Below are positions 1 to 62,400 of a stretch of DNA of 62,400 nt, in pieces (position 1 is the stretch's first letter; every line of letters begins with the position of its first letter). The stretch is from a virus. The position numbers were made by a program, and so were the translations under genes. The notes below the pieces were generated by a model. It ran no database searches, was not told where the DNA came from, and saw only the letters and a program-made list of their open reading frames with translations. The stretch lies in the IMG/VR virus record IMGVR_UViG_3300049561_000021, positions 1 to 62,400 of that record. One strand, 5' to 3'.

Positions 1-179
1 ACGATCAAACTACTGTCTACTGGACTAATAATGAAGACGTTCAAGTAGTCACAGGATGCTTTCGAGGTAACCTCACACAGTTTAAGAAGGCTGTGAAAGA
101 AAGGCATGGAGAAAATGAGTATGCACAGCAATACTTAAAATTTATTCGAAAAGTAAACCAATATAGAAGCATTGAATGA
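1..179 (+). CDS. Cys-triplet repeat protein paralogue, C-terminal part only (cut by window edge)
   Basis: The reading frame enters from the left edge (first full codon at 3) and stops at 177-179. The translated tail (QTTVYWTNNEDVQVV, then GCFRGNLTQF and ERHGENEYAQQYL) is the same C-terminal domain that ends the two full paralogues at 2918 and 4894. Bases 1-146 are identical to 3423-3568, so this is a very recent duplicate or a product of gene conversion. The repeat array itself must lie to the left of the window. The last residues (RKVNQYRSIE) differ from the other copies. The next gene begins inside the stop codon (ATGA overlap). The function is unknown. Confidence 0.85.
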   Translation, partial: DQTTVYWTNNEDVQVVTGCFRGNLTQFKKAVKERHGENEYAQQYLKFIRKVNQYRSIE

Positions 180-499
180 GATATTTTATAATAGCAAAAC
201 CAAATGAAAACTACATTTGGAAAAGTACATTTAAACATTGTACTATAAACGCAGTACTTGAGGATGAACATATTTCTTTCCTCGAATACTTTAACGGGCG
301 AGTAAATCCTTTATCCGAGGAATTAGTATTATCACTATTTCCTATTGATGTAACGTTAAGAGATCGTCCATTTCTCATAAAAGAAAATGAAATATTCTAT
401 ACTATTCTAAGACGTAAAAATCCTAGATATAAAGAAAAATATTCATTATTTTTAGAAAAATTAAAAACAAGAAAAATAGTAAGGAGGAAAATAAAATGA
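176..499 (+). CDS. Hypothetical protein, 107 aa
   Basis: I do not recognise this protein. It is a mixed-charge soluble polypeptide with no signal peptide or membrane segment and a very basic C-terminus (KTRKIVRRKIK), which could contact nucleic acid. The start overlaps the stop of the upstream Cys-triplet paralogue by 4 nt (ATGA), and the stop overlaps the next start, so it is translated within a tightly coupled operon. Confidence 0.6.
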   Translation: MRYFIIAKPNENYIWKSTFKHCTINAVLEDEHISFLEYFNGRVNPLSEELVLSLFPIDVTLRDRPFLIKENEIFYTILRRKNPRYKEKYSLFLEKLKTRKIVRRKIK

Positions 500-726
500 C
501 AAAACAAGAAAAAGTACTTTGGATAAATATAATTGGCTTTATTCTAGATGAAGATGTTCAAGATAATTTAACAAGATCAAAACAAATTTCTTATTTAGCA
601 AGAAAATATAAAATAGAAAGAAAATATAAAATAGAAGAAAATACTCAAAAAATGACTGAACAAAAAAAAGCCATGGACTGGTGGTCTTCATTATCTATTG
701 AAAAAAGAAAACGGTTATTACATTGA
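496..726 (+). CDS. Hypothetical protein, 76 aa, with short internal duplication
   Basis: An unrecognised, highly charged small protein. A perfect SD sequence (AAGGAGG at 481-487) precedes the ATG and decides this start, although SDs are scarce among the early genes. Residues about 36-47 contain a tandem duplication (RKYKIE twice), visible in DNA as a repeated 18-bp segment. The 3' end overlaps, in another frame, a relic of the Cys-triplet family (698-787), so the last ten codons may have been altered by insertion of that relic. Confidence 0.55.
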   Translation: MTKQEKVLWINIIGFILDEDVQDNLTRSKQISYLARKYKIERKYKIEENTQKMTEQKKAMDWWSSLSIEKRKRLLH

Positions 727-787
727 TGACCAAAACAATAGCTGGTCAGAAGAAGTTTATAAAGAATTTAAAAGGAGAAAAATATGA
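698..787 (+). pseudogene. N-terminal relic of a Cys-triplet repeat gene
   Basis: Read from a TTG at 698, the frame gives KKENGYYIDDQNNSWSEE. This matches the first residues of the paralogue at 2918 (KKENGYFIDDQNNRWSEE), and the DNA is nearly identical for about 55 bp. After that the similarity ends and the frame closes at 785-787 without any Cys repeat. The ATG (start codon) of the full gene has become TTG, and the segment lies partly inside the coding region of the preceding gene. It is probably the remains of a fourth family member cut by deletion or recombination. Confidence 0.7.
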
Positions 788-1011
788 AAACATATTTTGT
801 AATAAAAGACAAAACCGCAGGTAGTCATAATGGTATAACTAAAGAATATATTGATGAAAAAGGTAATGGTACATCATTACTTGAAAATGCAAAATTTTAT
901 GAAACTTTTGCAGAAGCTCAAAAAGTTATAGAAGATAATTCAATTGAAAATGAAGACCCTTTTAAAATCTTATGGAATGAATGGGCTTATGTATCAGAAG
1001 AAGAAATTTAA
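784..1011 (+). CDS. Hypothetical protein, 75 aa
   Basis: A small acidic protein of unknown function with no recognised motif. A purine-rich AAAAGGAGAAAAAT lies just before the ATG, a plausible SD. The helicase gene starts 6 nt after its stop, so the two are probably co-transcribed. Confidence 0.6.
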   Translation: MKTYFVIKDKTAGSHNGITKEYIDEKGNGTSLLENAKFYETFAEAQKVIEDNSIENEDPFKILWNEWAYVSEEEI

Positions 1012-1016
1012 ACTAT

Positions 1017-2609
1017 ATGAAAACCGCCACACTTGCAAAAGATTCTAATGGGAGGAGATTAATTAAATTGAAGTTTCCTCCTAATAAAAAGGATATTGCC
1101 AATATGAAAACACTTACTATTAGAAATTATCATAGTAGTATTGATTGCTGGTCTATTCCTCTTACTAAAGAAAATTTGAAAAAAGTAATGGAATGGGATT
1201 TTATCATTGACAAGAGATTAGAAGCATTTCTTTTAAACGATATAGATGAGAAATATATAGTTCCCGGTTTAAAAGGTACACTTCGATCATTTCAAAATAT
1301 TGGTGTCCAATTTATCGAACAACACAATGGTTGTTGTTTAATTGCAGATGAACAAGGCCTTGGCAAGACAATAGAGGCAATAGGATATTTACAACTTCAT
1401 CCAGAAATGCGTCCTGCACTTATTGTAATGCCTGCATCGGTAAAAATAAATTGGGCAAGGGAAATTAAAAATTGGATGAATCCCGTTCCACATATTCAAA
1501 TCTTAAATGGACAAACACCTTATGAAATACTAGGAAATATTGTTATAGTTAATTATGACATATTGACATATTGGACAAAGGAATTAGTCAAACAAGAATT
1601 TAAAATAATGATTCTTGATGAAGCACATTTCATAAAAAACAGTTCAACAAAACGAATATCTGCAATAAGGAAAATTAAAAAAAATATACCTCATAGAATT
1701 GCATTAACAGGTACACCTATTGAGAATTGCCCGTATGAATTATTTAATGCTATAAATTTTGTTGATCCAACTATATTCCCAGATCAATGGGCGTATATAT
1801 GGGACTACTGTGATCCTAAAAAAGATGAATGGGGATGGAAATTTAATGGTGCAGCAAATACCGCAGAATTGCATCAAAAATTAATTTCTACGATAATGCT
1901 TCGTAGACTTAAGAAAGATGTATTACCTGAACTTCCTGAAAAAATAAGAACAATTGTTCCAATTGAATTAGAAAATAAAAAAGAATATTCCAAAGCGGAA
2001 GCAGATTACAAATCGTTTGTAAAAGCAAATTTAGTTAATGGTCATATTGATTCAAAAGCCTTTTTAAATGCAAAAGCAAGAACAGAAGGATTAAAACAAT
2101 TTGCTGTTCAAGGTAAACTCAATGGGGTTGTTAAATGGATTGAGGATTATCTTGAAACTGAAGGAAAACTCGTTATTGTCACTACACATACATTTGTGAT
2201 AAACCTATTGATCAAATCATTTCCAAAAATAGCAGTAAAACTTGATGGTTCAGTAATCGGAGCAAAGAGACAGGAAGCAATTGATTCCTTTCAAAATGAT
2301 TTGAATACTAAATTATTTATTGTAAATTTGAAAGCTGGAGGAATTGGAATTACCTTGACAGCAGCAAGTAATATGCTTGTAGTAGAATTAGGTTGGAATC
2401 CAAAACAAATGGACCAAATGGAAGATAGGATTCATAGGATTGGTCAGACGAAAGGGGTAAACATTTATTATGCTATTGCAATAAATACTATCGAAGAAAA
2501 AATAGCAGAACTACTTGATGCAAAAAGAAAGATAGTTGATGCAATTACAGATGGAATAGAAACTGAAAATGAATCTTTACTAATAGAATTAATGAAAGAA
2601 TATCTATAA
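1017..2609 (+). CDS. SNF2-family DEAD/DEAH helicase (530 aa)
   Basis: A superfamily 2 ATPase of the SNF2 branch, about the size of phage SMARCAL1/HARP-like annealing helicases. The sequence shows motif I (DEQGLGKT, residues 111-118), motif II (DEAH, 201-204), motif III (LTGTPIEN, about 230-237) and the C-terminal RecA-like lobe with the SNF2 box RIHRIGQTKG. The ~80 residues before the ATPase resemble the small HARP-type N-terminus. An in-frame ATG at 981 would add 12 residues but lies inside the upstream gene; the ATG at 1017, 6 nt after that gene's stop, is the likelier start. The family remodels DNA or reanneals forks; a role in phage fork restart is inferred. Confidence 0.9.
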   Translation: MKTATLAKDSNGRRLIKLKFPPNKKDIANMKTLTIRNYHSSIDCWSIPLTKENLKKVMEWDFIIDKRLEAFLLNDIDEKYIVPGLKGTLRSFQNIGVQFIEQHNGCCLIADEQGLGKTIEAIGYLQLHPEMRPALIVMPASVKINWAREIKNWMNPVPHIQILNGQTPYEILGNIVIVNYDILTYWTKELVKQEFKIMILDEAHFIKNSSTKRISAIRKIKKNIPHRIALTGTPIENCPYELFNAINFVDPTIFPDQWAYIWDYCDPKKDEWGWKFNGAANTAELHQKLISTIMLRRLKKDVLPELPEKIRTIVPIELENKKEYSKAEADYKSFVKANLVNGHIDSKAFLNAKARTEGLKQFAVQGKLNGVVKWIEDYLETEGKLVIVTTHTFVINLLIKSFPKIAVKLDGSVIGAKRQEAIDSFQNDLNTKLFIVNLKAGGIGITLTAASNMLVVELGWNPKQMDQMEDRIHRIGQTKGVNIYYAIAINTIEEKIAELLDAKRKIVDAITDGIETENESLLIELMKEYL

Positions 2610-2634
2610 ATTATATTAACTAATACTTTTAACT

Positions 2635-2781
2635 ATGTCAGTACAAATTTTAGGACTTATGTCAATGATTGCTAATACCATTCCACAAGAATTTTTAGTA
2701 GCACAATTAAAACACGCCCCAACCCCCATGAAAAATCGATTATGGAAGGAGGGAATGAGAAGGAAGAAATTGAAAAATTAG
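2635..2781 (+). CDS. Possible small protein (48 aa)
   Basis: A short frame beginning MSVQILGLMSMIANTIPQEF, with no homology I recognise. It overlaps the next small frame (2742-2897) by 40 nt. With that frame it fills an otherwise empty 308-nt interval between the helicase and the Cys-triplet gene. The two could be parts of one gene broken by a frameshift. There is no clear ribosome-binding site. Confidence 0.3.
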   Translation: MSVQILGLMSMIANTIPQEFLVAQLKHAPTPMKNRLWKEGMRRKKLKN

Positions 2782-2897
2782 GACCGTTCTATATGATGGT
2801 TTTAATGAAAATAGAAGGGTCAGATCCATTTAAAATAATGGAAGATATTGAAGGTATAGAAAGAGTGAGGAATTTATTAAATCCAAATGCATCTTAA
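2742..2897 (+). CDS. Possible small acidic protein (51 aa)
   Basis: This frame begins MEGGNEKEEIEKLGPFYMM and ends NPNAS just before the Cys-triplet gene. Its amino-acid composition is typical of small phage proteins (acidic, Met- and Ile-rich), and an AAGGAGGG tract overlaps its start region. It overlaps 2635-2781 in another frame. Function unknown. Confidence 0.4.
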   Translation: MEGGNEKEEIEKLGPFYMMVLMKIEGSDPFKIMEDIEGIERVRNLLNPNAS

Positions 2898-2917
2898 AAC
2901 AAAATAAACTTAAACCA

Positions 2918-3604
2918 ATGAAAAAAGAAAACGGTTATTTTATTGATGACCAAAATAATAGATGGTCAGAAGAATTCGAATCAGAAGAATCAGCACGGCT
3001 GAAAAGTCTGACATTGATTGAGTGCAAATATTGCACAGAGTGCAGAGATTGCACAGAGTGCAGAGATTGCACAGAGTGCAGAGATTGCAGATATTGCACA
3101 GAGTGCAGAGAGTGCACAGAGTGCAGATATTGCAGATATTGCAAATATTGCACAGATTGCATAGGTTGCACAGAGTGCAGAGAGTGCACAGATTGCAGAT
3201 ATTGCACAGATTGCAGATATTGCACAGATTGCGGATATTGCACAGAGTGCAGAGGTTGCACAGAGTGCACAGATTGCAGAGGTTGCACAGAGTGCAGATA
3301 TTGCACAAATTGCACAGATTGCAGAGAGTGCACAGAGTGCAGATATTGCACAGATTGCAGAGGTTGCAAAAACTACAAAGAAAACCCTCAACGTTTAATC
3401 TCTCCTAAAATTGGTTCAAGAAACGATCAAACTACTGTCTACTGGACTAATAATGAAGACGTTCAAGTAGTCACAGGATGCTTTCGAGGTAACCTCACAC
3501 AGTTTAAGAAGGCTGTGAAAGAAAGGCATGGAGAAAATGAGTATGCACAGCAATACTTAAAATTTATTGAACAAGCAAAATTTAATATTAATTTATGGAT
3601 ATAA
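2918..3604 (+). CDS. Cys-triplet repeat protein (228 aa, 39 consecutive Cys-x-x units)
   Basis: Three parts can be seen. The N-terminal leader (residues 1-35, MKKENGYFIDDQNNRWSEEF onward) is followed by 39 uninterrupted triplets of Cys-(Thr/Arg/Lys)-(Glu/Asp/Tyr/Gly/Asn) at residues 36-152. The C-terminal domain (about 153-228) contains the blocks QTTVYWTNN and GCFRGNLTQF. There is no signal peptide, so about 40 cysteines are expected in the cytoplasm. A cysteine every third residue would line one face of a threefold or solenoid-like fold; metal binding or disulfide stapling are possibilities, not shown. I have a general recollection of similar C-terminal blocks in phage and Bacteroidota proteins of unknown function. 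Its stop overlaps the primase gene by 10 nt. Confidence 0.85.
   Translation: MKKENGYFIDDQNNRWSEEFESEESARLKSLTLIECKYCTECRDCTECRDCTECRDCRYCTECRECTECRYCRYCKYCTDCIGCTECRECTDCRYCTDCRYCTDCGYCTECRGCTECTDCRGCTECRYCTNCTDCRECTECRYCTDCRGCKNYKENPQRLISPKIGSRNDQTTVYWTNNEDVQVVTGCFRGNLTQFKKAVKERHGENEYAQQYLKFIEQAKFNINLWI
3023..3373 (+). repeat. Array of 39 nine-bp units, TGC-NNN-NNN
   Basis: Each unit starts with TGC, and almost all continue with ACA or AGA and then GAG, GAT, TAT or GGT. TGCA palindromes therefore recur every 9 bp for 351 bp. Units occur in higher-order groups such as TGCACAGAG-TGCAGAGAT repeated three times near 3041-3090. Such an array is a likely substrate for slippage and unequal recombination; the array at 4999-5250 shares the last part with it. 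Confidence 0.9.
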
Positions 3605-4533
3605 TTCGATTATATGAAGATTATTCTATTCCAATAGCTGAACAAGGTAATAAACATTGTACTCCTGGTTGGATAAATACACACTGTCCATTTTGTGAAG
3701 GTACTCAAAATTATCATTTAGGATATAATATGCATTATAATTATTTTACATGTTACAGATGTGGATTTCATTGGATACCTATAACTATTTCTAAACTTCT
3801 TGAAATAAGTGAAACCGAAGCAAAGAAAATATTAAAACAGTATGGGAATACAATATCTCACAAAGAATCTATTGTAAAAATAGGAACTAAACCTTTTAAA
3901 CTACCAAGTAATTCTCTTTCTTTGCAAATAAATCATAAAAAATATTTAGAAAATAGAGGATTTGATCCTGAAAAACTAGAACGAGAATTTGGATTACTTG
4001 GTACAGGTCCAATTAGTAGGATTAAAGATAAAAATTATAATATAGATTACCGATTTCGTATTATAATCCCATTTTATTGGGAAGATAAAATTGTGTCGTT
4101 TGATTCAAGAGACATTACAAATCAGCACATAGCAAAATATATGGCTTGTCCAAAAGATCGCGAAATTATTCCTCACAAATCAATTCTATATATGAGCCGT
4201 TTCTTGCCGCAAGAGCAATTCAAGACTGCAATTTGTGTTGAAGGTCCCTCCGATGTATGGCGTATGGGACGATCTTCATTTGCTACGTCAGGAATTGGGT
4301 TTACTACCGATCAAGTACATATAATATCAAAAATGTCGTTTAAACGAGTCGCAGTAATTTTTGATGGACCTAGCGAAACTTCAAAAGAATTAGAAGCACA
4401 TAATAAAGCAAGTATTCTAATAGGTGAATTAAAATTTAGAGGAATAGATGCTTTTAGAATTAAAATTAAAGGAGATCCAGGATCAATGAAACAGGAAGAT
4501 GCAGATTATTTAGTAAAACAAATATTAACTTAA
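3595..4533 (+). CDS. DnaG-type DNA primase (zinc finger + TOPRIM), 312 aa
   Basis: It makes RNA primers for phage replication. An N-terminal zinc ribbon (CPFC at 31-34, CYRCGF at 53-58) is followed by a primase core and a TOPRIM domain with CVEGPSD (Glu216) and IFDGPSE (Asp257). The protein is shorter than bacterial DnaG and lacks the C-terminal helicase-binding domain, as is common for phage primases. The second acidic residue expected in the TOPRIM DxD position appears to be Pro (FDGP), which is unusual. The start lies inside the last codons of the Cys-triplet gene (10-nt overlap). The initiator, loader and helicase are encoded downstream. Confidence 0.88.
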   Translation: MDIIRLYEDYSIPIAEQGNKHCTPGWINTHCPFCEGTQNYHLGYNMHYNYFTCYRCGFHWIPITISKLLEISETEAKKILKQYGNTISHKESIVKIGTKPFKLPSNSLSLQINHKKYLENRGFDPEKLEREFGLLGTGPISRIKDKNYNIDYRFRIIIPFYWEDKIVSFDSRDITNQHIAKYMACPKDREIIPHKSILYMSRFLPQEQFKTAICVEGPSDVWRMGRSSFATSGIGFTTDQVHIISKMSFKRVAVIFDGPSETSKELEAHNKASILIGELKFRGIDAFRIKIKGDPGSMKQEDADYLVKQILT

Positions 4534-4543
4534 AATAAAAAAT

Positions 4544-4882
4544 ATGATGACAAAAAGTAAACAATGGATTTGTAATTCTCCAAATTTTCAGAATACTCCT
4601 AAACCTACTGAAACAGAAAAAGAAGATTGGTCTTTGGTAAAATCTTACATTACTTTCTCAGATCCCCCACATCTAAGATATTTAAATGTAGAATCAACTG
4701 AAGTACTCCGAAAAGGAAACATTAATTTTTTAAGTACTTTAACATGGAAAACTAAAGAAGAAGTAGAAAAATTATATGACAATTGCTATAATAGATTATG
4801 TTTTCATTATAAAGATTCTCTTTTTAATTCTCATGACTTACACGAAAGAACATTACTTGAAGTAAAACGATTATTAAAATAA
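4544..4882 (+). CDS. Hypothetical protein, 112 aa
   Basis: I recognise no family. It is a soluble protein with Trp residues near its start (KQWICNSPNFQNTPK) and a basic, helical C-terminal part; there is no signal peptide or membrane span. It lies 10 nt after the primase and 11 nt before the second Cys-triplet gene, so it belongs to the same transcription unit. Confidence 0.6.
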   Translation: MMTKSKQWICNSPNFQNTPKPTETEKEDWSLVKSYITFSDPPHLRYLNVESTEVLRKGNINFLSTLTWKTKEEVEKLYDNCYNRLCFHYKDSLFNSHDLHERTLLEVKRLLK

Positions 4883-4893
4883 ACTTAACACCA

Positions 4894-5481
4894 ATGAAAA
4901 AAGAAAACAACTATTACGTAGACGAAAGAAACAACAAGTGGGACATGCACTATGAATCAGAAGCATCAGCACGGGTGAAAAGTCTGACGTTGATTAATTG
5001 CACAGAGTGCACAGGTTGCAGAAATTGCAGAGAGTGCACAGGTTGCACAGATTGCACAGATTGCAGATATTGCAGATATTGCAGATATTGCAAATATTGC
5101 AGAAATTGTGCAGGTTGCACAGGTTGCACAGGTTGCACAGAGTGCACAGATTGCAGAGGTTGCACAGAGTGCAGATATTGCACAAATTGCACAGATTGCA
5201 GAGAGTGCACAGAGTGCACAGAGTGCACAGGTTGCACAGGTTGCAAAAACTACAAAGAAAACCCTCAACGTTTAATCTCTCCTAAAATTGGTTCAAGAAA
5301 CGATCAAACTACTGTCTACTGGACTAATAATGAAGACGTTCAAGTAGTCACAGGATGCTTTCGAGGTAACCTCACACAGTTCGAGGAGGCTGTGAAAGAA
5401 AGGCATGGAGAAAATGAGTATGCACAACAATACTTGAAGCTAATTAATATTATAAACTATATAATTAATCAAACTTTATGA
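4894..5481 (+). CDS. Cys-triplet repeat protein, second full copy (195 aa, 28 units)
   Basis: A paralogue of the protein at 2918 with the same three-part plan: leader (MKKENNYYVDERNNKWDMHY onward), 28 consecutive Cys-x-x units (residues 36-119), then the QTTVYWTNN / GCFRGNLTQF domain. Leaders are about 65 percent alike, but the C-terminal domain is nearly identical at DNA level (about 145 bp identical from the last repeat to CACACAGTT). The non-coding lead-in ATAAACTTAA-(C)ACCAATG is also shared. The extreme C-terminus (KLINIINYIINQTL) is unique. The pattern suggests duplication with recent gene conversion of the 3' half. Its stop overlaps the next gene by 4 nt. Confidence 0.85.
   Translation: MKKENNYYVDERNNKWDMHYESEASARVKSLTLINCTECTGCRNCRECTGCTDCTDCRYCRYCRYCKYCRNCAGCTGCTGCTECTDCRGCTECRYCTNCTDCRECTECTECTGCTGCKNYKENPQRLISPKIGSRNDQTTVYWTNNEDVQVVTGCFRGNLTQFEEAVKERHGENEYAQQYLKLINIINYIINQTL
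4999..5250 (+). repeat. Array of 28 nine-bp units, TGC-NNN-NNN
   Basis: The unit is the same as in the 3023-3373 array, with TGCA every 9 bp except one TGTGCA variant. Nine consecutive units coding CTE-CTD-CRG-CTE-CRY-CTN-CTD-CRE-CTE are identical to part of the other array, while the left half is arranged differently and richer in CRY and CTG units. The arrays differ by 11 units, as expected from slippage or unequal exchange. Confidence 0.9.
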
Positions 5482-5915
5482 AACATACTTTAAAAGGAAT
5501 AACTTCCACAAAAACAGTTTATCTAAATGGAAAGCTGATCAGTCCTGAAGAAATAAAATCTACTCATAAATATGATGTAGCTTCTTTTGACTGGGGAATT
5601 GATAACATCCATTGCACAAAACTTGCAATAGCAATTATGTTAACGTTAACTGACTCAACAACTGGATATAAATCTCTTAAAAACTGCTTACTTTTAAATT
5701 TAAATCAAAAAGAAGATTTTGATATTGAATTTGAACACATAAGTACAGCTCGAAGAAATGCAATGCGAATGGCTCACTCACATAACAAATTTTTAACTAC
5801 AGAATTTCTTATGAAAAAATCAGACAAAGAGCTATGCTGTTTTGTACACCCATTTTATAGAGAAGATTGTGAAATGGAATTAGGACTACGTACTGAAAGA
5901 TTAAAAAGATTATAA
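5478..5915 (+). CDS. DUF6166-like protein, 145 aa
   Basis: The N-terminal half (TVYLNGKLISPEE, then FDWGIDN, then KLAIAIML) matches the pattern I remember for DUF6166, a small domain of unknown function common in phages (YLNGxxL..., F.WG....., .LAxAIL). The C-terminal half (about 75-145) is extra and ends in a basic helix with several Cys and His. It overlaps the Cys-triplet gene by 4 nt and is the last gene before a promoter/terminator-bearing gap. Confidence 0.55.
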   Translation: MKHTLKGITSTKTVYLNGKLISPEEIKSTHKYDVASFDWGIDNIHCTKLAIAIMLTLTDSTTGYKSLKNCLLLNLNQKEDFDIEFEHISTARRNAMRMAHSHNKFLTTEFLMKKSDKELCCFVHPFYREDCEMELGLRTERLKRL

Positions 5916-5919
5916 TTTA

Positions 5920-5951
5920 TTTGGAAGTGTAAATTCTATTTTTGATATTTG
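5920..5951 (+). promoter_or_regulatory. Bacteroidota-type promoter
   Basis: TTTG at 5920-5923, then 20 nt, then GATATTTG at 5944-5951. This fits TTTG-N19/21-TAnnTTTG with one mismatch (G for the first T). Transcription would begin near 5958. It drives either a short RNA ending at the hairpin 6010-6057 or the whole replication operon by read-through. Confidence 0.6.
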
Positions 5952-5957
5952 TAAAAT

Positions 5958-6057
5958 GTTTTTGCAATGCGGAGCAAATCAACTCGAACTCATATATTCT
6001 AAATATAGTAACCTGTAAGGGGAGGCGCCGCATCGCTGAACCTTACAGGTTTTTTAT
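5958..6057 (+). ncRNA. Candidate ~100-nt small RNA or attenuated leader
   Basis: A non-coding segment lies between a good promoter (5920-5951) and a strong hairpin with a U-tract (6010-6057). It includes a small hairpin (TATATT/AATATA near 5992-6006). Its G+C-rich terminator loop (GGAGGCGCCGCATCGCTGAA) stands out in this AT-rich genome and includes GGAGG. There is no ORF inside. It could be a small RNA or a leader that controls entry into the initiator operon 15 nt downstream. Confidence 0.4.
6010..6057 (+). terminator. Intrinsic terminator, 11-bp stem
   Basis: AACCTGTAAGG (6010-6020) pairs perfectly with CCTTACAGGTT (6041-6051) around a 20-nt G+C-rich loop, and TTTTTTA follows. It lies immediately upstream of the replication genes, so it is either the end of the accessory operon or an attenuator. 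Confidence 0.8.
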
Positions 6058-6071
6058 TTAAATTATTCCAT

Positions 6072-6353
6072 ATGAAAAGAACTCATTTTAAATTTCCTGA
6101 TGCCATTAATTGCAGTCCTAAAAAAGATTATATTACAATAAATAAAAAAATATGTGATTTAATATATAATGGAAATTTTAAAAACCCTAGTGACTTAATG
6201 GCTTTACACGTCCTTATTTCTTTTACAGAAAAAATATCAGTTACACAAATAATGTCATATTATAACTGGTCAGAAACAAAAGTAATTAAAACACATAAAC
6301 TCTTAAAAGAAAAAATATGGAAAGAAATAGAGATTTTGCAAAATCTTGTATAG
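6072..6353 (+). CDS. Small protein with possible helix-turn-helix, 93 aa
   Basis: Unrecognised. The segment SVTQIMSYYNWSETKVIKTH has the look of a helix-turn-helix, and the protein is basic. It is the first gene after the terminator and overlaps the initiator gene by 37 nt, so the two are probably translated together and may act together in replication or its control. Confidence 0.5.
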   Translation: MKRTHFKFPDAINCSPKKDYITINKKICDLIYNGNFKNPSDLMALHVLISFTEKISVTQIMSYYNWSETKVIKTHKLLKEKIWKEIEILQNLV

Positions 6354-7204
6354 TTAATACTCTTCGATCAACAGCATTTCTACCTGTAAATAAAAAGTTA
6401 ATCAAAGAATTAGGAATTATTACTACTGTAATTGTTTGTAATTACATTGATAAAGATACTTTTTTTACTCTTGAAAATCCTAAAAGTGATGGGTGGTTTT
6501 ATTTAACTCACAACCAACAAATGGAAGAATTAAATGTTGGAGATTTTACGATTAGAAAAGTAAAACTTTTCTTAATTGAAAATGGATTTATTCAAACAAA
6601 AAAGAAAGGAATGCCAGCAAAAGAATGGATAAAAATAAATTATAGTAAAATACTTAATTTATTTCAACAAACAATTCCGTTGAAATCAACAAACAATTCC
6701 GTTGAAATCGACGACCATGGTCGTCGAAATCAACGACCATATATAAATAACAAATATATCAATAACAAAAATAACAATAAAATTAAATTACATTCTCCCT
6801 CACAGGAGGAAGCCCCAATTAAAAAACCTCTATCCAAAGAAAGAAACAAAATATACTTACCATTAGCAAATCAATTAGCAGAAATAATCACTTCCAATAA
6901 AAATATGCACCATACTCCATCTCAAATAGAAGCATGGGCAAATGAAATTAGACATATTGTAGAAACATCCAAAATATCTATTGAGCGTGTAGAAAAGGTT
7001 CTTTCATGGTATGAAAATAATTATGGAGGAAAATACATTCCAGTAGTTGAATCAGGTGCTTCATTGCGTGAAAAATTTCTTAGATTAGAAGCAGCTATGC
7101 AAAAAAATGGCTATAAAGATACTGGTTTAAATAAAAAAGCATATCAAAGTGCATTAACTAGTGATTTTCGAAATACAGATGAATGTATAACTAATATTAA
7201 ATAG
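6317..7204 (+). CDS. Replication initiator, winged-helix, lambda O-like (295 aa)
   Basis: The N-terminal domain (about 20-115) has the form of a phage winged-helix initiator: WFYLTHNQQMEELNVGDFT is followed by a recognition-type helix and a wing ending in WIKINYSKIL. A low-complexity linker (116-165, Asn-rich) follows, and a helical C-terminal domain (about 165-295, SQIEAWANEIRHIV) would be the place to bind the loader. The linker is encoded by 22-bp repeats and an AT-rich tract that look like the origin itself (6664-6791), as in the lambda O gene. The downstream gene is a DnaC-type loader, which supports this role. Confidence 0.7.
   Translation: MERNRDFAKSCIVNTLRSTAFLPVNKKLIKELGIITTVIVCNYIDKDTFFTLENPKSDGWFYLTHNQQMEELNVGDFTIRKVKLFLIENGFIQTKKKGMPAKEWIKINYSKILNLFQQTIPLKSTNNSVEIDDHGRRNQRPYINNKYINNKNNNKIKLHSPSQEEAPIKKPLSKERNKIYLPLANQLAEIITSNKNMHHTPSQIEAWANEIRHIVETSKISIERVEKVLSWYENNYGGKYIPVVESGASLREKFLRLEAAMQKNGYKDTGLNKKAYQSALTSDFRNTDECITNIK
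6664..6791 (+). other. Putative replication origin: 22-bp iterons plus AT-rich unwinding tract
   Basis: Four consecutive 22-bp units start at 6664, 6686, 6708 and 6730. Units 1 and 2 are identical and each carries dyad arms TCAAC...GTTGA. Unit 3 contains a perfect 20-bp palindrome, TCGACGACCATGGTCGTCGA (6708-6727). Unit 4 keeps only the left half (TCAACGACCAT). From about 6739 to 6791 follow 53 nt with no G and few C, with repeated AATAACA. Palindromic iterons next to an AT-rich tract inside the initiator gene reproduce the layout of lambda ori. Function is inferred. Confidence 0.65.
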
Positions 7205-7205
7205 T

Positions 7206-7790
7206 ATGAAAGAAGTAAATAATTTTATGAAAAGATGGCCAGAGGAAGAGCCTTTCTTTTACACCAAAGTGCTTTCTTTATTTCCATATATTGTTGGAAA
7301 AGCTTTACAAAAATTACCATTTCCAAAAGAATTAGAGAAAGGTATAGGTGAAGGGCAATACATTTGGGGACCTAATGGAACAGGGAAAACAGTGTATGCA
7401 GCATTTATGTTAGTTTCAGAGATAAAAAGTGAATTTGATTTAAAAAATAATATTTTTATCTCTTCTGTTGAATTACTTTCAAAGTTTAGAAGCAGCTATG
7501 TCAAAAATTCTTCTGAAAGTGAAATTGAAATTTTAGATAGATATAGTAAAGCAAATATATTAGTATTAGACGATTTTGGAGTTGAAAAATCAACCGAGTG
7601 GGCTTATCAAATGCTTTATTTGTTAATCAATAGGCGGTATGAAAACATGCTAACTACGATTTTCACTTCTAATTTAACATTAGGTGAGTTAGGTGAAAAA
7701 TTAGGAGATAATCGAATTCCATCAAGAATACAAGGTATGAGCAAAATAATAAATATGGCAGGAAACGACTTTAGAGCAGAAAGATTATGA
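7206..7790 (+). CDS. DnaC/IstB-like helicase loader ATPase, 194 aa
   Basis: A AAA+ ATPase expected to load the replicative helicase at the origin. It shows Walker A GPNGTGKT (residues 55-62), Walker B ILVLDDFG (about 117-124), a sensor-like IFTSNLTLGEL and an arginine-finger region SRIQGMSKI. It is smaller than bacterial DnaC (about 245 aa) because the N-terminal helicase-binding part is short. It follows the initiator by 1 nt and precedes the helicase, so the order is initiator-loader-helicase. Confidence 0.85.
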   Translation: MKEVNNFMKRWPEEEPFFYTKVLSLFPYIVGKALQKLPFPKELEKGIGEGQYIWGPNGTGKTVYAAFMLVSEIKSEFDLKNNIFISSVELLSKFRSSYVKNSSESEIEILDRYSKANILVLDDFGVEKSTEWAYQMLYLLINRRYENMLTTIFTSNLTLGELGEKLGDNRIPSRIQGMSKIINMAGNDFRAERL

Positions 7791-8155
7791 AAGAACGATT
7801 AGTAACATTAGAAACAGCTAAATTAGCTAAAGAAAAAGGATTTAACTGGCCTTGTAATGACTATCATAATAAAAGAGATGGAAATTATATATCAAGTGAA
7901 ACCATTATGATAAGTTATCATGATTATAATTCTCAAATTAACAACACCTCTCTTCCGACACAATCTTCACTCCAAAAATGGCTAAGAGAAGTGCATACTA
8001 TTTATATTAATATTAGATATTACTGTCATCCAGAAGAGGGATTTGAGGTTGGTCTTTTTCCTGAAAATATGGATGTTGTACATTTATATGATTTTAAAAC
8101 TTATGAAGAAGCATTAGAAATCGGATTACAAGAAGCATTAAAGTTAATTAAATGA
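7787..8155 (+). CDS. Conserved phage hypothetical protein, 122 aa
   Basis: It has the form of a small protein often seen in phages and prophages of Bacteroidota: VTLETAKLAKEKGFNWPC at the start, a middle SLPTQSSLQKWLREVHTIYI and an end YEEALEIGLQEALKLI. The function is unknown. It overlaps the loader gene and the helicase gene by 4 nt each, so it is translationally coupled within the replication module. Confidence 0.75.
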   Translation: MKERLVTLETAKLAKEKGFNWPCNDYHNKRDGNYISSETIMISYHDYNSQINNTSLPTQSSLQKWLREVHTIYINIRYYCHPEEGFEVGLFPENMDVVHLYDFKTYEEALEIGLQEALKLIK

Positions 8156-9687
8156 TTGAACGCCGCTTAATTACAGGATTGATAGTTTCCACAGATTTTA
8201 TTCAACAATTGCAAGGTAAATGGGATTTATCATTGTTTGAATCACCTACGGCAAAACGCATTGCTTCGTGGTGTTTGGACTTTTTTAATAAATACAACAA
8301 AGCACCTGGGAAAGAAATAACTCCAATATTCTATCAAAAAGTAAAAAATGGTTTACCTAAAAATTTAGTAAGTGATATTGAAGATATTTTAGACGGTCTA
8401 TCACAAGAGTTTGAAAAAGATAGCATAAATGTTAATTACTTAGTTGATGAAGCAATAACTTATTTCAATGAGCAACATTTACGAAAGCATACAGAAAAAA
8501 TAAACGGTCTAATTGAAACTGGGCAATTATTTGAAGCACAAAAAGAAGCATTATCATTTAAACCTATTTCAAAAGAATCAGGAAATTGGATTGATTTGAG
8601 TAATGAATCTGTGCTTGAAAAAATAGAAAAAGCATTTACAACTTCCAACGAGGTTCTTATTAAATTTCCTGGAGCACTTGGTCGTTTTTGGAATGATCAA
8701 ATGGTTAGGGATGGGTTTGTTGCTATAATGGCTTCTGAAAAAAGAGGGAAGAGTTGGGTATTACTTGAATTAGCAATTAGGTCTGCAAAACAAAAACGAA
8801 AAGTAGCTTTTTTCCAAGCAGGTGATATGACTGAAGGGCAGCAATTAAAAAGAATAGCTGTTCATCTTGCAAAAAAGTCAAATCTTGAAAAATTTTCTGG
8901 AAAGATGTTTGAGCCTGTTAAAGACTGTATATTTAATCAAACTGGAAAATGTACAAGAGAAGAATGCAGAGGAGATTATGGGGTATTTGAGAAATTAAGT
9001 CCAGATTTTATTAGAAATGAAATAACAATCAGTGAACTTAAAAAAGCTTTTAAAGAAAACTCAGATTATATTCCTTGTGGAATTTGTGAAGATTTTGAAA
9101 GAAATAGTTGGGGGACACCTTGGCTAAAAGAAATTAATATAAAATATCCTTTAGAAAGCAATGAAGCAAAGGAAGTGATTTCAAAGTTCTTTATCAAATA
9201 CAAACGACAATTTAAATTATCAACACATCCTAATGGAACGTTAACAATACGAAAAGCAAAAACAATACTCGATATATGGGAAAAAGAAGATGGATTTATG
9301 CCTGATATTATTTTTTTTGATTATCCAGATATTATGGATGATGAAACAGTCAAAGAGTTTCGCCATAAGCAAAATAAAATATGGATGGATGGTCGTGGGT
9401 TGTCACAAGAAAGACATGCATTAGTTATTTGGGTTACACAGACAGATGCAGATGCTTATACAAAGAATTTAGTTAAAATGGAAAACTTTTCAGAAGATAA
9501 ACGAAAGTATGCTCACCCTACTGCTTTTTATGCATTAAATCAAGATAAAGATGGGCGTGAAAAAGCATTAGGCATTATGAGAATCAATGAGATTGTAATC
9601 AGAGAAGGTGAGTTTGATAATAATCATCAAGTGCATATTTTACAGAATTTAAAGAGAGGGTTGCCTTTTCTTACTTCATATTGGTGA
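8152..9687 (+). CDS. DnaB-like replicative helicase, 511 aa
   Basis: A RecA-fold ATPase, expected to unwind DNA at the phage fork. The N-terminal part (about 1-130) resembles the DnaB N-domain. The ATPase has a degenerate Walker A ASEKRGKS (near residue 198, first Gly replaced by Ala), then VAFFQAGDM, Walker B DIIFFDYPDIMD and a sensor VIWVTQTD. A Cys-rich insert between the two (CIFNQTGKCTREEC, later CGICEDF) may bind zinc and is not typical of DnaB. It ends the origin module; an 87-nt gap with a promoter follows. Confidence 0.8.
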   Translation: MIERRLITGLIVSTDFIQQLQGKWDLSLFESPTAKRIASWCLDFFNKYNKAPGKEITPIFYQKVKNGLPKNLVSDIEDILDGLSQEFEKDSINVNYLVDEAITYFNEQHLRKHTEKINGLIETGQLFEAQKEALSFKPISKESGNWIDLSNESVLEKIEKAFTTSNEVLIKFPGALGRFWNDQMVRDGFVAIMASEKRGKSWVLLELAIRSAKQKRKVAFFQAGDMTEGQQLKRIAVHLAKKSNLEKFSGKMFEPVKDCIFNQTGKCTREECRGDYGVFEKLSPDFIRNEITISELKKAFKENSDYIPCGICEDFERNSWGTPWLKEINIKYPLESNEAKEVISKFFIKYKRQFKLSTHPNGTLTIRKAKTILDIWEKEDGFMPDIIFFDYPDIMDDETVKEFRHKQNKIWMDGRGLSQERHALVIWVTQTDADAYTKNLVKMENFSEDKRKYAHPTAFYALNQDKDGREKALGIMRINEIVIREGEFDNNHQVHILQNLKRGLPFLTSYW

Positions 9688-9721
9688 TAATCAACTCGTT
9701 AAAATAAAAATACGAATACTG

Positions 9722-9752
9722 TTTGTAAAATTAAAAATTATTTCAATATTTG
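9722..9752 (+). promoter_or_regulatory. Bacteroidota-type promoter before the deazaguanine genes
   Basis: TTTG at 9722-9725, 19 nt, then AATATTTG at 9745-9752 fit the TTTG-N19/21-TAnnTTTG pattern with a single mismatch. The predicted start near 9759 leaves a very short leader before the queD ATG at 9775. It would allow the modification genes to be expressed separately from the replication genes. Confidence 0.6.
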
Positions 9753-9774
9753 TTTAATTAAATAGCTCTAAAAA

Positions 9775-10146
9775 ATGTACACTATCTCAAAAGAATTTCG
9801 ATTTGAAGCAGCTCACTTACTAAGAGGTTTACCTGAAAATCATCCATGTAGTAATTTACATGGACACAGTTATATTGTAATTTTTGAACTATCTTCAGTA
9901 ATATTGAATGAAGTTGGTTTTGTGGTTGATTACAGAAAGCTTGATACGATAAAGAAGTATATTGATGAGATAGTAGATCATCAATATTTAAATCAAGTTT
10001 TTTTATTTAATCCAACTGCTGAAAATCTTGCAAAGCACTTTTTTAAACTCTTTAAAAGAGATTTTCCACAATTGAGTGCAGTAATAGTAAAAGAAACAGA
10101 AAAAACAATGGCAAAATATACACCTTTTTGTGATGAAGAAGCTTAA
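9775..10146 (+). CDS. queD: QueD, 6-carboxy-5,6,7,8-tetrahydropterin synthase
   Basis: Second step of 7-deazaguanine synthesis: dihydroneopterin triphosphate to 6-carboxytetrahydropterin. Family residues are visible: zinc ligands His14 (FEAAH), His29 and His31 (LHGHSY); catalytic Cys25 (PCSN) and His69 (VDHQYLN); and the substrate-anchoring Glu107 (VKETEKTMAKY). At 123 aa it is of normal length. A promoter is 23 nt upstream and queE overlaps its end, so synthesis of the two enzymes is coupled. Confidence 0.93.
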   Translation: MYTISKEFRFEAAHLLRGLPENHPCSNLHGHSYIVIFELSSVILNEVGFVVDYRKLDTIKKYIDEIVDHQYLNQVFLFNPTAENLAKHFFKLFKRDFPQLSAVIVKETEKTMAKYTPFCDEEA

Positions 10147-10732
10147 AGTAAATGAAATATTCCACAGCATTCAAGCAGAAGGCTATCATGTAGGTACACC
10201 TGCTATATTTATTCGACTTTCTGGATGTAACTGTGCTTGTGATTTCTGTGATACTGAATGGGTATCTTTCAAAGAAATGTCAATCGGAGAAATTTTAAAA
10301 GAAATTAGTCAGTATAAATGTGATACTATTATTTGGACAGGTGGAGAGCCTTTCTTACAACTTACTCAGGAAATTTGTGAAGTATTTGAAAGCAAAGAAT
10401 ATTTTCAAATGGCAGAAACAAATGGAACGATTAATACTCATTATGTGTTTGATCATATTAGTTGTTCTCCAAAAGATATGTCTAAATTAAGTTCTGATTT
10501 TAAAAATGATTTTTGTGGTGAATTTAGATTTCCTTTTGATAGTAAAAATCCTAATATTCCAAAAATAGAAGATTTAGCTGTTTGTAGTGATTACTTTATT
10601 TCTCCAATAATTGTTATGAATCCATATACAAAAGAAAGTATAGATAATATTCAAGGAGCAGTTGAGTTTGTAAAGAATAATCCAGATTGGAAATTATCAA
10701 TCCAAATACATAAGTTTGCAAATTTTAAATAA
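10133..10732 (+). CDS. queE: QueE, 7-carboxy-7-deazaguanine synthase (radical SAM)
   Basis: It converts 6-carboxytetrahydropterin to 7-carboxy-7-deazaguanine with S-adenosylmethionine and a 4Fe-4S cluster. The N-terminus NEIFHSIQAEG is typical. The cluster motif Cys-x3-Cys-x2-Cys is at Cys32, Cys36 and Cys39 (CNCACDFC), and the SAM motif WTGGEP follows. The length is about 200 aa, as in compact QueE enzymes. A GTG at 10130 is possible, but the ATG at 10133 is preferred. The gene overlaps queD by 14 nt. Confidence 0.93.
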   Translation: MKKLKVNEIFHSIQAEGYHVGTPAIFIRLSGCNCACDFCDTEWVSFKEMSIGEILKEISQYKCDTIIWTGGEPFLQLTQEICEVFESKEYFQMAETNGTINTHYVFDHISCSPKDMSKLSSDFKNDFCGEFRFPFDSKNPNIPKIEDLAVCSDYFISPIIVMNPYTKESIDNIQGAVEFVKNNPDWKLSIQIHKFANFK

Positions 10733-10754
10733 AATATTCTTTTTTGAAAATAAA

Positions 10755-10785
10755 TTTTAATGCTAAAAAATAATTGTTATATTTG
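10755..10785 (+). promoter_or_regulatory. Possible Bacteroidota-type promoter
   Basis: The -7 box TATATTTG (10778-10785) is a full match to TAnnTTTG. At the correct distance (19 nt) the -33 box is only TTTT (10755-10758). Transcription would start near 10792 and produce a leader of about 137 nt, with a 9-bp hairpin, before the gene at 10929. Confidence 0.45.
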
Positions 10786-10840
10786 TTTTTCATGGTAATT
10801 GGTTTTGTTTTAGTTGATTGATTTGTTTTTCATTTTTGAA

Positions 10841-10874
10841 AAAGCCAGGCTCTGCTTAAATGCAACCTGGCTTT
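10841..10874. other. Hairpin in the 196-nt gap between queE and the acidic protein
   Basis: AAAGCCAGG (10841-10849) pairs with CCTGGCTTT (10866-10874) over a 16-nt loop. No U-tract follows on the plus strand (TTTGACAG), whereas the minus strand would end in a run of T. It may be a leader structure, a weak terminator or a protein-binding site. The rest of the gap (10733-10928) holds only the promoter candidate. Confidence 0.5.
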
Positions 10875-10928
10875 GACAGTGAACTTAATACCAAAATTTA
10901 ATATTATTAATTTAAAACTAAGAAAAGT

Positions 10929-11732
10929 ATGGTAAATTTAAAGCAGTTGAAAAAAGCAGCAGAAGAAATTAACGAATTGCCAGGATTTGATACTGGAATT
11001 GATTTAGACGGTAGTGAAGACGTTTTAATTCAAGGTATAAAAGAAGCAAATGATTTTATCACAGACGATGATGACTTATCAGATTCCACTCGTGCAATTA
11101 TTGAAGAAGTAATGTCTCCTACTGCAAAAAAAGAAAAGGAAACTGTAAAACCTGCACGTGGAAAAGTACCTAAAAAAGTAGTAGTTGAAGAGGAAACAGA
11201 AGATGAAGAACCAGAGGAAGAGGTTGAAGTTAATGTTCTTAAATTTGTCCAGGAAGCTACAACAATTAAAGAGTTAAAAGAAATTGCAAAGAATTACCCG
11301 GAATTCGAAGAAGTAAATCTAAAAATAAAAAACATTGATGAACTTCGCGATGAAATGATGGATTGTTTGCCACCTGAAGGAGAAGTTGAAGAGGAAACAG
11401 AAGATGAAGAACCGGAAGAGGAAGTTGAAGAAAAACCAGCAAAGAAATCTGTAAAGAAAGAAGCTGAAAAAGCAAAACCTGAAGGAAAAGTAAAATCACC
11501 TGTAGGAAATAAAGGAACACTTACAAAAGAAAGAGTCGCTTACATTTCTCCGTTTATTGAAAAAGGAAAATATACAAAAGCTCAATTGATGGAAATGCTT
11601 GCAAAGAAATACCCGGATGCTTCCAGTACCAGTTTTCAGACACTGCTTACTGATTGTAAAAATCCAAAATACAATGCATTCCCAAAATTGGTAGTGCAAA
11701 GTTCTGATGGCATTTACAAATTCAGTAAATAA
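10929..11732 (+). CDS. Acidic multi-domain protein of unknown function, 267 aa
   Basis: The N-terminal part (1-70, MVNLKQLKKAAEEINELPGF) is followed by a Lys-rich linker and two copies of a strongly acidic segment (ETEDEEPEEEVE, about residues 92-103 and 157-168) that flank a small helical domain (FVQEATTIKELKEIAKNY). A basic linker and a C-terminal domain of about 70 residues (TKERVAYISPFIEKGKYT to IYKFSK) follow. The last domain looks like a small winged-helix DNA-binding module. The acidic repeats are duplicated at DNA level. It lies among the modification genes but has its own promoter candidate and terminator, so it may be an abundant DNA-associated protein. No family is recognised. Confidence 0.6.
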   Translation: MVNLKQLKKAAEEINELPGFDTGIDLDGSEDVLIQGIKEANDFITDDDDLSDSTRAIIEEVMSPTAKKEKETVKPARGKVPKKVVVEEETEDEEPEEEVEVNVLKFVQEATTIKELKEIAKNYPEFEEVNLKIKNIDELRDEMMDCLPPEGEVEEETEDEEPEEEVEEKPAKKSVKKEAEKAKPEGKVKSPVGNKGTLTKERVAYISPFIEKGKYTKAQLMEMLAKKYPDASSTSFQTLLTDCKNPKYNAFPKLVVQSSDGIYKFSK

Positions 11733-11737
11733 AATAT

Positions 11738-11773
11738 AACCCGACTATTGTAGTTCACTTTAGCCGGGTTTTT
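11738..11773 (+). terminator. Intrinsic terminator
   Basis: AACCCG (11738-11743) pairs with CGGGTT (11765-11770), and TTTTTA follows, directly after the acidic-protein gene. With the promoter at 10755 it makes that gene a possible separate transcript inside the que cluster. Confidence 0.65.
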
Positions 11774-11806
11774 ACTTTTTAATCGTTAAAATTTAACTAA
11801 TTAATT

Positions 11807-12490
11807 ATGAAAAAGATAGTTATTGGACTCTCAGGTGGAATGGATTCTGCTACATTGTTAGGATCATTATTAGAACAAAGATATGAAGTGCATTGTTGTA
11901 CTTTTTACTATGGTTCAAAGCATGGAAAGTGGGAAAGTAAAGCATCTGAAGATTTAATTGATTTCTACAAATTAGATAAAAAGAAACCTGTATTTAAACA
12001 TTCAATAGATCTTAGTGTTGCATTTAAAGAATTTAATTCGGCTTTATTACTAACAGGTGAAGAAATCCCAGAAGGTCACTACAATGATGAAACTATGAAA
12101 AAGACAGTAGTACCCGGTCGTAATTTAATATTTTCATCCATTATGGCAGGATTAGCAGAATCAATAGATGCAGATGAAATAGGATTAGGTGTACATGCAG
12201 GAGACCATGCTATTTACCCAGATTGCCGTCCTGATTTTATTTCTTCTTTATGGACAACAATTTTGCGCTCAACAGAAAATAAAATACGTACAAATGTACC
12301 TTTTCTAAATAAAACAAAAGCAGATATTCTTAAAATAGGATGTAGTTTAATAATTCCTGTACCTTATCAATTGACAAGAACATGCTATAGAGATCAAGAA
12401 TTAGCATGTGGGCGTTGTGGAGCATGTGATGAGCGATTGTCTTCTTTTAAAGAATTAAATTTAATTGATCCAATTGAATATGAAAAGTAA
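11807..12490 (+). CDS. queC: QueC, 7-cyano-7-deazaguanine (preQ0) synthase
   Basis: ATP-dependent conversion of 7-carboxy-7-deazaguanine plus ammonia to preQ0. The PP-loop SGGMDS is at residues 9-14 and VPGRNLIFSSIMAG at about 102-115. The four zinc cysteines are at 193, 201, 204 and 207 (CYRD...CGRCGAC). The length (227 aa) is standard. There is no fused amidotransferase (Gat) domain, which argues against the Gat-QueC route to archaeosine-type bases. Its 3' end overlaps the folE fusion gene. Confidence 0.94.
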   Translation: MKKIVIGLSGGMDSATLLGSLLEQRYEVHCCTFYYGSKHGKWESKASEDLIDFYKLDKKKPVFKHSIDLSVAFKEFNSALLLTGEEIPEGHYNDETMKKTVVPGRNLIFSSIMAGLAESIDADEIGLGVHAGDHAIYPDCRPDFISSLWTTILRSTENKIRTNVPFLNKTKADILKIGCSLIIPVPYQLTRTCYRDQELACGRCGACDERLSSFKELNLIDPIEYEK

Positions 12491-13361
12491 ATATTATGTA
12501 ACCTGGGAAGAGATCTTTATTAGACTTAAGTATATAGATAGACCTGAAAATATTGTATATGGAATACCAAAAGGAGGAATGATTGCAGCTGGATTTTTAA
12601 AACATGCAAAAAGAACACATGATCCAAAAGAAGCAAATTATTTACTAGATGATATAATAGATACTGGAAAAACTATTCGTTCTTATACTACTAAAATTAA
12701 TAATAAATGTTCAGTTTATGGGCTATATGATTTATTACTTAGTTCTGAAGATGCAAAATTTTATAAAGATAAGTGGTTAGTTTTCCCATGGGAACAAGAG
12801 CATCCAGCAGGTGTAGATACAATTGAGCAAAATATTACTAGGCAATTACAATACATAGGTGAAGATACAACAAGAGAAGGATTAATTGATACTCCAAAAC
12901 GTGTAATTAAATCGTATGGTGAAATATTTGCTGGATACAATCAAAATCCTAAAGACATATTTACTTGTTTTGAATCAGATGGCTATGATCAAATTATACT
13001 TCTTAAATCATTTGAATTTTATAGTCTCTGTGAGCATCACATACTCCCATTCTTTGGGAAAGCTCATGTTGCGTATATTCCAAATGAAAAAATAGTAGGT
13101 ATATCTAAACTTGCACGATTAGTAGATCTTTATTCTAAACGTTTACAAATACAAGAACGGATAGGTTTACAAGTTACAAATGATCTAATGACATATTTAA
13201 AACCTAAAGGTGCTGCGTGTATTTTAGAAGCTACTCATTTATGTATGCGTATGCGTGGAGTTGAAAAGCAGAATTCGATTATGACAACTTCCAGTCTTAC
13301 AGGAGTATTTTTAGATGATCCAGCAGCAAAAAACGAGTTAATTCAACTAATAAAACTTTAA
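12480..13361 (+). CDS. folE: Phosphoribosyltransferase-like domain fused to GTP cyclohydrolase I (FolE), 293 aa
   Basis: The C-terminal part (about 112-293) is a complete type I GTP cyclohydrolase: CEHHILPF (Cys184, His187), GISKLARLVDLYSKR, QERIG and HLCMRMRG (Cys255). It catalyses the first step, GTP to dihydroneopterin triphosphate. The N-terminal part (about 20-105) resembles a phosphoribosyltransferase, with GIPKGGMIAAG and the PRPP loop LLDDIIDTGKT (55-65). The fusion is unusual; the added domain might handle a base or nucleotide of the same pathway. The ATG at 12480, overlapping queC, is preferred to the one at 12465. Confidence 0.88.
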   Translation: MKSKYYVTWEEIFIRLKYIDRPENIVYGIPKGGMIAAGFLKHAKRTHDPKEANYLLDDIIDTGKTIRSYTTKINNKCSVYGLYDLLLSSEDAKFYKDKWLVFPWEQEHPAGVDTIEQNITRQLQYIGEDTTREGLIDTPKRVIKSYGEIFAGYNQNPKDIFTCFESDGYDQIILLKSFEFYSLCEHHILPFFGKAHVAYIPNEKIVGISKLARLVDLYSKRLQIQERIGLQVTNDLMTYLKPKGAACILEATHLCMRMRGVEKQNSIMTTSSLTGVFLDDPAAKNELIQLIKL

Positions 13362-13363
13362 CT

Positions 13364-14020
13364 ATGGCAATGCTTGACAGTATGGATAAAATTATAACAA
13401 GATATTTCTCTACAGTAACGAATGAGGAATTTGTTTATAAAAAGCAAACATACACTCCTAAATTATTAATCGTATCTCCCCTTTTATTTAGAGGATTTAT
13501 ATGTCCTGAAAAGTGTGGAGCTTGTTGCCCTAGATTTTCTCTTGATTACTTGCCTTTTGAAGATAAACCAAAACAAGCACAAGAAAGAATTGTAAATTTT
13601 AATAGAAAGAATTACACTGTATTTTCTGATTTACAAGTTGATCACAATAATTATCATTGTAGAAATCTTAACATGAATACTGGAAGGTGTAAAATACATA
13701 CTCATAATCCATTTTCTTGTGACTTTGAATTAATTAGACCTTTACTTTCAGATGTTAACAATGCTTTAATGACAAGAATGTTTGGTAAGGGTTGGAATAT
13801 GAAGAAAATAGATAATTGTAGAGGTGCTTTATGTAAATTAACTCCTGCAACTAAAGAGTCAATCAATAATGTTATACGTAAACTAAAACGTTTAGAAAAA
13901 TGGTGTAATTATTTTGGAATAGATAATAAGTGTGAAAGTATTATTAAATGGGGAAAAGAAATTTCTCCTTATATGCTGTACAATACTAGACAGCCAGTAC
14001 GTTCAATTACAATTTACTAA
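13364..14020 (+). CDS. YkgJ-like Cys-cluster protein, 218 aa
   Basis: The pattern Cys-x3-Cys-x2-Cys-Cys (CPEKCGACC, about 47-55) with a later CRNL, GRCKIHTHNPFSC is that of the YkgJ/zinc-or-iron-binding Cys-cluster family. These proteins are thought to carry an Fe-S cluster or zinc, but their reactions are mostly unknown. It lies between folE and queF with 2- and 12-nt gaps, so a role in deazaguanine base modification is possible. The C-terminal third is basic and helical. Confidence 0.65.
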   Translation: MAMLDSMDKIITRYFSTVTNEEFVYKKQTYTPKLLIVSPLLFRGFICPEKCGACCPRFSLDYLPFEDKPKQAQERIVNFNRKNYTVFSDLQVDHNNYHCRNLNMNTGRCKIHTHNPFSCDFELIRPLLSDVNNALMTRMFGKGWNMKKIDNCRGALCKLTPATKESINNVIRKLKRLEKWCNYFGIDNKCESIIKWGKEISPYMLYNTRQPVRSITIY

Positions 14021-14032
14021 TAAATTATTTAT

Positions 14033-14446
14033 ATGAAAGATGATATTTCAAAATTAACAAAATTAGGGGATCATGGTAAAAAGTATTCATACGAAAATCC
14101 TTCTAAAGAATTACTTGAAACATTCCAAAATAAATTTCCACAAAGGGATTATATTACTCAATTCATTTTCAATGAGTTCACAAGTCTTTGTCCCAAAACT
14201 TTACAACCTGACTTTGCGACTATAACAGTAGAATATGTTCCAGACCAATTGTGTATTGAAACTAAAAGTTTGAAAATTTATTTTCTTGCATATCGAAATA
14301 CAGGTGCTTTTATGGAAACAATTACGAACACAATTTTAGATGATTGTGTTGCTGTCTGTAAGCCGCGATATATGAAAATAACAAGTAATTTTAATCCACG
14401 TGGTGGAACTTTTATTAATGTAATAGCTGAATATACTACAAAATGA
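14033..14446 (+). CDS. queF: QueF-family preQ0 reductase (or QueF-like enzyme), 137 aa
   Basis: The protein has the full length of a unimodular QueF. It keeps the nucleophile Cys53 and Asp60 (FTSLCPKTLQPDFATI), the NADPH motif as ETKSLKIYF (residues 76-84; usual ESKS), Glu95 and the PRYM...NPRGG block. The conserved His before Glu95 (usual FHE) is Met94 here (FMET). As a reductase it would turn preQ0 into 7-aminomethyl-7-deazaguanine (preQ1); with altered residues it might instead be an amidine-forming QueF-L type. The dpdA gene overlaps it by 4 nt, which couples it to DNA base insertion. Confidence 0.82.
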   Translation: MKDDISKLTKLGDHGKKYSYENPSKELLETFQNKFPQRDYITQFIFNEFTSLCPKTLQPDFATITVEYVPDQLCIETKSLKIYFLAYRNTGAFMETITNTILDDCVAVCKPRYMKITSNFNPRGGTFINVIAEYTTK

Positions 14447-15444
14447 GAATCTTTCTTGACTCTGGAGCATTTTCTGTTTGGAATCGTGGTGAACGAATAA
14501 ACCTTGATAACTACATTGAATTTTGCAAATGCTATGCAAAAGACCTTGATGCTATTGCAACACTTGATGTAATACCAGGTAAACCTAACGAAAAGGTAGA
14601 CTCTATTCAAGCAGATACAGCTGCTTGGGAAGGATGGGGAAATTATCAAAAAATGTTAAAAGCTAAACTTCCAGAAAGTAAGTTACTTCATACTTTTCAC
14701 CAAGGTGATCCTGAAGGATTTCTTGAAAAGTTAGTTAAAGAAGGTGGAGAATATATTGGGATAAGTCCTGCAAATGATAAGACAAGTTCACAGAGAAAAG
14801 AATGGATGGATAAAATCTGTATTCCTCATATTTTAGATTCTAAAGGTAAAGCAAAAGTAAAATTTCATGGGTTTGCAGTAACATCTTTAAAATTAACTTT
14901 AGCCTATGATTGGTTCAGTGTTGATTCATCATCCTGGAGATTGAGAGGTGGAGGGTATGGGTTAATAGACTTACCAATTGTACCAAGTGATTTATCAAAG
15001 AAAGAAAATTGTTACATTAACAGTATCCCAATTGGAACAGGGGTCAAAAAACATATTGGAAATGATACTATTGGATTTTTTAATATTAATAAAATTTCTC
15101 AAAGTGATTCTTCATTTTTAAGACACCCAGGGTATAAGAAAGAGATTGAAAAATTACTCGATGAACACTATTTCACTTTAACTGAACTTGAGACAAGTGC
15201 TAAATTACGTGCTGCTTGGAATGCAATTTATTTAATGAAATCTATTGCAAAATTTTCAAAAATTATATTATATTTAGCATCAAATGAAATTAAATCAATA
15301 CGAACACTACAGAGAAAGATGCAAGAGAATAAGTTAGGAACAGAAAATTTAAACATCTTAGTCTCGTATGCAATGATTCCAAAAAATAGTAGAGGTGATA
15401 ATATTTTGGACAAATTAATTAAAATGAAAAGACTATCAGAATGA
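14443..15444 (+). CDS. dpdA: DpdA-type DNA 7-deazaguanine transglycosylase, 333 aa
   Basis: The start MRIFLDSGAFSVWNRGE is typical of the TGT-like phage enzymes that exchange guanine in DNA for a 7-deazaguanine base. Later come LDAIATLDVIPGKP, a barrel segment YIGISPANDKTS, KVKFHGFAVTS and the second acidic site YDWFSVDSSSWR. The length is typical for phage DpdA (300-400 aa). It is the last gene of the que cluster and overlaps both neighbours by 4 nt. The likely purpose of the modification is protection from host restriction enzymes. Confidence 0.85.
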   Translation: MRIFLDSGAFSVWNRGERINLDNYIEFCKCYAKDLDAIATLDVIPGKPNEKVDSIQADTAAWEGWGNYQKMLKAKLPESKLLHTFHQGDPEGFLEKLVKEGGEYIGISPANDKTSSQRKEWMDKICIPHILDSKGKAKVKFHGFAVTSLKLTLAYDWFSVDSSSWRLRGGGYGLIDLPIVPSDLSKKENCYINSIPIGTGVKKHIGNDTIGFFNINKISQSDSSFLRHPGYKKEIEKLLDEHYFTLTELETSAKLRAAWNAIYLMKSIAKFSKIILYLASNEIKSIRTLQRKMQENKLGTENLNILVSYAMIPKNSRGDNILDKLIKMKRLSE

Positions 15445-16445
15445 TTATAAAACGACAAGAATTACTAAAAGCATTAGAAATAGTAAAACCTGGACTTTCA
15501 AGTAAAGAAACTATTCCACAAGCAACATTCTTTGCTTTTAAGGATGGCAAAGTGATCACATACAATGATGAATTATCAATATCTCATCCAATTGAATGCA
15601 TAGAAATTGAAGGAGCAGTTAAAGCAGTTGAATTGCATGCTTTACTTTCTAAAATAAAGAAAGATGAAATTGAAATAATTATTGATGGTGAAGAACTCAG
15701 AATTGAAAGTAAAAAAGCAAAAGCGGGATTATCTCTACAAGCTGAAATAAAGTTGCCTATAATTGACAAAATAAGTAAGTGGAAAAGATTACCTGGGGCA
15801 TTTTTAAAATATCTATCTTTTGCTATTCCAACTTGTGCAAGTGATACAAGTCGGCCTATTCTTACTTGTGTACACATAGGTAAAGAAGGGTTTATTGAAG
15901 CTTCAGACAGTTTTAAAATGGTACGATGTGAACTTGGTGAAGAAATGCCTACAAGTAGTTTCTTAATCCCTGCCTCATCTGCAATTGAAGTAAAGCGATT
16001 AAACCCAATTTCAATTGCAGAATCGAAAGGATGGATTCATTTTAAAACGTTAGATGGAACAGAAATATCATGTAGAACCTTTGAAGATAGTTACCCTGAT
16101 ACTTCAAAAGTACTTAAAGGAGATGGTGAAAAAATCACATTTCCAAAAACTATTTTTGACATAGTTGAGCGTGCTTCTGTATTTTCTAAACGTGAACATA
16201 TCTTAGATGAATCAGTGGATATTTCAATCAAGAATAATAAAATAACGATTGGTTCGAAAGCTGATTGTGGATGGTTTGAAGAGGAAGCAAATATTCAATA
16301 CAATAATAAACCTATTTTCTTTTGCATTACTCCGTATTTGCTTAAAGATATTTTGTCTGAAACGTTGGAATGCATCATTTGTGAAAATAAATTAAAATTT
16401 GAAGGAGATAATTGGGTTTATGTAACTTTATTAAGAGGAAAATAA
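15441..16445 (+). CDS. DNA polymerase sliding clamp (DnaN-like), 334 aa
   Basis: It resembles the bacterial beta clamp: an N-terminal IIKRQELLKALEIVKPGLSS helix, three repeated domains (one starts near KWKRLPGAFLKYLSFA) and the RPILTCVHI strand with FIEASDSFKMVRC. It is shorter than bacterial beta (about 365 aa) but has three-domain spacing. It would encircle DNA and give processivity to the phage family A polymerase; the matching AAA+ loader is at 21870. It begins inside the dpdA stop (ATGA). Confidence 0.75.
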   Translation: MIIKRQELLKALEIVKPGLSSKETIPQATFFAFKDGKVITYNDELSISHPIECIEIEGAVKAVELHALLSKIKKDEIEIIIDGEELRIESKKAKAGLSLQAEIKLPIIDKISKWKRLPGAFLKYLSFAIPTCASDTSRPILTCVHIGKEGFIEASDSFKMVRCELGEEMPTSSFLIPASSAIEVKRLNPISIAESKGWIHFKTLDGTEISCRTFEDSYPDTSKVLKGDGEKITFPKTIFDIVERASVFSKREHILDESVDISIKNNKITIGSKADCGWFEEEANIQYNNKPIFFCITPYLLKDILSETLECIICENKLKFEGDNWVYVTLLRGK

Positions 16446-16448
16446 ACT

Positions 16449-16640
16449 ATGTGGATATTAATTATATTAATTGTAATTGTCTACTTAATAATAGGTAGAG
16501 TAGCTGCGAACATTGAAGATAATGTAAAAGCATTTTATGAACCTACTGAATATTATAAAGCATTTTTTATGATATTTTGGCCAATATGTTTATTATGGAA
16601 TTTTATTATTTGGATCGGAGATAAAATATATAATTTATAA
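16449..16640 (+). CDS. Small membrane protein, 63 aa
   Basis: Two hydrophobic helices are seen, residues 1-19 (MWILIILIVIVYLIIG) and about 40-58 (AFFMIFWPICLLWNFIIW). They are separated by a polar stretch with an acidic segment. It lies between the clamp and the UDG-exonuclease gene and overlaps the latter by 1 nt. Role unknown; possibly tethering or superinfection functions. Confidence 0.65.
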   Translation: MWILIILIVIVYLIIGRVAANIEDNVKAFYEPTEYYKAFFMIFWPICLLWNFIIWIGDKIYNL

Positions 16641-17884
16641 TGGAAGGCTTTTTCACTAAAAAACAAACGGAATCAAAATCACAAACTAAAGGCAAACGTC
16701 TTTCTTGTGAATCCTGTGGTTTATATAAAGACGTACTCACTCCAAGAATGGAGCCTTTCGGTAATTTCAAGAAAAGTATAATGGTTATTGGTGAAGCAGC
16801 CGGAAAAACAGAAGATTTAAGAGGAAAACCTTGGCAAGGGAAAACAGGAAATCTCTTGCAAAGAACTTTTAGAGAATTAGGATTTGACTTATTTGAAGAT
16901 TGTATCAATATAAATGCCTGTAATTGCCGACCAGTAAAACCAGATGATACAAACGCAATACCTACAAATTTTCAAATTGATTGCTGTCGCCAACGTGTAT
17001 TAAAAGCAATCGAACAATACAAGCCTAAACTTATAATTCTTTTAGGTGGATCAGCACTTTATAGCATAATCGGGAATAGATGGAAAAGGGATTTAGATAA
17101 TATTTCAAAATGGAGAGGTTTTACTATTCCTGATCAAGACTTTGATTGTTGGATTTGTCCCACATTCCATCCAAGTTATATTGAAAGATTAGATGATGGA
17201 GTTGAAAATATCATTTGGAAACAAGATTTAAAACAAGCATTTGAAAAATTAAAAAAACCATTTCCTAAATATAAAGAACCTGAAATTGAAATAATTAAAG
17301 ATCTATCTGAATTAGAATATACAAAAATTGGAAGCGTAAAAACTAGATCACAACCTTTTATGATTGCTTTTGATTACGAAACTACAGGATTAAAACCACA
17401 CGCTGAAGGACACAGAATAGTTTGTTGCTCAGTTGCAGATAGTGAAGATCATGTGTATGTTTTTGAAATGCCTAAATCAAGAAGAGAATTAAAACCATTT
17501 ATAAACTTGATAACTAATCCAGAGATAAAAAAAGTTGCTTCAAACATGAAATTTGAACATGTTTGGACTAAAGTGAGATTAGGTGTAGAAGTGAAAGGAT
17601 GGTATTGGGATACAATGGTAGTGGCACATGTTATTGATAATAGACCAAGAATTACAAGTTTAAAATTTCAAACTTATATTACATTTGGTATTGTTGATTA
17701 TGAAAGTGATATATCACTATATTTGAAAGCAAAAGATGAAAAGAACGGAAATTCTATTAATAATATTATGGAATTACTTAATATTCCTGAAAAGAAAGAA
17801 AAACTATTAAAATATAATGGTCTTGATTCAATTTATGAATATAGATTAGCTTTATATCAAGAACAATTAATGTTACCATTTTGA
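16640..17884 (+). CDS. Uracil-DNA glycosylase (family 4-like) fused to 3'-5' exonuclease, 414 aa
   Basis: Residues about 20-200 form an Fe-S uracil-DNA glycosylase: CESC (23-26), GEAAGKTEDLRGKPW, further Cys in NACNCRP and DCC, LIILLGGSALYSII and the FHPSY motif. Residues about 235-410 form a DnaQ/PolA-type proofreading exonuclease: DYETTGL (Exo I), NMKFEHVW (Exo II), WDTMVVAHVID and the Exo III YNGLDSIYE. The polymerase gene at 19330 lacks an exonuclease domain. This protein therefore seems to supply proofreading in trans, joined to a uracil sensor. The arrangement is unusual. Confidence 0.85.
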   Translation: MEGFFTKKQTESKSQTKGKRLSCESCGLYKDVLTPRMEPFGNFKKSIMVIGEAAGKTEDLRGKPWQGKTGNLLQRTFRELGFDLFEDCININACNCRPVKPDDTNAIPTNFQIDCCRQRVLKAIEQYKPKLIILLGGSALYSIIGNRWKRDLDNISKWRGFTIPDQDFDCWICPTFHPSYIERLDDGVENIIWKQDLKQAFEKLKKPFPKYKEPEIEIIKDLSELEYTKIGSVKTRSQPFMIAFDYETTGLKPHAEGHRIVCCSVADSEDHVYVFEMPKSRRELKPFINLITNPEIKKVASNMKFEHVWTKVRLGVEVKGWYWDTMVVAHVIDNRPRITSLKFQTYITFGIVDYESDISLYLKAKDEKNGNSINNIMELLNIPEKKEKLLKYNGLDSIYEYRLALYQEQLMLPF

Positions 17885-17894
17885 AAATAAAGAT

Positions 17895-18260
17895 ATGAAA
17901 AAAATTACTTATAAAATGCTAGTAAAAGATGCATATCATAAATTCTCTGAAGAAATTGTAGCTATTGTAGAAGATGCAATTACTGAAGTTGAGCATGTAA
18001 AAGGACTATTAGAATATTTTAATAAAACATTAAAACCAGGTGAAACAAAACGTCACTTAGTTTTGCTAAGAAAAATAAATAATAATAAAGAAGCAAGATT
18101 AGATCATGAATGGAAAAAAGAAAGTTTAGTGACAGAAAAAGGAGGTTATGATAGATATAAATGTTCTAGATGTAAAATTACTGGAAAGCGTTATGGATTA
18201 AGTAATTATATTAAAATAGATAAAAAGTTTGAAAAGAAAGTTTATTGCAAAATACTATGA
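17895..18260 (+). CDS. Zinc-ribbon-like hypothetical protein, 121 aa
   Basis: The C-terminal part DHEW...GGYDRYKCSRCKITGKRYG has the pattern of small phage zinc ribbons (His-x-Trp, then Cys-x2-Cys and Gly). The first 80 residues are helical, with the acidic segment EIVAIVEDAITEVEHV. It overlaps the next gene by 4 nt. Function unknown. Confidence 0.6.
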   Translation: MKKITYKMLVKDAYHKFSEEIVAIVEDAITEVEHVKGLLEYFNKTLKPGETKRHLVLLRKINNNKEARLDHEWKKESLVTEKGGYDRYKCSRCKITGKRYGLSNYIKIDKKFEKKVYCKIL

Positions 18261-18514
18261 AAAAAGAAATAGAACTTTGGAAATATAAACATAGTAAAGA
18301 AAAATGTGAATATTGCATTTTTCATAGTGCAAGATGTTATTTAAGTATAGAAGCACACTGGTGTCATCTTTCTTTAGCTACTGAATTTAGAGGAACTACT
18401 TTTTTACCAATTTCAAAAATATTAACTGAAAAAGATATAAAAACTAAATGTGAAAATTTTTCTCCAATAATGATAGATACAAGAAAAAAGAAAATTTATT
18501 ATATGTCTAACTAA
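18257..18514 (+). CDS. Cys-rich hypothetical protein, 85 aa
   Basis: Cysteines in CEYC, ARCYL, HWCHL and TKCENF suggest a small metal-binding protein. The ATG at 18257 overlaps the preceding stop (ATGA) and is preferred to an in-frame TTG at 18245. No family is recognised. Confidence 0.6.
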   Translation: MKKEIELWKYKHSKEKCEYCIFHSARCYLSIEAHWCHLSLATEFRGTTFLPISKILTEKDIKTKCENFSPIMIDTRKKKIYYMSN

Positions 18515-18525
18515 AAACTAAAATT

Positions 18526-19122
18526 ATGAAAAAATTAATCGTACTACTGGGTTTATTTATACTGCCTTTACGATTATTTGCTCCATCGGATTGGATTGTT
18601 CCACTTATGATGCTTCAAAAACAACAGATGGAAAAATATTCGACAGATCAATTAAATGCTTATCTTGACTCTCTTGCAATCCCTGAAAGTGGGAAACCTT
18701 CAAAATATCCTTTAAAGATAAAAGGTATTGTATATAAATCACCTTATCGTATTATTAATTATTCTACAAATGCTGCAGGTAAATGGCAATTAACACCTAT
18801 TGCTAGAAAAGAGATTCGGTATAAAGGTACACTCCAGCAATTTTTAAATTCACCTAAATTACAAAAAAAATGTACGATAGATTTAATGAAACGGATTAAA
18901 ATCTATATTAAATATTATATCCCAAATTATCAAGATTATATTGGAAAAATAGTTAATGGAGTATTAATTACATATTCTGGAATGTTTGGAGCAGCACATA
19001 TTGGAGGTGTTGGAGCATTAAAAGCATTTTTAACTCACGGATATAATGCATCTGACGGGAATCACTCTGTTAAATCGTATATGCAGTTATTTGGAGGTTT
19101 TAATTTTGGATTACTAGTATAA
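18526..19122 (+). CDS. Secreted lytic-transglycosylase-like peptidoglycan hydrolase, 198 aa
   Basis: A signal peptide (MKKLIVLLGLFILPLRLFA) leads into a lysozyme-fold domain: the candidate catalytic Glu is in LAIPESGKPS, NAAGKWQLTPIA is a typical substrate-binding block, and GALKAFLTHGY ends it. Phages of Bacteroidota often carry such a protein beside the late or replication genes. It lies oddly among the DNA polymerase genes, far from the lysis cassette at 31351-32677. It may act in entry or as a second lysis enzyme. Confidence 0.65.
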   Translation: MKKLIVLLGLFILPLRLFAPSDWIVPLMMLQKQQMEKYSTDQLNAYLDSLAIPESGKPSKYPLKIKGIVYKSPYRIINYSTNAAGKWQLTPIARKEIRYKGTLQQFLNSPKLQKKCTIDLMKRIKIYIKYYIPNYQDYIGKIVNGVLITYSGMFGAAHIGGVGALKAFLTHGYNASDGNHSVKSYMQLFGGFNFGLLV

Positions 19123-19141
19123 ACTTTAACATAAATAAGCT

Positions 19142-19336
19142 ATGAGAAAAAATTTAGCTGCTATCTATTTAAGCACTCCATTAATAGTGGGGTTAGTATT
19201 TATTGTTCTTAAATTATTTCATATAATTAGTTGGACGTGGTGGATAGTAACAATTCCATTTTGGGGCACATTTCTATTAGTTTTAATTGTTTTTGCAATT
19301 ATTGGATTTGCATTATTATTTGGTCCAGAATGGTGA
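19142..19336 (+). CDS. Small membrane protein, 64 aa
   Basis: Two transmembrane helices are seen (LSTPLIVGLVFIVLKLF and a Trp-rich WWIVTIPFWGTFLLVLIVF), ending in LLFGPEW. It follows the lytic-enzyme gene by 19 nt and overlaps the polymerase start by 7 nt. A holin-like role with the neighbouring enzyme is possible but unproven. Confidence 0.55.
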   Translation: MRKNLAAIYLSTPLIVGLVFIVLKLFHIISWTWWIVTIPFWGTFLLVLIVFAIIGFALLFGPEW

Positions 19337-21855
19337 CATATAATCTTAATTGTAACGAAGCTTACGAGCTAATGCACAAAGGTATTCTTGCTTTTGCAGA
19401 TGCTGAAATGCAAGGTATTCATATTGATGTAGATTATATTCAAAAAAAGAAAGTTGCATTAGATCGTAAAAAGATTCGTCTTGAAAATAAATTTAAAGAG
19501 ACATCTTTTTACAGAGAATGGGAAAAGTCACAGTCGGGTAAAGTTAATATTTATTCTGGTGAGCAACTTGGAAATTTTCTGTATAATGTTAAAAAGATAA
19601 AACCATTAAAATTAACTTCAGGTGGAAAAAAAGGTGAGAATAAAAAAGGTTCAACAGATGAAGAAGCACTAAAGAAACTAGATATTCCTGAATTATCATT
19701 TTATGAAGAGTATAAAAAGGTAAAAAAGTCACTTGATGTGCTAAGTGGTTTTGAACGTGAACAAGTAGATGAGTATATGCATACTTTTTTTAATCTTCAT
19801 TTAGCACGTACATATCGTTCCTGTATTTCAAAAGGAACTCCTATTCTTGCTGTAAGAGATTTCTTAAAATATCCAAATGGAATACCTATTGAAGAAATAA
19901 AAGAGGGAGATTATGTTTATTGTTTTGATAATAATCTTAATCCGGCTATTCAAAAAGTATTATGGGCAGGAAAAACAGGACATAGAGAAGTTATTAGAAT
20001 TCATTATTCTGTAACAGGTAGTCATAAAAGTTTTATAGATGTTACACCTGAGCATAAAATAAGACTTATTGATGGTTCTTATGTTCAAGCACAAAATTTA
20101 GTTGGTGATTTTCGATCAGAAACAGATGACTATCATTTACCTAAAATAAGAACATTATCTTGCAAAAGAAGAGGAGATGCTTTAAACTTTACTGGACATT
20201 TAACAAATGGAACAGGTATTTTAGAACATAGGTTTATCTATTCACAATTGATTGGAAAATTATTAGAAGAAGAACTCGTACATCATAAAAATGAAATTCA
20301 TTTGGATCACATACCTTCTAATCTTGAAAAAATGTCTTCTTCTAAACATGCTTTATATCATGTAAAAAATACATTATTAACAAAAAAGTCAAGAGAAAAT
20401 AATAAACAAGCTATACAAAAAGCAAAAGAAGCAGGAGTCTATAAAAATTGTCACCCGAAAGGTAAAGATAGTCCAAATTATTTAGGTTTATCTAAATTTA
20501 CTTGTCTTCGACTTCTTTGTGAAAAGAAAGGAGAATATTCAAAAGTAAATTACGATTTTGATACATTTAAAAAATATTTACGACTTCATGAGATTGATCC
20601 TAAAATAATTAAATTAAGATTTGATCTTAATGGAAAATATATTTGGAAATCATATTTACAAAAGATTTCAATTTTAGGAAGAGCAAAAGTAGAAAAGCTT
20701 TTAGGAGGGTATAATTATTATCATTTACTCAAATTGTATGAATTATATGGAATTAATCCTAAAAGAAAATGGGCAAATCATATTATAACAAAAATTGAAT
20801 GGATTAAAAAAACTGTTGATGTATATGATATAGAAGTAGAAAAATATCATAATTTCTTTGCAAATGAAATTTGTGTTCATAACTCATCAAATTCACCTAA
20901 CTTTCAAAATATTCCCATTAGAGATGAAGAAATGCAAGAAATTTGTAGGAGTGCTATTATACCACGTCCTGGACATCAGTTATTAGAGGGGGACTACGGA
21001 CAGTTAGAGGTCAGAATAAGTGCATGCTACAATAATGATAAAAAATTAATCCATGATATTTTACATGGTGATATGCATTCCGATATGGCTAAGGAAATAT
21101 TTAAACTTGATTCAATTGATAAAAAAATACCAGGTCAAGCTATTTTACGACAAGCAGCTAAGAATGGGTTTATATTTCCAGAATTTTATGGGGACTATTA
21201 TAAAAATTGCTCAGAGAACATTGCAGATTGGGCAAAATTACCTCAAGGTAAATGGAAGTCAGGACAAGGCATTATAATTGATGAATTAGGTAAACCTTTC
21301 AAACCATACTATATTTCTGACCATTTAATAAGTAAAGGTATAAAAGAATTTGGAGAAATAAAGAAAGTAGATGGTAGAACTATTGTTACTGGATTTATTA
21401 AGCATATTCAAGATATTGAAAATAAATTCTGGAATAAACGCTATTATGAATATAAACAATGGAAAGATAATTTTTATGAAGAATATCTGAAGAAAGGCTA
21501 TATTGATTCAAAAACAGGATTTAGATTTTCTGGAGTAATGTCTTTTAACGACGTTGTAAATTACCCTATTCAAGGTGCAGCATTTCATTGCTTATTATGG
21601 TCATTTATTGAAATGAGTAAATTTATTAAAGAAAATAATCTTGATTCCAAATTAATTGGACAGATTCATGATAGTATTTTAATAGATACACATCCAGATG
21701 AACTTGAAATAATTGCAAAAAAATTAATTGAAATTACAACAGTAAAATTGCTTGAAGAATGGAAATGGATAATTTTACCATTGGAAATTGATATTGCAGT
21801 TTGTGGTGTAGATGAACCTTGGTTGAAAAAAGAAAAATATAAATTAAACAATTAA
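19330..21855 (+). CDS. polA: Family A DNA polymerase interrupted by an intein (841 aa; 487 aa after splicing)
   Basis: Polymerase motifs flank an intein (19822-20883). Before it are the N-terminal helical region and LARTYRS; after it come SSNSPNFQNIP (motif 2), LEGDYGQLEVRI (motif A), RQAAKNGFIFPEFYG (a phage variant of the O-helix motif B) and GQIHDSILID (motif C). The exonuclease domain is missing and is found in the UDG fusion upstream. The ATG at 19330 overlaps the preceding gene's stop; an ATG at 19231 would give 33 unrelated residues and is rejected. It is the replicative polymerase, used with clamp and loader. Confidence 0.9.
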   Translation: MVTYNLNCNEAYELMHKGILAFADAEMQGIHIDVDYIQKKKVALDRKKIRLENKFKETSFYREWEKSQSGKVNIYSGEQLGNFLYNVKKIKPLKLTSGGKKGENKKGSTDEEALKKLDIPELSFYEEYKKVKKSLDVLSGFEREQVDEYMHTFFNLHLARTYRSCISKGTPILAVRDFLKYPNGIPIEEIKEGDYVYCFDNNLNPAIQKVLWAGKTGHREVIRIHYSVTGSHKSFIDVTPEHKIRLIDGSYVQAQNLVGDFRSETDDYHLPKIRTLSCKRRGDALNFTGHLTNGTGILEHRFIYSQLIGKLLEEELVHHKNEIHLDHIPSNLEKMSSSKHALYHVKNTLLTKKSRENNKQAIQKAKEAGVYKNCHPKGKDSPNYLGLSKFTCLRLLCEKKGEYSKVNYDFDTFKKYLRLHEIDPKIIKLRFDLNGKYIWKSYLQKISILGRAKVEKLLGGYNYYHLLKLYELYGINPKRKWANHIITKIEWIKKTVDVYDIEVEKYHNFFANEICVHNSSNSPNFQNIPIRDEEMQEICRSAIIPRPGHQLLEGDYGQLEVRISACYNNDKKLIHDILHGDMHSDMAKEIFKLDSIDKKIPGQAILRQAAKNGFIFPEFYGDYYKNCSENIADWAKLPQGKWKSGQGIIIDELGKPFKPYYISDHLISKGIKEFGEIKKVDGRTIVTGFIKHIQDIENKFWNKRYYEYKQWKDNFYEEYLKKGYIDSKTGFRFSGVMSFNDVVNYPIQGAAFHCLLWSFIEMSKFIKENNLDSKLIGQIHDSILIDTHPDELEIIAKKLIEITTVKLLEEWKWIILPLEIDIAVCGVDEPWLKKEKYKLNN
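19822..20883 (+). mobile_element. Intein with HNH-type homing endonuclease in the polymerase
   Basis: The 354 residues run from Cys1 (CISKGTPILAV) to the terminal His-Asn (EICVHN), followed by Ser of the extein. Block A is at the start, block B is DVTPEHKIRL, and blocks F/G are VYDIEVEKYHNFFA plus VHN. A central HNH region (LEHRFIYSQL, then VHHKNEIHLDHIPSNLEKMS) is the homing nuclease. It splits the polymerase at RTYRS/SSNSPN, an essential conserved motif, so splicing is needed for activity. Confidence 0.92.
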
Positions 21856-21869
21856 AATAATCCATTATT

Positions 21870-22781
21870 ATGAGTCTATATCTTAAATATCGTCCAACTA
21901 CACTTGAGCAAGTAAAAGGTAATGAAGATGTGATTACTTCATTAACTTGTATGCTTAGTAATAAACAAACTTGCCCACATGTATTTCTATTTCATGGATT
22001 ATCTGGATGTGGTAAAACTACACTTGGACGGATTGTTGCAAATATGCTTGGATGTAGTGAAGATGATTATATTGAAAAAAATTCATCTGACTTTAGAGGA
22101 ATTGACACAATAAGAGAATTAATAAGGAATGTTTCTTACAAACCTATAAATGGATCTTGTAGAGTAATTTTATTGGATGAAATTCATATGCTAACACGAG
22201 AAGCAATGAATGCTTCATTAAAGTTATTTGAAGATACACCTAGTCATATTTATTTTATATTATGCACTACACAACCCGATAAACTGATCAAAGAAATTCA
22301 CGGACGATGCCAGAAATTTCAGGTAAAACCTTTAAATGATAATCAACTAACAGCATTGTTAAGAAAAGTAGTTAGAGAAGAAAATCAAACATTAGAAAAA
22401 GATATCTATGCTCAAATTGTTCAAGATAGTTTTGGTCAACCTAGAAATGCGCTTCAAATATTAGAACAAGTACTCAATATCCCAGAAAATCGAAGATTAG
22501 AAGCAGCAAAACAAGTTGCGGAACAACAATCACAAACCATTGAGCTTTGTCGTTCATTGATTAAAGGTGGTAGGTGGAAAGAAATTTCAATAATTTTAAA
22601 AGGATTGAAAGATCAAGATCCAGAAAGTATACGTAGACAAGTATTAGGTTATTTCCAGGCAGTATTATTAAATGATGATAACCCAAAAGCAGGATTAATT
22701 ATGGAAAGATTTGCTGATCCTTTTTATAATAATGGATTTGCGGACTTAGTACTAAATTGTTATATAATCATTAAATCTTAA
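21870..22781 (+). CDS. Clamp loader ATPase (DnaX/gp44-like), 303 aa
   Basis: A AAA+ protein of the clamp-loader clade with LYLKYRPTTLEQVKGNEDV at the start, Walker A GLSGCGKT (43-50), Walker B VILLDEIHML, sensor 1 FILCTTQ, the HGRCQKF (SRC-type) motif and sensor 2 GQPRNALQ. Unlike DnaX it lacks the four-Cys zinc module. It should open and load the clamp encoded at 15441. It sits 14 nt after the polymerase gene. Confidence 0.88.
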   Translation: MSLYLKYRPTTLEQVKGNEDVITSLTCMLSNKQTCPHVFLFHGLSGCGKTTLGRIVANMLGCSEDDYIEKNSSDFRGIDTIRELIRNVSYKPINGSCRVILLDEIHMLTREAMNASLKLFEDTPSHIYFILCTTQPDKLIKEIHGRCQKFQVKPLNDNQLTALLRKVVREENQTLEKDIYAQIVQDSFGQPRNALQILEQVLNIPENRRLEAAKQVAEQQSQTIELCRSLIKGGRWKEISIILKGLKDQDPESIRRQVLGYFQAVLLNDDNPKAGLIMERFADPFYNNGFADLVLNCYIIIKS

Positions 22782-22786
22782 AAATT

Positions 22787-22948
22787 ATGTTTAAAAAATT
22801 ATTCTGTAATCATCAATGGAAAACGCATGCTTCTAGAGAAGTTAAACAAGAAAAAGAACTAACAAATGGAGCTAAACAAAGCAGAGAAATTACACGAGAA
22901 ATATTAATTTGCACAGTATGCGGTAAAATAAAAATAATTGAATATTAA
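22787..22948 (+). CDS. Small zinc-ribbon protein, 53 aa
   Basis: FCNHQW near the start and ICTVCGKIK near the end supply one Cys/His and one Cys-x2-Cys pair, separated by a Lys/Glu-rich helix. That is the usual form of tiny phage zinc ribbons. It is 5 nt after the clamp-loader stop. Confidence 0.6.
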   Translation: MFKKLFCNHQWKTHASREVKQEKELTNGAKQSREITREILICTVCGKIKIIEY

Positions 22949-23007
22949 ATCTTAAAAATTATGAAAAAAATTAAAAAGGGTGCATTCCTTAGAATAAAGG
23001 TATTAAG

Positions 23008-23097
23008 ATGCCTTTACAAGTTGGTTTAAAAATAGCTGAAGCTAATAAAAAAAGAAGATTAAATAAAAGTATAAACTTTAAAAACAAAAACGTATGA
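23008..23097 (+). CDS. Possible 29-aa basic peptide
   Basis: A short frame (MPLQVGLKIAEANKKRRLNK onward) ends in an ATGA overlap with the next gene. The overlap and the basic character are the only support. A 22-aa frame at 22962 overlaps it. Nothing else is seen in 22949-23093. Confidence 0.25.
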   Translation: MPLQVGLKIAEANKKRRLNKSINFKNKNV

Positions 23098-23585
23098 ATT
23101 ATGAAAATGACATTAGAATAGATGATCAAGCATTAGATGTTGAGTGGTTAGGACAAGCAGAATTGACTTTCAAATACTGTAAGCATGTTGCAGATATGGA
23201 AAGGGCAATGGATAAGGCTAAAGAATATCTTGATTTAACAAGAGCAGAAGTAGACAAAGATGTTCGTGAAAATCCTTCAAAGTATAAAATTGGTGATATT
23301 AAAATTACGGAAGCTGTTGTAACAAGTGCAATTCTTCAATCAGATGTGTATAAAAATGCTTATAGTGAATATTTAGATGCAAAATTTGAATTTGGAGTTG
23401 CAAAAGGTGCAGAAAAAGCATTCCAAGATAGAAAAAAAGCTCTTGAAAATCTTGTTACATTATTTGGACAGAATTATTTTGCAGGACCTTCCATGCCACG
23501 TAATTTGAGTAATGAACGTACTAAGAAAAAAGTAGAAGATAAAGAATTAAATAGTAAAATTCAACGTCGAATTAATAAAAAGTAA
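23094..23585 (+). CDS. Coiled-coil protein, candidate recombination mediator (UvsY-like), 163 aa
   Basis: A conserved phage type starting NYENDIRIDDQALDVEWLGQ, with a long helical stretch (VADMERAMDKAKEYLDLTRA) and ending FGQNYFAGPSMPRNL plus a basic tail. I recall this protein regularly beside the phage single-strand binding protein. It lies directly before the gp32-like gene (4-nt gap) and two genes before recA, so a mediator that loads RecA on SSB-coated DNA is a reasonable but unproven idea. Confidence 0.6.
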   Translation: MNYENDIRIDDQALDVEWLGQAELTFKYCKHVADMERAMDKAKEYLDLTRAEVDKDVRENPSKYKIGDIKITEAVVTSAILQSDVYKNAYSEYLDAKFEFGVAKGAEKAFQDRKKALENLVTLFGQNYFAGPSMPRNLSNERTKKKVEDKELNSKIQRRINKK

Positions 23586-23588
23586 ATT

Positions 23589-24821
23589 ATGAAGCCAAAA
23601 AAAGAAAGTTTTTTTAAAGGAAAAATTAGAGAAAACTCTAAGAAAAAAGTTTATGGTTCTAGTGGAGGAACATCATATTTAACACTACCAAATGGTATTT
23701 CTCTTCTTATATTTGAGGAAGAGGTAAAAAAAGTTCAAATGGACTTTTTACCTTACATTGTAACAGATTCAAATCATCCTGATAAAGATGAAACGTATGA
23801 AGTTGCAATGAAAGGTGGACAATGGTATCGTAGGCCATTTTTACTTCACAGAAGTATAGGTGCAGGAAATAAAAGTTATATTTGTCCACAATCTATCGGG
23901 AAAAAATGCCCAATTTGCGAAGCACAAGCAGGAATGTGGGATACAGATAGAGACGGGGCAGTTGCACTTTATCCAAAACCAAGATATTTGTATATTCCCA
24001 TTCCTCTTGATTCAAAAAAGCATGAGCCAGAACCTGTATATATTTGGGATATGGCAGAATCACTTTTTCACGATACTTTAAAAGAAGCTCTAGAAGAAGA
24101 CGATGACAATGAATCCTTCCCAGATTTAGAATATGGAAAAACTCTTGAACTAACATTTAAGTGGAAACAAATTGGTGAAGGTAGACCTTTCCCAGAAACT
24201 CGCCATATTAAATTTATTGATAGAGATCCTTATGATGAAGATCTGTTAGAGGAAGTTCCTAATCTTGATGAAATTATTAAGGATAGTGTTCTTTCTTATG
24301 AAGAGTTAAAAGCTGCTTTTTTTGAAACGGATGTCGAAAATGAAGGAGGTGAATTAGAAGAAGAGGAAGAGGAAAAAGAAACTAAAAGATCTTCCACAAG
24401 AAGAACAAGACCAAGTAGAAAAGATGAAGAGGAAAAAGATGAAGATGAACCAGAAGAAAAACCAAAGAAAGTTCAATCTAGGACAGAAATGACCCCTGCT
24501 AAAAAAGTAGTTTCAAGACCTACTCGAAATGCAAAACCAAAAGAAGAAGAACCTGAGGAAGAAGAAATTGATATTCCAATAAAAGAACGCTGCATTGCTT
24601 GTAAAGGAACTGGAAAAGATTCTAGAGGTCATGAATGTCCAATTTGTAATGGAACGGGAAGAAAGCCTATTAAAAAAGTCTCAGAAAAGCCAAAAGGTGA
24701 TGATGATTGTCCATCTGGGTATGAATTTGGAAAAGATCATGCTACGCAAGACGAATGTGATGACTGCGATCTTTGGAATGAATGCTTAGAGGCAAAAAGC
24801 AAATTAAAACATAAAAAATAA
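23589..24821 (+). CDS. gp32-like single-stranded DNA-binding protein with long acidic tail and DnaJ-type zinc motif, 410 aa
   Basis: The N-terminal core (about 1-230) has the zinc-containing OB-fold of T4 gp32-like proteins: LLHRSIGAGNKSYICP, then KKCPICEAQ. A long charged region (about 250-330, runs of Glu and Lys/Arg) serves as the usual acidic partner-binding tail. Added to this are two CxxCxGTG modules (CIACKGTG, CPICNGTG), as in the DnaJ zinc finger, and a last Cys cluster (ECDDCDLWNEC). The added zinc modules are not usual for gp32. Confidence 0.75.
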   Translation: MKPKKESFFKGKIRENSKKKVYGSSGGTSYLTLPNGISLLIFEEEVKKVQMDFLPYIVTDSNHPDKDETYEVAMKGGQWYRRPFLLHRSIGAGNKSYICPQSIGKKCPICEAQAGMWDTDRDGAVALYPKPRYLYIPIPLDSKKHEPEPVYIWDMAESLFHDTLKEALEEDDDNESFPDLEYGKTLELTFKWKQIGEGRPFPETRHIKFIDRDPYDEDLLEEVPNLDEIIKDSVLSYEELKAAFFETDVENEGGELEEEEEEKETKRSSTRRTRPSRKDEEEKDEDEPEEKPKKVQSRTEMTPAKKVVSRPTRNAKPKEEEPEEEEIDIPIKERCIACKGTGKDSRGHECPICNGTGRKPIKKVSEKPKGDDDCPSGYEFGKDHATQDECDDCDLWNECLEAKSKLKHKK

Positions 24822-24827
24822 TAGGTT

Positions 24828-25169
24828 GTGCCTATACTAAAAAATAGTAAAACTTTATCGAGAGACCTTTGGGTTAAATTTTCTTGTGACACATACACGT
24901 ATCTTGCATTATATTCTGTCGCAAAAGGTATACCCAAAGGCACTCTTATTCGTTCTGAGATAGAAAAATGGCAAAAATCTCAGAAAGATTCTGAATGGAT
25001 TTTGTTAAGAGAAATTACAAATAAGGTAGATAGAGAATGGCATAAACTTCTTGACAGAAATCCTAGGGCGGTATTAAAAGAGTTTAAAAAAGCTATAACA
25101 GTTGAGCTTAAGAGAAAAAGTTTAACACATACACAAATTATTTTAATTCTAAAAGAAATTACCTTATGA
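24828..25169 (+). CDS. Ribbon-helix-helix-like small protein, 113 aa
   Basis: It starts at GTG (24828), the only start that respects the preceding stop. SRDLWVKFSCDTYTYLALYS followed by GIPKGTLIRSEIEKW fits a ribbon-helix-helix DNA-binding unit; the rest is a basic helical region. It may be a repressor or an accessory to RecA. It overlaps recA by 4 nt. Confidence 0.5.
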   Translation: MPILKNSKTLSRDLWVKFSCDTYTYLALYSVAKGIPKGTLIRSEIEKWQKSQKDSEWILLREITNKVDREWHKLLDRNPRAVLKEFKKAITVELKRKSLTHTQIILILKEITL

Positions 25170-26215
25170 AACGAGTAGTAGCATCATTAAGTAGGCAAGT
25201 AAAACGGCATGTTAATAAAATTGTAGAGGAAGAAGACGAATTTAAAGGTAATTTTGAAACAGTAATTTCTACAGGTTCAACTCTACTTGATCTTGCAATT
25301 TCAGGTGGGCGTGTTAGAGGTGGTGGTGTACCTGGTGGGATATTTATGGAAATCTTCGGCCCAAATAGTTCAGGAAAATCTGTATTGTTAAGTGAAATGG
25401 CAGGAGATGTTTTACGTAAAGAAGGGGATGTTCGTTTTGATGATCCAGAAGCTTGTTTAAATGCACAATTTGCTAAAATATTTGACTTAGATATTACCAA
25501 AATAAAATATGATACTCCTGATACGGTAACGCAAGTTTTTGAAAATATCAGAAATTGGGAACCAAAAGGTACGGGAAAAATTCACGGAACATTTACAGAT
25601 TCACTTGCTGCACTTTCTACAGATTTAGAAATGGAAACGGATGATGGTGATAAAAGAGGGAGTAGGCGAGCAAAAGAATTCAGTGAAGGATTTCGAAAAA
25701 ATGCACGAATATTAAAACAAAAAAATTATTTAATGGTTGGGAGCAATCAAGTGCGAGAAAATCAAGATGCTGTAAATAAGTATAGCCCAAAATATATTTC
25801 TACAGGAGGATTTGCTATTGGTTTTTATGCTTCAATTAGATTACGCGCAAACAATCCTGAAAAAATAGTTAAAGAAATAACATACAAAGGACAAAAGATA
25901 AAACAAGCAATAGGTGTAGAAACAGAATTTGAAGTATTTAAAAATAAAGTTTGGACTCCTTATCGAAAAGCACCTTTATATATTCTTTGGGATTATGGAA
26001 TAGATGATATTAGATCAAATTTAACGTATCTTAAAAAATGGACACAAACTACAGGATATTTTCTTAATGGAGTTAAATTAGAAAGATCACTTGATGAATC
26101 TATAAAAATAGTTGAAAGTGATTCTAAAATGATTAAAGATTTAAGAAATGAAGTAATTAATCTTTGGGAGGAAATTGATTATAAATTTGCTAGTAACCGT
26201 AAAAAAGTAAGATGA
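25166..26215 (+). CDS. RecA/UvsX-family recombinase, 349 aa
   Basis: ATP-dependent strand-exchange protein. The segment STGSTLLDLAISGGRVRGG, Walker A GPNSSGKS (65-72), the catalytic-Glu region DDPEACLNAQFA, Walker B-like GTFTDSLAAL, and LMVGSNQVRENQ followed by STGGFAIGFYAS (loop L2 and beyond) are typical of phage RecA. The size equals that of bacterial RecA. It belongs to a recombination set: SSB upstream, RuvC-like resolvase and Mre11/Rad50 downstream. Confidence 0.9.
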   Translation: MKRVVASLSRQVKRHVNKIVEEEDEFKGNFETVISTGSTLLDLAISGGRVRGGGVPGGIFMEIFGPNSSGKSVLLSEMAGDVLRKEGDVRFDDPEACLNAQFAKIFDLDITKIKYDTPDTVTQVFENIRNWEPKGTGKIHGTFTDSLAALSTDLEMETDDGDKRGSRRAKEFSEGFRKNARILKQKNYLMVGSNQVRENQDAVNKYSPKYISTGGFAIGFYASIRLRANNPEKIVKEITYKGQKIKQAIGVETEFEVFKNKVWTPYRKAPLYILWDYGIDDIRSNLTYLKKWTQTTGYFLNGVKLERSLDESIKIVESDSKMIKDLRNEVINLWEEIDYKFASNRKKVR

Positions 26216-26463
26216 ACGGATTTTCAACTATTGAATTAATTTGGTTAAATGCATGTATTGAAAAAATTAAAACATATCGGATGGCACTAAATCCAATTGA
26301 TTTACTTAGAAAAGAATTGATTTCTTTTGAAAGTGCTTTAAATCATTCACAGGAATCATATAATAAAGGTGATATTGATGCTGCTACGCATTTAATGCAT
26401 AAAGAAAATCTTACAAAATTAATACATCAGTATAAACAAGCAATACTAATACTTGAACCATGA
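26212..26463 (+). CDS. Hypothetical helical protein, 83 aa
   Basis: An all-helical small protein without recognised motifs (NGFSTIELIWLNACIEKIKT). It overlaps recA and the resolvase gene by 4 nt each, which couples the three. Confidence 0.55.
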   Translation: MNGFSTIELIWLNACIEKIKTYRMALNPIDLLRKELISFESALNHSQESYNKGDIDAATHLMHKENLTKLIHQYKQAILILEP

Positions 26464-27092
26464 TTAGAAGAAATTACATTTTTGATGCAATTGATAAAAT
26501 TGAAAAAAAAGGTTTACGACAAAAAACAATTCTTACTAATGATCCATCTATGACAGCTTGGGGGTGGGCAGTTGTTACATTCGATGGAGTGATTCTTAAA
26601 ACAGGATGTATTAAAACGGAAACTGCTGGTAAGAAAAGACGTATTAGAAAGTCAGATGAAACTTCACAAAGAATTTCTGAGATTAATAATATTCTTATTG
26701 GTTTAATTAAAGAATATAATGTTAATTTAATTTTGTCTGAATCACCTCATGGTAGTCAAAATGCTAGTGCTGCTGTCATGATAGGTGCAGTTGCTGCTAT
26801 TGTACAAACTATTTCTGATTGTTTAGATATTGCCGTCGAATTCTATAGTGAACAAGATTCTAAAAAATGTTTACTTGGTAAGAAGTCTGCAACTAAAATA
26901 GAAACTATGCTAGCAATTGATAAACTATATAAAGTTCCAATTACAAAAGGCATTGGAAAAAATAGAAAAGGTGAAGTTATAGCTTTGTGGTCAGGCGTAG
27001 CTTATATTGATGAGGCAGTTGCAGATGCTTTATCAATCCATTATGTAGCAAGTAAACAAAGCTCAACATTAAAATTATTACGAAATAAATGA
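26460..27092 (+). CDS. RuvC-like Holliday-junction resolvase, 210 aa
   Basis: An RNase H-fold nuclease: the first acidic residue in TNDPSMTAWGWAV, the Glu in LILSESPHGSQNASAA, and the C-terminal acid in DEAVADALSIHY. The spacing suits phage RuvC-like resolvases, which debranch DNA before packaging. The resolvase start overlaps its upstream neighbour, and its stop overlaps the Rad50-N gene. Confidence 0.8.
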   Translation: MIRRNYIFDAIDKIEKKGLRQKTILTNDPSMTAWGWAVVTFDGVILKTGCIKTETAGKKRRIRKSDETSQRISEINNILIGLIKEYNVNLILSESPHGSQNASAAVMIGAVAAIVQTISDCLDIAVEFYSEQDSKKCLLGKKSATKIETMLAIDKLYKVPITKGIGKNRKGEVIALWSGVAYIDEAVADALSIHYVASKQSSTLKLLRNK

Positions 27093-28114
27093 TTAAATCC
27101 CTTCATATTCGAAATTATCTATCACATAAAGATACTTTTATAGAATTTCATCCAGGTTCAAATGTTATTATTGGTTTATCTGATGCAGGAAAATCGGCTA
27201 TGATGAATGCTTTATATTGGGTACTATTTAATCAACCACTAGGTGATGACTTCAGGTCTTGGTGGGGAGGTGATACTTCTGTAAAGTTAGAACTTGATAA
27301 TGGCACAGTAGAAAGAGTCCGTAAGACTGGATTTAATGGGTACATTCTTAATGGAAAAAGTAAATTCGAAGCTATCAAATCAGGTATTCCAGATGAAATT
27401 TCAAAAGTTCTAAATATAAATGATATTAATTTTCAAGAACAACTTGACACACATTTTTTACTAAGTAAAACATCGGGTGAAGTAGCAAAATATTTTAACA
27501 AAATAGCAAGACTTGACAAAATTGATTTAAGTACAACTAATGTAAATAGTTGGATTATGTCAATTACTCAAACTATTAAAACTAAACAAGAAGATTTTAA
27601 AAAGAAAACAGAAGAATTAAAAGAGTATGCTTATTTAGAAAAGTATGAAAGGGAAGTTATAAAATTAGAAAAATTACAAAATACTCGAGATACACAAGAT
27701 ACACAAGCAGGAAAGCTTGAAAAATTACTGGTAGATTTTGAAAATACACAACAAGAAATCAATAAATACCAAAAAATACTTTCTATCGAAAATCAACTTG
27801 ATAGAATACTTAATAAGATTGAAACGAAAAACAAATTAGAGGAGGATTACAACAAGTTATGTAATATAATTGAATCTATCGAAAGTAAACAACAAAAGAT
27901 ACAATCATATGAATCTATATTAATACAAGAAAACAACATTACAAAAATTTTGCAATTATATATTGATAAAAATAACTTAAAAATGTTATTTATAAATATT
28001 GCAAATGTAACTTTAAAATTAAAAGATGCTGAATTTGAATTTAAAAGACTACATGAAAAATTTGATAAAGAAATGGGTGATACGTGTTTATTATGTGGAA
28101 CTAAAATAAAATAA
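27089..28114 (+). CDS. N-terminal half of a split Rad50/SbcC-type ATPase, 341 aa
   Basis: The start KSLHIRNYLSHKDTFIEF and Walker A GLSDAGKS (29-36) are those of SMC/Rad50 proteins. A long coiled coil follows (about 180-325), and the protein ends just after CLLCG (Cys333, Cys336), the position of the zinc hook at the coiled-coil apex. No Walker B or signature motif is present; these are in a separate gene at 30330. The polypeptide therefore covers one arm of Rad50 up to the hook, with a natural stop. Confidence 0.8.
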   Translation: MIKSLHIRNYLSHKDTFIEFHPGSNVIIGLSDAGKSAMMNALYWVLFNQPLGDDFRSWWGGDTSVKLELDNGTVERVRKTGFNGYILNGKSKFEAIKSGIPDEISKVLNINDINFQEQLDTHFLLSKTSGEVAKYFNKIARLDKIDLSTTNVNSWIMSITQTIKTKQEDFKKKTEELKEYAYLEKYEREVIKLEKLQNTRDTQDTQAGKLEKLLVDFENTQQEINKYQKILSIENQLDRILNKIETKNKLEEDYNKLCNIIESIESKQQKIQSYESILIQENNITKILQLYIDKNNLKMLFINIANVTLKLKDAEFEFKRLHEKFDKEMGDTCLLCGTKIK

Positions 28115-28190
28115 CTATGAATTTTGAAAATCAGTCACATTTTTGTATACAATTAAAACAACTATCTAATGAACTTTAAAATATATAACT

Positions 28191-28637
28191 ATGGAAAAAT
28201 ACACTGTTGGAATTGTATTTAATAAAGAATTATCAAAAGTAATTCTTGTACTAAAAAACAGACCTAAATGGCAAGAAGGATTATATAACTTTCCTGGGGG
28301 CCATATTGAAAAAGGTGAAAGTGGATTAGAATGTATTATAAGAGAAGTAAAAGAGGAATGTGAAATACGTATTATATCTCCTGCATATATTGGTAAAATT
28401 GTAAACAATATGGCAAATTATTATGTAAAAATATATACAACTATAACCGAGGAAGTACATTTACATACAAATGAAGATCAAATTCCAATTTGGGCTGAAG
28501 TGGAAAATCTTCCAAAAAATATAGTATCAAATTTATTATGGTTAATACCTTTTGCTAAAAATTATATTCAAATTGGAAATAATCCGGATTATATTTCATT
28601 TGGTAAATTTAAATATAATGCTATATTATTCACATAA
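28191..28637 (+). CDS. NUDIX hydrolase, 148 aa
   Basis: The Nudix box GHIEKGE...REVKEECEI (about 37-60) has all catalytic Glu residues, but the final conserved Gly (EExG) is Glu. VLKNRPKWQEGLYNFPGG precedes it. The target might be a nucleotide such as an oxidised or pathway-derived dNTP; proximity to repair genes fits cleaning of the nucleotide pool. The 76-nt gap before it contains only a 20-codon frame (28117-28179). Confidence 0.8.
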   Translation: MEKYTVGIVFNKELSKVILVLKNRPKWQEGLYNFPGGHIEKGESGLECIIREVKEECEIRIISPAYIGKIVNNMANYYVKIYTTITEEVHLHTNEDQIPIWAEVENLPKNIVSNLLWLIPFAKNYIQIGNNPDYISFGKFKYNAILFT

Positions 28638-28680
28638 TGCAACTAACTAAACAAATATATAGAATTAAAATAAAATAGAT

Positions 28681-28887
28681 ATGAAATGTCCTAAATGTAA
28701 GTTAAGCCCAAATATTCCTTTTTATAGAATTAATCCAAAAGAAGAAATTGGAATATTTTGGTGTAAAAGTTGTTTAAAAAAATATGAACCTGAACTTTTT
28801 AAAAATGAAAGAGAAGATACAGGGGAAATTATTGATATTATTCAATCTGTATTTTCGGATACAAATGGGACAATTATAAAATTATGA
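28681..28887 (+). CDS. Zinc-ribbon protein, 68 aa
   Basis: CPKCKLSPNIPF and FWCKSCLKKYEPE provide two Cys-x2-Cys pairs. The rest is acidic. It overlaps the Mre11 start by 4 nt, so an accessory role to the nuclease is possible. Confidence 0.6.
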   Translation: MKCPKCKLSPNIPFYRINPKEEIGIFWCKSCLKKYEPELFKNEREDTGEIIDIIQSVFSDTNGTIIKL

Positions 28888-29765
28888 AACAACCTAATCT
28901 AATTTTAACTAGTGATTGGCATTTGAGAGAAAGCCAACCAGTATGCAGAGTTGATGACTACTGGTCTGCACAATGGAAAAAAGTTGATTATATTTCTAAT
29001 TTACAAAAGAAATATAATTGTCTCGTATTGCATGGAGGTGACTTGTATGATTATTGGAAACCAAGCCCATTTTTACTAAGTGAAACTATTTATCATTTAC
29101 CTAAGCAATTCTTTACTTGTTATGGACAACATGATTTACCACAACATAACTTAGAATTAGATTATAAAAGCGGTATTTATTTGTTATTGACAGCAAATAA
29201 ATTAAGCACAAATAATAGACGAGAATTACAAATTTGTCATTGGGGACAAGATCCAAATAAAGATTCTCTAAAAGATGCAAATAAGAAAATTCTTGTTTGG
29301 CATAAAATGAATTATAAAGGCAAAGAACCTTGGCCAGGTTGTACGGATCCAACTGCTTCACAATTATTGAAGAAATATCCTGAGTACGACTTGATCTTGA
29401 CTGGAGACAATCACAAAAGTTTTGTACAAGAATATGAAGGTAGATTGCTAGTGAATCCAGGTTCATTGATGCGAATGGATGCCGACCAAATTGATCACAA
29501 ACCTCGTGTTTATCTTTACTACGCTGAAACGAATTTTGTTGAAGTTGTTTTTTTACCAATTGAAAAAAATGTAATTTCACGAGAACATTTGGATGTAGTA
29601 GAAGAACGAAATGAGCGATTATCTGCTTATGTAAGTCGATTAGATAGCAAGTGGGAAGTAACTATGTCTTATGAAAAGAATCTTGAAATATTTGAAAAAG
29701 AAAATAATGTAGAGCAATCAATAGTAAATATAATTAATAAATCTTTAGAAGTATGCGAGCAATAA
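28884..29765 (+). CDS. Mre11/SbcD-type metallophosphoesterase nuclease, 293 aa
   Basis: Calcineurin-fold motifs are in order: TSDWHLR (motif I), LHGGDLYDYW (II), CYGQHDLPQHN (III), LVWHKMNY, LTGDNHKSF (motif V-like; GDNH for the usual GHxH) and LVNPGSLMRMD. It would be the nuclease subunit of the Mre11-Rad50 (T4 gp47-gp46) complex that processes DNA ends. The two Rad50 halves are encoded on either side of it. Confidence 0.88.
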   Translation: MKQPNLILTSDWHLRESQPVCRVDDYWSAQWKKVDYISNLQKKYNCLVLHGGDLYDYWKPSPFLLSETIYHLPKQFFTCYGQHDLPQHNLELDYKSGIYLLLTANKLSTNNRRELQICHWGQDPNKDSLKDANKKILVWHKMNYKGKEPWPGCTDPTASQLLKKYPEYDLILTGDNHKSFVQEYEGRLLVNPGSLMRMDADQIDHKPRVYLYYAETNFVEVVFLPIEKNVISREHLDVVEERNERLSAYVSRLDSKWEVTMSYEKNLEIFEKENNVEQSIVNIINKSLEVCEQ

Positions 29766-29947
29766 ATAAAAAATCAGGGGAAAAGTATATTATCTTGCAA
29801 GAAGACATATTAAATGTAACAAATGAGGATGCGGATGATATGATGTTAATGGTTTTATATGTAAAAGAATTAGAGGCATCACTAGATGATTCTCAATTAT
29901 ATTGTAGAGAAAAAGATGAATTTAATGAAAAATTTGAAAGAATTTAA
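29753..29947 (+). CDS. Acidic hypothetical protein, 64 aa
   Basis: An unrecognised acidic, helical protein (NVTNEDADDMMLMVLYVKEL). It overlaps the Mre11 gene by 13 nt and is followed 22 nt later by the coiled-coil protein. Confidence 0.5.
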   Translation: MRAINKKSGEKYIILQEDILNVTNEDADDMMLMVLYVKELEASLDDSQLYCREKDEFNEKFERI

Positions 29948-29969
29948 GTAATTTTAAACCATTCCTACA

Positions 29970-30203
29970 ATGACAGAGCAACAACTTTTGCAATTAAAAC
30001 GACAAGTGGATGAAGCAAAATCTACAGTTAACCAATTAAAAGGGCATAAACAGGCTCTTATGAAACAACTAAACGATGATTGGGCATGTAATACAATTGA
30101 GGAAGCTGAAAAGAAATTATCTAAAATGGATAAAGAAATAGACGATTTAGATAGTCAAATTAATGAAGGTATTAAAAAACTTGAGGAGGAGGATAATGAA
30201 TAA
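29970..30203 (+). CDS. Coiled-coil protein, 77 aa
   Basis: Two heptad-rich helices (LLQLKRQVDEAKSTVNQLKG, then AEKKLSKMDKEIDDLDSQIN) flank DDWACNTIEE. I recall similar small proteins in many phages between the Mre11 and Rad50-like genes. It might complete the antiparallel coiled coil of the split Rad50; its single Cys in the turn is notable. That role is inferred only. Confidence 0.6.
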   Translation: MTEQQLLQLKRQVDEAKSTVNQLKGHKQALMKQLNDDWACNTIEEAEKKLSKMDKEIDDLDSQINEGIKKLEEEDNE

Positions 30204-30327
30204 TCCATATTTTAAAAATCAATATAAAAAAGAGCTTGTTTGGAAAAATATATTACGATTTTTAGCAATATCCTTTCTTTATCTTTTTTTTAAATTGCTC
30301 AAACTATTAACTCTAAAAATTAAGTAA
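30196..30327 (+). CDS. Small membrane protein, 43 aa
   Basis: A single hydrophobic helix (ILRFLAISFLYLFFKLL) follows a polar N-terminus. An AGGAGG sequence lies just upstream of the ATG. It overlaps the coiled-coil gene by 8 nt and ends 2 nt before the Rad50-C gene. Confidence 0.5.
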   Translation: MNNPYFKNQYKKELVWKNILRFLAISFLYLFFKLLKLLTLKIK

Positions 30328-30329
30328 AT

Positions 30330-30956
30330 ATGAATCTTCAGCAACTACGAAATAATCTTGAACGTAAAAAAGGACAGAAAATTAAAGTTGAGCAAAATAT
30401 TTCAACTTTACGTCGTGAAATTGCTATGAAAAAGCAAGATTTGCAAAAGCATGAAAAAGCACGGGAGATTATTCGAATTGTTGGGAGATCAACACAGGAA
30501 CAACTTTCTTTTCACATCTCCGATATAACCTCACTTGCTCTTGAAGCAATTTTTGATGATCCGTATAAATTACAAATTGAATTTGTCCCGCGTCGTAATA
30601 AGACTGAATGTGATTTATTCTTTATCCGTAATGGCAATAAAGTAGATCCTTTAAAAGCATCAGGTGTAGGTGCAGTTGACGTCGCTGCTTTTGCTCTACG
30701 AATTGCAGCTTGGTCAATGCAAATCCCACATAGTAGAAATGTAATGTTACTTGATGAACCTTTTAAATATTTAAAAGGTGTAAAGGCAAATCTTCGATTA
30801 CTTGATATGATAAATGAAATATCAAAAAGATTAAAACTTCAAACTATAATGGTTAGTGATGAACGAATAGATAAAGAAGATATTTACGAAAAAGCAGATC
30901 GAGTATTTGAAGTAAGCATTAAAAAAGGTATTTCACAAGTAAAAACAAGCGAATGA
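30330..30956 (+). CDS. C-terminal half of a split Rad50/SbcC-type ATPase, 208 aa
   Basis: The first ~60 residues are a coiled coil (RNNLERKKGQKIKVEQNIST). Next come a signature-like segment KASGVGAVDVAAFALRIAAW, Walker B NVMLLDEPF, the D-loop region KYLKG and a switch strand TIMVSDERID. No Walker A occurs. It supplies exactly the elements absent from the protein at 27089, so the two should assemble into one ATPase head. Confidence 0.8.
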   Translation: MNLQQLRNNLERKKGQKIKVEQNISTLRREIAMKKQDLQKHEKAREIIRIVGRSTQEQLSFHISDITSLALEAIFDDPYKLQIEFVPRRNKTECDLFFIRNGNKVDPLKASGVGAVDVAAFALRIAAWSMQIPHSRNVMLLDEPFKYLKGVKANLRLLDMINEISKRLKLQTIMVSDERIDKEDIYEKADRVFEVSIKKGISQVKTSE

Positions 30957-31300
30957 CTCAAGAAGAAATCATTAATAGAATACTTTTAGAAATACAACAT
31001 AAAAGTATTCTATCTACAAAAGATTATACACCTACAACAGATCATTATATCCCTGTTCGATTTTTTAAGTATTATATGCAATTAGCTTATGCTGCTGGAT
31101 ATGATCAAGGTAGGAAATTGTGTTGTAATCAAAAACAAGTAGAACAAATAAAAGATGGAAAAGTAATTAAAATATGGAGTAGTCAGTCTGAAGCTTCAAG
31201 AGCCGTAGGAGCTGATAATAAAACAATAAATCGCGCAGTTAAAGGTAAAATAAAAACTTGTAAAGGATTCCAATGGAGAGAACATAAGTCAATAGTTTAA
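30953..31300 (+). CDS. DNA-binding protein with NUMOD1-like C-terminal domain, 115 aa
   Basis: The N-terminal part contains the phage-typical YYMQLAYAAGYDQGRK. The C-terminal part (KVIKIWSSQSEASRAVGADN onward to CKGFQWR) is the NUMOD1/IENR1-type helix-turn-helix found in homing endonucleases, here without a nuclease domain. It could be a relic of a homing endonuclease or a small regulator. Last gene of the plus-strand block. Confidence 0.65.
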   Translation: MTQEEIINRILLEIQHKSILSTKDYTPTTDHYIPVRFFKYYMQLAYAAGYDQGRKLCCNQKQVEQIKDGKVIKIWSSQSEASRAVGADNKTINRAVKGKIKTCKGFQWREHKSIV

Positions 31301-31305
31301 ATAAT

Positions 31306-31346
31306 AAAAGCCCGGAACTCAATTAACCAGATTGACCGGGCTTTTT
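31306..31346. terminator. Bidirectional terminator between converging operons
   Basis: AAAAGCCCGG (31306-31315) and CCGGGCTTTT (31336-31345) form a perfect 10-bp stem around a 20-nt loop, with T-rich ends in both directions. It lies between the last plus-strand stop (31300) and the last minus-strand stop (31351), so it ends both blocks. Confidence 0.9.
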
Positions 31347-31350
31347 GCTT

Positions 31351-31974
31351 TTATTTTCTTAATTTTATAATAATACCTACTTTTATTGAATGAAAATTTA
31401 TATTTCCATATCTCTGGTAAATGTAACCAATCTCTGTATTTTTCTTTGTAATAAAATCTACACCTCCACCAAAAAGAAATGAATTTGCATTGCCACCAAC
31501 ATTTGCAGAAATGAATAATTTGTTTCGAGAAGTTTCAACAGGATTATTAATTATTTTAGGAACATAAACGGTCGTGTTTTTAACAATTTCTGATATAATA
31601 GGCATATATTCCCACTTTCTATCTAAAAGTTGTCCTTTTATCGTTAAATTGATATGTACGTTAATATCTTTCCGTATCAAACTATCCTGGTAATTATTTA
31701 TTGTAGAATCTTTTTTATCTGAAATTGGTTTTGGTAAAGGATTATTGTTTACATAAATCGTTTTACCTTTTATCAAAAAAGTATCTATTTTAATTACCGG
31801 AGGTTTATTGGCAAGAGTTTGAACAGAATCCCAAACAACTTTACTAACTAATATTTGTCCTTTTGGTGGGCAGGTGGTTTGTTTGCATTCACGAAGGAAT
31901 ATAATATACAATACTGCAATAATTAATAATACGATAGCTCCATTTGACAATATTTTCCTTATTGTTTCTTTCAT
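31351..31974 (-). CDS. Membrane-anchored envelope protein, possible spanin-like lysis protein, 207 aa
   Basis: One transmembrane helix near the N-terminus (GAIVLLIIAVLYIIFL) is followed by a long polar stalk and a C-terminal segment with alternating beta-strands (LFISANVGG, LFGGGVDFI, SIKVGIIIKL) like an outer-membrane barrel piece. Such a protein could bridge inner and outer membranes. It overlaps the holin-like gene by 4 nt and sits in the lysis cassette, which supports a spanin role by position only. Confidence 0.55.
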   Translation of the reverse strand: MKETIRKILSNGAIVLLIIAVLYIIFLRECKQTTCPPKGQILVSKVVWDSVQTLANKPPVIKIDTFLIKGKTIYVNNNPLPKPISDKKDSTINNYQDSLIRKDINVHINLTIKGQLLDRKWEYMPIISEIVKNTTVYVPKIINNPVETSRNKLFISANVGGNANSFLFGGGVDFITKKNTEIGYIYQRYGNINFHSIKVGIIIKLRK

Positions 31975-32183
31975 ACTTCCTCCTCAGATGTAAATTTACT
32001 AAATCCTTTAAGTGTAATGATAAGAATAGTCATTCCAAAATTTAGCCATAATTTTAATCCTTCGGAGATAGGAATAGACATAATGGTAGTCAAGTAGAGT
32101 GGTAAAGTATAAAGTAAAGCATTAGATACTTGTTTCCAATTTTTATTGGAAGGTTTTGAAAGATTATCAATTCGTATGCTCAT
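31971..32183 (-). CDS. Holin-like small membrane protein, 70 aa
   Basis: Two hydrophobic segments (ALLYTLPLYLTTIMSI and LNFGMTILIITL) and a charged C-terminus (SKFTSEEEV) suit a small holin. It lies between the endolysin and the spanin-like gene; that position is the main support. Confidence 0.55.
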   Translation of the reverse strand: MSIRIDNLSKPSNKNWKQVSNALLYTLPLYLTTIMSIPISEGLKLWLNFGMTILIITLKGFSKFTSEEEV

Positions 32184-32200
32184 AATTAGAAATATTAAGT

Positions 32201-32677
32201 TTATAAGTGAGTATTATTAACACGATTTAACCAACCTTTTAGAAAAATTTTATTATTACCTCGTTTGGCAATTTGGTTATAGAAATCAACACGAGCTTGT
32301 TTAAATTGTTGTAGAAAATCAGAATCAAGCATTGTATTAATTAATCCTGCAGTAATTTTCCCTAATTTTCCATCTGTAGTTGTTTTAACTACTTTTTGAG
32401 CCATTTGAACTGCTACAATACGTCCTGCATTTACAGCGTGGTCAAATATTTGCAACGCATTATTTGAATCTATAATTAAATCCAAATTACAAGGATTCCA
32501 ATAATCTCGTAAATAAAGTTCTTTTGCTCGTTCAATAGTAAGATTTTTAATATCCTCGTTAGGATATGCTCGTTTGGAAATTCCATATTTGGTTTCACCA
32601 CCTGAGTCATTCATGTTATTTACATAACCTCCTTCATTACGAAGAATAACTGGAATACAAAGATCAAAGTTGCACAT
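32201..32677 (-). CDS. Endolysin, GH108 N-acetylmuramidase type, 158 aa
   Basis: RNEGGYVNNMNDSGGETKYGISKRAYP is the GH108 signature region: the catalytic Glu is in RNEGGY, and DSGGETKYGIS follows (seen here at about residues 13-40). The part after about residue 90 (TTDGKLGKIT) resembles the peptidoglycan-binding PG_binding_3 region. There is no signal peptide, so release depends on a holin. Confidence 0.9.
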   Translation of the reverse strand: MCNFDLCIPVILRNEGGYVNNMNDSGGETKYGISKRAYPNEDIKNLTIERAKELYLRDYWNPCNLDLIIDSNNALQIFDHAVNAGRIVAVQMAQKVVKTTTDGKLGKITAGLINTMLDSDFLQQFKQARVDFYNQIAKRGNNKIFLKGWLNRVNNTHL

Positions 32678-32681
32678 ACTT

Positions 32682-32852
32682 TTAAGATTTATTTATTTTT
32701 GCAAAGATCATACCCATCAATTCGTTAACTTCCTTCCAAGGTTGATTTGATAAATATACAAATAACTTTTCAACTTCTTGCTGAGTAAATAATAAATCTT
32801 TTGCTTGAGTAGCATTCATTTTTACTTCTTTTTTTACTTCTTGATTCTCCAT
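32682..32852 (-). CDS. Small helical protein, 56 aa
   Basis: The frame begins MENQEVKKEVKMNATQAKDL and ends MGMIFAKINKS, 4 nt before the endolysin ATG. It is helical with no signal peptide. It fills the 208-nt gap between the fibre and the endolysin. Function unknown. Confidence 0.5.
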   Translation of the reverse strand: MENQEVKKEVKMNATQAKDLLFTQQEVEKLFVYLSNQPWKEVNELMGMIFAKINKS

Positions 32853-32885
32853 AATTTTAAGTTTTATTTGGTTAATAAAATATAA

Positions 32886-34463
32886 TTAAGTAACTCGTAA
32901 TACGTTTAAATATACTCCATATAATCCTGTATTCTCAGATCCTGCAGCATGATCTCTATCAATTACTAAATAAACAACATCACTTGCTGTTAAAGCTTTA
33001 GGGTATTGCATTGATATAGCCCCTCCATATGCTCCAGTTGACATACTATATACTTCTGCACCTCCTTCAACAGTTGTATTAACTTTAAATGTCATCGTAT
33101 AATATGAATTAAAAGCAGAAGCACTTTCAAGCATTCCACAACCAAACGAAACTAAATAATTTCCAGTAGCTGGAACTGTAACAGAAAAAATATTTGAATA
33201 CCCTCCACCAACTAATATACCTGCATAATTATCATTATTACAAGTCACACTACCTACACTGGCAGTTTGCCAAGTACCTACTCCATCAGCATCAGAAGTA
33301 AGAACTTTTGATGCACCAGGTGACCCTCCTGTTATTTTAATTTGACCCATCGTAACCATTCCAGCAGAAGTAATAGTAAATGGGACGCTCCATCCTGTTC
33401 CATTATAATGAGCAATATCAAAAGCGTAAGTTGTAATTTTATGTACAAATTGCCATTTTCGCGGAGTTGCTTCTACGCTCCAAAGTTCAAAACCAGCATA
33501 ATTATCACCATCACTTGCTCCTCTAATCCTTGCATAGGAAGCACTTGCATCATTATAAATGTCTAATTTACTGCCAGGAGTATCAGTTCCAATCCCTATT
33601 AACCCATTGTTAAGAATAGTCATCCTTTTTAACCATGTAATAGCTGTATCTATTGTGCCAGAAGCTACGGTATAAAAATTATGAACACCACTCACTATCT
33701 CGTAATATGCCCCTACATTTGCAGTTTTGTATTTCCAACTATCAGAATAATATGCATTATTTACTAATCCAATAACATTACTTACATACCCAAATAAAAT
33801 AGAAGACTGAGTTGCCTCAATTACTCTATAATCTGTATGCCATGCTTCGACATCAGTCGTACCAAATCCAATATTGCCAGAAGGTATTTTCATTACTAAA
33901 TGATATACTGGAGAACCAGCCCATAAATTCTTGCTGCTAATCATAAAATCCTTCCAAATACCTGTACTTTCACCTCTAATGTATCTGAATCCCCAATAAC
34001 TTTCTAATCCTCCATATTTCATATTAGAAAAATCAACAATTTCTCCATTATCTAAAGATAAAGCTAATGTAGATTCAATAGCATTTGTAGCGGGGGCATC
34101 CAATGAAAGAATAGTATACCCATCTGTAACAGCTTCACCAACAGTATTCATCCAACGAATTATTCCTTTTTGATGCGTGTCATAATCTCGTGCAATGCAT
34201 GTCACATCTGTTCCAGATGACATCCAATTCATTATAAGGTGACTTGTTCCCCATGCCCCCGCTCCTCCATCTCCTTTAACAGTTAAAATTGCATCTGTAG
34301 AAGCTATTGTATATATATCATTTGTAACAGCAAACTTTCCAACAAAATTATAGTCACCAATCCCACGATCACCTCGTTTTGAAAGATAATCACCTCCTGA
34401 AGAAACATAATTAAAATCACCGGGAAGTCCTACTCTATATGAATCATATGTTATTATCATCAT
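32886..34463 (-). CDS. Tail fibre / receptor-binding protein, 525 aa
   Basis: A Gly/Ser/Thr/Asn-rich repetitive beta-structure, typical of fibres: DILTVKGDGGAGAWG-type loops, an IGIGTDTPGSKLDIYN block common in fibres of Bacteroidota phages, and a C-terminal jelly-roll-like domain (IFSVTVPATGNYLVSFGCGM to YLNVLRVT). It is the last tail gene before the lysis genes, as expected for the host-range determinant. Confidence 0.75.
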   Translation of the reverse strand: MMIITYDSYRVGLPGDFNYVSSGGDYLSKRGDRGIGDYNFVGKFAVTNDIYTIASTDAILTVKGDGGAGAWGTSHLIMNWMSSGTDVTCIARDYDTHQKGIIRWMNTVGEAVTDGYTILSLDAPATNAIESTLALSLDNGEIVDFSNMKYGGLESYWGFRYIRGESTGIWKDFMISSKNLWAGSPVYHLVMKIPSGNIGFGTTDVEAWHTDYRVIEATQSSILFGYVSNVIGLVNNAYYSDSWKYKTANVGAYYEIVSGVHNFYTVASGTIDTAITWLKRMTILNNGLIGIGTDTPGSKLDIYNDASASYARIRGASDGDNYAGFELWSVEATPRKWQFVHKITTYAFDIAHYNGTGWSVPFTITSAGMVTMGQIKITGGSPGASKVLTSDADGVGTWQTASVGSVTCNNDNYAGILVGGGYSNIFSVTVPATGNYLVSFGCGMLESASAFNSYYTMTFKVNTTVEGGAEVYSMSTGAYGGAISMQYPKALTASDVVYLVIDRDHAAGSENTGLYGVYLNVLRVT

Positions 34464-34471
34464 TATATTTA

Positions 34472-36775
34472 TTAAGTAATTGTGCGATATAATAAATCTC
34501 CAATTGAATGCTCTTTTAAACTCATACTTTCATATATAGATGTTTCAAGATTGAACCTATATCCATCTATATAAAATAATCTTGGTTTACCTCCTGTATA
34601 TGCTAATCCTGCTGCAGATGGATACGTTGCAAAGTCATTTAATACATGTAATTCTGTATCACTTTCAATAGAGGCAATAGCATTCCACCCATATCCATCA
34701 ACCGTAATAATATCATATTCCTCTGGATTTTGATACATAGTACGAAATGTACTTAAAAATTGTGTATTTGTACCTATTACCGTTTTAATTGCAGTTATTT
34801 GTACTGTTCCTGGATTTGGAAAACCTGGATTTACTAATGTGAATGGTTTTATAAATGTCTCTGAATAAATATCAGATGTAATTTCTCGACGTACTTTACT
34901 GTAAATTTGAAACCGATCTTCAATGATATGTTGAGTTAAAGGTAGATGTATAGGAGAAAAAAGAGATCGTGAATATGCATCTGTCCAGTCTACAGTATGA
35001 ATTTTATCCAAATTTAAAAATAAACTATTAGATACTCCATAAGAAACCGTGTCGTATAAATCAATATCCCATTTTCCAACATCAATAAAACTACTACTAA
35101 TATCACCCGTAATTACATTATCTTCAATTATTTCACTTGTAGTCACAATAATTTCACCAAAAACACTTTCTCGCAATGAATAATTTGGTTTATTTAATCT
35201 TGCAGGATAAAAATTAGTATATAATGGATTATTATACCCTAATTCACAAATCCCAATTACATATAGATTACTTGTAATATTTATATCATATGGTAAACTT
35301 ACAGAAGTTGTAAATGTATGTGAATAAGTCTCTTTATCGGTAAAAGAATCAAAAGGAATTTCTGCAGAAATTATCCCCCAATCATTCACACCTCCATATT
35401 TTGTTATGTCATTTTGCTGTCTAAATTCATATTTGTTAGTTGTAGAGTTCATATGTAACCAACTATGTGTTATCCCATTTCCTATAAAAAAACGAGCATA
35501 AAATTTATGATTATTTGGGTGAACTTTAGAGTCACTTACAAAATATGTAAAATTATATAAAAAATTATCAGGTAATGTAAATTTAAATGAAATATTAATT
35601 GATGTATCTGTAGCAGTATTTAATTGTAAACAAAATCTACTATATAATCCTGTTAATGATGCTCTCAAGTGTGTATCTAATACTGTTCCACTTGTTTCAT
35701 CAATAAAATTAGTAGAATCCGCCCCACCTATTAACAAATTATCATCAAATACAACATATTTTTTCATCCCATGATAAGTTTCTGTACCTACAAAAAAGTA
35801 TTCTAAACCTAAAACAGATTCCCACTCACCAAAAGCTGGACCTACAAATTCAAGTAGATTAAGCGGGGTTACAAACGTAACATTATTATAATATGGTGTA
35901 AAAAGATTACTTTTTCGTTTTTCTTTTAATGTTAGTTCAATTCGTTTCAACCCAGGTGTATATACAATCTTCTGAGACATATTACAAGGACGAAGTTCTG
36001 TTCCCATTGTTAAAATAGTATTTGTTATAGGAACATCCACAACACTTGAACCTACCCATCTTTTATAATTTTTTGTAGTAAGACCTAAATCTTTTTTTCT
36101 TTCAATATACCACTCATCATTGTAATAATAAATAATACTATCAAATGATTTAAGTATTTTTTCTAATACTGTTTTACAATCATCAATTTCAATTTCATTT
36201 TGATAGAAAAGATCAGCATCCACCCATATTGTATCAAATCCTAATCCACCACCTGTTCCTTCTTGTAAAGTACAATTAATATTAATTGGTAAACTAAGAT
36301 GTGTAAAAGACAAGCAATTTTCTATAATTTCAATAAATGAATAAATCCCTTTTGTAGTAAAAATTGTTGGTGTATATTCATCTAATCTATTTAAATTGCA
36401 AGTTGCATTGATATTAATCACACCATTTTTTAACCAAACTTGCTCAATAACATTACACGGAATAAATCCTGAAAAAAATGTAATGCTTGTTCCAATTCCA
36501 TAAATCCTAACATAAAATTCTAAATCCGAAATAGTAAATAAGTCGTCATATTCATAAAAGTTAGTTTTATTATTAATAATATCTATAGAAACACTTACAG
36601 ATCGAATGGGCTCAAAATAATCTGCTTTTTCTATATTAGTGCTAACACCATTTGCAGCTATAGTTAAAGGATAAATAGGCCCAGAAATACTATAATCTTT
36701 TTTAAGAATTTCAACAGCAATCTGTCCTAATCCACGATTATACAAGTACCCTCTATATTTTGCGTAATATGCCAT
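34472..36775 (-). CDS. Tail-tip/baseplate protein, 767 aa
   Basis: A large beta-rich protein directly after the tape measure. Its N-terminus (YYAKYRGYLYNRGLGQIAVE, then VSVSIDIIN) resembles the distal-tail/tail-associated proteins I know from Bacteroidota siphophages. The middle part holds carbohydrate-binding-like strands. Identification rests on position, size and composition. Confidence 0.65.
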   Translation of the reverse strand: MAYYAKYRGYLYNRGLGQIAVEILKKDYSISGPIYPLTIAANGVSTNIEKADYFEPIRSVSVSIDIINNKTNFYEYDDLFTISDLEFYVRIYGIGTSITFFSGFIPCNVIEQVWLKNGVININATCNLNRLDEYTPTIFTTKGIYSFIEIIENCLSFTHLSLPININCTLQEGTGGGLGFDTIWVDADLFYQNEIEIDDCKTVLEKILKSFDSIIYYYNDEWYIERKKDLGLTTKNYKRWVGSSVVDVPITNTILTMGTELRPCNMSQKIVYTPGLKRIELTLKEKRKSNLFTPYYNNVTFVTPLNLLEFVGPAFGEWESVLGLEYFFVGTETYHGMKKYVVFDDNLLIGGADSTNFIDETSGTVLDTHLRASLTGLYSRFCLQLNTATDTSINISFKFTLPDNFLYNFTYFVSDSKVHPNNHKFYARFFIGNGITHSWLHMNSTTNKYEFRQQNDITKYGGVNDWGIISAEIPFDSFTDKETYSHTFTTSVSLPYDINITSNLYVIGICELGYNNPLYTNFYPARLNKPNYSLRESVFGEIIVTTSEIIEDNVITGDISSSFIDVGKWDIDLYDTVSYGVSNSLFLNLDKIHTVDWTDAYSRSLFSPIHLPLTQHIIEDRFQIYSKVRREITSDIYSETFIKPFTLVNPGFPNPGTVQITAIKTVIGTNTQFLSTFRTMYQNPEEYDIITVDGYGWNAIASIESDTELHVLNDFATYPSAAGLAYTGGKPRLFYIDGYRFNLETSIYESMSLKEHSIGDLLYRTIT

Positions 36776-36777
36776 TA

Positions 36778-39561
36778 TTACAAGATATTAGTTTTTTTAT
36801 TTTGTTTATTTAAAATACCAACTAATTCATATCCATCTATTCTAAATATGACTTCGCCAGCCCAATCATTATTTTTATTAGATACATCTACATTAGCAGG
36901 GATAACTTTCTCGCCAGATGATAACATAGCAGGATAAGTGTCATTTGGATATCCTTGTGGGATCACTCCTCCTTTTGCAAATTTAGGGACTATTGATTCA
37001 AATAAAGCAATAGTTGCTGCACCTGCCGCTGCACCTAAAACAAGACCTAACCAAGGATTTTTTGAAGATTTCATAGCACTTGTTACTTGTACTGCAACAG
37101 CTTCCGCGATATACATTGCAATCATTTTAATAACTGCACTTCTTAATGCATTTGCAAAATCATTAACAGAAGTAATATTTCCACTAAGAGAATCATTATA
37201 TAAATCAGAAGCAAGTTTTCCCATATTTATTGCCAATGTTGTTCTTCTCTGGGCTATTTCTAATTCTCTTAGCTTTTTAGTATATTGATCTATAGTTAAT
37301 CCCATGTATTCCATTGCCGTATTTCCTGGACGTATCCCCTGATCTAACATCACTTGCAAACGTTGTTTGACAAGATTAATTTGATCACCTACTGTCTGCA
37401 CTTTTACCCCAAGAGGATCAAAAGAATCACCTAATATTGCATTCTGTAAAGCAATATCTGCTAATTTCTTTTGCAAAGTACCCATCGGAGTAGCTAAATC
37501 CGTTTCCATAAACATAAAATGTTTTCTATAATTATCTATAGGTGTAGTATCAAGTTCTAATTTAGGTATTTTAATTGTTAATGCCGTTTGTGTCTTTCCT
37601 CCTTTAGAAATTTTTGAAATAAACAAATCATAATCTTGTCCTACATGCTTAATAACATCATCTTGTATTTTTAATTGTGCAAGAACAAATTTACTAACTC
37701 TTGTCATTTCTTCTGGGTCAATTACATTTGTTCTTACTTTTTTGGTAGACTTTAATTTTGAATCTACAGTTGTTAAAAATCCATTTAGCAATTGAATACT
37801 TTGTTGATTTCCATTATATTGTGCTTCTAAATCTTTTGCAATTGCTTCTTTTTTACGTTGAATTTGATTGACAATAAATGCTTTTACCCCATTATTTGTT
37901 GATTCTTGATATTGCTTTTGTAGATCAAGTAAGTCTTTATCATGTTTCAATCTATCTCGTAATTCAGCCTCTAAAGTAATAGAGAAATCTTCTTGCGCTT
38001 TTCGTTGTGCTAAAATATCTTCTTTTAATGTCTGCTTTTGTAAATCACTCATACTATTTAAAGCAGCCATACGCTTTTCAATTGATTGAGTTTCTCCTTG
38101 CAATTCTTTACTACGTTCAAGTTCTTTATTAAATTCTTGTTGTTTCTCTGCCGCTGTTCCTGTTAATGAGTTAAATATAAGTAAAGATGCAATATATGAT
38201 CCTAAAACAGTAAGAATAGCTCCAATTGGGTTACGAAGTATTGCCATATTAAATGCTTGTACCATTGGAATAATTGCTTTAATAACAACTGTTAATCCTG
38301 CAAAGAGACGAAATAGTAAACCAATACCAATTGCTAAAGGCCCTATTGCTGCTATAGTAACCCCTATTCGTAATACCCATTGTTGCTGTGCTGTACTTAA
38401 ACTTAAAAACCAATTTGTAACCTTTTTTAAAGTATTTGCAAATCCTTCTAAGAAATTAATAAGAGGTCCCTTTAAAGCTAATCCAAACTGAATTGCTGAA
38501 CTTTGTACTTGAGCTAAAGCTTGTCCAAATTTAACTTTAATTGTATCTGCTGCTGTTAAGTACGCTTTATTCATATCACCTGTTGAATCTGCTACTTTTT
38601 GAAATAGCACTTTATTTGCAGTTAAGCGATCTCCCATTAACGAAAGTACTCCCATAAACCCGCGAATATTTGGAAATACTTTCGTCATCATATCCTCACC
38701 ATACTTATTTGTCAATGTGCGCAAATTTTCTAGTGTAGGAAGCAATCCTCTACTTGTAATTGAATTACGAAGTTCTTGGATTGATGTTCCCATATCTTTT
38801 AAAGCTTGTCTTGTTTGTGGAGTTCCTTTTTCAATTGCAAACAACATATTTTTTAAATACGTTGCAGATTCAGCAGTAGATATCCCTGTTAAAGTCATAG
38901 CTGCCATTCCTGCAGCAACTTGATCAAATGATACTCCCATCTGTGATGCAATTGGAATAACATCTCCAATTTGTCTTGCAAAGTCTGCACCTTCTGCTTT
39001 TCCTTCTCTTACAGCGGCTGTTAAAATATCTAATGTATGTCCAGACGTAAGATTTGATGTAGAATAAGCATTCATTGCAGATGTAACAGCATTTGCAACA
39101 TCTTTTGTTTCTCCAAGTCCAGCAATAGATGCTTTTGCAGAATTACGTAATACATCCATTGCTTCTGCACCTTTAATACCTGAAGAAGTTATATAATACA
39201 AAGCATCAGCTAACTCTTTCGGGGACTTTCCTAGTTCAGGTCCCATAGCGAGTAATGCTGTTTTCCAAGAATCAACTTGAGATTGTGCAATTCCTACAAG
39301 ACCTACAACTTTCTGCATTGAAGATTCAAAATCAGAAGCCATTTTAAATGAAGCAGCACCTGCAAGAGCTAATGGGAGTGTTAAAAATCGCATAGAAGCC
39401 GTTCCAAAATAGTACATATTTCTACCTACTTTGTCAAATGTTTGTGAAACGGTATTCATACTAGTTTCAGCTTTTTTCTGAAACTGCTGCATAGCGACTT
39501 GTGCTTGTGCTAATCCTGCTGTATCAACTCCTAATGTAGCTTCTAATGTGCCTATATTCAT
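36778..39561 (-). CDS. Tail tape measure protein, 927 aa
   Basis: The N-terminal helical region (ASMRFLTLPLALAGAASFKM, ADALYYITSSGIKGAEAMDV, DVIPIASQMGVSFDQVAAG) is the TP901-type tape-measure domain. Several membrane-like segments (WVLRIGVTIAAIGPLAIGIG, GAILTVLGSYIASLLIF) and coiled coils follow. It ends with PKFAKGGVIPQG, a phage-typical C-terminal motif. At about 0.15 nm per residue it predicts a tail near 140 nm. Its start overlaps the chaperone T frame (ATGA). Confidence 0.92.
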   Translation of the reverse strand: MNIGTLEATLGVDTAGLAQAQVAMQQFQKKAETSMNTVSQTFDKVGRNMYYFGTASMRFLTLPLALAGAASFKMASDFESSMQKVVGLVGIAQSQVDSWKTALLAMGPELGKSPKELADALYYITSSGIKGAEAMDVLRNSAKASIAGLGETKDVANAVTSAMNAYSTSNLTSGHTLDILTAAVREGKAEGADFARQIGDVIPIASQMGVSFDQVAAGMAAMTLTGISTAESATYLKNMLFAIEKGTPQTRQALKDMGTSIQELRNSITSRGLLPTLENLRTLTNKYGEDMMTKVFPNIRGFMGVLSLMGDRLTANKVLFQKVADSTGDMNKAYLTAADTIKVKFGQALAQVQSSAIQFGLALKGPLINFLEGFANTLKKVTNWFLSLSTAQQQWVLRIGVTIAAIGPLAIGIGLLFRLFAGLTVVIKAIIPMVQAFNMAILRNPIGAILTVLGSYIASLLIFNSLTGTAAEKQQEFNKELERSKELQGETQSIEKRMAALNSMSDLQKQTLKEDILAQRKAQEDFSITLEAELRDRLKHDKDLLDLQKQYQESTNNGVKAFIVNQIQRKKEAIAKDLEAQYNGNQQSIQLLNGFLTTVDSKLKSTKKVRTNVIDPEEMTRVSKFVLAQLKIQDDVIKHVGQDYDLFISKISKGGKTQTALTIKIPKLELDTTPIDNYRKHFMFMETDLATPMGTLQKKLADIALQNAILGDSFDPLGVKVQTVGDQINLVKQRLQVMLDQGIRPGNTAMEYMGLTIDQYTKKLRELEIAQRRTTLAINMGKLASDLYNDSLSGNITSVNDFANALRSAVIKMIAMYIAEAVAVQVTSAMKSSKNPWLGLVLGAAAGAATIALFESIVPKFAKGGVIPQGYPNDTYPAMLSSGEKVIPANVDVSNKNNDWAGEVIFRIDGYELVGILNKQNKKTNIL

Positions 39562-39902
39562 TTGTCCTTCTTTTTAGGTGGAATCGTTCTTCGAATTTTA
39601 TCCTTTGCTAAATTTTTATTATGTGTACGAGCAATCTGCATTAAAGCTTGTTTCATTTGTTCAATCGTTTGCTTTGGATCTTCATTCTTCTTTTTTATAT
39701 CACCAGCCCAGTTTGGCATTTCATCTTCTGGTGTAATAAATTTTGCCTTTTCCCCTGGGGCACGAAAATGTATATTATATGCCAAATTTTCTATTAGTGC
39801 CGCTAATTTTGCCATTCTAAAATCATCCCTCCAAGTACCTATTGGATCAATTGCATCATATGCTTTCCATTCATTAAGCTGATCTAACGTAAGTTGATCC
39901 AA
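39558..39902 (-). CDS. Tail assembly chaperone T-part (made as G-T frameshift fusion)
   Basis: The segment LDQLTLDQLNEWKAYDAIDP is typical of the second tail chaperone frame (lambda T-like). There is no ATG; the frame stays open upstream through CREIGIIHPDYLLDQL to a slippery A-AAA-AAC at 39977-39983 in the upstream gene. The product is therefore expected only as a fusion covering 40348 to 39558. The fusion guides tape-measure and tube assembly and is absent from the virion. Confidence 0.85.
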   Translation of the reverse strand: MDQLTLDQLNEWKAYDAIDPIGTWRDDFRMAKLAALIENLAYNIHFRAPGEKAKFITPEDEMPNWAGDIKKKNEDPKQTIEQMKQALMQIARTHNKNLAKDKIRRTIPPKKKDK

Positions 39903-39925
39903 CAGGTAATCTGGATGAATAATTC

Positions 39926-40348
39926 CTATTTCACGACAGAGTCTAAATTGGAATTGCCGCCAGGGACGGCTTTTGAGTTTTTTACTAAATCATTCTGGTC
40001 TTGCTCTGTTATTTTATTCAGTTTTAAAGACGCTGCAACAATTTTTTCTAATGTAACAATACTCATATTTCTACTTAGTTCTGTATAATCAGTTGGTTCA
40101 AAGATAAGTTTTCCACTTTCATCACAAGCCGTAATAACAACTAACTTAGCACGAAAGTCAGCATTATCTCTGTCATACCTTTCCAAATTACCTTTTTCAT
40201 CAACTTTCTCTTTTAAAAGAGATTGCTCAAACAAGTCACGTTCGTGTCCTGTCATTGCTTTTACGTAAATAAAATCCCCATTTCCAAGATCAACTTTTTC
40301 AATTGGAAGTGCTTCTTTTTGCAATAATTTTTTTCTATCTAAAATCAT
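39926..40348 (-). CDS. Tail assembly chaperone G-part, 140 aa
   Basis: LGNGDFIYVKAMTGHERDLFE followed by helical segments is typical of the first tail chaperone of siphophages, placed between tail tube and tape measure. The ATG at 40348 (MILDRKKLL) is preferred; an ATG 16 codons upstream would add an unrelated leader. The gene carries a frameshift site 51 nt before its stop. Confidence 0.8.
   Translation of the reverse strand: MILDRKKLLQKEALPIEKVDLGNGDFIYVKAMTGHERDLFEQSLLKEKVDEKGNLERYDRDNADFRAKLVVITACDESGKLIFEPTDYTELSRNMSIVTLEKIVAASLKLNKITEQDQNDLVKNSKAVPGGNSNLDSVVK
39977..39983 (-). promoter_or_regulatory. Programmed -1 ribosomal frameshift site, A-AAA-AAC
   Basis: In the frame of the G-part the codons are GTA-AAA-AAC, giving a perfect X-XXY-YYZ heptamer. 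A slip to -1 continues as LKSRPWRQFQFRLCREIG and joins the T frame with no stop. The placing matches the G/GT arrangement of lambda-like tails. A downstream stimulating structure (CCGTCCCTGGCGGC nearby) is possible. Confidence 0.85.
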
Positions 40349-40402
40349 GATTAGTTTTTTAAAATTTAAAAAAATAAATTCTTGATTAGAATTCAATTTA
40401 CA

Positions 40403-40834
40403 TTACGAACCAGAACCACTATCAAATACTACCGGTCCACTGATTTGAATAGTTACATCAACTGTAACTTTATCATCAGCCGGAATACTTAAAGGCAATT
40501 CCGTCACTAGTCCTTCAAACTCAAATGAAGTGACTTCAGTATCAGGCAAAATAATATTATAATTCTGAAGAATATTGCTTTCAAAATCAGCAATCATAAC
40601 ATTATAGGTTACTCGTGTAAAATTCATTTTAAGTGTGACTGTTCCAGCGTCACGAAATCCTGCAATAAACTCACGATAACCTCCTGCCGAATCTAATGAA
40701 GTTACATCAATTGTTGTTCTTTTCATCCCTGGTCCGGTTATTGAATTAACCTCAGCAATATGTTCCCACTTTGTCGTGGTTTTATTCCATCGGTTAAATT
40801 CGGTACCTACACCAGCAAACGCATTTGATGCCAT
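40403..40834 (-). CDS. Major tail tube protein, 143 aa
   Basis: The features are an N-terminus NAFAGVGTEFNRWN, the middle TTIDVTSLDSAGGYREFIAG and VTLKMNFTR, and a beta-rich end with Ser/Gly. These are typical of siphophage tail-tube subunits (TP901/lambda V type). A strong SD (AAAGGAGG) precedes the ATG, consistent with a highly expressed protein. Confidence 0.88.
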   Translation of the reverse strand: MASNAFAGVGTEFNRWNKTTTKWEHIAEVNSITGPGMKRTTIDVTSLDSAGGYREFIAGFRDAGTVTLKMNFTRVTYNVMIADFESNILQNYNIILPDTEVTSFEFEGLVTELPLSIPADDKVTVDVTIQISGPVVFDSGSGS

Positions 40835-40839
40835 TGTTT

Positions 40840-41232
40840 TTACCTCCTTTGTACATTAAAGTTTATAATCAATCTTACATTTCCATTATCATCCCAATCT
40901 AGCAACGCAGGGCCACTAGCACAGTAGATAACAGAATATAAAGTCCCGTTCCATGTCTCTTGCGCCCGGCCATGTAATAGGTTCTTTATGCTTTCAATAA
41001 TATCCCATCCAACTAAATAATGATCATTTCTAACTCGTATTTGGACAGAAGGATATTCATATCCTTGATCAGTTAAATTAAGTTGCGGAGGAAACCCAGA
41101 AGTGTCAAATATAGTTACACTATTATTTGGCTTTGCAGGTTCTTTCCCTATAAATAAATTAGTAGCATATATTAGTCCTAATGAACTATCCGCTTCTATC
41201 ATACTAACAATATCCACACTTGTTGCATTCAT
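40840..41232 (-). CDS. Tail terminator / minor capsid-like protein, 130 aa
   Basis: The alpha/beta pattern VDIVSMIEADSSLGLIYATN, the central YEYPSVQIRVRNDHYLVGWD and YSVIYCASGPALLDWDDNGN resemble tail-terminator proteins. It lies between the gp10-like neck protein and the tail tube, the usual place. Confidence 0.7.
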   Translation of the reverse strand: MNATSVDIVSMIEADSSLGLIYATNLFIGKEPAKPNNSVTIFDTSGFPPQLNLTDQGYEYPSVQIRVRNDHYLVGWDIIESIKNLLHGRAQETWNGTLYSVIYCASGPALLDWDDNGNVRLIINFNVQRR

Positions 41233-41234
41233 TG

Positions 41235-41642
41235 CTATTTTATTTTTACATTATCTCGTATTATCTTCAAAATGACATCTCGATTTCTCTTTACTGCATA
41301 TTCAAAGAATTTAGGCCCAGAATTATTTCGTGTCCAATTTATATCTGGGTTGAGCATCTCATGTACATATAAAGAATAATTTGCAGTAAATCCACATCTA
41401 ACTAAAGGTCCTCCTCCTATTACACCAGTACTAACAATAGGATAAGCAAACCATGATGATCTCATCGCACCTGTTTTTACGGGAATTAAAGGTGGGGTAT
41501 GATCCATATCATATCGTATCTTTGCTGCTGCTTTTAAAAGTCCTTGTACAGATCTACCTTTAATTGCACGAATTTCTTTATTTAAATTTGAAAGAACAAT
41601 ATCAAATCCTTTTATTCCTGTATTTGGATTTACTGATCTCAT
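41235..41642 (-). CDS. HK97 gp10-like neck protein, 135 aa
   Basis: Features of the family are seen: a helical start, then TPPLIPVKTGAMRSSW, YSLYVHEML and GPKFFEYAVKRN. It joins head and tail. It is 1 nt from its upstream neighbour. Confidence 0.85.
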   Translation of the reverse strand: MRSVNPNTGIKGFDIVLSNLNKEIRAIKGRSVQGLLKAAAKIRYDMDHTPPLIPVKTGAMRSSWFAYPIVSTGVIGGGPLVRCGFTANYSLYVHEMLNPDINWTRNNSGPKFFEYAVKRNRDVILKIIRDNVKIK

Positions 41643-41643
41643 T

Positions 41644-42042
41644 TTACCACATATTTTTACTTGTTAAAAATGACTTTCGCATAAATTCCGTAGTTGATCC
41701 TAAAACTGGAGTTTTATCAAATCTTAATATAGCAAAAGCACTTTCAATCATTTTTGGATCATCAATCGCTCCAAGACTATCTCCATACAAATCATATAAA
41801 TCATCTATAGTTCCTAAATATACAAAACCATTTTCATCTAAATCTTGTATAGAATATATTACAGCCTTTGAATTTAACTCTTTTCCTGTAGGTGATAGGA
41901 ATATATCATTTCGATCTTCCCATCTACATATAATTTCAATAGGATCATCAAAAGTAAATCCTCCAGACCCATCATTTGTAGGATTACCCCAATAGACAGC
42001 TGTTTGCTTACATGTTCGTTTAATAAAATTTTCAATTCCCAT
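41644..42042 (-). CDS. Head closure (stopper-like) protein, 132 aa
   Basis: A beta-rich protein with KQTAVYWGNPTNDGSGGFTF and IICRWEDRNDIF, of the type placed between connector and gp10-like proteins in siphophages. Identity rests on position and general form. Confidence 0.65.
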   Translation of the reverse strand: MGIENFIKRTCKQTAVYWGNPTNDGSGGFTFDDPIEIICRWEDRNDIFLSPTGKELNSKAVIYSIQDLDENGFVYLGTIDDLYDLYGDSLGAIDDPKMIESAFAILRFDKTPVLGSTTEFMRKSFLTSKNMW

Positions 42043-42053
42043 TTTACAATATT

Positions 42054-42434
42054 TTAATCAAAACTTTTTACTGCACGGAGAGTTGCACTTGATTTACTAT
42101 ATCTCTGCAATTTACCTGTAATATCAAGTTGAAGTGCTGTCTGTCCATATGGAGTTGAAAGTAAGTTCGTATCCCACTTTCCTGTATATGTAACTTCAGC
42201 ATCTCCTACTTTTTCTTTACTCGCAGTACGATAATTTGGAGTACAAGCTACAAAATGAGCAGATAACCAACGTTCAAGTTCCTTTAATAAAGCAGCACTT
42301 ATTTCTGTATCACTTGCAAATACAATATCTATTTGTGCTGCTGCTGCTGTGATACATGCATTAACAAGTGAATCAGGAATATCCACATTATCCATTATCT
42401 CTCGCACTTCATAAGCTGTTACTAATGCTGCCAT
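42054..42434 (-). CDS. Head-tail connector protein (gp6/gp15-like), 126 aa
   Basis: A helical protein starting AALVTAYEVREIMDNVDIPD, with LLKELERWLSAHFVACTPNY and a C-terminal strand region, resembling head-tail adaptors. The ATG at 42434 with AAAAGGAGG upstream is clear; its ribosome-binding site and first codons lie inside the 3' end of the sulfotransferase gene. Confidence 0.78.
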   Translation of the reverse strand: MAALVTAYEVREIMDNVDIPDSLVNACITAAAAQIDIVFASDTEISAALLKELERWLSAHFVACTPNYRTASKEKVGDAEVTYTGKWDTNLLSTPYGQTALQLDITGKLQRYSKSSATLRAVKSFD

Positions 42435-43131
42435 TTTTTTCCTCCTTTTCTTTTTGTTTACTATACCACAATAATGGATCAATCAAATTAATAACTTCTT
42501 TATTCCACTTCAAACCTAACCAATCAAGCATTTCATACATTTGCGTATAATCTCCATAAATCATACGCTCTGGCCAAACAATTTTGCAGTTTAATCCTGC
42601 TTCAATCATTTCTACAAAACGTTTCTCATACTCATGTTCCCACCAAAGCCAACCCTCTTTTTCATCACTTACTCCAACAGCTTTCTGATTCTCTTTACTT
42701 TCAAAAGCAAACATATATGCTGTCTTTAAACAAGATTGGATAATATCACCTGTTCTCCTTCGAACAATTATCCATTTTGCATTTGGAAAGGCATAATTCC
42801 ACACAGGCCAGATTAAACTTGATAATGGATCTTTATACATCCATTTGCCTTTTTGATAACCTTGCTTTAATAGAACTTTCTCAACTTTTTCTCCCCAATT
42901 CATTGGAAAAATTAGATCATTTGTAATAGGTAAAGGATATTGTCCAAAAGTATCATATTTTAAATCTCTAATATAAGATTTAACAATTTCCTCTCGAATA
43001 ACATCATTGCTCCACATTCCACGCTTTGATATTTCCCCACTAAATGCTCCACAAAGACTAATTGCAGAAGCAATAATACTTGCTCCACTTCGTGGACATC
43101 CCGTTATTAATATTGGGAATTCTTCAATCAT
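42409..43131 (-). CDS. Sulfotransferase, 240 aa
   Basis: PAPS-dependent sulfotransferase fold: the 5'-phosphosulfate loop ITGCPRSGASIIASAISLCG near the N-terminus and the 3'-phosphate element AKWIIVRRRTGDIIQSCLKT. The target may be a glycan on the capsid or tail made by the neighbouring glycosyltransferases. Its 3' end overlaps the connector gene by 26 nt, marking the right boundary of the glycan gene block. Confidence 0.8.
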   Translation of the reverse strand: MIEEFPILITGCPRSGASIIASAISLCGAFSGEISKRGMWSNDVIREEIVKSYIRDLKYDTFGQYPLPITNDLIFPMNWGEKVEKVLLKQGYQKGKWMYKDPLSSLIWPVWNYAFPNAKWIIVRRRTGDIIQSCLKTAYMFAFESKENQKAVGVSDEKEGWLWWEHEYEKRFVEMIEAGLNCKIVWPERMIYGDYTQMYEMLDWLGLKWNKEVINLIDPLLWYSKQKEKEEKNGSISNSL

Positions 43132-43741
43132 TGTATGTATTTATTAATTCCTGTCTATATTGTTTTCTTTCTTGAATATTACACGTTCTTATAATTTGCT
43201 TTGGATGTCTACGATAAAAAGCTAATTCAGAATTACAATAGCCTATTTTAAATCCTGCTTTCAAAACACGTAAATTAAACTCATATTCTTCAAAAGAATA
43301 ACATTTATTATCTTCATTAAACCCACCTATTTTTTCAAAAACTTCTCTACGATACATTGTAGTTGCACTATGAATTGAATTATATTTTAAAAGCATTTCT
43401 AATGTAGGTAATTTAATTGTAGGTCTGTAAATCCTTTGCTTAATTCCTTTTTCAAAAGTATCATTAGATGTTTGAAATAATTCAATAGCATTACCGTGAA
43501 TAAAATCAAATCCTTCCAAACTCCTGATAGAATCCTCAATACAATTAGGTGTTAACATATCATCCTCATGAAGGTATTTAATATAATCTCCTGTAACTTC
43601 TTTTAATACTTTATTGAAATTCTGAGGCCAATTTCCGTCTCCTTTGGAAAGTATTAATTGAACGCCTTTAGGAACACTATCAATAGCATCTTTAAGCCAT
43701 CCACGGTCTTCTTTGTACGGAATGATAATTGTTACTTTCAT
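43124..43741 (-). CDS. Glycosyltransferase family 2, 205 aa
   Basis: A GT-A fold: KVTIIIPYKEDRGWLKDAID at the start, YIKYLHEDDML (the DxD-type metal site as EDD), later SATTMYRREVFEKIGGF and FEEYEFNLRVL (catalytic base region). It transfers a sugar from a nucleotide donor. It overlaps both neighbours. Confidence 0.85.
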   Translation of the reverse strand: MKVTIIIPYKEDRGWLKDAIDSVPKGVQLILSKGDGNWPQNFNKVLKEVTGDYIKYLHEDDMLTPNCIEDSIRSLEGFDFIHGNAIELFQTSNDTFEKGIKQRIYRPTIKLPTLEMLLKYNSIHSATTMYRREVFEKIGGFNEDNKCYSFEEYEFNLRVLKAGFKIGYCNSELAFYRRHPKQIIRTCNIQERKQYRQELINTYND

Positions 43742-44403
43742 TTTACATATTTATTTACCCAGTTAATACGTTTAGCAGCATCAAAGATTCGAGGTGTACC
43801 ATGAAAACATACAAGAATGCATCCTTCAGGTAAATCTTTCAATAGAGATAATCTTCTTGGCTTAAAATCATGTATAGCATTTGTTATGTCTTGCCAAAAT
43901 AAATCTTGTACAATTACCTTTCGTAAAAAATAATCCATTCTTGAATTTGTTGGCATAGATTGTTGCCATGCTTCCCATATTTTACTTACCTTTTTAGATT
44001 TAGCAGGAATCCATGCAAGTCCTGTTGCTAATTGCCCAGGCTGTCCAAAATCTTCAAGTGTAATATATTTATCTTGATATTTCTCTACTAAATCAAATAT
44101 CTTTTCTAATGAACCTATGACTGCTGTATCTAAATCAATATAAAGAAATGGTCGATACTGTTCCATTTCGGGACTATATAATTGCATTCTTGCCCACCAT
44201 TTTGGCCAGTTATTAGTAAGTGGAAATAGCTCAACCCCTCCCAAATTGTATGACTGACTTGCCTTATCCCACAAACAAATAATTCGAGGTTTAACTGTTA
44301 ATTTCCATTGTCCATTAATATGCTTTACAATTAGCTCTACATCTCTAAATGTAAAATCACCTCCACTACGTAATACCAATAATATAGTCTTTTGTACAAT
44401 CAT
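43738..44403 (-). CDS. Glycosyltransferase, GT8-like, 221 aa
   Basis: LYIDLDTAVIGSLEKIF contains the DxD metal site, GLAWIPAK follows, and CFHGTPRIFDA near the C-terminus resembles the HG-P element of GT8-type enzymes. It overlaps the neighbouring genes by 4 nt on both sides. Confidence 0.75.
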   Translation of the reverse strand: MIVQKTILLVLRSGGDFTFRDVELIVKHINGQWKLTVKPRIICLWDKASQSYNLGGVELFPLTNNWPKWWARMQLYSPEMEQYRPFLYIDLDTAVIGSLEKIFDLVEKYQDKYITLEDFGQPGQLATGLAWIPAKSKKVSKIWEAWQQSMPTNSRMDYFLRKVIVQDLFWQDITNAIHDFKPRRLSLLKDLPEGCILVCFHGTPRIFDAAKRINWVNKYVK

Positions 44404-45167
44404 ATAGATGTTACTTTTCTAAATTCAGTTTTATAATCATCTCTTAAAAACCATTTTGTTCTTGATTCACCTCCATAATTGCTAATCATTTGTTCTTTAA
44501 ACCTAATTCCAATTTGAGAATAAGACCAATCTTTCCATGATTGTTCAATATCCATTCTTTCTTTACCTAATTTCCCATCATACTTTGTATAATTAGGTTC
44601 AGGGACAACACGTCGAATCTCATCCTTAGAAATTTTCCATTTTGCTTTAAAAGCAGGTTCAGCTCGTCTAAGTTCATTTCCTCCTGAGGAACGGAGAGGA
44701 CTTTTCCAAGTTTTATCGTATGTTGATTCTTCAGATTCATAATATGCTAAATTTGCTAATCTTAACTTTAGTACAAAATCATCATCATCATACCCACCTC
44801 CGTAATACCGTTCATCCCACCACCCAATTTTTCTAATTAATTGTTTAGAATATCCAATGAATCCAACACTGTATTTAGTTGCAGCAGTAAATCCATTTTC
44901 TAATAATTGAAGAATATGTTTTGCTTCATTAAAAGTAGGATGCACTCTATCATTAAGCATTAACATATATTCTGTTGGAGAGGTAATAATTGAATCATTC
45001 ACTAACTCAGAATAAGAATCATACGAAGTAGGATGTCTATCGATTCGCAAATTCCAATATACTTTATAACAATCCACTAAACCTTCTAATGCATAAATTT
45101 GCTCATTTATTACAGATTGATTACATCCACAATGTAAACAAATTGTTATTTCTTTAATCCCAGTCAT
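44400..45167 (-). CDS. Glycosyltransferase-like protein, 255 aa
   Basis: A GT-A-like start (EITICLHCGCNQSVINEQIY), YMLMLNDRVHPTF (DR in place of DxD), SVGFIGYSKQLIRKIGWWDE and GGGYDDDDFVLKLRL correspond to a family 2-type fold. The start at 45167 is preferred to the ATG at 45200, which lies deep in the upstream gene. Confidence 0.7.
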   Translation of the reverse strand: MTGIKEITICLHCGCNQSVINEQIYALEGLVDCYKVYWNLRIDRHPTSYDSYSELVNDSIITSPTEYMLMLNDRVHPTFNEAKHILQLLENGFTAATKYSVGFIGYSKQLIRKIGWWDERYYGGGYDDDDFVLKLRLANLAYYESEESTYDKTWKSPLRSSGGNELRRAEPAFKAKWKISKDEIRRVVPEPNYTKYDGKLGKERMDIEQSWKDWSYSQIGIRFKEQMISNYGGESRTKWFLRDDYKTEFRKVTSI

Positions 45168-45717
45168 GATATGCAATATTATATTCTTTAAAAAAATCAA
45201 TATATTTTTTCCTACTTACATTCTGTTTTAAAAGTCGTTCATGCCATTCTATATAAATAGAGTCAATTAAAAATATTGTTAAATCTTGCATCATTTTATC
45301 TAAAACACAAAACTCTGCACCTTCAATATCCATTTTTAAAATAATCTGATGCCAATGTGGAAAATTTAACAAGAATTCACTAAAATCAATACATTCTACA
45401 CTTTCACTTACAATCAAATGCTCATCATGTATATAGTGTGGTTTCACATATTCGCCAGAATCAATAATATTACTTGATCCACCAACCCAATCTTCTGCAA
45501 CTTGACAATATTCTAAATTTAATTTTCTAGTTTTATTATCAATCCAAACCGCTTTATTTAAAATATGTGCATTTTGGTATTTATCTTTTAAGATATCAAC
45601 ACATTTTTTATTTGGTTCAAACATATATACTTCCCAAGTTGAGTCAATACTCAATTCTTTAGACAATTTGTCATACCCTTGCCCTATATTACTACCACAA
45701 TCAATAAATATATTCAT
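45154..45717 (-). CDS. FkbM-family methyltransferase, 187 aa
   Basis: The features are the SAM-binding motif IDCGSNIGQGYDKL, YMFEPNKKCVDIL, a middle ILKMDIEGAEFCVLDKM and a short C-terminus. FkbM enzymes O-methylate sugars or polyketides; here the sugar of the phage glycan is likely. A second FkbM gene is at 48069. Confidence 0.85.
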   Translation of the reverse strand: MNIFIDCGSNIGQGYDKLSKELSIDSTWEVYMFEPNKKCVDILKDKYQNAHILNKAVWIDNKTRKLNLEYCQVAEDWVGGSSNIIDSGEYVKPHYIHDEHLIVSESVECIDFSEFLLNFPHWHQIILKMDIEGAEFCVLDKMMQDLTIFLIDSIYIEWHERLLKQNVSRKKYIDFFKEYNIAYHDWD

Positions 45718-45720
45718 CGT

Positions 45721-46488
45721 TTACTTTTTAAACATTGGAATTCTTGACCATGTACTATTCCATTTTGTCCCACCTGCAAAATGTCTAAAGATTACATCTT
45801 GTCTATTTAATGTTTTAGTTGGAAATCTAAAATATGGACTTTCCCTTGCCCAATCTGTAACATCCCATTCTACAGGTAATATTTGAACATTCTCTTTTAA
45901 TTCCTCTAATGAGTAAATAGGTTCACACTCTTTTGTAGAATTCCAACCTAGATTTTTTACAGTATTCCATCCAGGTTGTAAAGGATCAGCAAATGTTCCT
46001 TTGATTCCTGCCAACGAATACCAACATGCTTGCTCTTGGAACATTTTCCAAAATGAAAGTTCTTTATATTTACTCCACCTAGTTTCATCAAGTAAATTTC
46101 TAAGCATTTGTTTAGTCCAGTCAGTAATTCTAAATGTAAAAGCCCCCATACAATGCGTATTGCACGAATCAATTGCATAAGCAAAGCTTTTTCCTTTAAC
46201 TGGTTCGAAAGATTTCATTCCATTTACAATGCATATATCTGCATCAATTTGTGAAATAATATCACCATCTTTTAAAAATCCAACATCTATCCAATGCTTT
46301 ATTAAGAAAAATCTCCACCAAACAATAGAACGCTGTTTACAATTTTCAGGAATTAACTTTAAATCTTTTATTTCAATATATTCAAATCCATGATAGTCAC
46401 AATACATTCTATTACGTGGAGAATGATGCATTTCAAAATGCTGTTGCCTATCATCATTGTATGCTGCTATGACTAATAGATACTTCAT
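45721..46488 (-). CDS. Glycosyltransferase, GT34-like (galactosyltransferase type), 255 aa
   Basis: VIAAYNDDRQQHFEMHHSPR, then RSIVWWRFFLIKHWI, the DxD site IISQIDADICIVNG, a long acceptor region and FRHFAGGTKW at the C-terminus resemble GMA12/MNN10-type enzymes. It overlaps the exostosin-like gene by 4 nt. Confidence 0.72.
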   Translation of the reverse strand: MKYLLVIAAYNDDRQQHFEMHHSPRNRMYCDYHGFEYIEIKDLKLIPENCKQRSIVWWRFFLIKHWIDVGFLKDGDIISQIDADICIVNGMKSFEPVKGKSFAYAIDSCNTHCMGAFTFRITDWTKQMLRNLLDETRWSKYKELSFWKMFQEQACWYSLAGIKGTFADPLQPGWNTVKNLGWNSTKECEPIYSLEELKENVQILPVEWDVTDWARESPYFRFPTKTLNRQDVIFRHFAGGTKWNSTWSRIPMFKK

Positions 46489-47348
46489 ACAGTAGTCAAT
46501 ATTTTATTTTTCCAATATTCAAATGTCAACTTTTGCATATTCCACTTAGTATTTTTAATTCGAATTAATTCCTTTTGAAGAAATCCCTCAGTAACTTCCT
46601 CCCAATCGTCAACAAAACAAATAGGTAAATCTGTATAAAATTGATTATTTATATTTCTTTTTTCAATTGGAATCGTTCTCGTGTATAAACATTCCCAAGT
46701 ACGATGAGTATCTATCCCATTTCCTTGAGGGCAGATTACAAATTGATGATGATATATATTATCTAAATACTCATCAAATTTACTCCCGTTAGAACCTTGC
46801 TCTATCGTTATCCAAAATTTACCTTTAAACAACCCATAAAGTTCTTTTCGCTCTGGATGTGTATTTTGATTATGGCACATATACGCAAGATTTTTAACCA
46901 TAGGAGGTTCGTCTAATTTCTCAATCATTTTTTCTTTTTTATGCAATTGAGGAAACCACCTATCATTTTCAAGTCCTATTGGAATTGATTTGATTCGTGA
47001 ATTAATAGTATTTACATTTTTAGAATACCATGCTATTATATTATTTGGCAATTTGTACAAATCAGAATATTGATCAATCCCACATCCATTAGGTCGAATA
47101 ATTTTATCATTTTCAATTCTACAGTCACAACTATGTGTAATAAGTATAAATTTTTTACCTAAATGTTGTATAATACTTATTAGATAAGCAGCATACATCA
47201 TATGAGTATATACAATATTTACTTCCTTTAATTTTGAAGGGTCAAATGTATTAGAAAGATTATCATAGTCATCTGATAATTTCTTTTTTGGTGAATACGT
47301 AAAATCTGCTATTCCTTTAAATTTATCTCCTTGTATCCAGTCAATCAT
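46485..47348 (-). CDS. Exostosin-like glycosyltransferase, 287 aa
   Basis: The C-terminal half FVICPQGNGIDTHRTWECLY, then TIPIEK and LPICFVDDWEEVTE is typical of exostosin/GT47-like proteins. The N-terminal half is a GT-B-like lobe (VNIVYTHMMYAAYLISIIQH). It is part of the glycan operon. Confidence 0.75.
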   Translation of the reverse strand: MIDWIQGDKFKGIADFTYSPKKKLSDDYDNLSNTFDPSKLKEVNIVYTHMMYAAYLISIIQHLGKKFILITHSCDCRIENDKIIRPNGCGIDQYSDLYKLPNNIIAWYSKNVNTINSRIKSIPIGLENDRWFPQLHKKEKMIEKLDEPPMVKNLAYMCHNQNTHPERKELYGLFKGKFWITIEQGSNGSKFDEYLDNIYHHQFVICPQGNGIDTHRTWECLYTRTIPIEKRNINNQFYTDLPICFVDDWEEVTEGFLQKELIRIKNTKWNMQKLTFEYWKNKILTTV

Positions 47349-48067
47349 AATAGTTTAATTTTTTTATGTATTTCATCTGTTGCTAATGCACAAGAATCCT
47401 GATTATTTTTATACCAACTACCTTTGTGAATTCTATGAATATAGTTTAAATTAGGGACTACTTTTATTCTATTCCCACTTGCTAACCATAAATAAGAAAA
47501 ATATGCAGCATCATTTACACCTAATTTTTCATTTATACAGCTTTGCTCGTATACTTCGACATATTTCTCTCTATTAACAAGAAAATTACCTGTATTTAAC
47601 ATTGTTTCAAATGATCCATTAGAAATATAATCTTTTGCATTCTGTTTAGTAACAAAAAAATTATTATATTCTGAATAATTCCACTCAATTTCTTTATTCA
47701 AACTAAACAAAGTTTCTGGACTATATAAAACATCTTCTTCTTCATTAAGTTTAGAAATAACTGAAATATAATCATTATCTATAATATTATCTGAATCTAA
47801 TAAAATCACCCAATCATTGTTGCATTTTTTAACTACTTCATATTTATTTACTAATGGTTTTAGATTAGATGAATTTCGATATACAATAATTTTATTGTTA
47901 ATACTATTTAAATTAAAAGTGGCATTCCACAATTTATTAAATTCATCTACACTTGAATAATCATCTAATATGATTATTTCACTGATCAAATTATTGTTTA
48001 ACACATTCTTAAATGATTCAATAGTTAAATCACTCCTGTTGTATGTAGGTATAGCTAATGAAATCAT
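47345..48067 (-). CDS. Glycosyltransferase family 2, 240 aa
   Basis: ISLAIPTYNRSDLTIESFKN, EIIILDDYSS and VILLDSDNIID (DxD) are standard for GT2; the later part has the TGNFLVNREKYVEVYEQ pattern. It overlaps the exostosin-like gene by 4 nt. Confidence 0.88.
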   Translation of the reverse strand: MISLAIPTYNRSDLTIESFKNVLNNNLISEIIILDDYSSVDEFNKLWNATFNLNSINNKIIVYRNSSNLKPLVNKYEVVKKCNNDWVILLDSDNIIDNDYISVISKLNEEEDVLYSPETLFSLNKEIEWNYSEYNNFFVTKQNAKDYISNGSFETMLNTGNFLVNREKYVEVYEQSCINEKLGVNDAAYFSYLWLASGNRIKVVPNLNYIHRIHKGSWYKNNQDSCALATDEIHKKIKLL

Positions 48068-48068
48068 A

Positions 48069-48692
48069 CTATTTTTGTTTTAAATATAAAGCATCTCCCC
48101 ATGTATGAGGACTAGAATCTGTTAAAGTTCTTTTGAATCCAAAATTTTTTAAAAAAGAATCGAGTTCTTCGACATGAACACAACCTTTGTAGACTTCTTC
48201 AAAATTTACTTCTGAATAAATAATATCAATAAAAGGTAATGTATTAACTGCTCCTTTAAATACTTCCAATTCATAGCCTTGTACATCAATATTGATCATA
48301 TTAAATTGCCTTTTGTTAAAAATAACATCATCCAATTTAACCATCCTTACTGACTCACGACTATCAAAAATAATATGTGGATATTGTTTTAAATGTGTAC
48401 AGGGTTCTAATAAAGAGCAACTCATACCTTTATTTGCAGTTTCCACATACATTTCCTTTACTCCTACCTCATTACCAAGTGCTAAATTATACGTTTTAGT
48501 TGTTTTATCATTTTTTGGTAAAGTATTTACTAATTCTAAATAATTAGAAAGTACAGGTTCAAAAAACATCATATTCTTAATCCCATGTCTTACATAATCT
48601 TTATACTCACCTCCATAATGTGCTCCAATATGAATAACTCCACGAATCTTCATATTATACTTTTTAACCATTTTATCAAGTGATATTATCAT
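48069..48692 (-). CDS. FkbM-family methyltransferase, 207 aa
   Basis: It shows GVIHIGAHYGGEYKDYVRHG (SAM loop), NMMFFEPVLSNYLELV, a middle INIDVQGYELEVFKGA and a C-terminal WGDALYLKQK. The length is standard. With the copy at 45154 it suggests two methylated positions in the glycan. Confidence 0.88.
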   Translation of the reverse strand: MIISLDKMVKKYNMKIRGVIHIGAHYGGEYKDYVRHGIKNMMFFEPVLSNYLELVNTLPKNDKTTKTYNLALGNEVGVKEMYVETANKGMSCSLLEPCTHLKQYPHIIFDSRESVRMVKLDDVIFNKRQFNMINIDVQGYELEVFKGAVNTLPFIDIIYSEVNFEEVYKGCVHVEELDSFLKNFGFKRTLTDSSPHTWGDALYLKQK

Positions 48693-48695
48693 AAC

Positions 48696-49463
48696 TTAAA
48701 TTTGTATCCAATGTTTAGGTACAGGAATTCCGATCTCAAATGGGGTAGCACTTCCTCTTATATACCTCCAATTTCTTGGCATTATAATTGTTGAATCTTC
48801 ACTTAAATATGCTGTCCATAAACTAAATGTACTATTTGCAAGTATTTTAGTTTTGCACAATTTTATTAACTCAAAATCCAAGTAATCTTCTAAATGAATA
48901 AAAGTAAGATTCCGATCAAAATATTCTACCTTGAACTGATCCTTACACCAATCTATCTCATCAGAAAATATAAATAAATCTCCTTTAGTCCTTGTTATCG
49001 CTTCATAGTAATAATTAAATGGAAGGGCATAACAATTTTCTTTCGTTATATAATCTCCTCTCCGAACATGAATAGAAACAGAATCACAGTTTGTAATTTT
49101 TTCTTTTAACTCTAAAAACTCAGGAGTAAAATATTCTTCTTTAATTTTAAATTCATCTTTTAAAAATGGAATCGTATTTTTATAATATTTAGGGTATTGC
49201 CAATATCCTTGAAAGTAACAGTTATCAACCAATTTCATTTCGTGGAAACGTTTTTCAAAAATAACCTTCTGATAAGGAAATGCTTTTTTAAGTTTAATAT
49301 TAACACAAAACTTATCTAATCGATATGGCCGAGGTGGAAAAGATTCATTGTTATACCATGTATTATCAAAAACAACCTCAATTCCATATAAAGCTAATGA
49401 CTTTCCAAAAGCATATTGAAACAATTGATTTCCTAATCCCCCAACAAGTTTTACTACATTCAT
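48696..49463 (-). CDS. Alpha-1,2-fucosyltransferase (GT11), 255 aa
   Basis: The start VVKLVGGLGNQLFQYAFGKS, the donor-binding motif VSIHVRRGDYI and LIKLCKTKILANSTFSLW are hallmarks of GT11. It transfers fucose from GDP-fucose. No GDP-fucose synthesis genes are in the window, so the host would supply the donor. Confidence 0.92.
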   Translation of the reverse strand: MNVVKLVGGLGNQLFQYAFGKSLALYGIEVVFDNTWYNNESFPPRPYRLDKFCVNIKLKKAFPYQKVIFEKRFHEMKLVDNCYFQGYWQYPKYYKNTIPFLKDEFKIKEEYFTPEFLELKEKITNCDSVSIHVRRGDYITKENCYALPFNYYYEAITRTKGDLFIFSDEIDWCKDQFKVEYFDRNLTFIHLEDYLDFELIKLCKTKILANSTFSLWTAYLSEDSTIIMPRNWRYIRGSATPFEIGIPVPKHWIQI

Positions 49464-50323
49464 ATCAATTCTTTTATTTCAGGAATTGTAAATCTCTCTA
49501 CTTCATTACTATACTTCCCATGTTCCGTAACTCTTTCATGCAAATTTTCTCCTTCCTGTAGTCCAATTTCTTTAACTAGAATTCTTACACCTTCAGGAGC
49601 ATACTTTAAAATCATGCTATCTAATAAATCTCCAATAGACATTGATTTCATTTCAGGAACAAATGGGTTGGCATCTTTCCCATTTTCTAAACAATTAAAT
49701 ATTAAATCAACCGCTTGATCTACTGTCCAAAAAAATCGTGTTGCCTCGCGATCAGTTACAATTATTTCTTTTCCCTTCCGTATTAACTCTTTCCATTTAC
49801 ATAATACCGATCCAGTAGAATACAAAACATTTCCATATCTAACTATTCTATATTCAATATTTGGATAAACATGTTCATATTGTTGAAATAATTTCTCCAT
49901 TAAATATTTAGAAGCCCCATACACTCCTGTCATTTGTGCCGCTTTATCTGAACTTATCCCAATAATAAACTTCAAATTTTTTTCCGATCCAATTCGTAAA
50001 ACATTTAAACTACCTACAACATTAGAATTTATGCACTCAATTGAAAATGATTCTGCTAATGTAACATGTTTAAAAGCCGCCATATGGAAAACTCCTTCAA
50101 ATTTACCTTCCATAAATTGCCTAACTGTAAATTCATCTGAAATATCCCCAAAATAAATTTCAAGTTTATCTTTAAACTGCTCTTTTAACATTATTAACTT
50201 ACCTTCATTCCTTGCAATTGTTCTAACATATCCTCCTTTACTAATAATCCTCCCAATTAGTTTAACTCCCAAAAATCCAGAACCTCCTGTAACTAAATAA
50301 TATTTTCCTTTTACAATATTCAT
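49460..50323 (-). CDS. UDP-sugar 4,6-dehydratase/epimerase (CapD/PseB-like SDR), 287 aa
   Basis: An extended short-chain dehydrogenase: YLVTGGSGFLGVKLIGRI (NAD binding), FHMAAFKHVTLAE, ISSDKA, catalytic Tyr-x3-Lys in VYGASKYLMEK and TRFFWTVDQAVDLIF. It would make a modified nucleotide sugar (UDP-GlcNAc-derived) for the transferases. It overlaps its neighbours by 4 nt. Confidence 0.88.
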   Translation of the reverse strand: MNIVKGKYYLVTGGSGFLGVKLIGRIISKGGYVRTIARNEGKLIMLKEQFKDKLEIYFGDISDEFTVRQFMEGKFEGVFHMAAFKHVTLAESFSIECINSNVVGSLNVLRIGSEKNLKFIIGISSDKAAQMTGVYGASKYLMEKLFQQYEHVYPNIEYRIVRYGNVLYSTGSVLCKWKELIRKGKEIIVTDREATRFFWTVDQAVDLIFNCLENGKDANPFVPEMKSMSIGDLLDSMILKYAPEGVRILVKEIGLQEGENLHERVTEHGKYSNEVERFTIPEIKELI

Positions 50324-51048
50324 ACTAATTCCTCCTCCATTGCAACTTTAATTTTTGGCATTAGATCAGTTATATTTATCTTTCTAAAGCATTCAATTGC
50401 ACTATCAGGAGAAGCATTGAGTATTTCAATTCCCATCCTTTTTGCATCTCTAGCAATCTCAGGAAAACCTTGCAAATGTCGATCAAATGGCATTTTCTTT
50501 ATACTTTTATCATTTCTATTAGCATAGCGCCCATATAAATCATGCCAATGTTGATGCTCTTTCTCATCTAATTTCATATCAAAACCAAGTAAAATAATTC
50601 TTTTTGCTCCTGCATGAGCAGCTATACTTATTGCTGCCGAACCACTATTACTATTCCAACTTACTGATCTTGAATTTGAACTTATTCCACGCGGCTTACT
50701 GTCACGAGATAAATATTTAATCCAATTATATGATTCTGTTACAGGATGACAAGATATCTTTAAACCTGGAAAGAAAGCTAATTTCTTTACGTGCCTTGTA
50801 AAGAAACTGCTATCCCCAAAAAATATCATATCAATCCAATCTCCTAATAAATATGCTACATTAATTCCTATAACATGTTTATCATGGAGAAATGACATAT
50901 AAGGAGAATACACACTTGGAGGGGAAATACCTTTTATAACATCTTGAACTATTTTATTAGGGATATTGAATTGTGTAGGAATTGAAGGCCCTCCTCCAAT
51001 TATATAAACATCCCCTCCTTCCCATATATGTGGAACTTTCCAGATCAT
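50320..51048 (-). CDS. DUF115/Maf-like protein, 242 aa
   Basis: YIIGGGPSIP, HVIGINVAYLLGDWIDMIFF and a central SNSGSAAISIAAHAGAKRII, LLGFDMK are typical of the DUF115 (Maf/MptE-like) fold linked to glycan transfer. Its exact reaction is unknown. First gene of the glycan block, overlapping the structural gene upstream by 4 nt. Confidence 0.75.
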   Translation of the reverse strand: MIWKVPHIWEGGDVYIIGGGPSIPTQFNIPNKIVQDVIKGISPPSVYSPYMSFLHDKHVIGINVAYLLGDWIDMIFFGDSSFFTRHVKKLAFFPGLKISCHPVTESYNWIKYLSRDSKPRGISSNSRSVSWNSNSGSAAISIAAHAGAKRIILLGFDMKLDEKEHQHWHDLYGRYANRNDKSIKKMPFDRHLQGFPEIARDAKRMGIEILNASPDSAIECFRKINITDLMPKIKVAMEEELV

Positions 51049-51524
51049 TTCTGCAAATCATTTATAAGAGACTCAGCAATTTCTTTTGGTAATGGTTTTT
51101 CATTTATTTTCTTACCATTCTGATCAACTATGTCAAACAAAGAATTCTCTTCCTCTATATTTAAAGCTCTAAGAGCATAAACAGATTTAATTCCAGGGGT
51201 AGGAGCAATTTGTTCAGGCGCTGGGATAGTTTCTAAGGAAACAATCACATCTCTAAACATTAAAGAAATTTCAGACGGTCTTGCTGTAAATTCTTGGTTA
51301 GGTTTTACCATTTTATTCTTCCCATTAATCATAAGATGAGAAGACCCTCCTCCTATTTTTTTCCAGCGTATTGGAGCATCTGGGTCAGCTATAACTTTAG
51401 TTTCTTCAACATTTACTACAACATTTTTAATAATTTCTTTACTTGTTTCAATGTTTATTTTTTCTTTTTCAACACTTACTTCAATCTTTTCAGCATTTGC
51501 TTTTTTTGCACGAGATATACTCAT
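51045..51524 (-). CDS. Structural/head-associated hypothetical protein, 159 aa
   Basis: The N-terminal ~55 residues are a low-complexity Lys/Glu/Val region, followed by a compact domain (PIRWKKIGGGSSHLMINGKN, MVKPNQEFTARPSEI). It is the first gene after the major capsid protein and may be a head-completion or decoration protein that could carry glycans. No family is recognised. Confidence 0.55.
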   Translation of the reverse strand: MSISRAKKANAEKIEVSVEKEKINIETSKEIIKNVVVNVEETKVIADPDAPIRWKKIGGGSSHLMINGKNKMVKPNQEFTARPSEISLMFRDVIVSLETIPAPEQIAPTPGIKSVYALRALNIEEENSLFDIVDQNGKKINEKPLPKEIAESLINDLQK

Positions 51525-51575
51525 AATTTATAATTTAAAGTTTAAAAATAATCACTTGATTAGTGACTGTTAAAA

Positions 51576-52697
51576 TTATGCCAGGTGAACGATACCTGAT
51601 TTTCCATTCTGATCAGAACGAATTTGTGGAACTTGAATGGTCATCACTTTATATTTAGTGATAAATTTACCTTCTTCACTCCACTCAACATTTTGAATAC
51701 CCATACCATTAACAATACGAACAGTATCAGATGTCATTTGAACTAAAAGAACATTATCAGCAGTCAATCTGTCGATAACTTTAATTCCTTTAATTCCAGA
51801 AATCTTCATAATACGTTCACGAATAGTAATCCCACTCTCTTTATTGTAATCTTTATCAATAGTTGTCTCATATGCTGTAGGAACATAAAGCATCCAAGGA
51901 CCATAATGATAAGCATCAATACTTTTCTGCTTCATTTTAGCAACATCCTCAAGAATTTTATCTGGACCTGCTGCATCATTAGAGTCAAAATCTCCATCAT
52001 TCCAATGTACACCCATTGATACAGTATTACGATCGGGAAAATTGATGTATGAATAAATTTTATTCCGACTACGATCATCTGTAGTTCCAAAAGCATATGT
52101 TGTATTAGTAAACAACATATCTTCTAATTTCTCATTAATTCTACGAGCGGCACGTTCAGCTAAAGTAGTATCTAATGGATTTCCAAGACTCCGACTAGAT
52201 GCTAACATACGAGAATTAATTTCATAGTCAACATGAATTATCGGAATGGGTAAATAATTAGTTTGAAAATTTAAACCATCATTATTTCCACGAGTTACTC
52301 CATCCATTGTTACTATAGCATCAAGAGCCTCACTTACATCATGCCATTCAAGCACAGTTGTGCCCATTGCATTTCCAAGATTGTAAGTAAGTCCGTTAGC
52401 TCGCAAATCATCAAAACCTCCAAGACGTTGTCTAGAAACTTCTATGATTGCTTCATCTAATGTCTTCCATTCATCACGGCGAAGAGTGGCATTCGTTTGA
52501 ATTTGTAACATTTGATAACTGGTTGGTAATTTGGGATTACCTCCTTTATAAACATTAATATAAGCTCTGCCATCTCTTCCAATCCATGGTCGCATACGAC
52601 CTACGTCCATACGTCCATTTGCTTGAAGCTGGTTAGCTACTTGTCCTTGACTTTGACCATTTCCAATTAAGTCAACATTTACATTTAAATCCGGCAT
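51576..52697 (-). CDS. Major capsid protein, HK97 fold, 373 aa
   Basis: The N-terminal segment WIGRDGRAYINVYKGGN, a long helix (TLRRDEWKTLDEAIIEVSRQ), TTLAERAARRINEKLEDMLF and a C-terminal VMTIQVPQIRSDQNGKSGIV correspond to the encapsulin-like/HK97 capsid proteins seen in Bacteroidota phages. A strong SD (AAAGGAGG, near 52706-52713) fits high expression. It lies after the protease and decoration genes, as expected. Confidence 0.9.
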   Translation of the reverse strand: MPDLNVNVDLIGNGQSQGQVANQLQANGRMDVGRMRPWIGRDGRAYINVYKGGNPKLPTSYQMLQIQTNATLRRDEWKTLDEAIIEVSRQRLGGFDDLRANGLTYNLGNAMGTTVLEWHDVSEALDAIVTMDGVTRGNNDGLNFQTNYLPIPIIHVDYEINSRMLASSRSLGNPLDTTLAERAARRINEKLEDMLFTNTTYAFGTTDDRSRNKIYSYINFPDRNTVSMGVHWNDGDFDSNDAAGPDKILEDVAKMKQKSIDAYHYGPWMLYVPTAYETTIDKDYNKESGITIRERIMKISGIKGIKVIDRLTADNVLLVQMTSDTVRIVNGMGIQNVEWSEEGKFITKYKVMTIQVPQIRSDQNGKSGIVHLA

Positions 52698-52724
52698 ATT
52701 CTTTTCCTCCTTTCTGTTTTTAAA

Positions 52725-53237
52725 TTAAACAATACGAATTTTCAAACGTGGATAATATTGCCCTGCTGCACTTGAATCAGATCCAGAACCTGACAAGTCA
52801 CGTGCTTCAAGAGCAATACCAACAACTCTTTGACTATAGATAGATTCAGCATGCTGCGAATCAGCAGATTCCCAACTTTCGTAGGTTTTTACATCTTTCT
52901 GTAATAAACCATCACCGTTCGAAACCAACCAATCCCCTATAACAACATTCTGTGCATCTGCCAAAATAGCATAAACTTCATCTCCACGAGTTGGAATCCA
53001 GCATTGTACTTGATCTCCTGCTGCATAAGCATCAGCGATCCCTTTACCTTGCATTCCATCTTCAATAGCAAACATTATATAAGCATCTTTTCCAGCACTT
53101 GCATGTTTACGAACTTTATCTGTTGACATAAGCTCAATTAACATGCCTGGAGTGATTGCTGCATTTGCTTCTTTCTCAATAAAGACATTTACATAATTTT
53201 TCAGCTTTATTGTATTATATTCTTTTCCAGTAGCCAT
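52725..53237 (-). CDS. Head decoration-like structural protein, 170 aa
   Basis: A beta-rich small protein (NVFIEKEANAAITPGMLIEL, GKGIADAYAAGDQVQCWIPT, VYAILADAQNVVIGDWLVSN) positioned between prohead protease and major capsid protein. A strong SD (AAAGGAGGT) precedes it. Identity is inferred from position and composition. Confidence 0.75.
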   Translation of the reverse strand: MATGKEYNTIKLKNYVNVFIEKEANAAITPGMLIELMSTDKVRKHASAGKDAYIMFAIEDGMQGKGIADAYAAGDQVQCWIPTRGDEVYAILADAQNVVIGDWLVSNGDGLLQKDVKTYESWESADSQHAESIYSQRVVGIALEARDLSGSGSDSSAAGQYYPRLKIRIV

Positions 53238-53252
53238 TTTTTACCTCCTTTC

Positions 53253-53735
53253 TTACTTTTTAATTTCCATTTCAATACCTGCTGGGTAAAGTGGTTCTTC
53301 ACCAATAGCATTAGTATCAACAACTCGATTACCATTTAAAGAATAGTCTACTTTGACTTCTTCTTTCTTTACTGAATTATATATCTTTTGCAAGATAGTT
53401 TCATTCATTACATTTAATTCCGCATCAGACCAAGTGTCTTTTTCAACATTTGCCTGAATCCCTTTAATTAAATTCTCACGGTTTGCTTTCCTCTGAGCTT
53501 TTGCCCAAGCAAGATCAGCCTTATCCTCATCAGAAAGAGCCTGAACTTCTGGCTTAGCATTAGCATTTACTTCAGGTTGTTTTGCTACTTTTTTGGATAA
53601 CAAGATATCCAAAGTAGCTTCATCCTGAGTCAATAGCCAAACACGGTTTTCTTCTGTCATGCCAGCAGCATTGCTCTGTATGATAGCAACTACTTTTTCC
53701 ATGCAGTGTCCGCAAGGCACATTTTCATTACTCAT
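53253..53735 (-). CDS. Nested in-frame scaffold candidate (160 aa)
   Basis: The internal ATG at 53735 (MSNENVPCGHCMEKV) is preceded by GGAGG (53744-53748) with an 8-nt spacer. The product is helical and acidic/basic with long coiled segments (DEDKADLAWAKAQRKANREN), like capsid scaffolds. The order protease-scaffold-decoration-capsid would then be classical. Confidence 0.5.
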   Translation of the reverse strand: MSNENVPCGHCMEKVVAIIQSNAAGMTEENRVWLLTQDEATLDILLSKKVAKQPEVNANAKPEVQALSDEDKADLAWAKAQRKANRENLIKGIQANVEKDTWSDAELNVMNETILQKIYNSVKKEEVKVDYSLNGNRVVDTNAIGEEPLYPAGIEMEIKK

Positions 53736-54233
53736 TGTTTCTACCTCCATTGGTTTAAAATTATTTCTAACTATTTTTCTTCTTCCAACATCAATGTATT
53801 GTCTTTTAACTTCAACAGGAGATCCAGTTAATTCAATTTCTCCTTTTTCATTGGTTTGATACCCTTGCTTATACATTTTAGCAAAATCACCTATCATCTT
53901 TTCATAAACAACCATATTGTCATCTATGAATTCAATAACAGACAAATCTTCATAAGATTGTGCGTCTAACTTATTTTCAGATAAGTTAGTTACATCAATT
54001 CCAAAATGTTTTGCTTTTGCAAGTATTTTTCGTTTTGCTGAAGCTTTTTCCTCCGCACTTGCTCCTTGCACTTGGTTAAATCTTTCCAGAGCATTTCGAA
54101 CATATACAGCATCAAATATTGGCAATTTACTTTCACTAGGTGGGTCACGTGGAATGGCATAAAATTCAGCAACTGATATTCCTAGTTTCTGTCGCTTCGT
54201 CTCCATTCCAGTTACCTCAGCATTTTCATTCAT
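53253..54233 (-). CDS. Nested in-frame product of the protease gene (326 aa)
   Basis: The internal ATG at 54233 (MNENAEVTGMETKRQ) is preceded by a perfect AAAGGAGG (54241-54248) with a 7-nt spacer. It would yield the middle and C-terminal domains without the protease. In the full protein the SD is read as KKKGGKL. Confidence 0.55.
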   Translation of the reverse strand: MNENAEVTGMETKRQKLGISVAEFYAIPRDPPSESKLPIFDAVYVRNALERFNQVQGASAEEKASAKRKILAKAKHFGIDVTNLSENKLDAQSYEDLSVIEFIDDNMVVYEKMIGDFAKMYKQGYQTNEKGEIELTGSPVEVKRQYIDVGRRKIVRNNFKPMEVETMSNENVPCGHCMEKVVAIIQSNAAGMTEENRVWLLTQDEATLDILLSKKVAKQPEVNANAKPEVQALSDEDKADLAWAKAQRKANRENLIKGIQANVEKDTWSDAELNVMNETILQKIYNSVKKEEVKVDYSLNGNRVVDTNAIGEEPLYPAGIEMEIKK

Positions 54234-54977
54234 TAATTTACCTCCTTTCTTTTTATTTAATCGAATCCCACAACCATCCTCAATAGAACAAGCACCTGTA
54301 CCGCCGGGCAAGAGAGCCAAGTGATCTGGTCTATGATTTTTGGCTATTTTATTATACTGTTCTCCATTCCATTCACCTGAAACACTTTCATTATCAGTAA
54401 ATACCCCAACACTTACTTCAAGCATTTTACCTTCTTGTAAATTATTAAAAACTTCAGGGGAAACTTGAATTAATTTATTTTTATCTAACCATGCTTCTGC
54501 TTTTAGTCTTGATCCATCCACATTTGTTTCAAATACTTGACCGACGCCTACTGAATCGATTACTCTTGGCGAATTAGCAGAAACATTCATCCCTTCAACT
54601 TGAGGATGATCAATAACTATAGGAATCCCATCCCATGAGCTTGGAAATTTACCTAATTCAGAAATAGTATGCAATAACGCCCCATGACTACCATTATGAA
54701 CACCTTCCACCATCATTGTCACAGGAACTACAATATATTCTTTACTTTGATATGTCTCTTCACGAATCTGATAAGTATCATTTCTAAAATTAATATTGAC
54801 TTGTGAATTATCTACAACACCATTTGCTTGTCGTATTGCAGAAAGAGCACAAGTAGCATCCGTTCCCCCATCTTTTTTACATTTAGATAGTACAGAATTT
54901 GCAATAGCAACCCATTGTGCTTTTTGCTTATCCGTTAATCCTTTATTGTGCTTTTCCACATTACTGATATCCCACAT
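53253..54977 (-). CDS. Prohead protease (DUF2213) with ChaB-like N-terminus and scaffold-like C-terminus, 574 aa
   Basis: Residues 1-50 (HNKGLTDKQKAQWVAIANSV) resemble the ChaB-like domain. Residues about 80-240 form the DUF2213 protease core (VHNGSHGALLHTISELGKF, VIDHPQ, HLALLPGGTGACS). The middle domain (about 250-350) includes DAVYVRNALERFNQVQGAS. The last 160 residues are helical and charged like a scaffold. Two internal ATGs have strong SDs (see the nested entries), so one gene may yield protease and scaffold, as in lambda C/Nu3. AAGGAGG precedes the first ATG. Confidence 0.82.
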   Translation of the reverse strand: MWDISNVEKHNKGLTDKQKAQWVAIANSVLSKCKKDGGTDATCALSAIRQANGVVDNSQVNINFRNDTYQIREETYQSKEYIVVPVTMMVEGVHNGSHGALLHTISELGKFPSSWDGIPIVIDHPQVEGMNVSANSPRVIDSVGVGQVFETNVDGSRLKAEAWLDKNKLIQVSPEVFNNLQEGKMLEVSVGVFTDNESVSGEWNGEQYNKIAKNHRPDHLALLPGGTGACSIEDGCGIRLNKKKGGKLMNENAEVTGMETKRQKLGISVAEFYAIPRDPPSESKLPIFDAVYVRNALERFNQVQGASAEEKASAKRKILAKAKHFGIDVTNLSENKLDAQSYEDLSVIEFIDDNMVVYEKMIGDFAKMYKQGYQTNEKGEIELTGSPVEVKRQYIDVGRRKIVRNNFKPMEVETMSNENVPCGHCMEKVVAIIQSNAAGMTEENRVWLLTQDEATLDILLSKKVAKQPEVNANAKPEVQALSDEDKADLAWAKAQRKANRENLIKGIQANVEKDTWSDAELNVMNETILQKIYNSVKKEEVKVDYSLNGNRVVDTNAIGEEPLYPAGIEMEIKK

Positions 54978-54989
54978 TTTTATGCCTCC

Positions 54990-55355
54990 TTACTTTTGAT
55001 GATTTCCAATTAATAAAGCATATATATTATCTACTGTAGCATGTTCTTCTTCTTGATTCTTAACCATAAAGTCTAATGTTTGATGCATTATATCAATTTG
55101 ACATTGTACTTTCTCAATATCTTTGCTATCAGCTTTTTTACTAAACTTTTCATCAATACTTAACATTTCTTGTCTTTTAATTTGAGAAGTAAATTTTGTA
55201 TAAAAAACTACAACTGATAATAATGCACCGTATCCTAATACTAAAATTCGTTCCTTGTCTGCCCATCCTAATTTAAATATAATCGAAGTTAAAATTACAC
55301 CTATTGCACATCCAGCAAACCAAGTAAGAATACTCTGAAAAAAAGACCTTGCCAT
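54990..55355 (-). CDS. Membrane protein with coiled-coil tail, 121 aa
   Basis: Two hydrophobic segments near the N-terminus (ILTWFAGCAIGVILTSIIF and ILVLGYGALLSVVVFYTKF) are followed by a coiled-coil region (DIEKVQCQIDIMHQTLDFMV). It is of unknown function within the head gene block. It lies 12 nt before the protease gene. Confidence 0.6.
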   Translation of the reverse strand: MARSFFQSILTWFAGCAIGVILTSIIFKLGWADKERILVLGYGALLSVVVFYTKFTSQIKRQEMLSIDEKFSKKADSKDIEKVQCQIDIMHQTLDFMVKNQEEEHATVDNIYALLIGNHQK

Positions 55356-55372
55356 ATTTCAAATTTATAAAA

Positions 55373-55741
55373 CTATTTACACCATTTAACTATAAAAGAA
55401 ATAATCAACATAACTACAAGTGATAAAGAAAAAACAATACCAAACATCGTAGACGAACAATACTTAGAAAATTCAATATCATTTTTATTTACCCACAAAA
55501 TATTATAAACAATTAATTCAAAGAAAAAGATAATTATAGTCCAATTAACACATACTTTGAATAGATTATTTAATGGAAAAAGTGTTAAGAATAAAACCAT
55601 CGGCATACTATATAGGAGAACATAAAAATATGTTCTCCAAAAGTTTTTAAATACAATTGGTCGATCTGACCAAATCATATACATGGCAAATAGTATTATA
55701 AAAATAATACCTTCTAACAAAAATTTATCAGTTAATTTCAT
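55373..55741 (-). CDS. Polytopic membrane protein, about four TM helices, 122 aa
   Basis: Hydrophobic helices (LLEGIIFIILFAMYMIW, TYFYVLLYSMPMVLFL, VNWTIIIFFFELIVYNILW and TMFGIVFSLSLVVMLIIS) fill the protein. The start at 55741 (MKLTDKF) is preferred to an ATG 9 codons upstream. Role unknown; it could act on the host envelope. Confidence 0.6.
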   Translation of the reverse strand: MKLTDKFLLEGIIFIILFAMYMIWSDRPIVFKNFWRTYFYVLLYSMPMVLFLTLFPLNNLFKVCVNWTIIIFFFELIVYNILWVNKNDIEFSKYCSSTMFGIVFSLSLVVMLIISFIVKWCK

Positions 55742-55823
55742 AATATGGGAATTTAGGTGGTTTATCATCTTGTACAGGAAAACTCATAAGTAATTTAGGT
55801 GTATCTACTGGTGTCGGTTTCAT
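55728..55823 (-). CDS. Possible Pro-rich 31-aa peptide
   Basis: The frame MKPTPVDTPKLLMSFPVQDD onward overlaps the next gene's start by 14 nt and begins 1 nt after the barrel-like gene's stop. A PTP-x-D motif also occurs near the N-terminus of that gene's product (EPTPIDPHW), a weak sign of shared origin. Confidence 0.35.
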   Translation of the reverse strand: MKPTPVDTPKLLMSFPVQDDKPPKFPYYEIN

Positions 55824-55824
55824 T

Positions 55825-56436
55825 TTATAAAGGTATTTTAGTTCCAATTGTTACAATAGGTGTAAATTTATTAGGAGTATCATTTAGTCCTATTCCTTGA
55901 GATATTCCATAACCTGCACTTAGATACCCTCCAAAAATTGATATTACTCCAACGGCTTGAATATTAAAGTAATTAGGATCGTTAGAATTATTAGTCGTTC
56001 CGTCTTTTTTTAATGCTGAATTATCTCTTGTTAATCCTGTTTTTAAGAAAACATCAATTCCTATAACATAAGGTTTTTTAGTATCAGGTGCCCATTTAAA
56101 ACCATAACCAATCCCTGCTATTAATCCTAATGTATAATTTCCTGTTTTGGTTTCAATTTGAAATACATCCATCCCGCTTGAAGGACCTAAATATAACGTA
56201 CTATCTTTTGATACGTACTCATTAATTATAGAAATTATCTCATGTTTTGACAAATCTTTTACAGAGTCAATTTTAACAAATGGATATATCCTTAATAGAT
56301 GTTTATCTTGTGCTTGTGCTTGAATTTTAAAATTACATAGTAACAATAATATTAAAAGAATTTTTATACTAAACCTTATAATAAAAGGTGGCCAATGAGG
56401 ATCTATTGGTGTTGGTTCAGAATGTTTGATTTTCAT
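55825..56436 (-). CDS. Outer-membrane-like secreted protein, 203 aa
   Basis: After a polar leader (residues 1-20, PHWPPF) comes a signal-type hydrophobic stretch (IKILLILLLLCNFKIQAQAQ). A body with alternating strands and Gly (TLGLIAGIGYGFKW, VISIFGGYLSAGYGISQGIG) ends in IPL. It looks like a small beta-barrel or outer-membrane protein of the host type. Such a gene in a head operon may alter the infected cell surface. Confidence 0.55.
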   Translation of the reverse strand: MKIKHSEPTPIDPHWPPFIIRFSIKILLILLLLCNFKIQAQAQDKHLLRIYPFVKIDSVKDLSKHEIISIINEYVSKDSTLYLGPSSGMDVFQIETKTGNYTLGLIAGIGYGFKWAPDTKKPYVIGIDVFLKTGLTRDNSALKKDGTTNNSNDPNYFNIQAVGVISIFGGYLSAGYGISQGIGLNDTPNKFTPIVTIGTKIPL

Positions 56437-56461
56437 AATTTTTAAGTTTTAAAAGTTAATA

Positions 56462-56857
56462 CTAAATAATATTTACCATATGTATTATATCAATAATTCC
56501 ACAACAAAGAATAAACAATCTAAAAGGCCACATATTAATCATTGGGAATTTACTAACCAACTTATCAGTAATTGAAGTAGTGCCTAAATAATCAAATTTT
56601 TGTCTAAAAGGAATTTCAGTAGTATATCCTGTACTTACTTCTACATTAAATGCAATAATCGCATCCAATTGAGCTGTAGTTATAGTTAATTGTTTTATCA
56701 TATCATCTGTTATTATTTGATCACTTCCAATAATTCTAAATCCATCAATATCGATTAATTGATATACATTTTCCAAAAGAATTATACTTAATGAATCTGC
56801 CAAAGATGTAATTGTAAATCTTTTTCTATTAATTTGAGTAATATTAAAATTGCTCAT
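56462..56857 (-). CDS. Hypothetical protein, 131 aa
   Basis: It is beta/alpha mixed (FTITSLADSLSIILLENVYQ) with a hydrophobic C-terminal helix (FRLFILCCGIIDIIHMV) that could anchor it in a membrane. It overlaps the upstream gene by 4 nt. Not recognised. Confidence 0.55.
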   Translation of the reverse strand: MSNFNITQINRKRFTITSLADSLSIILLENVYQLIDIDGFRIIGSDQIITDDMIKQLTITTAQLDAIIAFNVEVSTGYTTEIPFRQKFDYLGTTSITDKLVSKFPMINMWPFRLFILCCGIIDIIHMVNII

Positions 56858-57210
56858 ATTGTCTTTTCATCTTTAACCGTTAAAATTCCACTCATAACCG
56901 TCATAATAGAAGTTCCATTTGCAATTTGCATATCATAAATGTACTTTCCTTCATTCTCAAATCCTATTACAGAAAATAATGTAATTGTATTACTATAAAG
57001 AATTATTGATGGAATAGTTCCTATTGATGTAAATGATTTTATTAAAGTTTTATTAATACTAAAATCTCTTACACTCATTGTAACAACCATTGATGTTAAA
57101 TCATAATCAATACCATTTTTCTTTATTAAAAATGCCATATCAATAGAATCATTTTTAATAAATTCTAAATTCATGTTAACATATTCAACATTATATGCAA
57201 TAGTTATCAT
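56854..57210 (-). CDS. BppU-N-terminal/Ig-like beta-sandwich protein, 118 aa
   Basis: The pattern LEFIKNDSIDMAFLIKKNGI, YDLTSMVVTMSVRDF and YIYDMQIANGTS resembles the small Ig-like domain found at the N-terminus of upper baseplate proteins and in head fibres. It could be a structural appendage. Identification is tentative. Confidence 0.5.
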   Translation of the reverse strand: MITIAYNVEYVNMNLEFIKNDSIDMAFLIKKNGIDYDLTSMVVTMSVRDFSINKTLIKSFTSIGTIPSIILYSNTITLFSVIGFENEGKYIYDMQIANGTSIMTVMSGILTVKDEKTI

Positions 57211-57214
57211 ATTA

Positions 57215-57418
57215 TTAAGATTTTAATTTTACATCCACTGCACACATTCCTTTTTTACCAGGTTCTAAATCATATATTACAATATCATCCTTCTTAACAC
57301 GATCAATTGCTTTCGAAGTATGAAAGAAGTATTCTTCCCCACTATTATCCGTAATAAATCCGTAACCTTTTGACTCGTTAAAAAACTTTACTTTTCCTGT
57401 ATTTACTAAATTTGCCAT
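57215..57418 (-). CDS. Cold-shock (CspA-like) protein, 67 aa
   Basis: The RNP motifs KGYGFITD and EEYFFH in an OB-fold of the exact CspA length, starting TGKVKFFNES, are unmistakable. It binds single-stranded nucleic acid and may act on late mRNA. The ATG at 57418 is 11 nt after the MuF stop; an ATG 16 codons upstream lies inside that gene and is rejected. Confidence 0.9.
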   Translation of the reverse strand: MANLVNTGKVKFFNESKGYGFITDNSGEEYFFHTSKAIDRVKKDDIVIYDLEPGKKGMCAVDVKLKS

Positions 57419-57429
57419 TTTATTGTATT

Positions 57430-58335
57430 TTAATTTACTACCACTGGAATTACACAACATCTGCAAAAAGGGTGAACTGGAATCATTTTTTCTGCTTCAT
57501 CTAGTGTATATGGTCCACCTTGTTCTAATTCTAAACATTTACCACATACTCTTTCATCTCCCGCTGTTACTAATTCTGCTTTTACTATTACTCCAAGTAC
57601 AGCCCAATTTCGATACTCTTGAATAGTTGCGAGATGGTGTGCTCGAATTATCTCTGTCCTTGCTATCATTTCTGCTCTCAACCTTGCTGGAATAAATCTG
57701 CCTAATGAATCAGTTAATCCTAAATCACCAACACCTTCTCCATTTATAACAGCAACAAGTTTTCGTGCAATCAATGAAGGACTATCTCCATTTATAAAAC
57801 CCTCAGCAAGTACTCGACTCATAAAAGAGGCCATTTGATCAGTTACACCTTTCAAGTCAGAAAGCACACGAGCAAATTCTAATCCCATTCTATCAAGATG
57901 TAAAGGATTTGCTATTACAATATCAATTCCACCTGTCTCTTCAATTGTAGGAACTTTATAACCCGCTTTAATTAATTCTTGTCTTGCTCTTATTACCCCA
58001 CGTTGATAAGCATCTAATAAATATTTATTAAACCATACTGTAGCAAATAAAGCTTTATTCAATAAACTAATATCAACTTGCTTTTGTAACCATTCTATAA
58101 ATTTTGCAATTTTATTTTGACTATTATCATACCCAAACTCCTGCCATTGAGTTGAAACAACGTCCTGATATGTTATAACGTCAGTAAATCCAAAGCAGTT
58201 ATTTTCTATTACACTCTTTTTAATAACCTTAATAATCTCATCAAAACGATGCAGCATTTCTCTACTAAACAGATTTCTCAATGCTGTCGTATGTGTTGGA
58301 TCAATACTTCTTTTATATATTGTTACTTCAATCAT
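57430..58335 (-). CDS. MuF-like head morphogenesis (minor head) protein, 301 aa
   Basis: The C-terminal part has the MuF core: RAEMIARTEIIRAHHLATIQ, then CGKCLELEQGGPYTLDE with Cys pairs and VHPFCRCCVIPV. The N-terminal part is helical. It overlaps the portal gene by 4 nt, as is usual for portal-MuF pairs. Confidence 0.9.
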   Translation of the reverse strand: MIEVTIYKRSIDPTHTTALRNLFSREMLHRFDEIIKVIKKSVIENNCFGFTDVITYQDVVSTQWQEFGYDNSQNKIAKFIEWLQKQVDISLLNKALFATVWFNKYLLDAYQRGVIRARQELIKAGYKVPTIEETGGIDIVIANPLHLDRMGLEFARVLSDLKGVTDQMASFMSRVLAEGFINGDSPSLIARKLVAVINGEGVGDLGLTDSLGRFIPARLRAEMIARTEIIRAHHLATIQEYRNWAVLGVIVKAELVTAGDERVCGKCLELEQGGPYTLDEAEKMIPVHPFCRCCVIPVVVN

Positions 58336-59771
58336 TTCACTGTTCTTGTAATAGGTTGTTTAGGTTGAGCTGCAGGTTGTGTAAATGACTTTACTGCTTG
58401 TTGTGTTCTTTGCTCTTCAAGTATTTCTGTATTCATCCCATCCTCTACACTTGCAATGTCATCTGGTTGTAATCCTAATCCATGCTTTAAGAAATCTTTT
58501 GGAGACATTACTACCTCTGCTGTTGGAGAACTTGTATAATTTTTAAGTGCTGCTGAACGGTCAAGCCCAATCTTTACACGGTCAGCTTCTGAAACAGCAA
58601 ATAAATCTGACCATTTTACCGTATACTTTCCTTTATTTGGAACGGGGAGTATTTTTAATTCTATCAAACGATTTACAAATGGTCGGACAATTCTTAATTC
58701 TGCAAAATCTTCTCTACGAGATTTTACATAAATTTTATATTCTAATGTATCTTGTGCTGAACTTAATTCCCCACGTTCCGTTCCAACCAAGACTCTTTTT
58801 GGGATACCTGTCGCTGCGGAAATCATTTGAATTTGTACGTCTACATGCGTTGCGGGATCAGCAATCTGTTGAGCAAGTGCCTTTAAATCAATTCCTTCAG
58901 AAATTAATATCCTACGTAAATTATGCTCAAACTCATCTACTTGATCTTTCAAGTCAGTCATAGTAGCATCAGTAACTTGATAGTCTTTACCTGCAACACC
59001 ACTATAACCTGGACGAGCTCCACGCCAAAACATTTCAGCATCACCTCCAACTAATTTCTCAAGATCCATGAGTCTGTTAAAAACAGCTTCCAAACGAGGT
59101 GAACCTTCTATTTCACTTTCTATAATATCATCAACAATATGAACAATACGACTGTAATGTACTGTAATATTCATACTGTTTCCTTGTTCTGCTTGTTGAA
59201 CAGTAATATTGTAATTTAATGGTAGCCCATATCTTGGGTCAGTTGGTTCAGTAACATATGCATTTATTAAGGCACTACCTTCCCCAAAAGGACGTAAATA
59301 AACTAATTTGCTTCCTACTCTTGCCGGGTTTTTAAAATTTTCAATATTACTTGTATCATCTAATCCAAGTAAAAGTGCCCCATATTTCCCTAACCCTGCA
59401 CACTTATCTGCACGTAAAAAAATAGATTTTAAAGAGAATTGATTATCTAATTCTTTCCATTTCTTTTCAAGCGCTGTTTCTTCACCTTTATTAGAATCCG
59501 TAATGATTAAATCACCTTGCCACGTTGCCTTTGCTGGACGATCAATGACTGCTTTAGCTATATCTTGCCTGTCGTACCTAAGAACAAAATCATTATATAC
59601 TAATGTTGTTTTATAGCCTAATGCTTCATAAATGTCTCTTGCACCACCATATGATTGTACACCAAGAGACGATGCAAGAGACATTCGTGCTACAAGTGCA
59701 CTTGCAAATGTTGCTAATTGTTCATTAGTAACTAAATCCTTATTTACTTGTTTAGATACTCGATTTACCAT
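58332..59771 (-). CDS. Portal protein (DUF1073-type), 479 aa
   Basis: It shows YNDFVLRYDRQDIAKAVIDR, LGKYGALLLGLDD, VHYSRIVHIVDD, a middle GDAEMFWRGARPGYSG and the C-terminal AATGIPKRVLVGTERGELSS of DUF1073 (anti-CBASS-family-annotated) portals. It forms the dodecameric vertex ring. It overlaps the large terminase stop by 1 nt. Confidence 0.9.
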   Translation of the reverse strand: MVNRVSKQVNKDLVTNEQLATFASALVARMSLASSLGVQSYGGARDIYEALGYKTTLVYNDFVLRYDRQDIAKAVIDRPAKATWQGDLIITDSNKGEETALEKKWKELDNQFSLKSIFLRADKCAGLGKYGALLLGLDDTSNIENFKNPARVGSKLVYLRPFGEGSALINAYVTEPTDPRYGLPLNYNITVQQAEQGNSMNITVHYSRIVHIVDDIIESEIEGSPRLEAVFNRLMDLEKLVGGDAEMFWRGARPGYSGVAGKDYQVTDATMTDLKDQVDEFEHNLRRILISEGIDLKALAQQIADPATHVDVQIQMISAATGIPKRVLVGTERGELSSAQDTLEYKIYVKSRREDFAELRIVRPFVNRLIELKILPVPNKGKYTVKWSDLFAVSEADRVKIGLDRSAALKNYTSSPTAEVVMSPKDFLKHGLGLQPDDIASVEDGMNTEILEEQRTQQAVKSFTQPAAQPKQPITRTVK

Positions 59772-61306
59772 TACGTAATTCTCCTTGCTGTTCTTCGTTG
59801 CATTATTAAATTAAATCCTGCTGCCGTAGCATCTACTTGATCCTTGAAATTTCCAAATGGGAAAAAGCGAAATTCTTCTATAAATTCATGATTCCATTCT
59901 CCACGTAGAAGCATAATATTACCTTCATTCACTTGGACTGCAAAAGGTTCTGCACGATAAACTTTATCACCATGTGGTAAATCTTTCTTTACCACAAATC
60001 CTGCTAAATTTCTTACCGTTGCTTCTGCTGATTCTTTTCCACCTGACCCAGGCTCTTGCTCAATTCCAATTTCAAATTCCCTTCCGTCTGCTAATGCTGT
60101 TTGTTTTATAATTTGTTCCCTACGTTCTGCTGCCCATTGTCCTTTCCTAACATCTATAATAATTACATGATTGTTCATAAGTCGAATCATCTTCACGCCT
60201 GCTGTTCTCTTTCCAGCACCTTCCGTTCCAGCCTTATCCCAATATCGTATTCTTGCTACCCAACTAATTGCATTTGGAAGTGAATCTATAATTTGAAAAT
60301 TAGCAACTTTAAACATACCTCCTCCAGGTGGTGTTGGGTGTTGTCCTACCTGTCCTGCATATCCATACACTCCTAAGTCTGCTTCCATTTCCTTTAACGA
60401 TTTCCAACTTAAACGAGTTGGGTCGAGTAATTCATCTTTATAAAACTTTTCTAACTCAGGTGGGTTTAATTGTTCACGATAATTTCGAATTTCACCTGGA
60501 AGACAAATATGTCGAATTATTTTATCTTTCTTATCCAATAAATGTCCTGTAGGATCTTTTTGGTGAAGACGCTGCATTACCATAATTGTTACTGAAACTT
60601 CCTTATCAGCCTTACGTGTACTTGCCGATTGGTCTACCCAATTATTTGCTGTATTCAGCATAGATTCCGAAACTGCTTGTTTTGGATTAATTGGATCATC
60701 CCAAATGTTAATGTGTCCATGAAATCCTGTGATTGTTCCACCTACGGATGTTGAAAACCTACCTCCCCCAAATATTGTACGCTGCTTACGCCCAACTTCA
60801 TCAACCTCCCGTATTGCTATACGGTAATTAGATTTAGTATTTTTATTCTCTTTAATGAAAATATTTGGGTAAAGTAGGGCAAATTTATCAGAACGCATAA
60901 TGTCACGACTTTTCTCTGCACTTTCAAGAGAGAGGTCAGAGGAGTATGATCCTGTAATAAAACGCATCCATGGCCATTTCGTCCAACACCATACAGGAAA
61001 CATAATTGAGCAAACTATGGTTTTCGTAGTACCTGGTGGGATATTAATAATTAAATCATATAATTTCTTCTCACGGTTTCCAACTCTCCCTGCAATTTCC
61101 TCTAACTCCTTACACAAATATTCTATATGCCAATTTGTCTTAAACTCGTCCTCCACTATTTCATTCCAAAATACCTGGATAAATTCATACAATGATAATC
61201 CTCCCATTGAAAGTAATACTGCGAAAGGATTATCTAATACTTTTTGAAGTACTTCCTCTTTTGCTTTACGCTTTGAATGTCTCTTTTCAATTACCGGATA
61301 CTCCAT
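59771..61306 (-). CDS. terL: Terminase large subunit, 511 aa
   Basis: The ATPase domain has an adapted Walker A NIPPGTTKT (about residues 88-96), VGGTITGFHGHINIWDDP (Walker B, DD) and the coupling region VMQRLHQKDPTG. The C-terminal nuclease has IRYWDKAGTEGAGKRTAGVK and EQEPGSGGKESA, and near the end the acidic DQVDATAAGFN. It packages DNA with the small subunit, which it overlaps by 20 nt. Confidence 0.95.
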   Translation of the reverse strand: MEYPVIEKRHSKRKAKEEVLQKVLDNPFAVLLSMGGLSLYEFIQVFWNEIVEDEFKTNWHIEYLCKELEEIAGRVGNREKKLYDLIINIPPGTTKTIVCSIMFPVWCWTKWPWMRFITGSYSSDLSLESAEKSRDIMRSDKFALLYPNIFIKENKNTKSNYRIAIREVDEVGRKQRTIFGGGRFSTSVGGTITGFHGHINIWDDPINPKQAVSESMLNTANNWVDQSASTRKADKEVSVTIMVMQRLHQKDPTGHLLDKKDKIIRHICLPGEIRNYREQLNPPELEKFYKDELLDPTRLSWKSLKEMEADLGVYGYAGQVGQHPTPPGGGMFKVANFQIIDSLPNAISWVARIRYWDKAGTEGAGKRTAGVKMIRLMNNHVIIIDVRKGQWAAERREQIIKQTALADGREFEIGIEQEPGSGGKESAEATVRNLAGFVVKKDLPHGDKVYRAEPFAVQVNEGNIMLLRGEWNHEFIEEFRFFPFGNFKDQVDATAAGFNLIMQRRTARRIT

Positions 61307-61964
61307 GGATTGTGCTAATGTTTTTTATTGCTATACTCTTTACCATTTTTCTTTCTTCCTCTGACAAAACAGTTAAATCTAATTTTTTGGATAATTCTAC
61401 TTGATACCTTGCGTCTACTTCTGTTTTGTTTACGTCTGCCCACAAGTCTCTGTGTCTATTCTTCAAAAAGAAAATAATTGCTGTTACGTCGGGGGCCATG
61501 TGTTTCTGTGTTACTTTTTTTAAGTCTCTAATGTCTCCAAACCTATCTACGTGTTGACTATATTCTACTTCTTCATAGTCATAGCCTAATGCTCTATTCC
61601 CTAATGTTTCACTAACCCTAAACCCAAACATCCATTTACCTTCTTTTAAGGCCTCTATAAAATCAAGGTTTTTAACTTTCCAACTATCAAGTGTTGAGAT
61701 TGTGATTCCAAAAAATTGTGCAATGTCAACATCTCTTGCCCCTAACTTTGCTAAATAGTAAACCTGGCGCATAAAATCATTCCTAAATTTTAGTTCAAAA
61801 TTACCACGCTTTACAAGATTATCAGGCTTACTATAGTCACCATTAGTAATCTTTTCTAGAATTTTTGTATTTTCCTGGTTTACCATTCTAGGGTCTACTA
61901 ATGGGTAATTAGCGATTACATTTCTATGAATAGGCTCACCATTTTTCTTTCGTCTCGTTGCCAT
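61287..61964 (-). CDS. terS: Terminase small subunit, 225 aa
   Basis: A helix-turn-helix (LAKLGARDVDIAQFFGITIS) is followed by the family-typical ALGYDYEEVEYSQHVDRFGD and APDVTAIIFFLKNRHRDLW. It recognises the packaging site. The ATG at 61964 is preferred over a GTG at 61976. A repeat-rich non-coding region lies directly upstream (61965-62400). Confidence 0.85.
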   Translation of the reverse strand: MATRRKKNGEPIHRNVIANYPLVDPRMVNQENTKILEKITNGDYSKPDNLVKRGNFELKFRNDFMRQVYYLAKLGARDVDIAQFFGITISTLDSWKVKNLDFIEALKEGKWMFGFRVSETLGNRALGYDYEEVEYSQHVDRFGDIRDLKKVTQKHMAPDVTAIIFFLKNRHRDLWADVNKTEVDARYQVELSKKLDLTVLSEEERKMVKSIAIKNISTIHGVSGN

Positions 61965-62400
61965 AATTTCCCGCACTATTATCTATATAAAATTACTATA
62001 ATATACCATTTCACTACTCACACCATATTTTACCTAACTTTAAATAACCTGTAACTATTCACACTAATAAAAGATTACTGATACATCTATCTGTACAGAA
62101 AAATAGTCACTACTGTCAACTAAAAATTCTCTAAAATTTTTTTATAAAATTTTTTATCACTAACATAATAGTGAAATGGTGAAATCATACTCATTATAAA
62201 CTATTTTACCATAACCTCTCTATTTAATAAGAAAATAATAGTGACTATTTTTATCACTATTATTCACTAAATATATTCTATAAACCTACTTTACTAATAA
62301 GCATTAAAAAATAATTAAAACAGCGAACCAACTATAATAAAACAATCAATCATATATATATACAATACATACATATGTTATTTTTTAGTCACTATCATTA
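61965..62400. repeat. Non-coding AT-rich region with TAGTGACTA/TCACTA motifs
   Basis: No gene is seen in these 436 nt. The palindromic motif TAGT(C/G)ACTA occurs at 62104-62112, 62239-62247 and 62386-62394. Half-motifs TCACTA or TAGTGA occur at 62011, 62157, 62169, 62254 and 62264, one pair as an inverted repeat (62157-62174). The density is far above chance for such sequence. It is a candidate late-promoter/operator region or terminase recognition site, being next to terS. No consensus Bacteroidota promoter was seen on the minus strand. Confidence 0.6.

What the first reader, a model, noticed from the sequence alone, without database searches (positions are those of the whole stretch)
2918..5481. 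A family of proteins made of uninterrupted Cys-x-x triplets
Two full genes encode 39 and 28 consecutive Cys-x-x units without a single break, an extreme cysteine density for cytoplasmic proteins. A shared N-terminal leader and a conserved C-terminal domain (QTTVYWT, GCFRGNL) frame the arrays. Copies sit between primase, helicase and small genes in a phage that keeps two full and at least one further copy. I know no function. Metal or Fe-S storage, a disulfide-stapled solenoid or an anti-host binding protein with variable length are possibilities.
Basis: partly seen in the sequence, partly recalled or inferred. Interest (0 to 1): 0.85.

Follow-up and report, generated by a model that had tools for sequence, protein, structure and literature searches.

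The report
Phage proteins with cysteine-cored repeat rods
A phage carries two complete genes (and pieces of others) for proteins built from dozens of unbroken Cys-x-x triplets between two folded end caps; the family is widespread in phages, has no known function, and most likely forms a thin rod with a core made almost only of cysteine.

Summary
In detail: 39 and 28 consecutive Cys-x-x units, exact coordinates, two full genes. A third copy is cut by the window start (C-cap at 3-179), and an array-less leader remnant lies at 698-787. The arrays are real proteins: Cys is kept at 1,938 of 1,948 register positions across 67 related genes while TGC/TGT vary freely.

The family is phage-borne and unnamed: PHROGs of unknown function, no Pfam or NCBIfam model, and entries labelled 'hypothetical', 'insect antifreeze protein' or 'CaiB/BaiF'. 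Some phages carry at least 14 copies.

Best reading: a capped beta-solenoid in which every third residue points inward and is Cys. The C-cap also ends hexapeptide-repeat solenoids. Where arrays are interrupted, 26 of 32 gaps keep the 3-residue register, filled only by S, L, F, G, T or V. This is the inward spacing of the beetle antifreeze protein TmAFP, but the ice-binding TCT motif is absent (0 of 1,948). AlphaFold2 is only supportive, because it over-predicts solenoids for repeats.

Function (a variable-surface binding scaffold against host targets) is inference. Metal or thiolate storage is not excluded; radical-SAM maturation, DNA mimicry by charge and antifreeze are disfavoured. New variant of a known kind.

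The parts
2918..3604 (+). Cys-triplet gene 1 (228 aa): N-cap + 39 Cys-x-x units + C-cap
   Evidence: PHROG 15341 E=1.2e-28, PHROG 20532 E=1.3e-14
2918..3022 (+). N-cap of gene 1 (35 aa; conserved 'xxW/FxDxxNNxW...A..S.TL')
   Evidence: alignment A4 of 35 proteins; AF2 pLDDT mostly 83-90 over the homologous cap of gene 2
3023..3373 (+). array 1: 39 x 9 bp, every unit TGC-N3-N3
   Evidence: 39 TGC
3374..3601 (+). C-cap of gene 1 (YKENPQR..GSRNDQTTVYW..GCFRGNL..)
   Evidence: shared with hexapeptide-repeat phage proteins L005, L009
4894..5481 (+). Cys-triplet gene 2 (195 aa): N-cap + 28 Cys-x-x units + C-cap
4894..4998 (+). N-cap of gene 2
   Evidence: strands 2-4, 7-9, 15-17; helix 23-30
4999..5250 (+). 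array 2: 28 x 9 bp (27 TGC, 1 TGT)
5251..5478 (+). C-cap of gene 2 (strands plus two helices)
   Evidence: AF2 pLDDT 70-89 over residues 121-195; Foldseek matches
3..179 (+). C-cap of a third copy, cut by the window start
   Evidence: 87% identical to gene 2, E=8.9e-29; 153/160 nt identical to copy 1
698..787 (+). orphan N-cap remnant without array (LKKENGYYIDDQNNSWSEEV...)
   Evidence: (48% over 23 aa, E=8.7e-4) and nucleotide similarity to the gene 1 leader

Best explanation
Each gene encodes a capped, very thin beta-solenoid. An N-terminal strand/helix cap starts the rod and a C-terminal domain closes it. Between them every third residue points into the core and is Cys, while the two residues between Cys point outward. 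The array lengthens and shortens by 9-bp tandem gain and loss, and copies recombine within the repeats, so rod length and surface diversify while core and caps stay fixed. The phage uses the rods as interchangeable surface scaffolds made in the early/DNA-metabolism region, most likely to bind and occupy a host or defence target, much as pentapeptide-repeat proteins occupy gyrase. Shown here: sequence anatomy, register conservation, cap sharing, copy-number and length variation. Inferred: the fold of the array. Speculative: the binding role. Not known: whether the Cys are thiols, disulfides or metal ligands.
For: (1) The C-cap is found by sequence at the end of hexapeptide-type repeats 'VSGNAxVxGDA' in Bacteroides phage BF766P1 and Ruminococcus phage phiRM10. 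Foldseek against predicted viral structures aligns 67-73 residues, about the length of the C-cap, to proteins named beta-solenoid, hexapeptide-transferase-like and pentapeptide-repeat (E from 1.4e-5 to 3.5e-3, rmsd 1.3-2.7). So the Cys array sits in the slot of a solenoid. (2) In 86 family proteins 2,355 successive Cys steps are exactly 3. Of 32 longer steps, 26 are multiples of 3 (p=3.5e-8) and the other 6 are all 4. The residues filling the register are S 20, L 11, F 4, G/T/V 1 each, i.e. small or hydrophobic only, as in a core. The outward positions are S/R/T/I and D/G/N/Y instead. (3) The same inward spacing of 3 (positions 2, 5, 8, 11 of a 12-residue coil; C, S, C, A) is known in the TmAFP beta-helix (PMC8038014). 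(4) AF2 on N-cap plus 20 triplets with 35 in-register sequences: pLDDT 76, array blocks up to 81, a beta-bridge at every x1 residue. (5) No higher period and no charge pattern: triplets are interchangeable. (6) Phages with at least 14 copies; length differs between near-identical caps; neighbours are helicases, primases, methyltransferases, regulators and small ORFs.
Against: With the full-length alignment AF2 left the array unresolved (pLDDT 42-47), and the other four models of the second run scored only 60-65. AF2 is known to give confident but false beta-solenoids for repeats (PMC11795689). No solved structure matches either model. Array lengths show no clear coil quantum. Cys is kept at 99.5%, stricter than packing alone would demand, which points to thiol chemistry. 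Some family members, e.g. in Campylobacter phages, lack this C-cap. There is no direct evidence of any target.
Confidence: 0.45

Rival explanations
1. Metallothionein-like or Fe-S/thiolate store: the CxxCxxC thiols bind Zn, Cu, Fe or clusters along the chain, buffering metal or shielding the phage during infection; the protein folds only with metal.
For: A third of array residues are Cys, kept at 1,938 of 1,948 positions across 67 arrays, stricter than a packing role needs; CxxC is a common metal-binding spacing (general knowledge). AF2 fails on the array in the full-length run.
Against: Where Cys is lost the register is filled by L, F, V, G or S; L, F, V and G cannot be metal ligands. No Pfam or NCBIfam metal-binding family matches. 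The C-cap belongs to solenoids. His is rare at the outward positions.
Confidence: 0.22
2. Disulfide-stapled solenoid: inner Cys pair across each coil as in TmAFP, giving a very stable rod that works after lysis or outside the reducing cytoplasm.
For: Same inward spacing as TmAFP, whose Cys pair across the coil (PMC8038014).
Against: No signal-peptide-like hydrophobic leader; no thioredoxin- or glutaredoxin-type family among the top 25 Pfam families of the window's proteins (list truncated); the gene sits in the early/DNA region, not with structural or lysis genes.
Confidence: 0.15
3. Ribosomally made, modified peptide precursor: conserved leader plus variable Cys core modified by a radical-SAM enzyme.
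For: Conserved N-terminus, hypervariable core, many paralogues per phage; a radical-SAM gene is near one copy in Campylobacter phage CPt10.
Against: Two phages with at least 14 copies each have no radical-SAM gene; no such family among the top neighbour families (lists truncated). The leader is predicted as a folded cap. Arrays of up to 59 units.
Confidence: 0.05
4. Antifreeze protein, as Vibrio phage annotations say.
For: Label IPR016133 on Vibrio phage 1.238.B; PF02420 notes on CPt10; phmmer to 1EZG E=0.0048 with large composition bias.
Against: TCT occurs 0 times in 1,948 triplets; no 12-residue superperiod; no Pfam match for the window proteins; carriers include gut phages (Bacteroides, Ruminococcus caps; Campylobacter).
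Confidence: 0.02
5. Selfish or neutral tandem DNA repeat with no protein function.
For: 9-bp tandem structure; length instability; blocks shared between copies.
Against: TGC and TGT are both common (1,335 versus 603, several arrays mixed) while only 10 of 1,948 positions leave Cys; both caps are conserved across phages.
Confidence: 0.06

Closest known systems
PHROG 15341, 20532 and 7964 (unknown function)
   Same: Direct homologues: 15341 covers leader plus array, 20532 and 7964 the C-cap
   Different: No function, no structure and no named family
Tenebrio molitor antifreeze protein (TmAFP, 1EZG; PF02420)
   Same: Inward residues at every third position; Cys-rich narrow repeat protein
   Different: No TCT ice-binding motif, no 12-residue superperiod, Cys at every inward position instead of two of four, extra caps, no signal peptide; no Pfam match for the window proteins
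Hexapeptide (left-handed beta-helix) phage proteins, e.g. L009 phiRM10 gp34 and L005 BF766P1
   Same: Share the C-cap by sequence
   Different: Six-residue repeat, almost no Cys in the repeat, different N-terminus
Pentapeptide-repeat proteins (MfpA/Qnr; phage pentapeptide proteins)
   Same: Capped solenoid architecture; some viral members match the C-cap structurally
   Different: Five-residue repeat; DNA-mimic members have a DNA-like electrostatic surface, whereas these arrays average only -0.05 charge per residue
Campylobacter phage (Firehammervirus) Cys-repeat proteins, labelled hypothetical or 'CaiB/BaiF'
   Same: Same N-cap and Cys triplets
   Different: Mostly without this C-cap; more interruptions by S/L triplets

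Membership tests
PHROG 15341 / 20532 Cys-triplet family | profile match of leader+array and of C-cap | tested here: met
   E=1.2e-28 and 1.3e-14 for gene 1; 5.7e-28 and 4.7e-15 for gene 2
Insect antifreeze (TmAFP, PF02420) | TCT ice-binding motif in each coil | tested here: not met
   0 TCT in 1,948 triplets
Insect antifreeze (TmAFP, PF02420) | 12-residue repeat TCTxSxNCxxAx | tested here: not met
   no excess at lag 4 triplets beyond other lags
Insect antifreeze (TmAFP, PF02420) | Pfam profile match | tested here: not met
   no family at E<=10
Insect antifreeze (TmAFP, PF02420) | every third residue inward | tested here: inconclusive
   register and fill-in residues fit; no structure
Beta-solenoid proteins (general) | periodic core positions with small/hydrophobic residues, register kept through insertions | tested here: met
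   26 of 32 gaps in register; fills S, L, F, G, T, V
Beta-solenoid proteins (general) | stacked beta coils in three dimensions | tested here: inconclusive
   AF2 pLDDT 76 in one set-up, below 50 in the other; known AF2 bias
Pentapeptide repeat proteins | A(D/N)LXX five-residue period | tested here: not met
   strict three-residue period; no Pfam match
Hexapeptide left-handed beta-helix | six-residue [LIV]-G-x-x-x-x type repeat | tested here: not met
   three-residue period
Metallothionein / Fe-S protein | recognised metal-binding family profile | tested here: not met
   no Pfam or NCBIfam match
Metallothionein / Fe-S protein | bound metal | not testable with these tools
   needs purified protein
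Radical-SAM RiPP precursor | maturase in the same genome | tested here: not met
   no radical SAM in G003 and G004, which hold at least 14 copies each

The most novel reading that the evidence does not exclude
A genetically tunable protein wire: a phage-made solenoid whose core is a continuous ladder of thiols (metal-thiolate or disulfide) inside the bacterial cytoplasm, diversified in length and surface by repeat recombination. This would be a kind of protein material not yet described in phages.
Probability: 0.15. Interest if true: 0.88.

Novelty: new variant of a known kind. Interest (0 to 1): 0.6.

Why it matters
If right, phages own a large, unnamed class of solenoid proteins with a core made almost only of one amino acid, capped by a domain they also use on other solenoids, and duplicated to at least 14 copies in a single genome. 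Such investment suggests a real job in infection, plausibly against host targets. It would also give protein designers a minimal three-residue repeat, and it explains misleading 'antifreeze' and 'CaiB/BaiF' labels in databases.

Tried and rejected
DNA mimicry by charge: arrays average -0.047 charge per residue; the window arrays are 0 and -4 in total. Higher-order coil period from x1/x2 autocorrelation: none clear, with many lags tested. Coil quantum from array length: odd counts 16 versus even 7, not significant. Radical-SAM/RiPP maturation: rejected by co-occurrence. PDB homologues of the caps: none by sequence or fold; the SUV420H1 hit at E=0.18 is chance level. The 9e5c hit to the array aligns a Cys-free low-complexity repeat and is a composition artefact. 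Whole-collection DNA pattern in genome contigs mostly returned out-of-frame repeats (Gly/Pro- and Ala-rich genes read in the wrong frame), so bacterial counts were taken from profile searches instead: N-cap+array in 6 of 249 Campylobacterota genomes, C-cap in 0 of 296 Bacteroidota genomes (no positive control in that set). PADLOC: no match. Literature: no paper found that describes the family in the held library; the Campylobacter phage genome papers do not mention it.

Full report
OBSERVATION. The two ORFs are at the stated coordinates. Gene 1 has 39 and gene 2 has 28 consecutive Cys at a strict spacing of three. A five-Cys DNA pattern occurs 111 times here and never in 100 shuffles. The window is an IMG/VR virus record of 62,400 bases. 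Its large terminase is closest, at 37-39%, to phages of Flavobacteriales and an unassigned sewage phage, so a Bacteroidota host is plausible but not shown. A third copy is cut by the window start (C-cap at 3-179), and a leader remnant without array lies at 698-787.

ARE THE ARRAYS REAL PROTEIN? Yes. Across 67 family arrays (1,948 register positions) only 10 are not Cys. Yet both Cys codons are used (1,335 TGC, 603 TGT): some arrays are all TGC, some all TGT, some mixed, for instance 17 to 16. The constraint therefore acts on the protein, not on a 9-bp DNA motif. Caveat: arrays were found by pure-Cys patterns, which favours intact ones.

FAMILY. Searches with the whole protein, the C-terminal domain and the DNA pattern recovered relatives in Campylobacter phages, Flavobacterium phage FL-1, Vibrio phage 1.238 and many IMG/VR contigs. 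Twenty-three proteins in the curated set have both caps of the window proteins, with 19 to 59 triplets. Other members pair the same N-cap with different C-terminal tails, or use a different leader. Two phages carry at least 14 such genes each: 14 found in the first 28 kb of G004, and 12 in the first 80 kb of G003 plus two beyond. In cellular genomes the N-cap plus array was found in 6 of 249 Campylobacterota. In several related contigs (L256, L257, L268, L278) the gene lies near the same SNF2-type helicase as in the window, and in L257 and L278 the primase-like gene follows. In other phages the neighbours are other helicases, primases, methyltransferases, regulators or terminase genes.

THE C-CAP IS A SOLENOID CAP. 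By sequence it also ends proteins made of 'VSGNAxVxGDA' hexapeptide-type repeats in Bacteroides phage BF766P1 and Ruminococcus phage phiRM10 (alignment A1). By structure, the confident part of the AF2 model (residues 121-195, pLDDT 70-89) is the likely source of the 67-73-residue Foldseek matches to viral proteins named beta-solenoid, hexapeptide-transferase-like and pentapeptide-repeat. No solved structure resembles it. So the Cys array occupies the place that a beta-solenoid occupies in relatives.

THE TRIPLET REGISTER LOOKS LIKE A CORE. In 86 proteins there are 2,355 Cys-to-Cys steps of exactly three. Of 32 longer steps, 26 are multiples of three (binomial p=3.5e-8); the other six are single-residue bulges of four. 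Register positions without Cys hold S (20), L (11), F (4), G, T or V (one each) and never a charged residue. Some of these are orthologues in Campylobacter phages, so the p-value is optimistic. The outward positions are quite different: x1 is S, R, T, I; x2 is D, G, N, Y. This is the 'in-out-out' spacing reported for the beetle antifreeze protein TmAFP, where residues 2, 5, 8 and 11 of a 12-residue coil (C, S, C, A) form the core (PMC8038014). TmAFP also shows how Cys can sit in such a core. The resemblance is one of working principle, not membership: TCT is absent (0 of 1,948), there is no 12-residue superperiod and Pfam gives no match.

STRUCTURE PREDICTION. With gapped full-length sequences AF2 resolved both caps but not the array (pLDDT 42-47). 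With the N-cap and the first 20 triplets of 35 proteins aligned in register, the best model has pLDDT 76, rising to about 81 along the array, with a beta-bridge at every x1 residue. I discount this: the other four models scored 60-65, and AF2 is documented to invent confident beta-solenoids for perfect repeats (PMC11795689). The coil size remains unknown; Foldseek found no significant PDB match.

EVOLUTION. The two copies share a 144-nt identical block running from the last units of the array into the C-cap, while the leaders are only 75% identical, so copies recombine within the repeats. Array length changes faster than caps: L270 and L272 have 96% identical C-caps but 22 and 32 units. Triplets are drawn from a small codon set (ACA/AGA, then GAG/GAT/GGT/TAT) and show no higher order.

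MECHANISM. I commit to a capped, Cys-cored solenoid that serves as a length- and surface-variable binding scaffold. The anatomy is shown; the fold is inferred (I would give it about 0.7); the binding role is a guess from copy number, hypervariable surface and early-region location (about 0.3). Near-absolute Cys retention is stricter than packing alone needs, so metal-thiolate or disulfide chemistry remains open. Radical-SAM modification is disfavoured because phages with at least 14 copies have no radical-SAM gene.

NOVELTY. The family exists in PHROGs without function, and individual members carry the labels 'hypothetical', 'insect antifreeze protein' or 'CaiB/BaiF'. I found no paper describing it in the held library, nor in the Campylobacter phage genome papers. 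The library holds only openly licensed papers, so an unseen description is possible.

Noticed in passing
window 9775-15444: 7-deazaguanine pathway genes (QueD-like, QueE-like radical SAM, QueC, FolE, and a DpdA-like 333-aa gene recognised only by eye): the phage DNA is probably modified. Pfam confirms PTPS, QueC and GTP cyclohydrolase.
   Followed up: partly
window 19231-21855: Family A DNA polymerase interrupted by an intein with an endonuclease-like stretch (Pfam Intein_splicing among window proteins).
   Followed up: no
window 42409-50323 (-): Cassette of glycosyltransferases, FkbM methyltransferases, a sulfotransferase-like gene and a sugar epimerase set among structural genes.
   Followed up: no
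window 13364-14020: CxxCxxCC putative Zn/Fe-chelating domain protein (PF03692, E=1.3e-6), another Cys-rich gene in the same phage.
   Followed up: no
G003 (L315-L318) and G004 (L311-L314): IMG/VR phages of about 80-86 kb with at least 14 Cys-triplet genes each, same N-cap, several distinct C-terminal tails often ending '..DINDRxLEPDL' or similar.
   Followed up: partly
L267:4512-4781: A second kind of Cys repeat, hexapeptide 'CSFGxx', encoded about 2.2 kb downstream of the Cys-triplet gene in the same contig.
   Followed up: no
L319 / L325 (Campylobacterota genome G375): Two Cys-triplet genes flank a gene (in two frames) that looks like the phage Gp37/Gp68 DUF5131 type; recognised by eye only.
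   Followed up: no
window 176-499: Small gene ('YFIIAKPNENYIWKSTFKHCTINA..') that recurs near the Cys-triplet gene in L256, L257 and L268; no Pfam match and none in the phage collection.
   Followed up: partly
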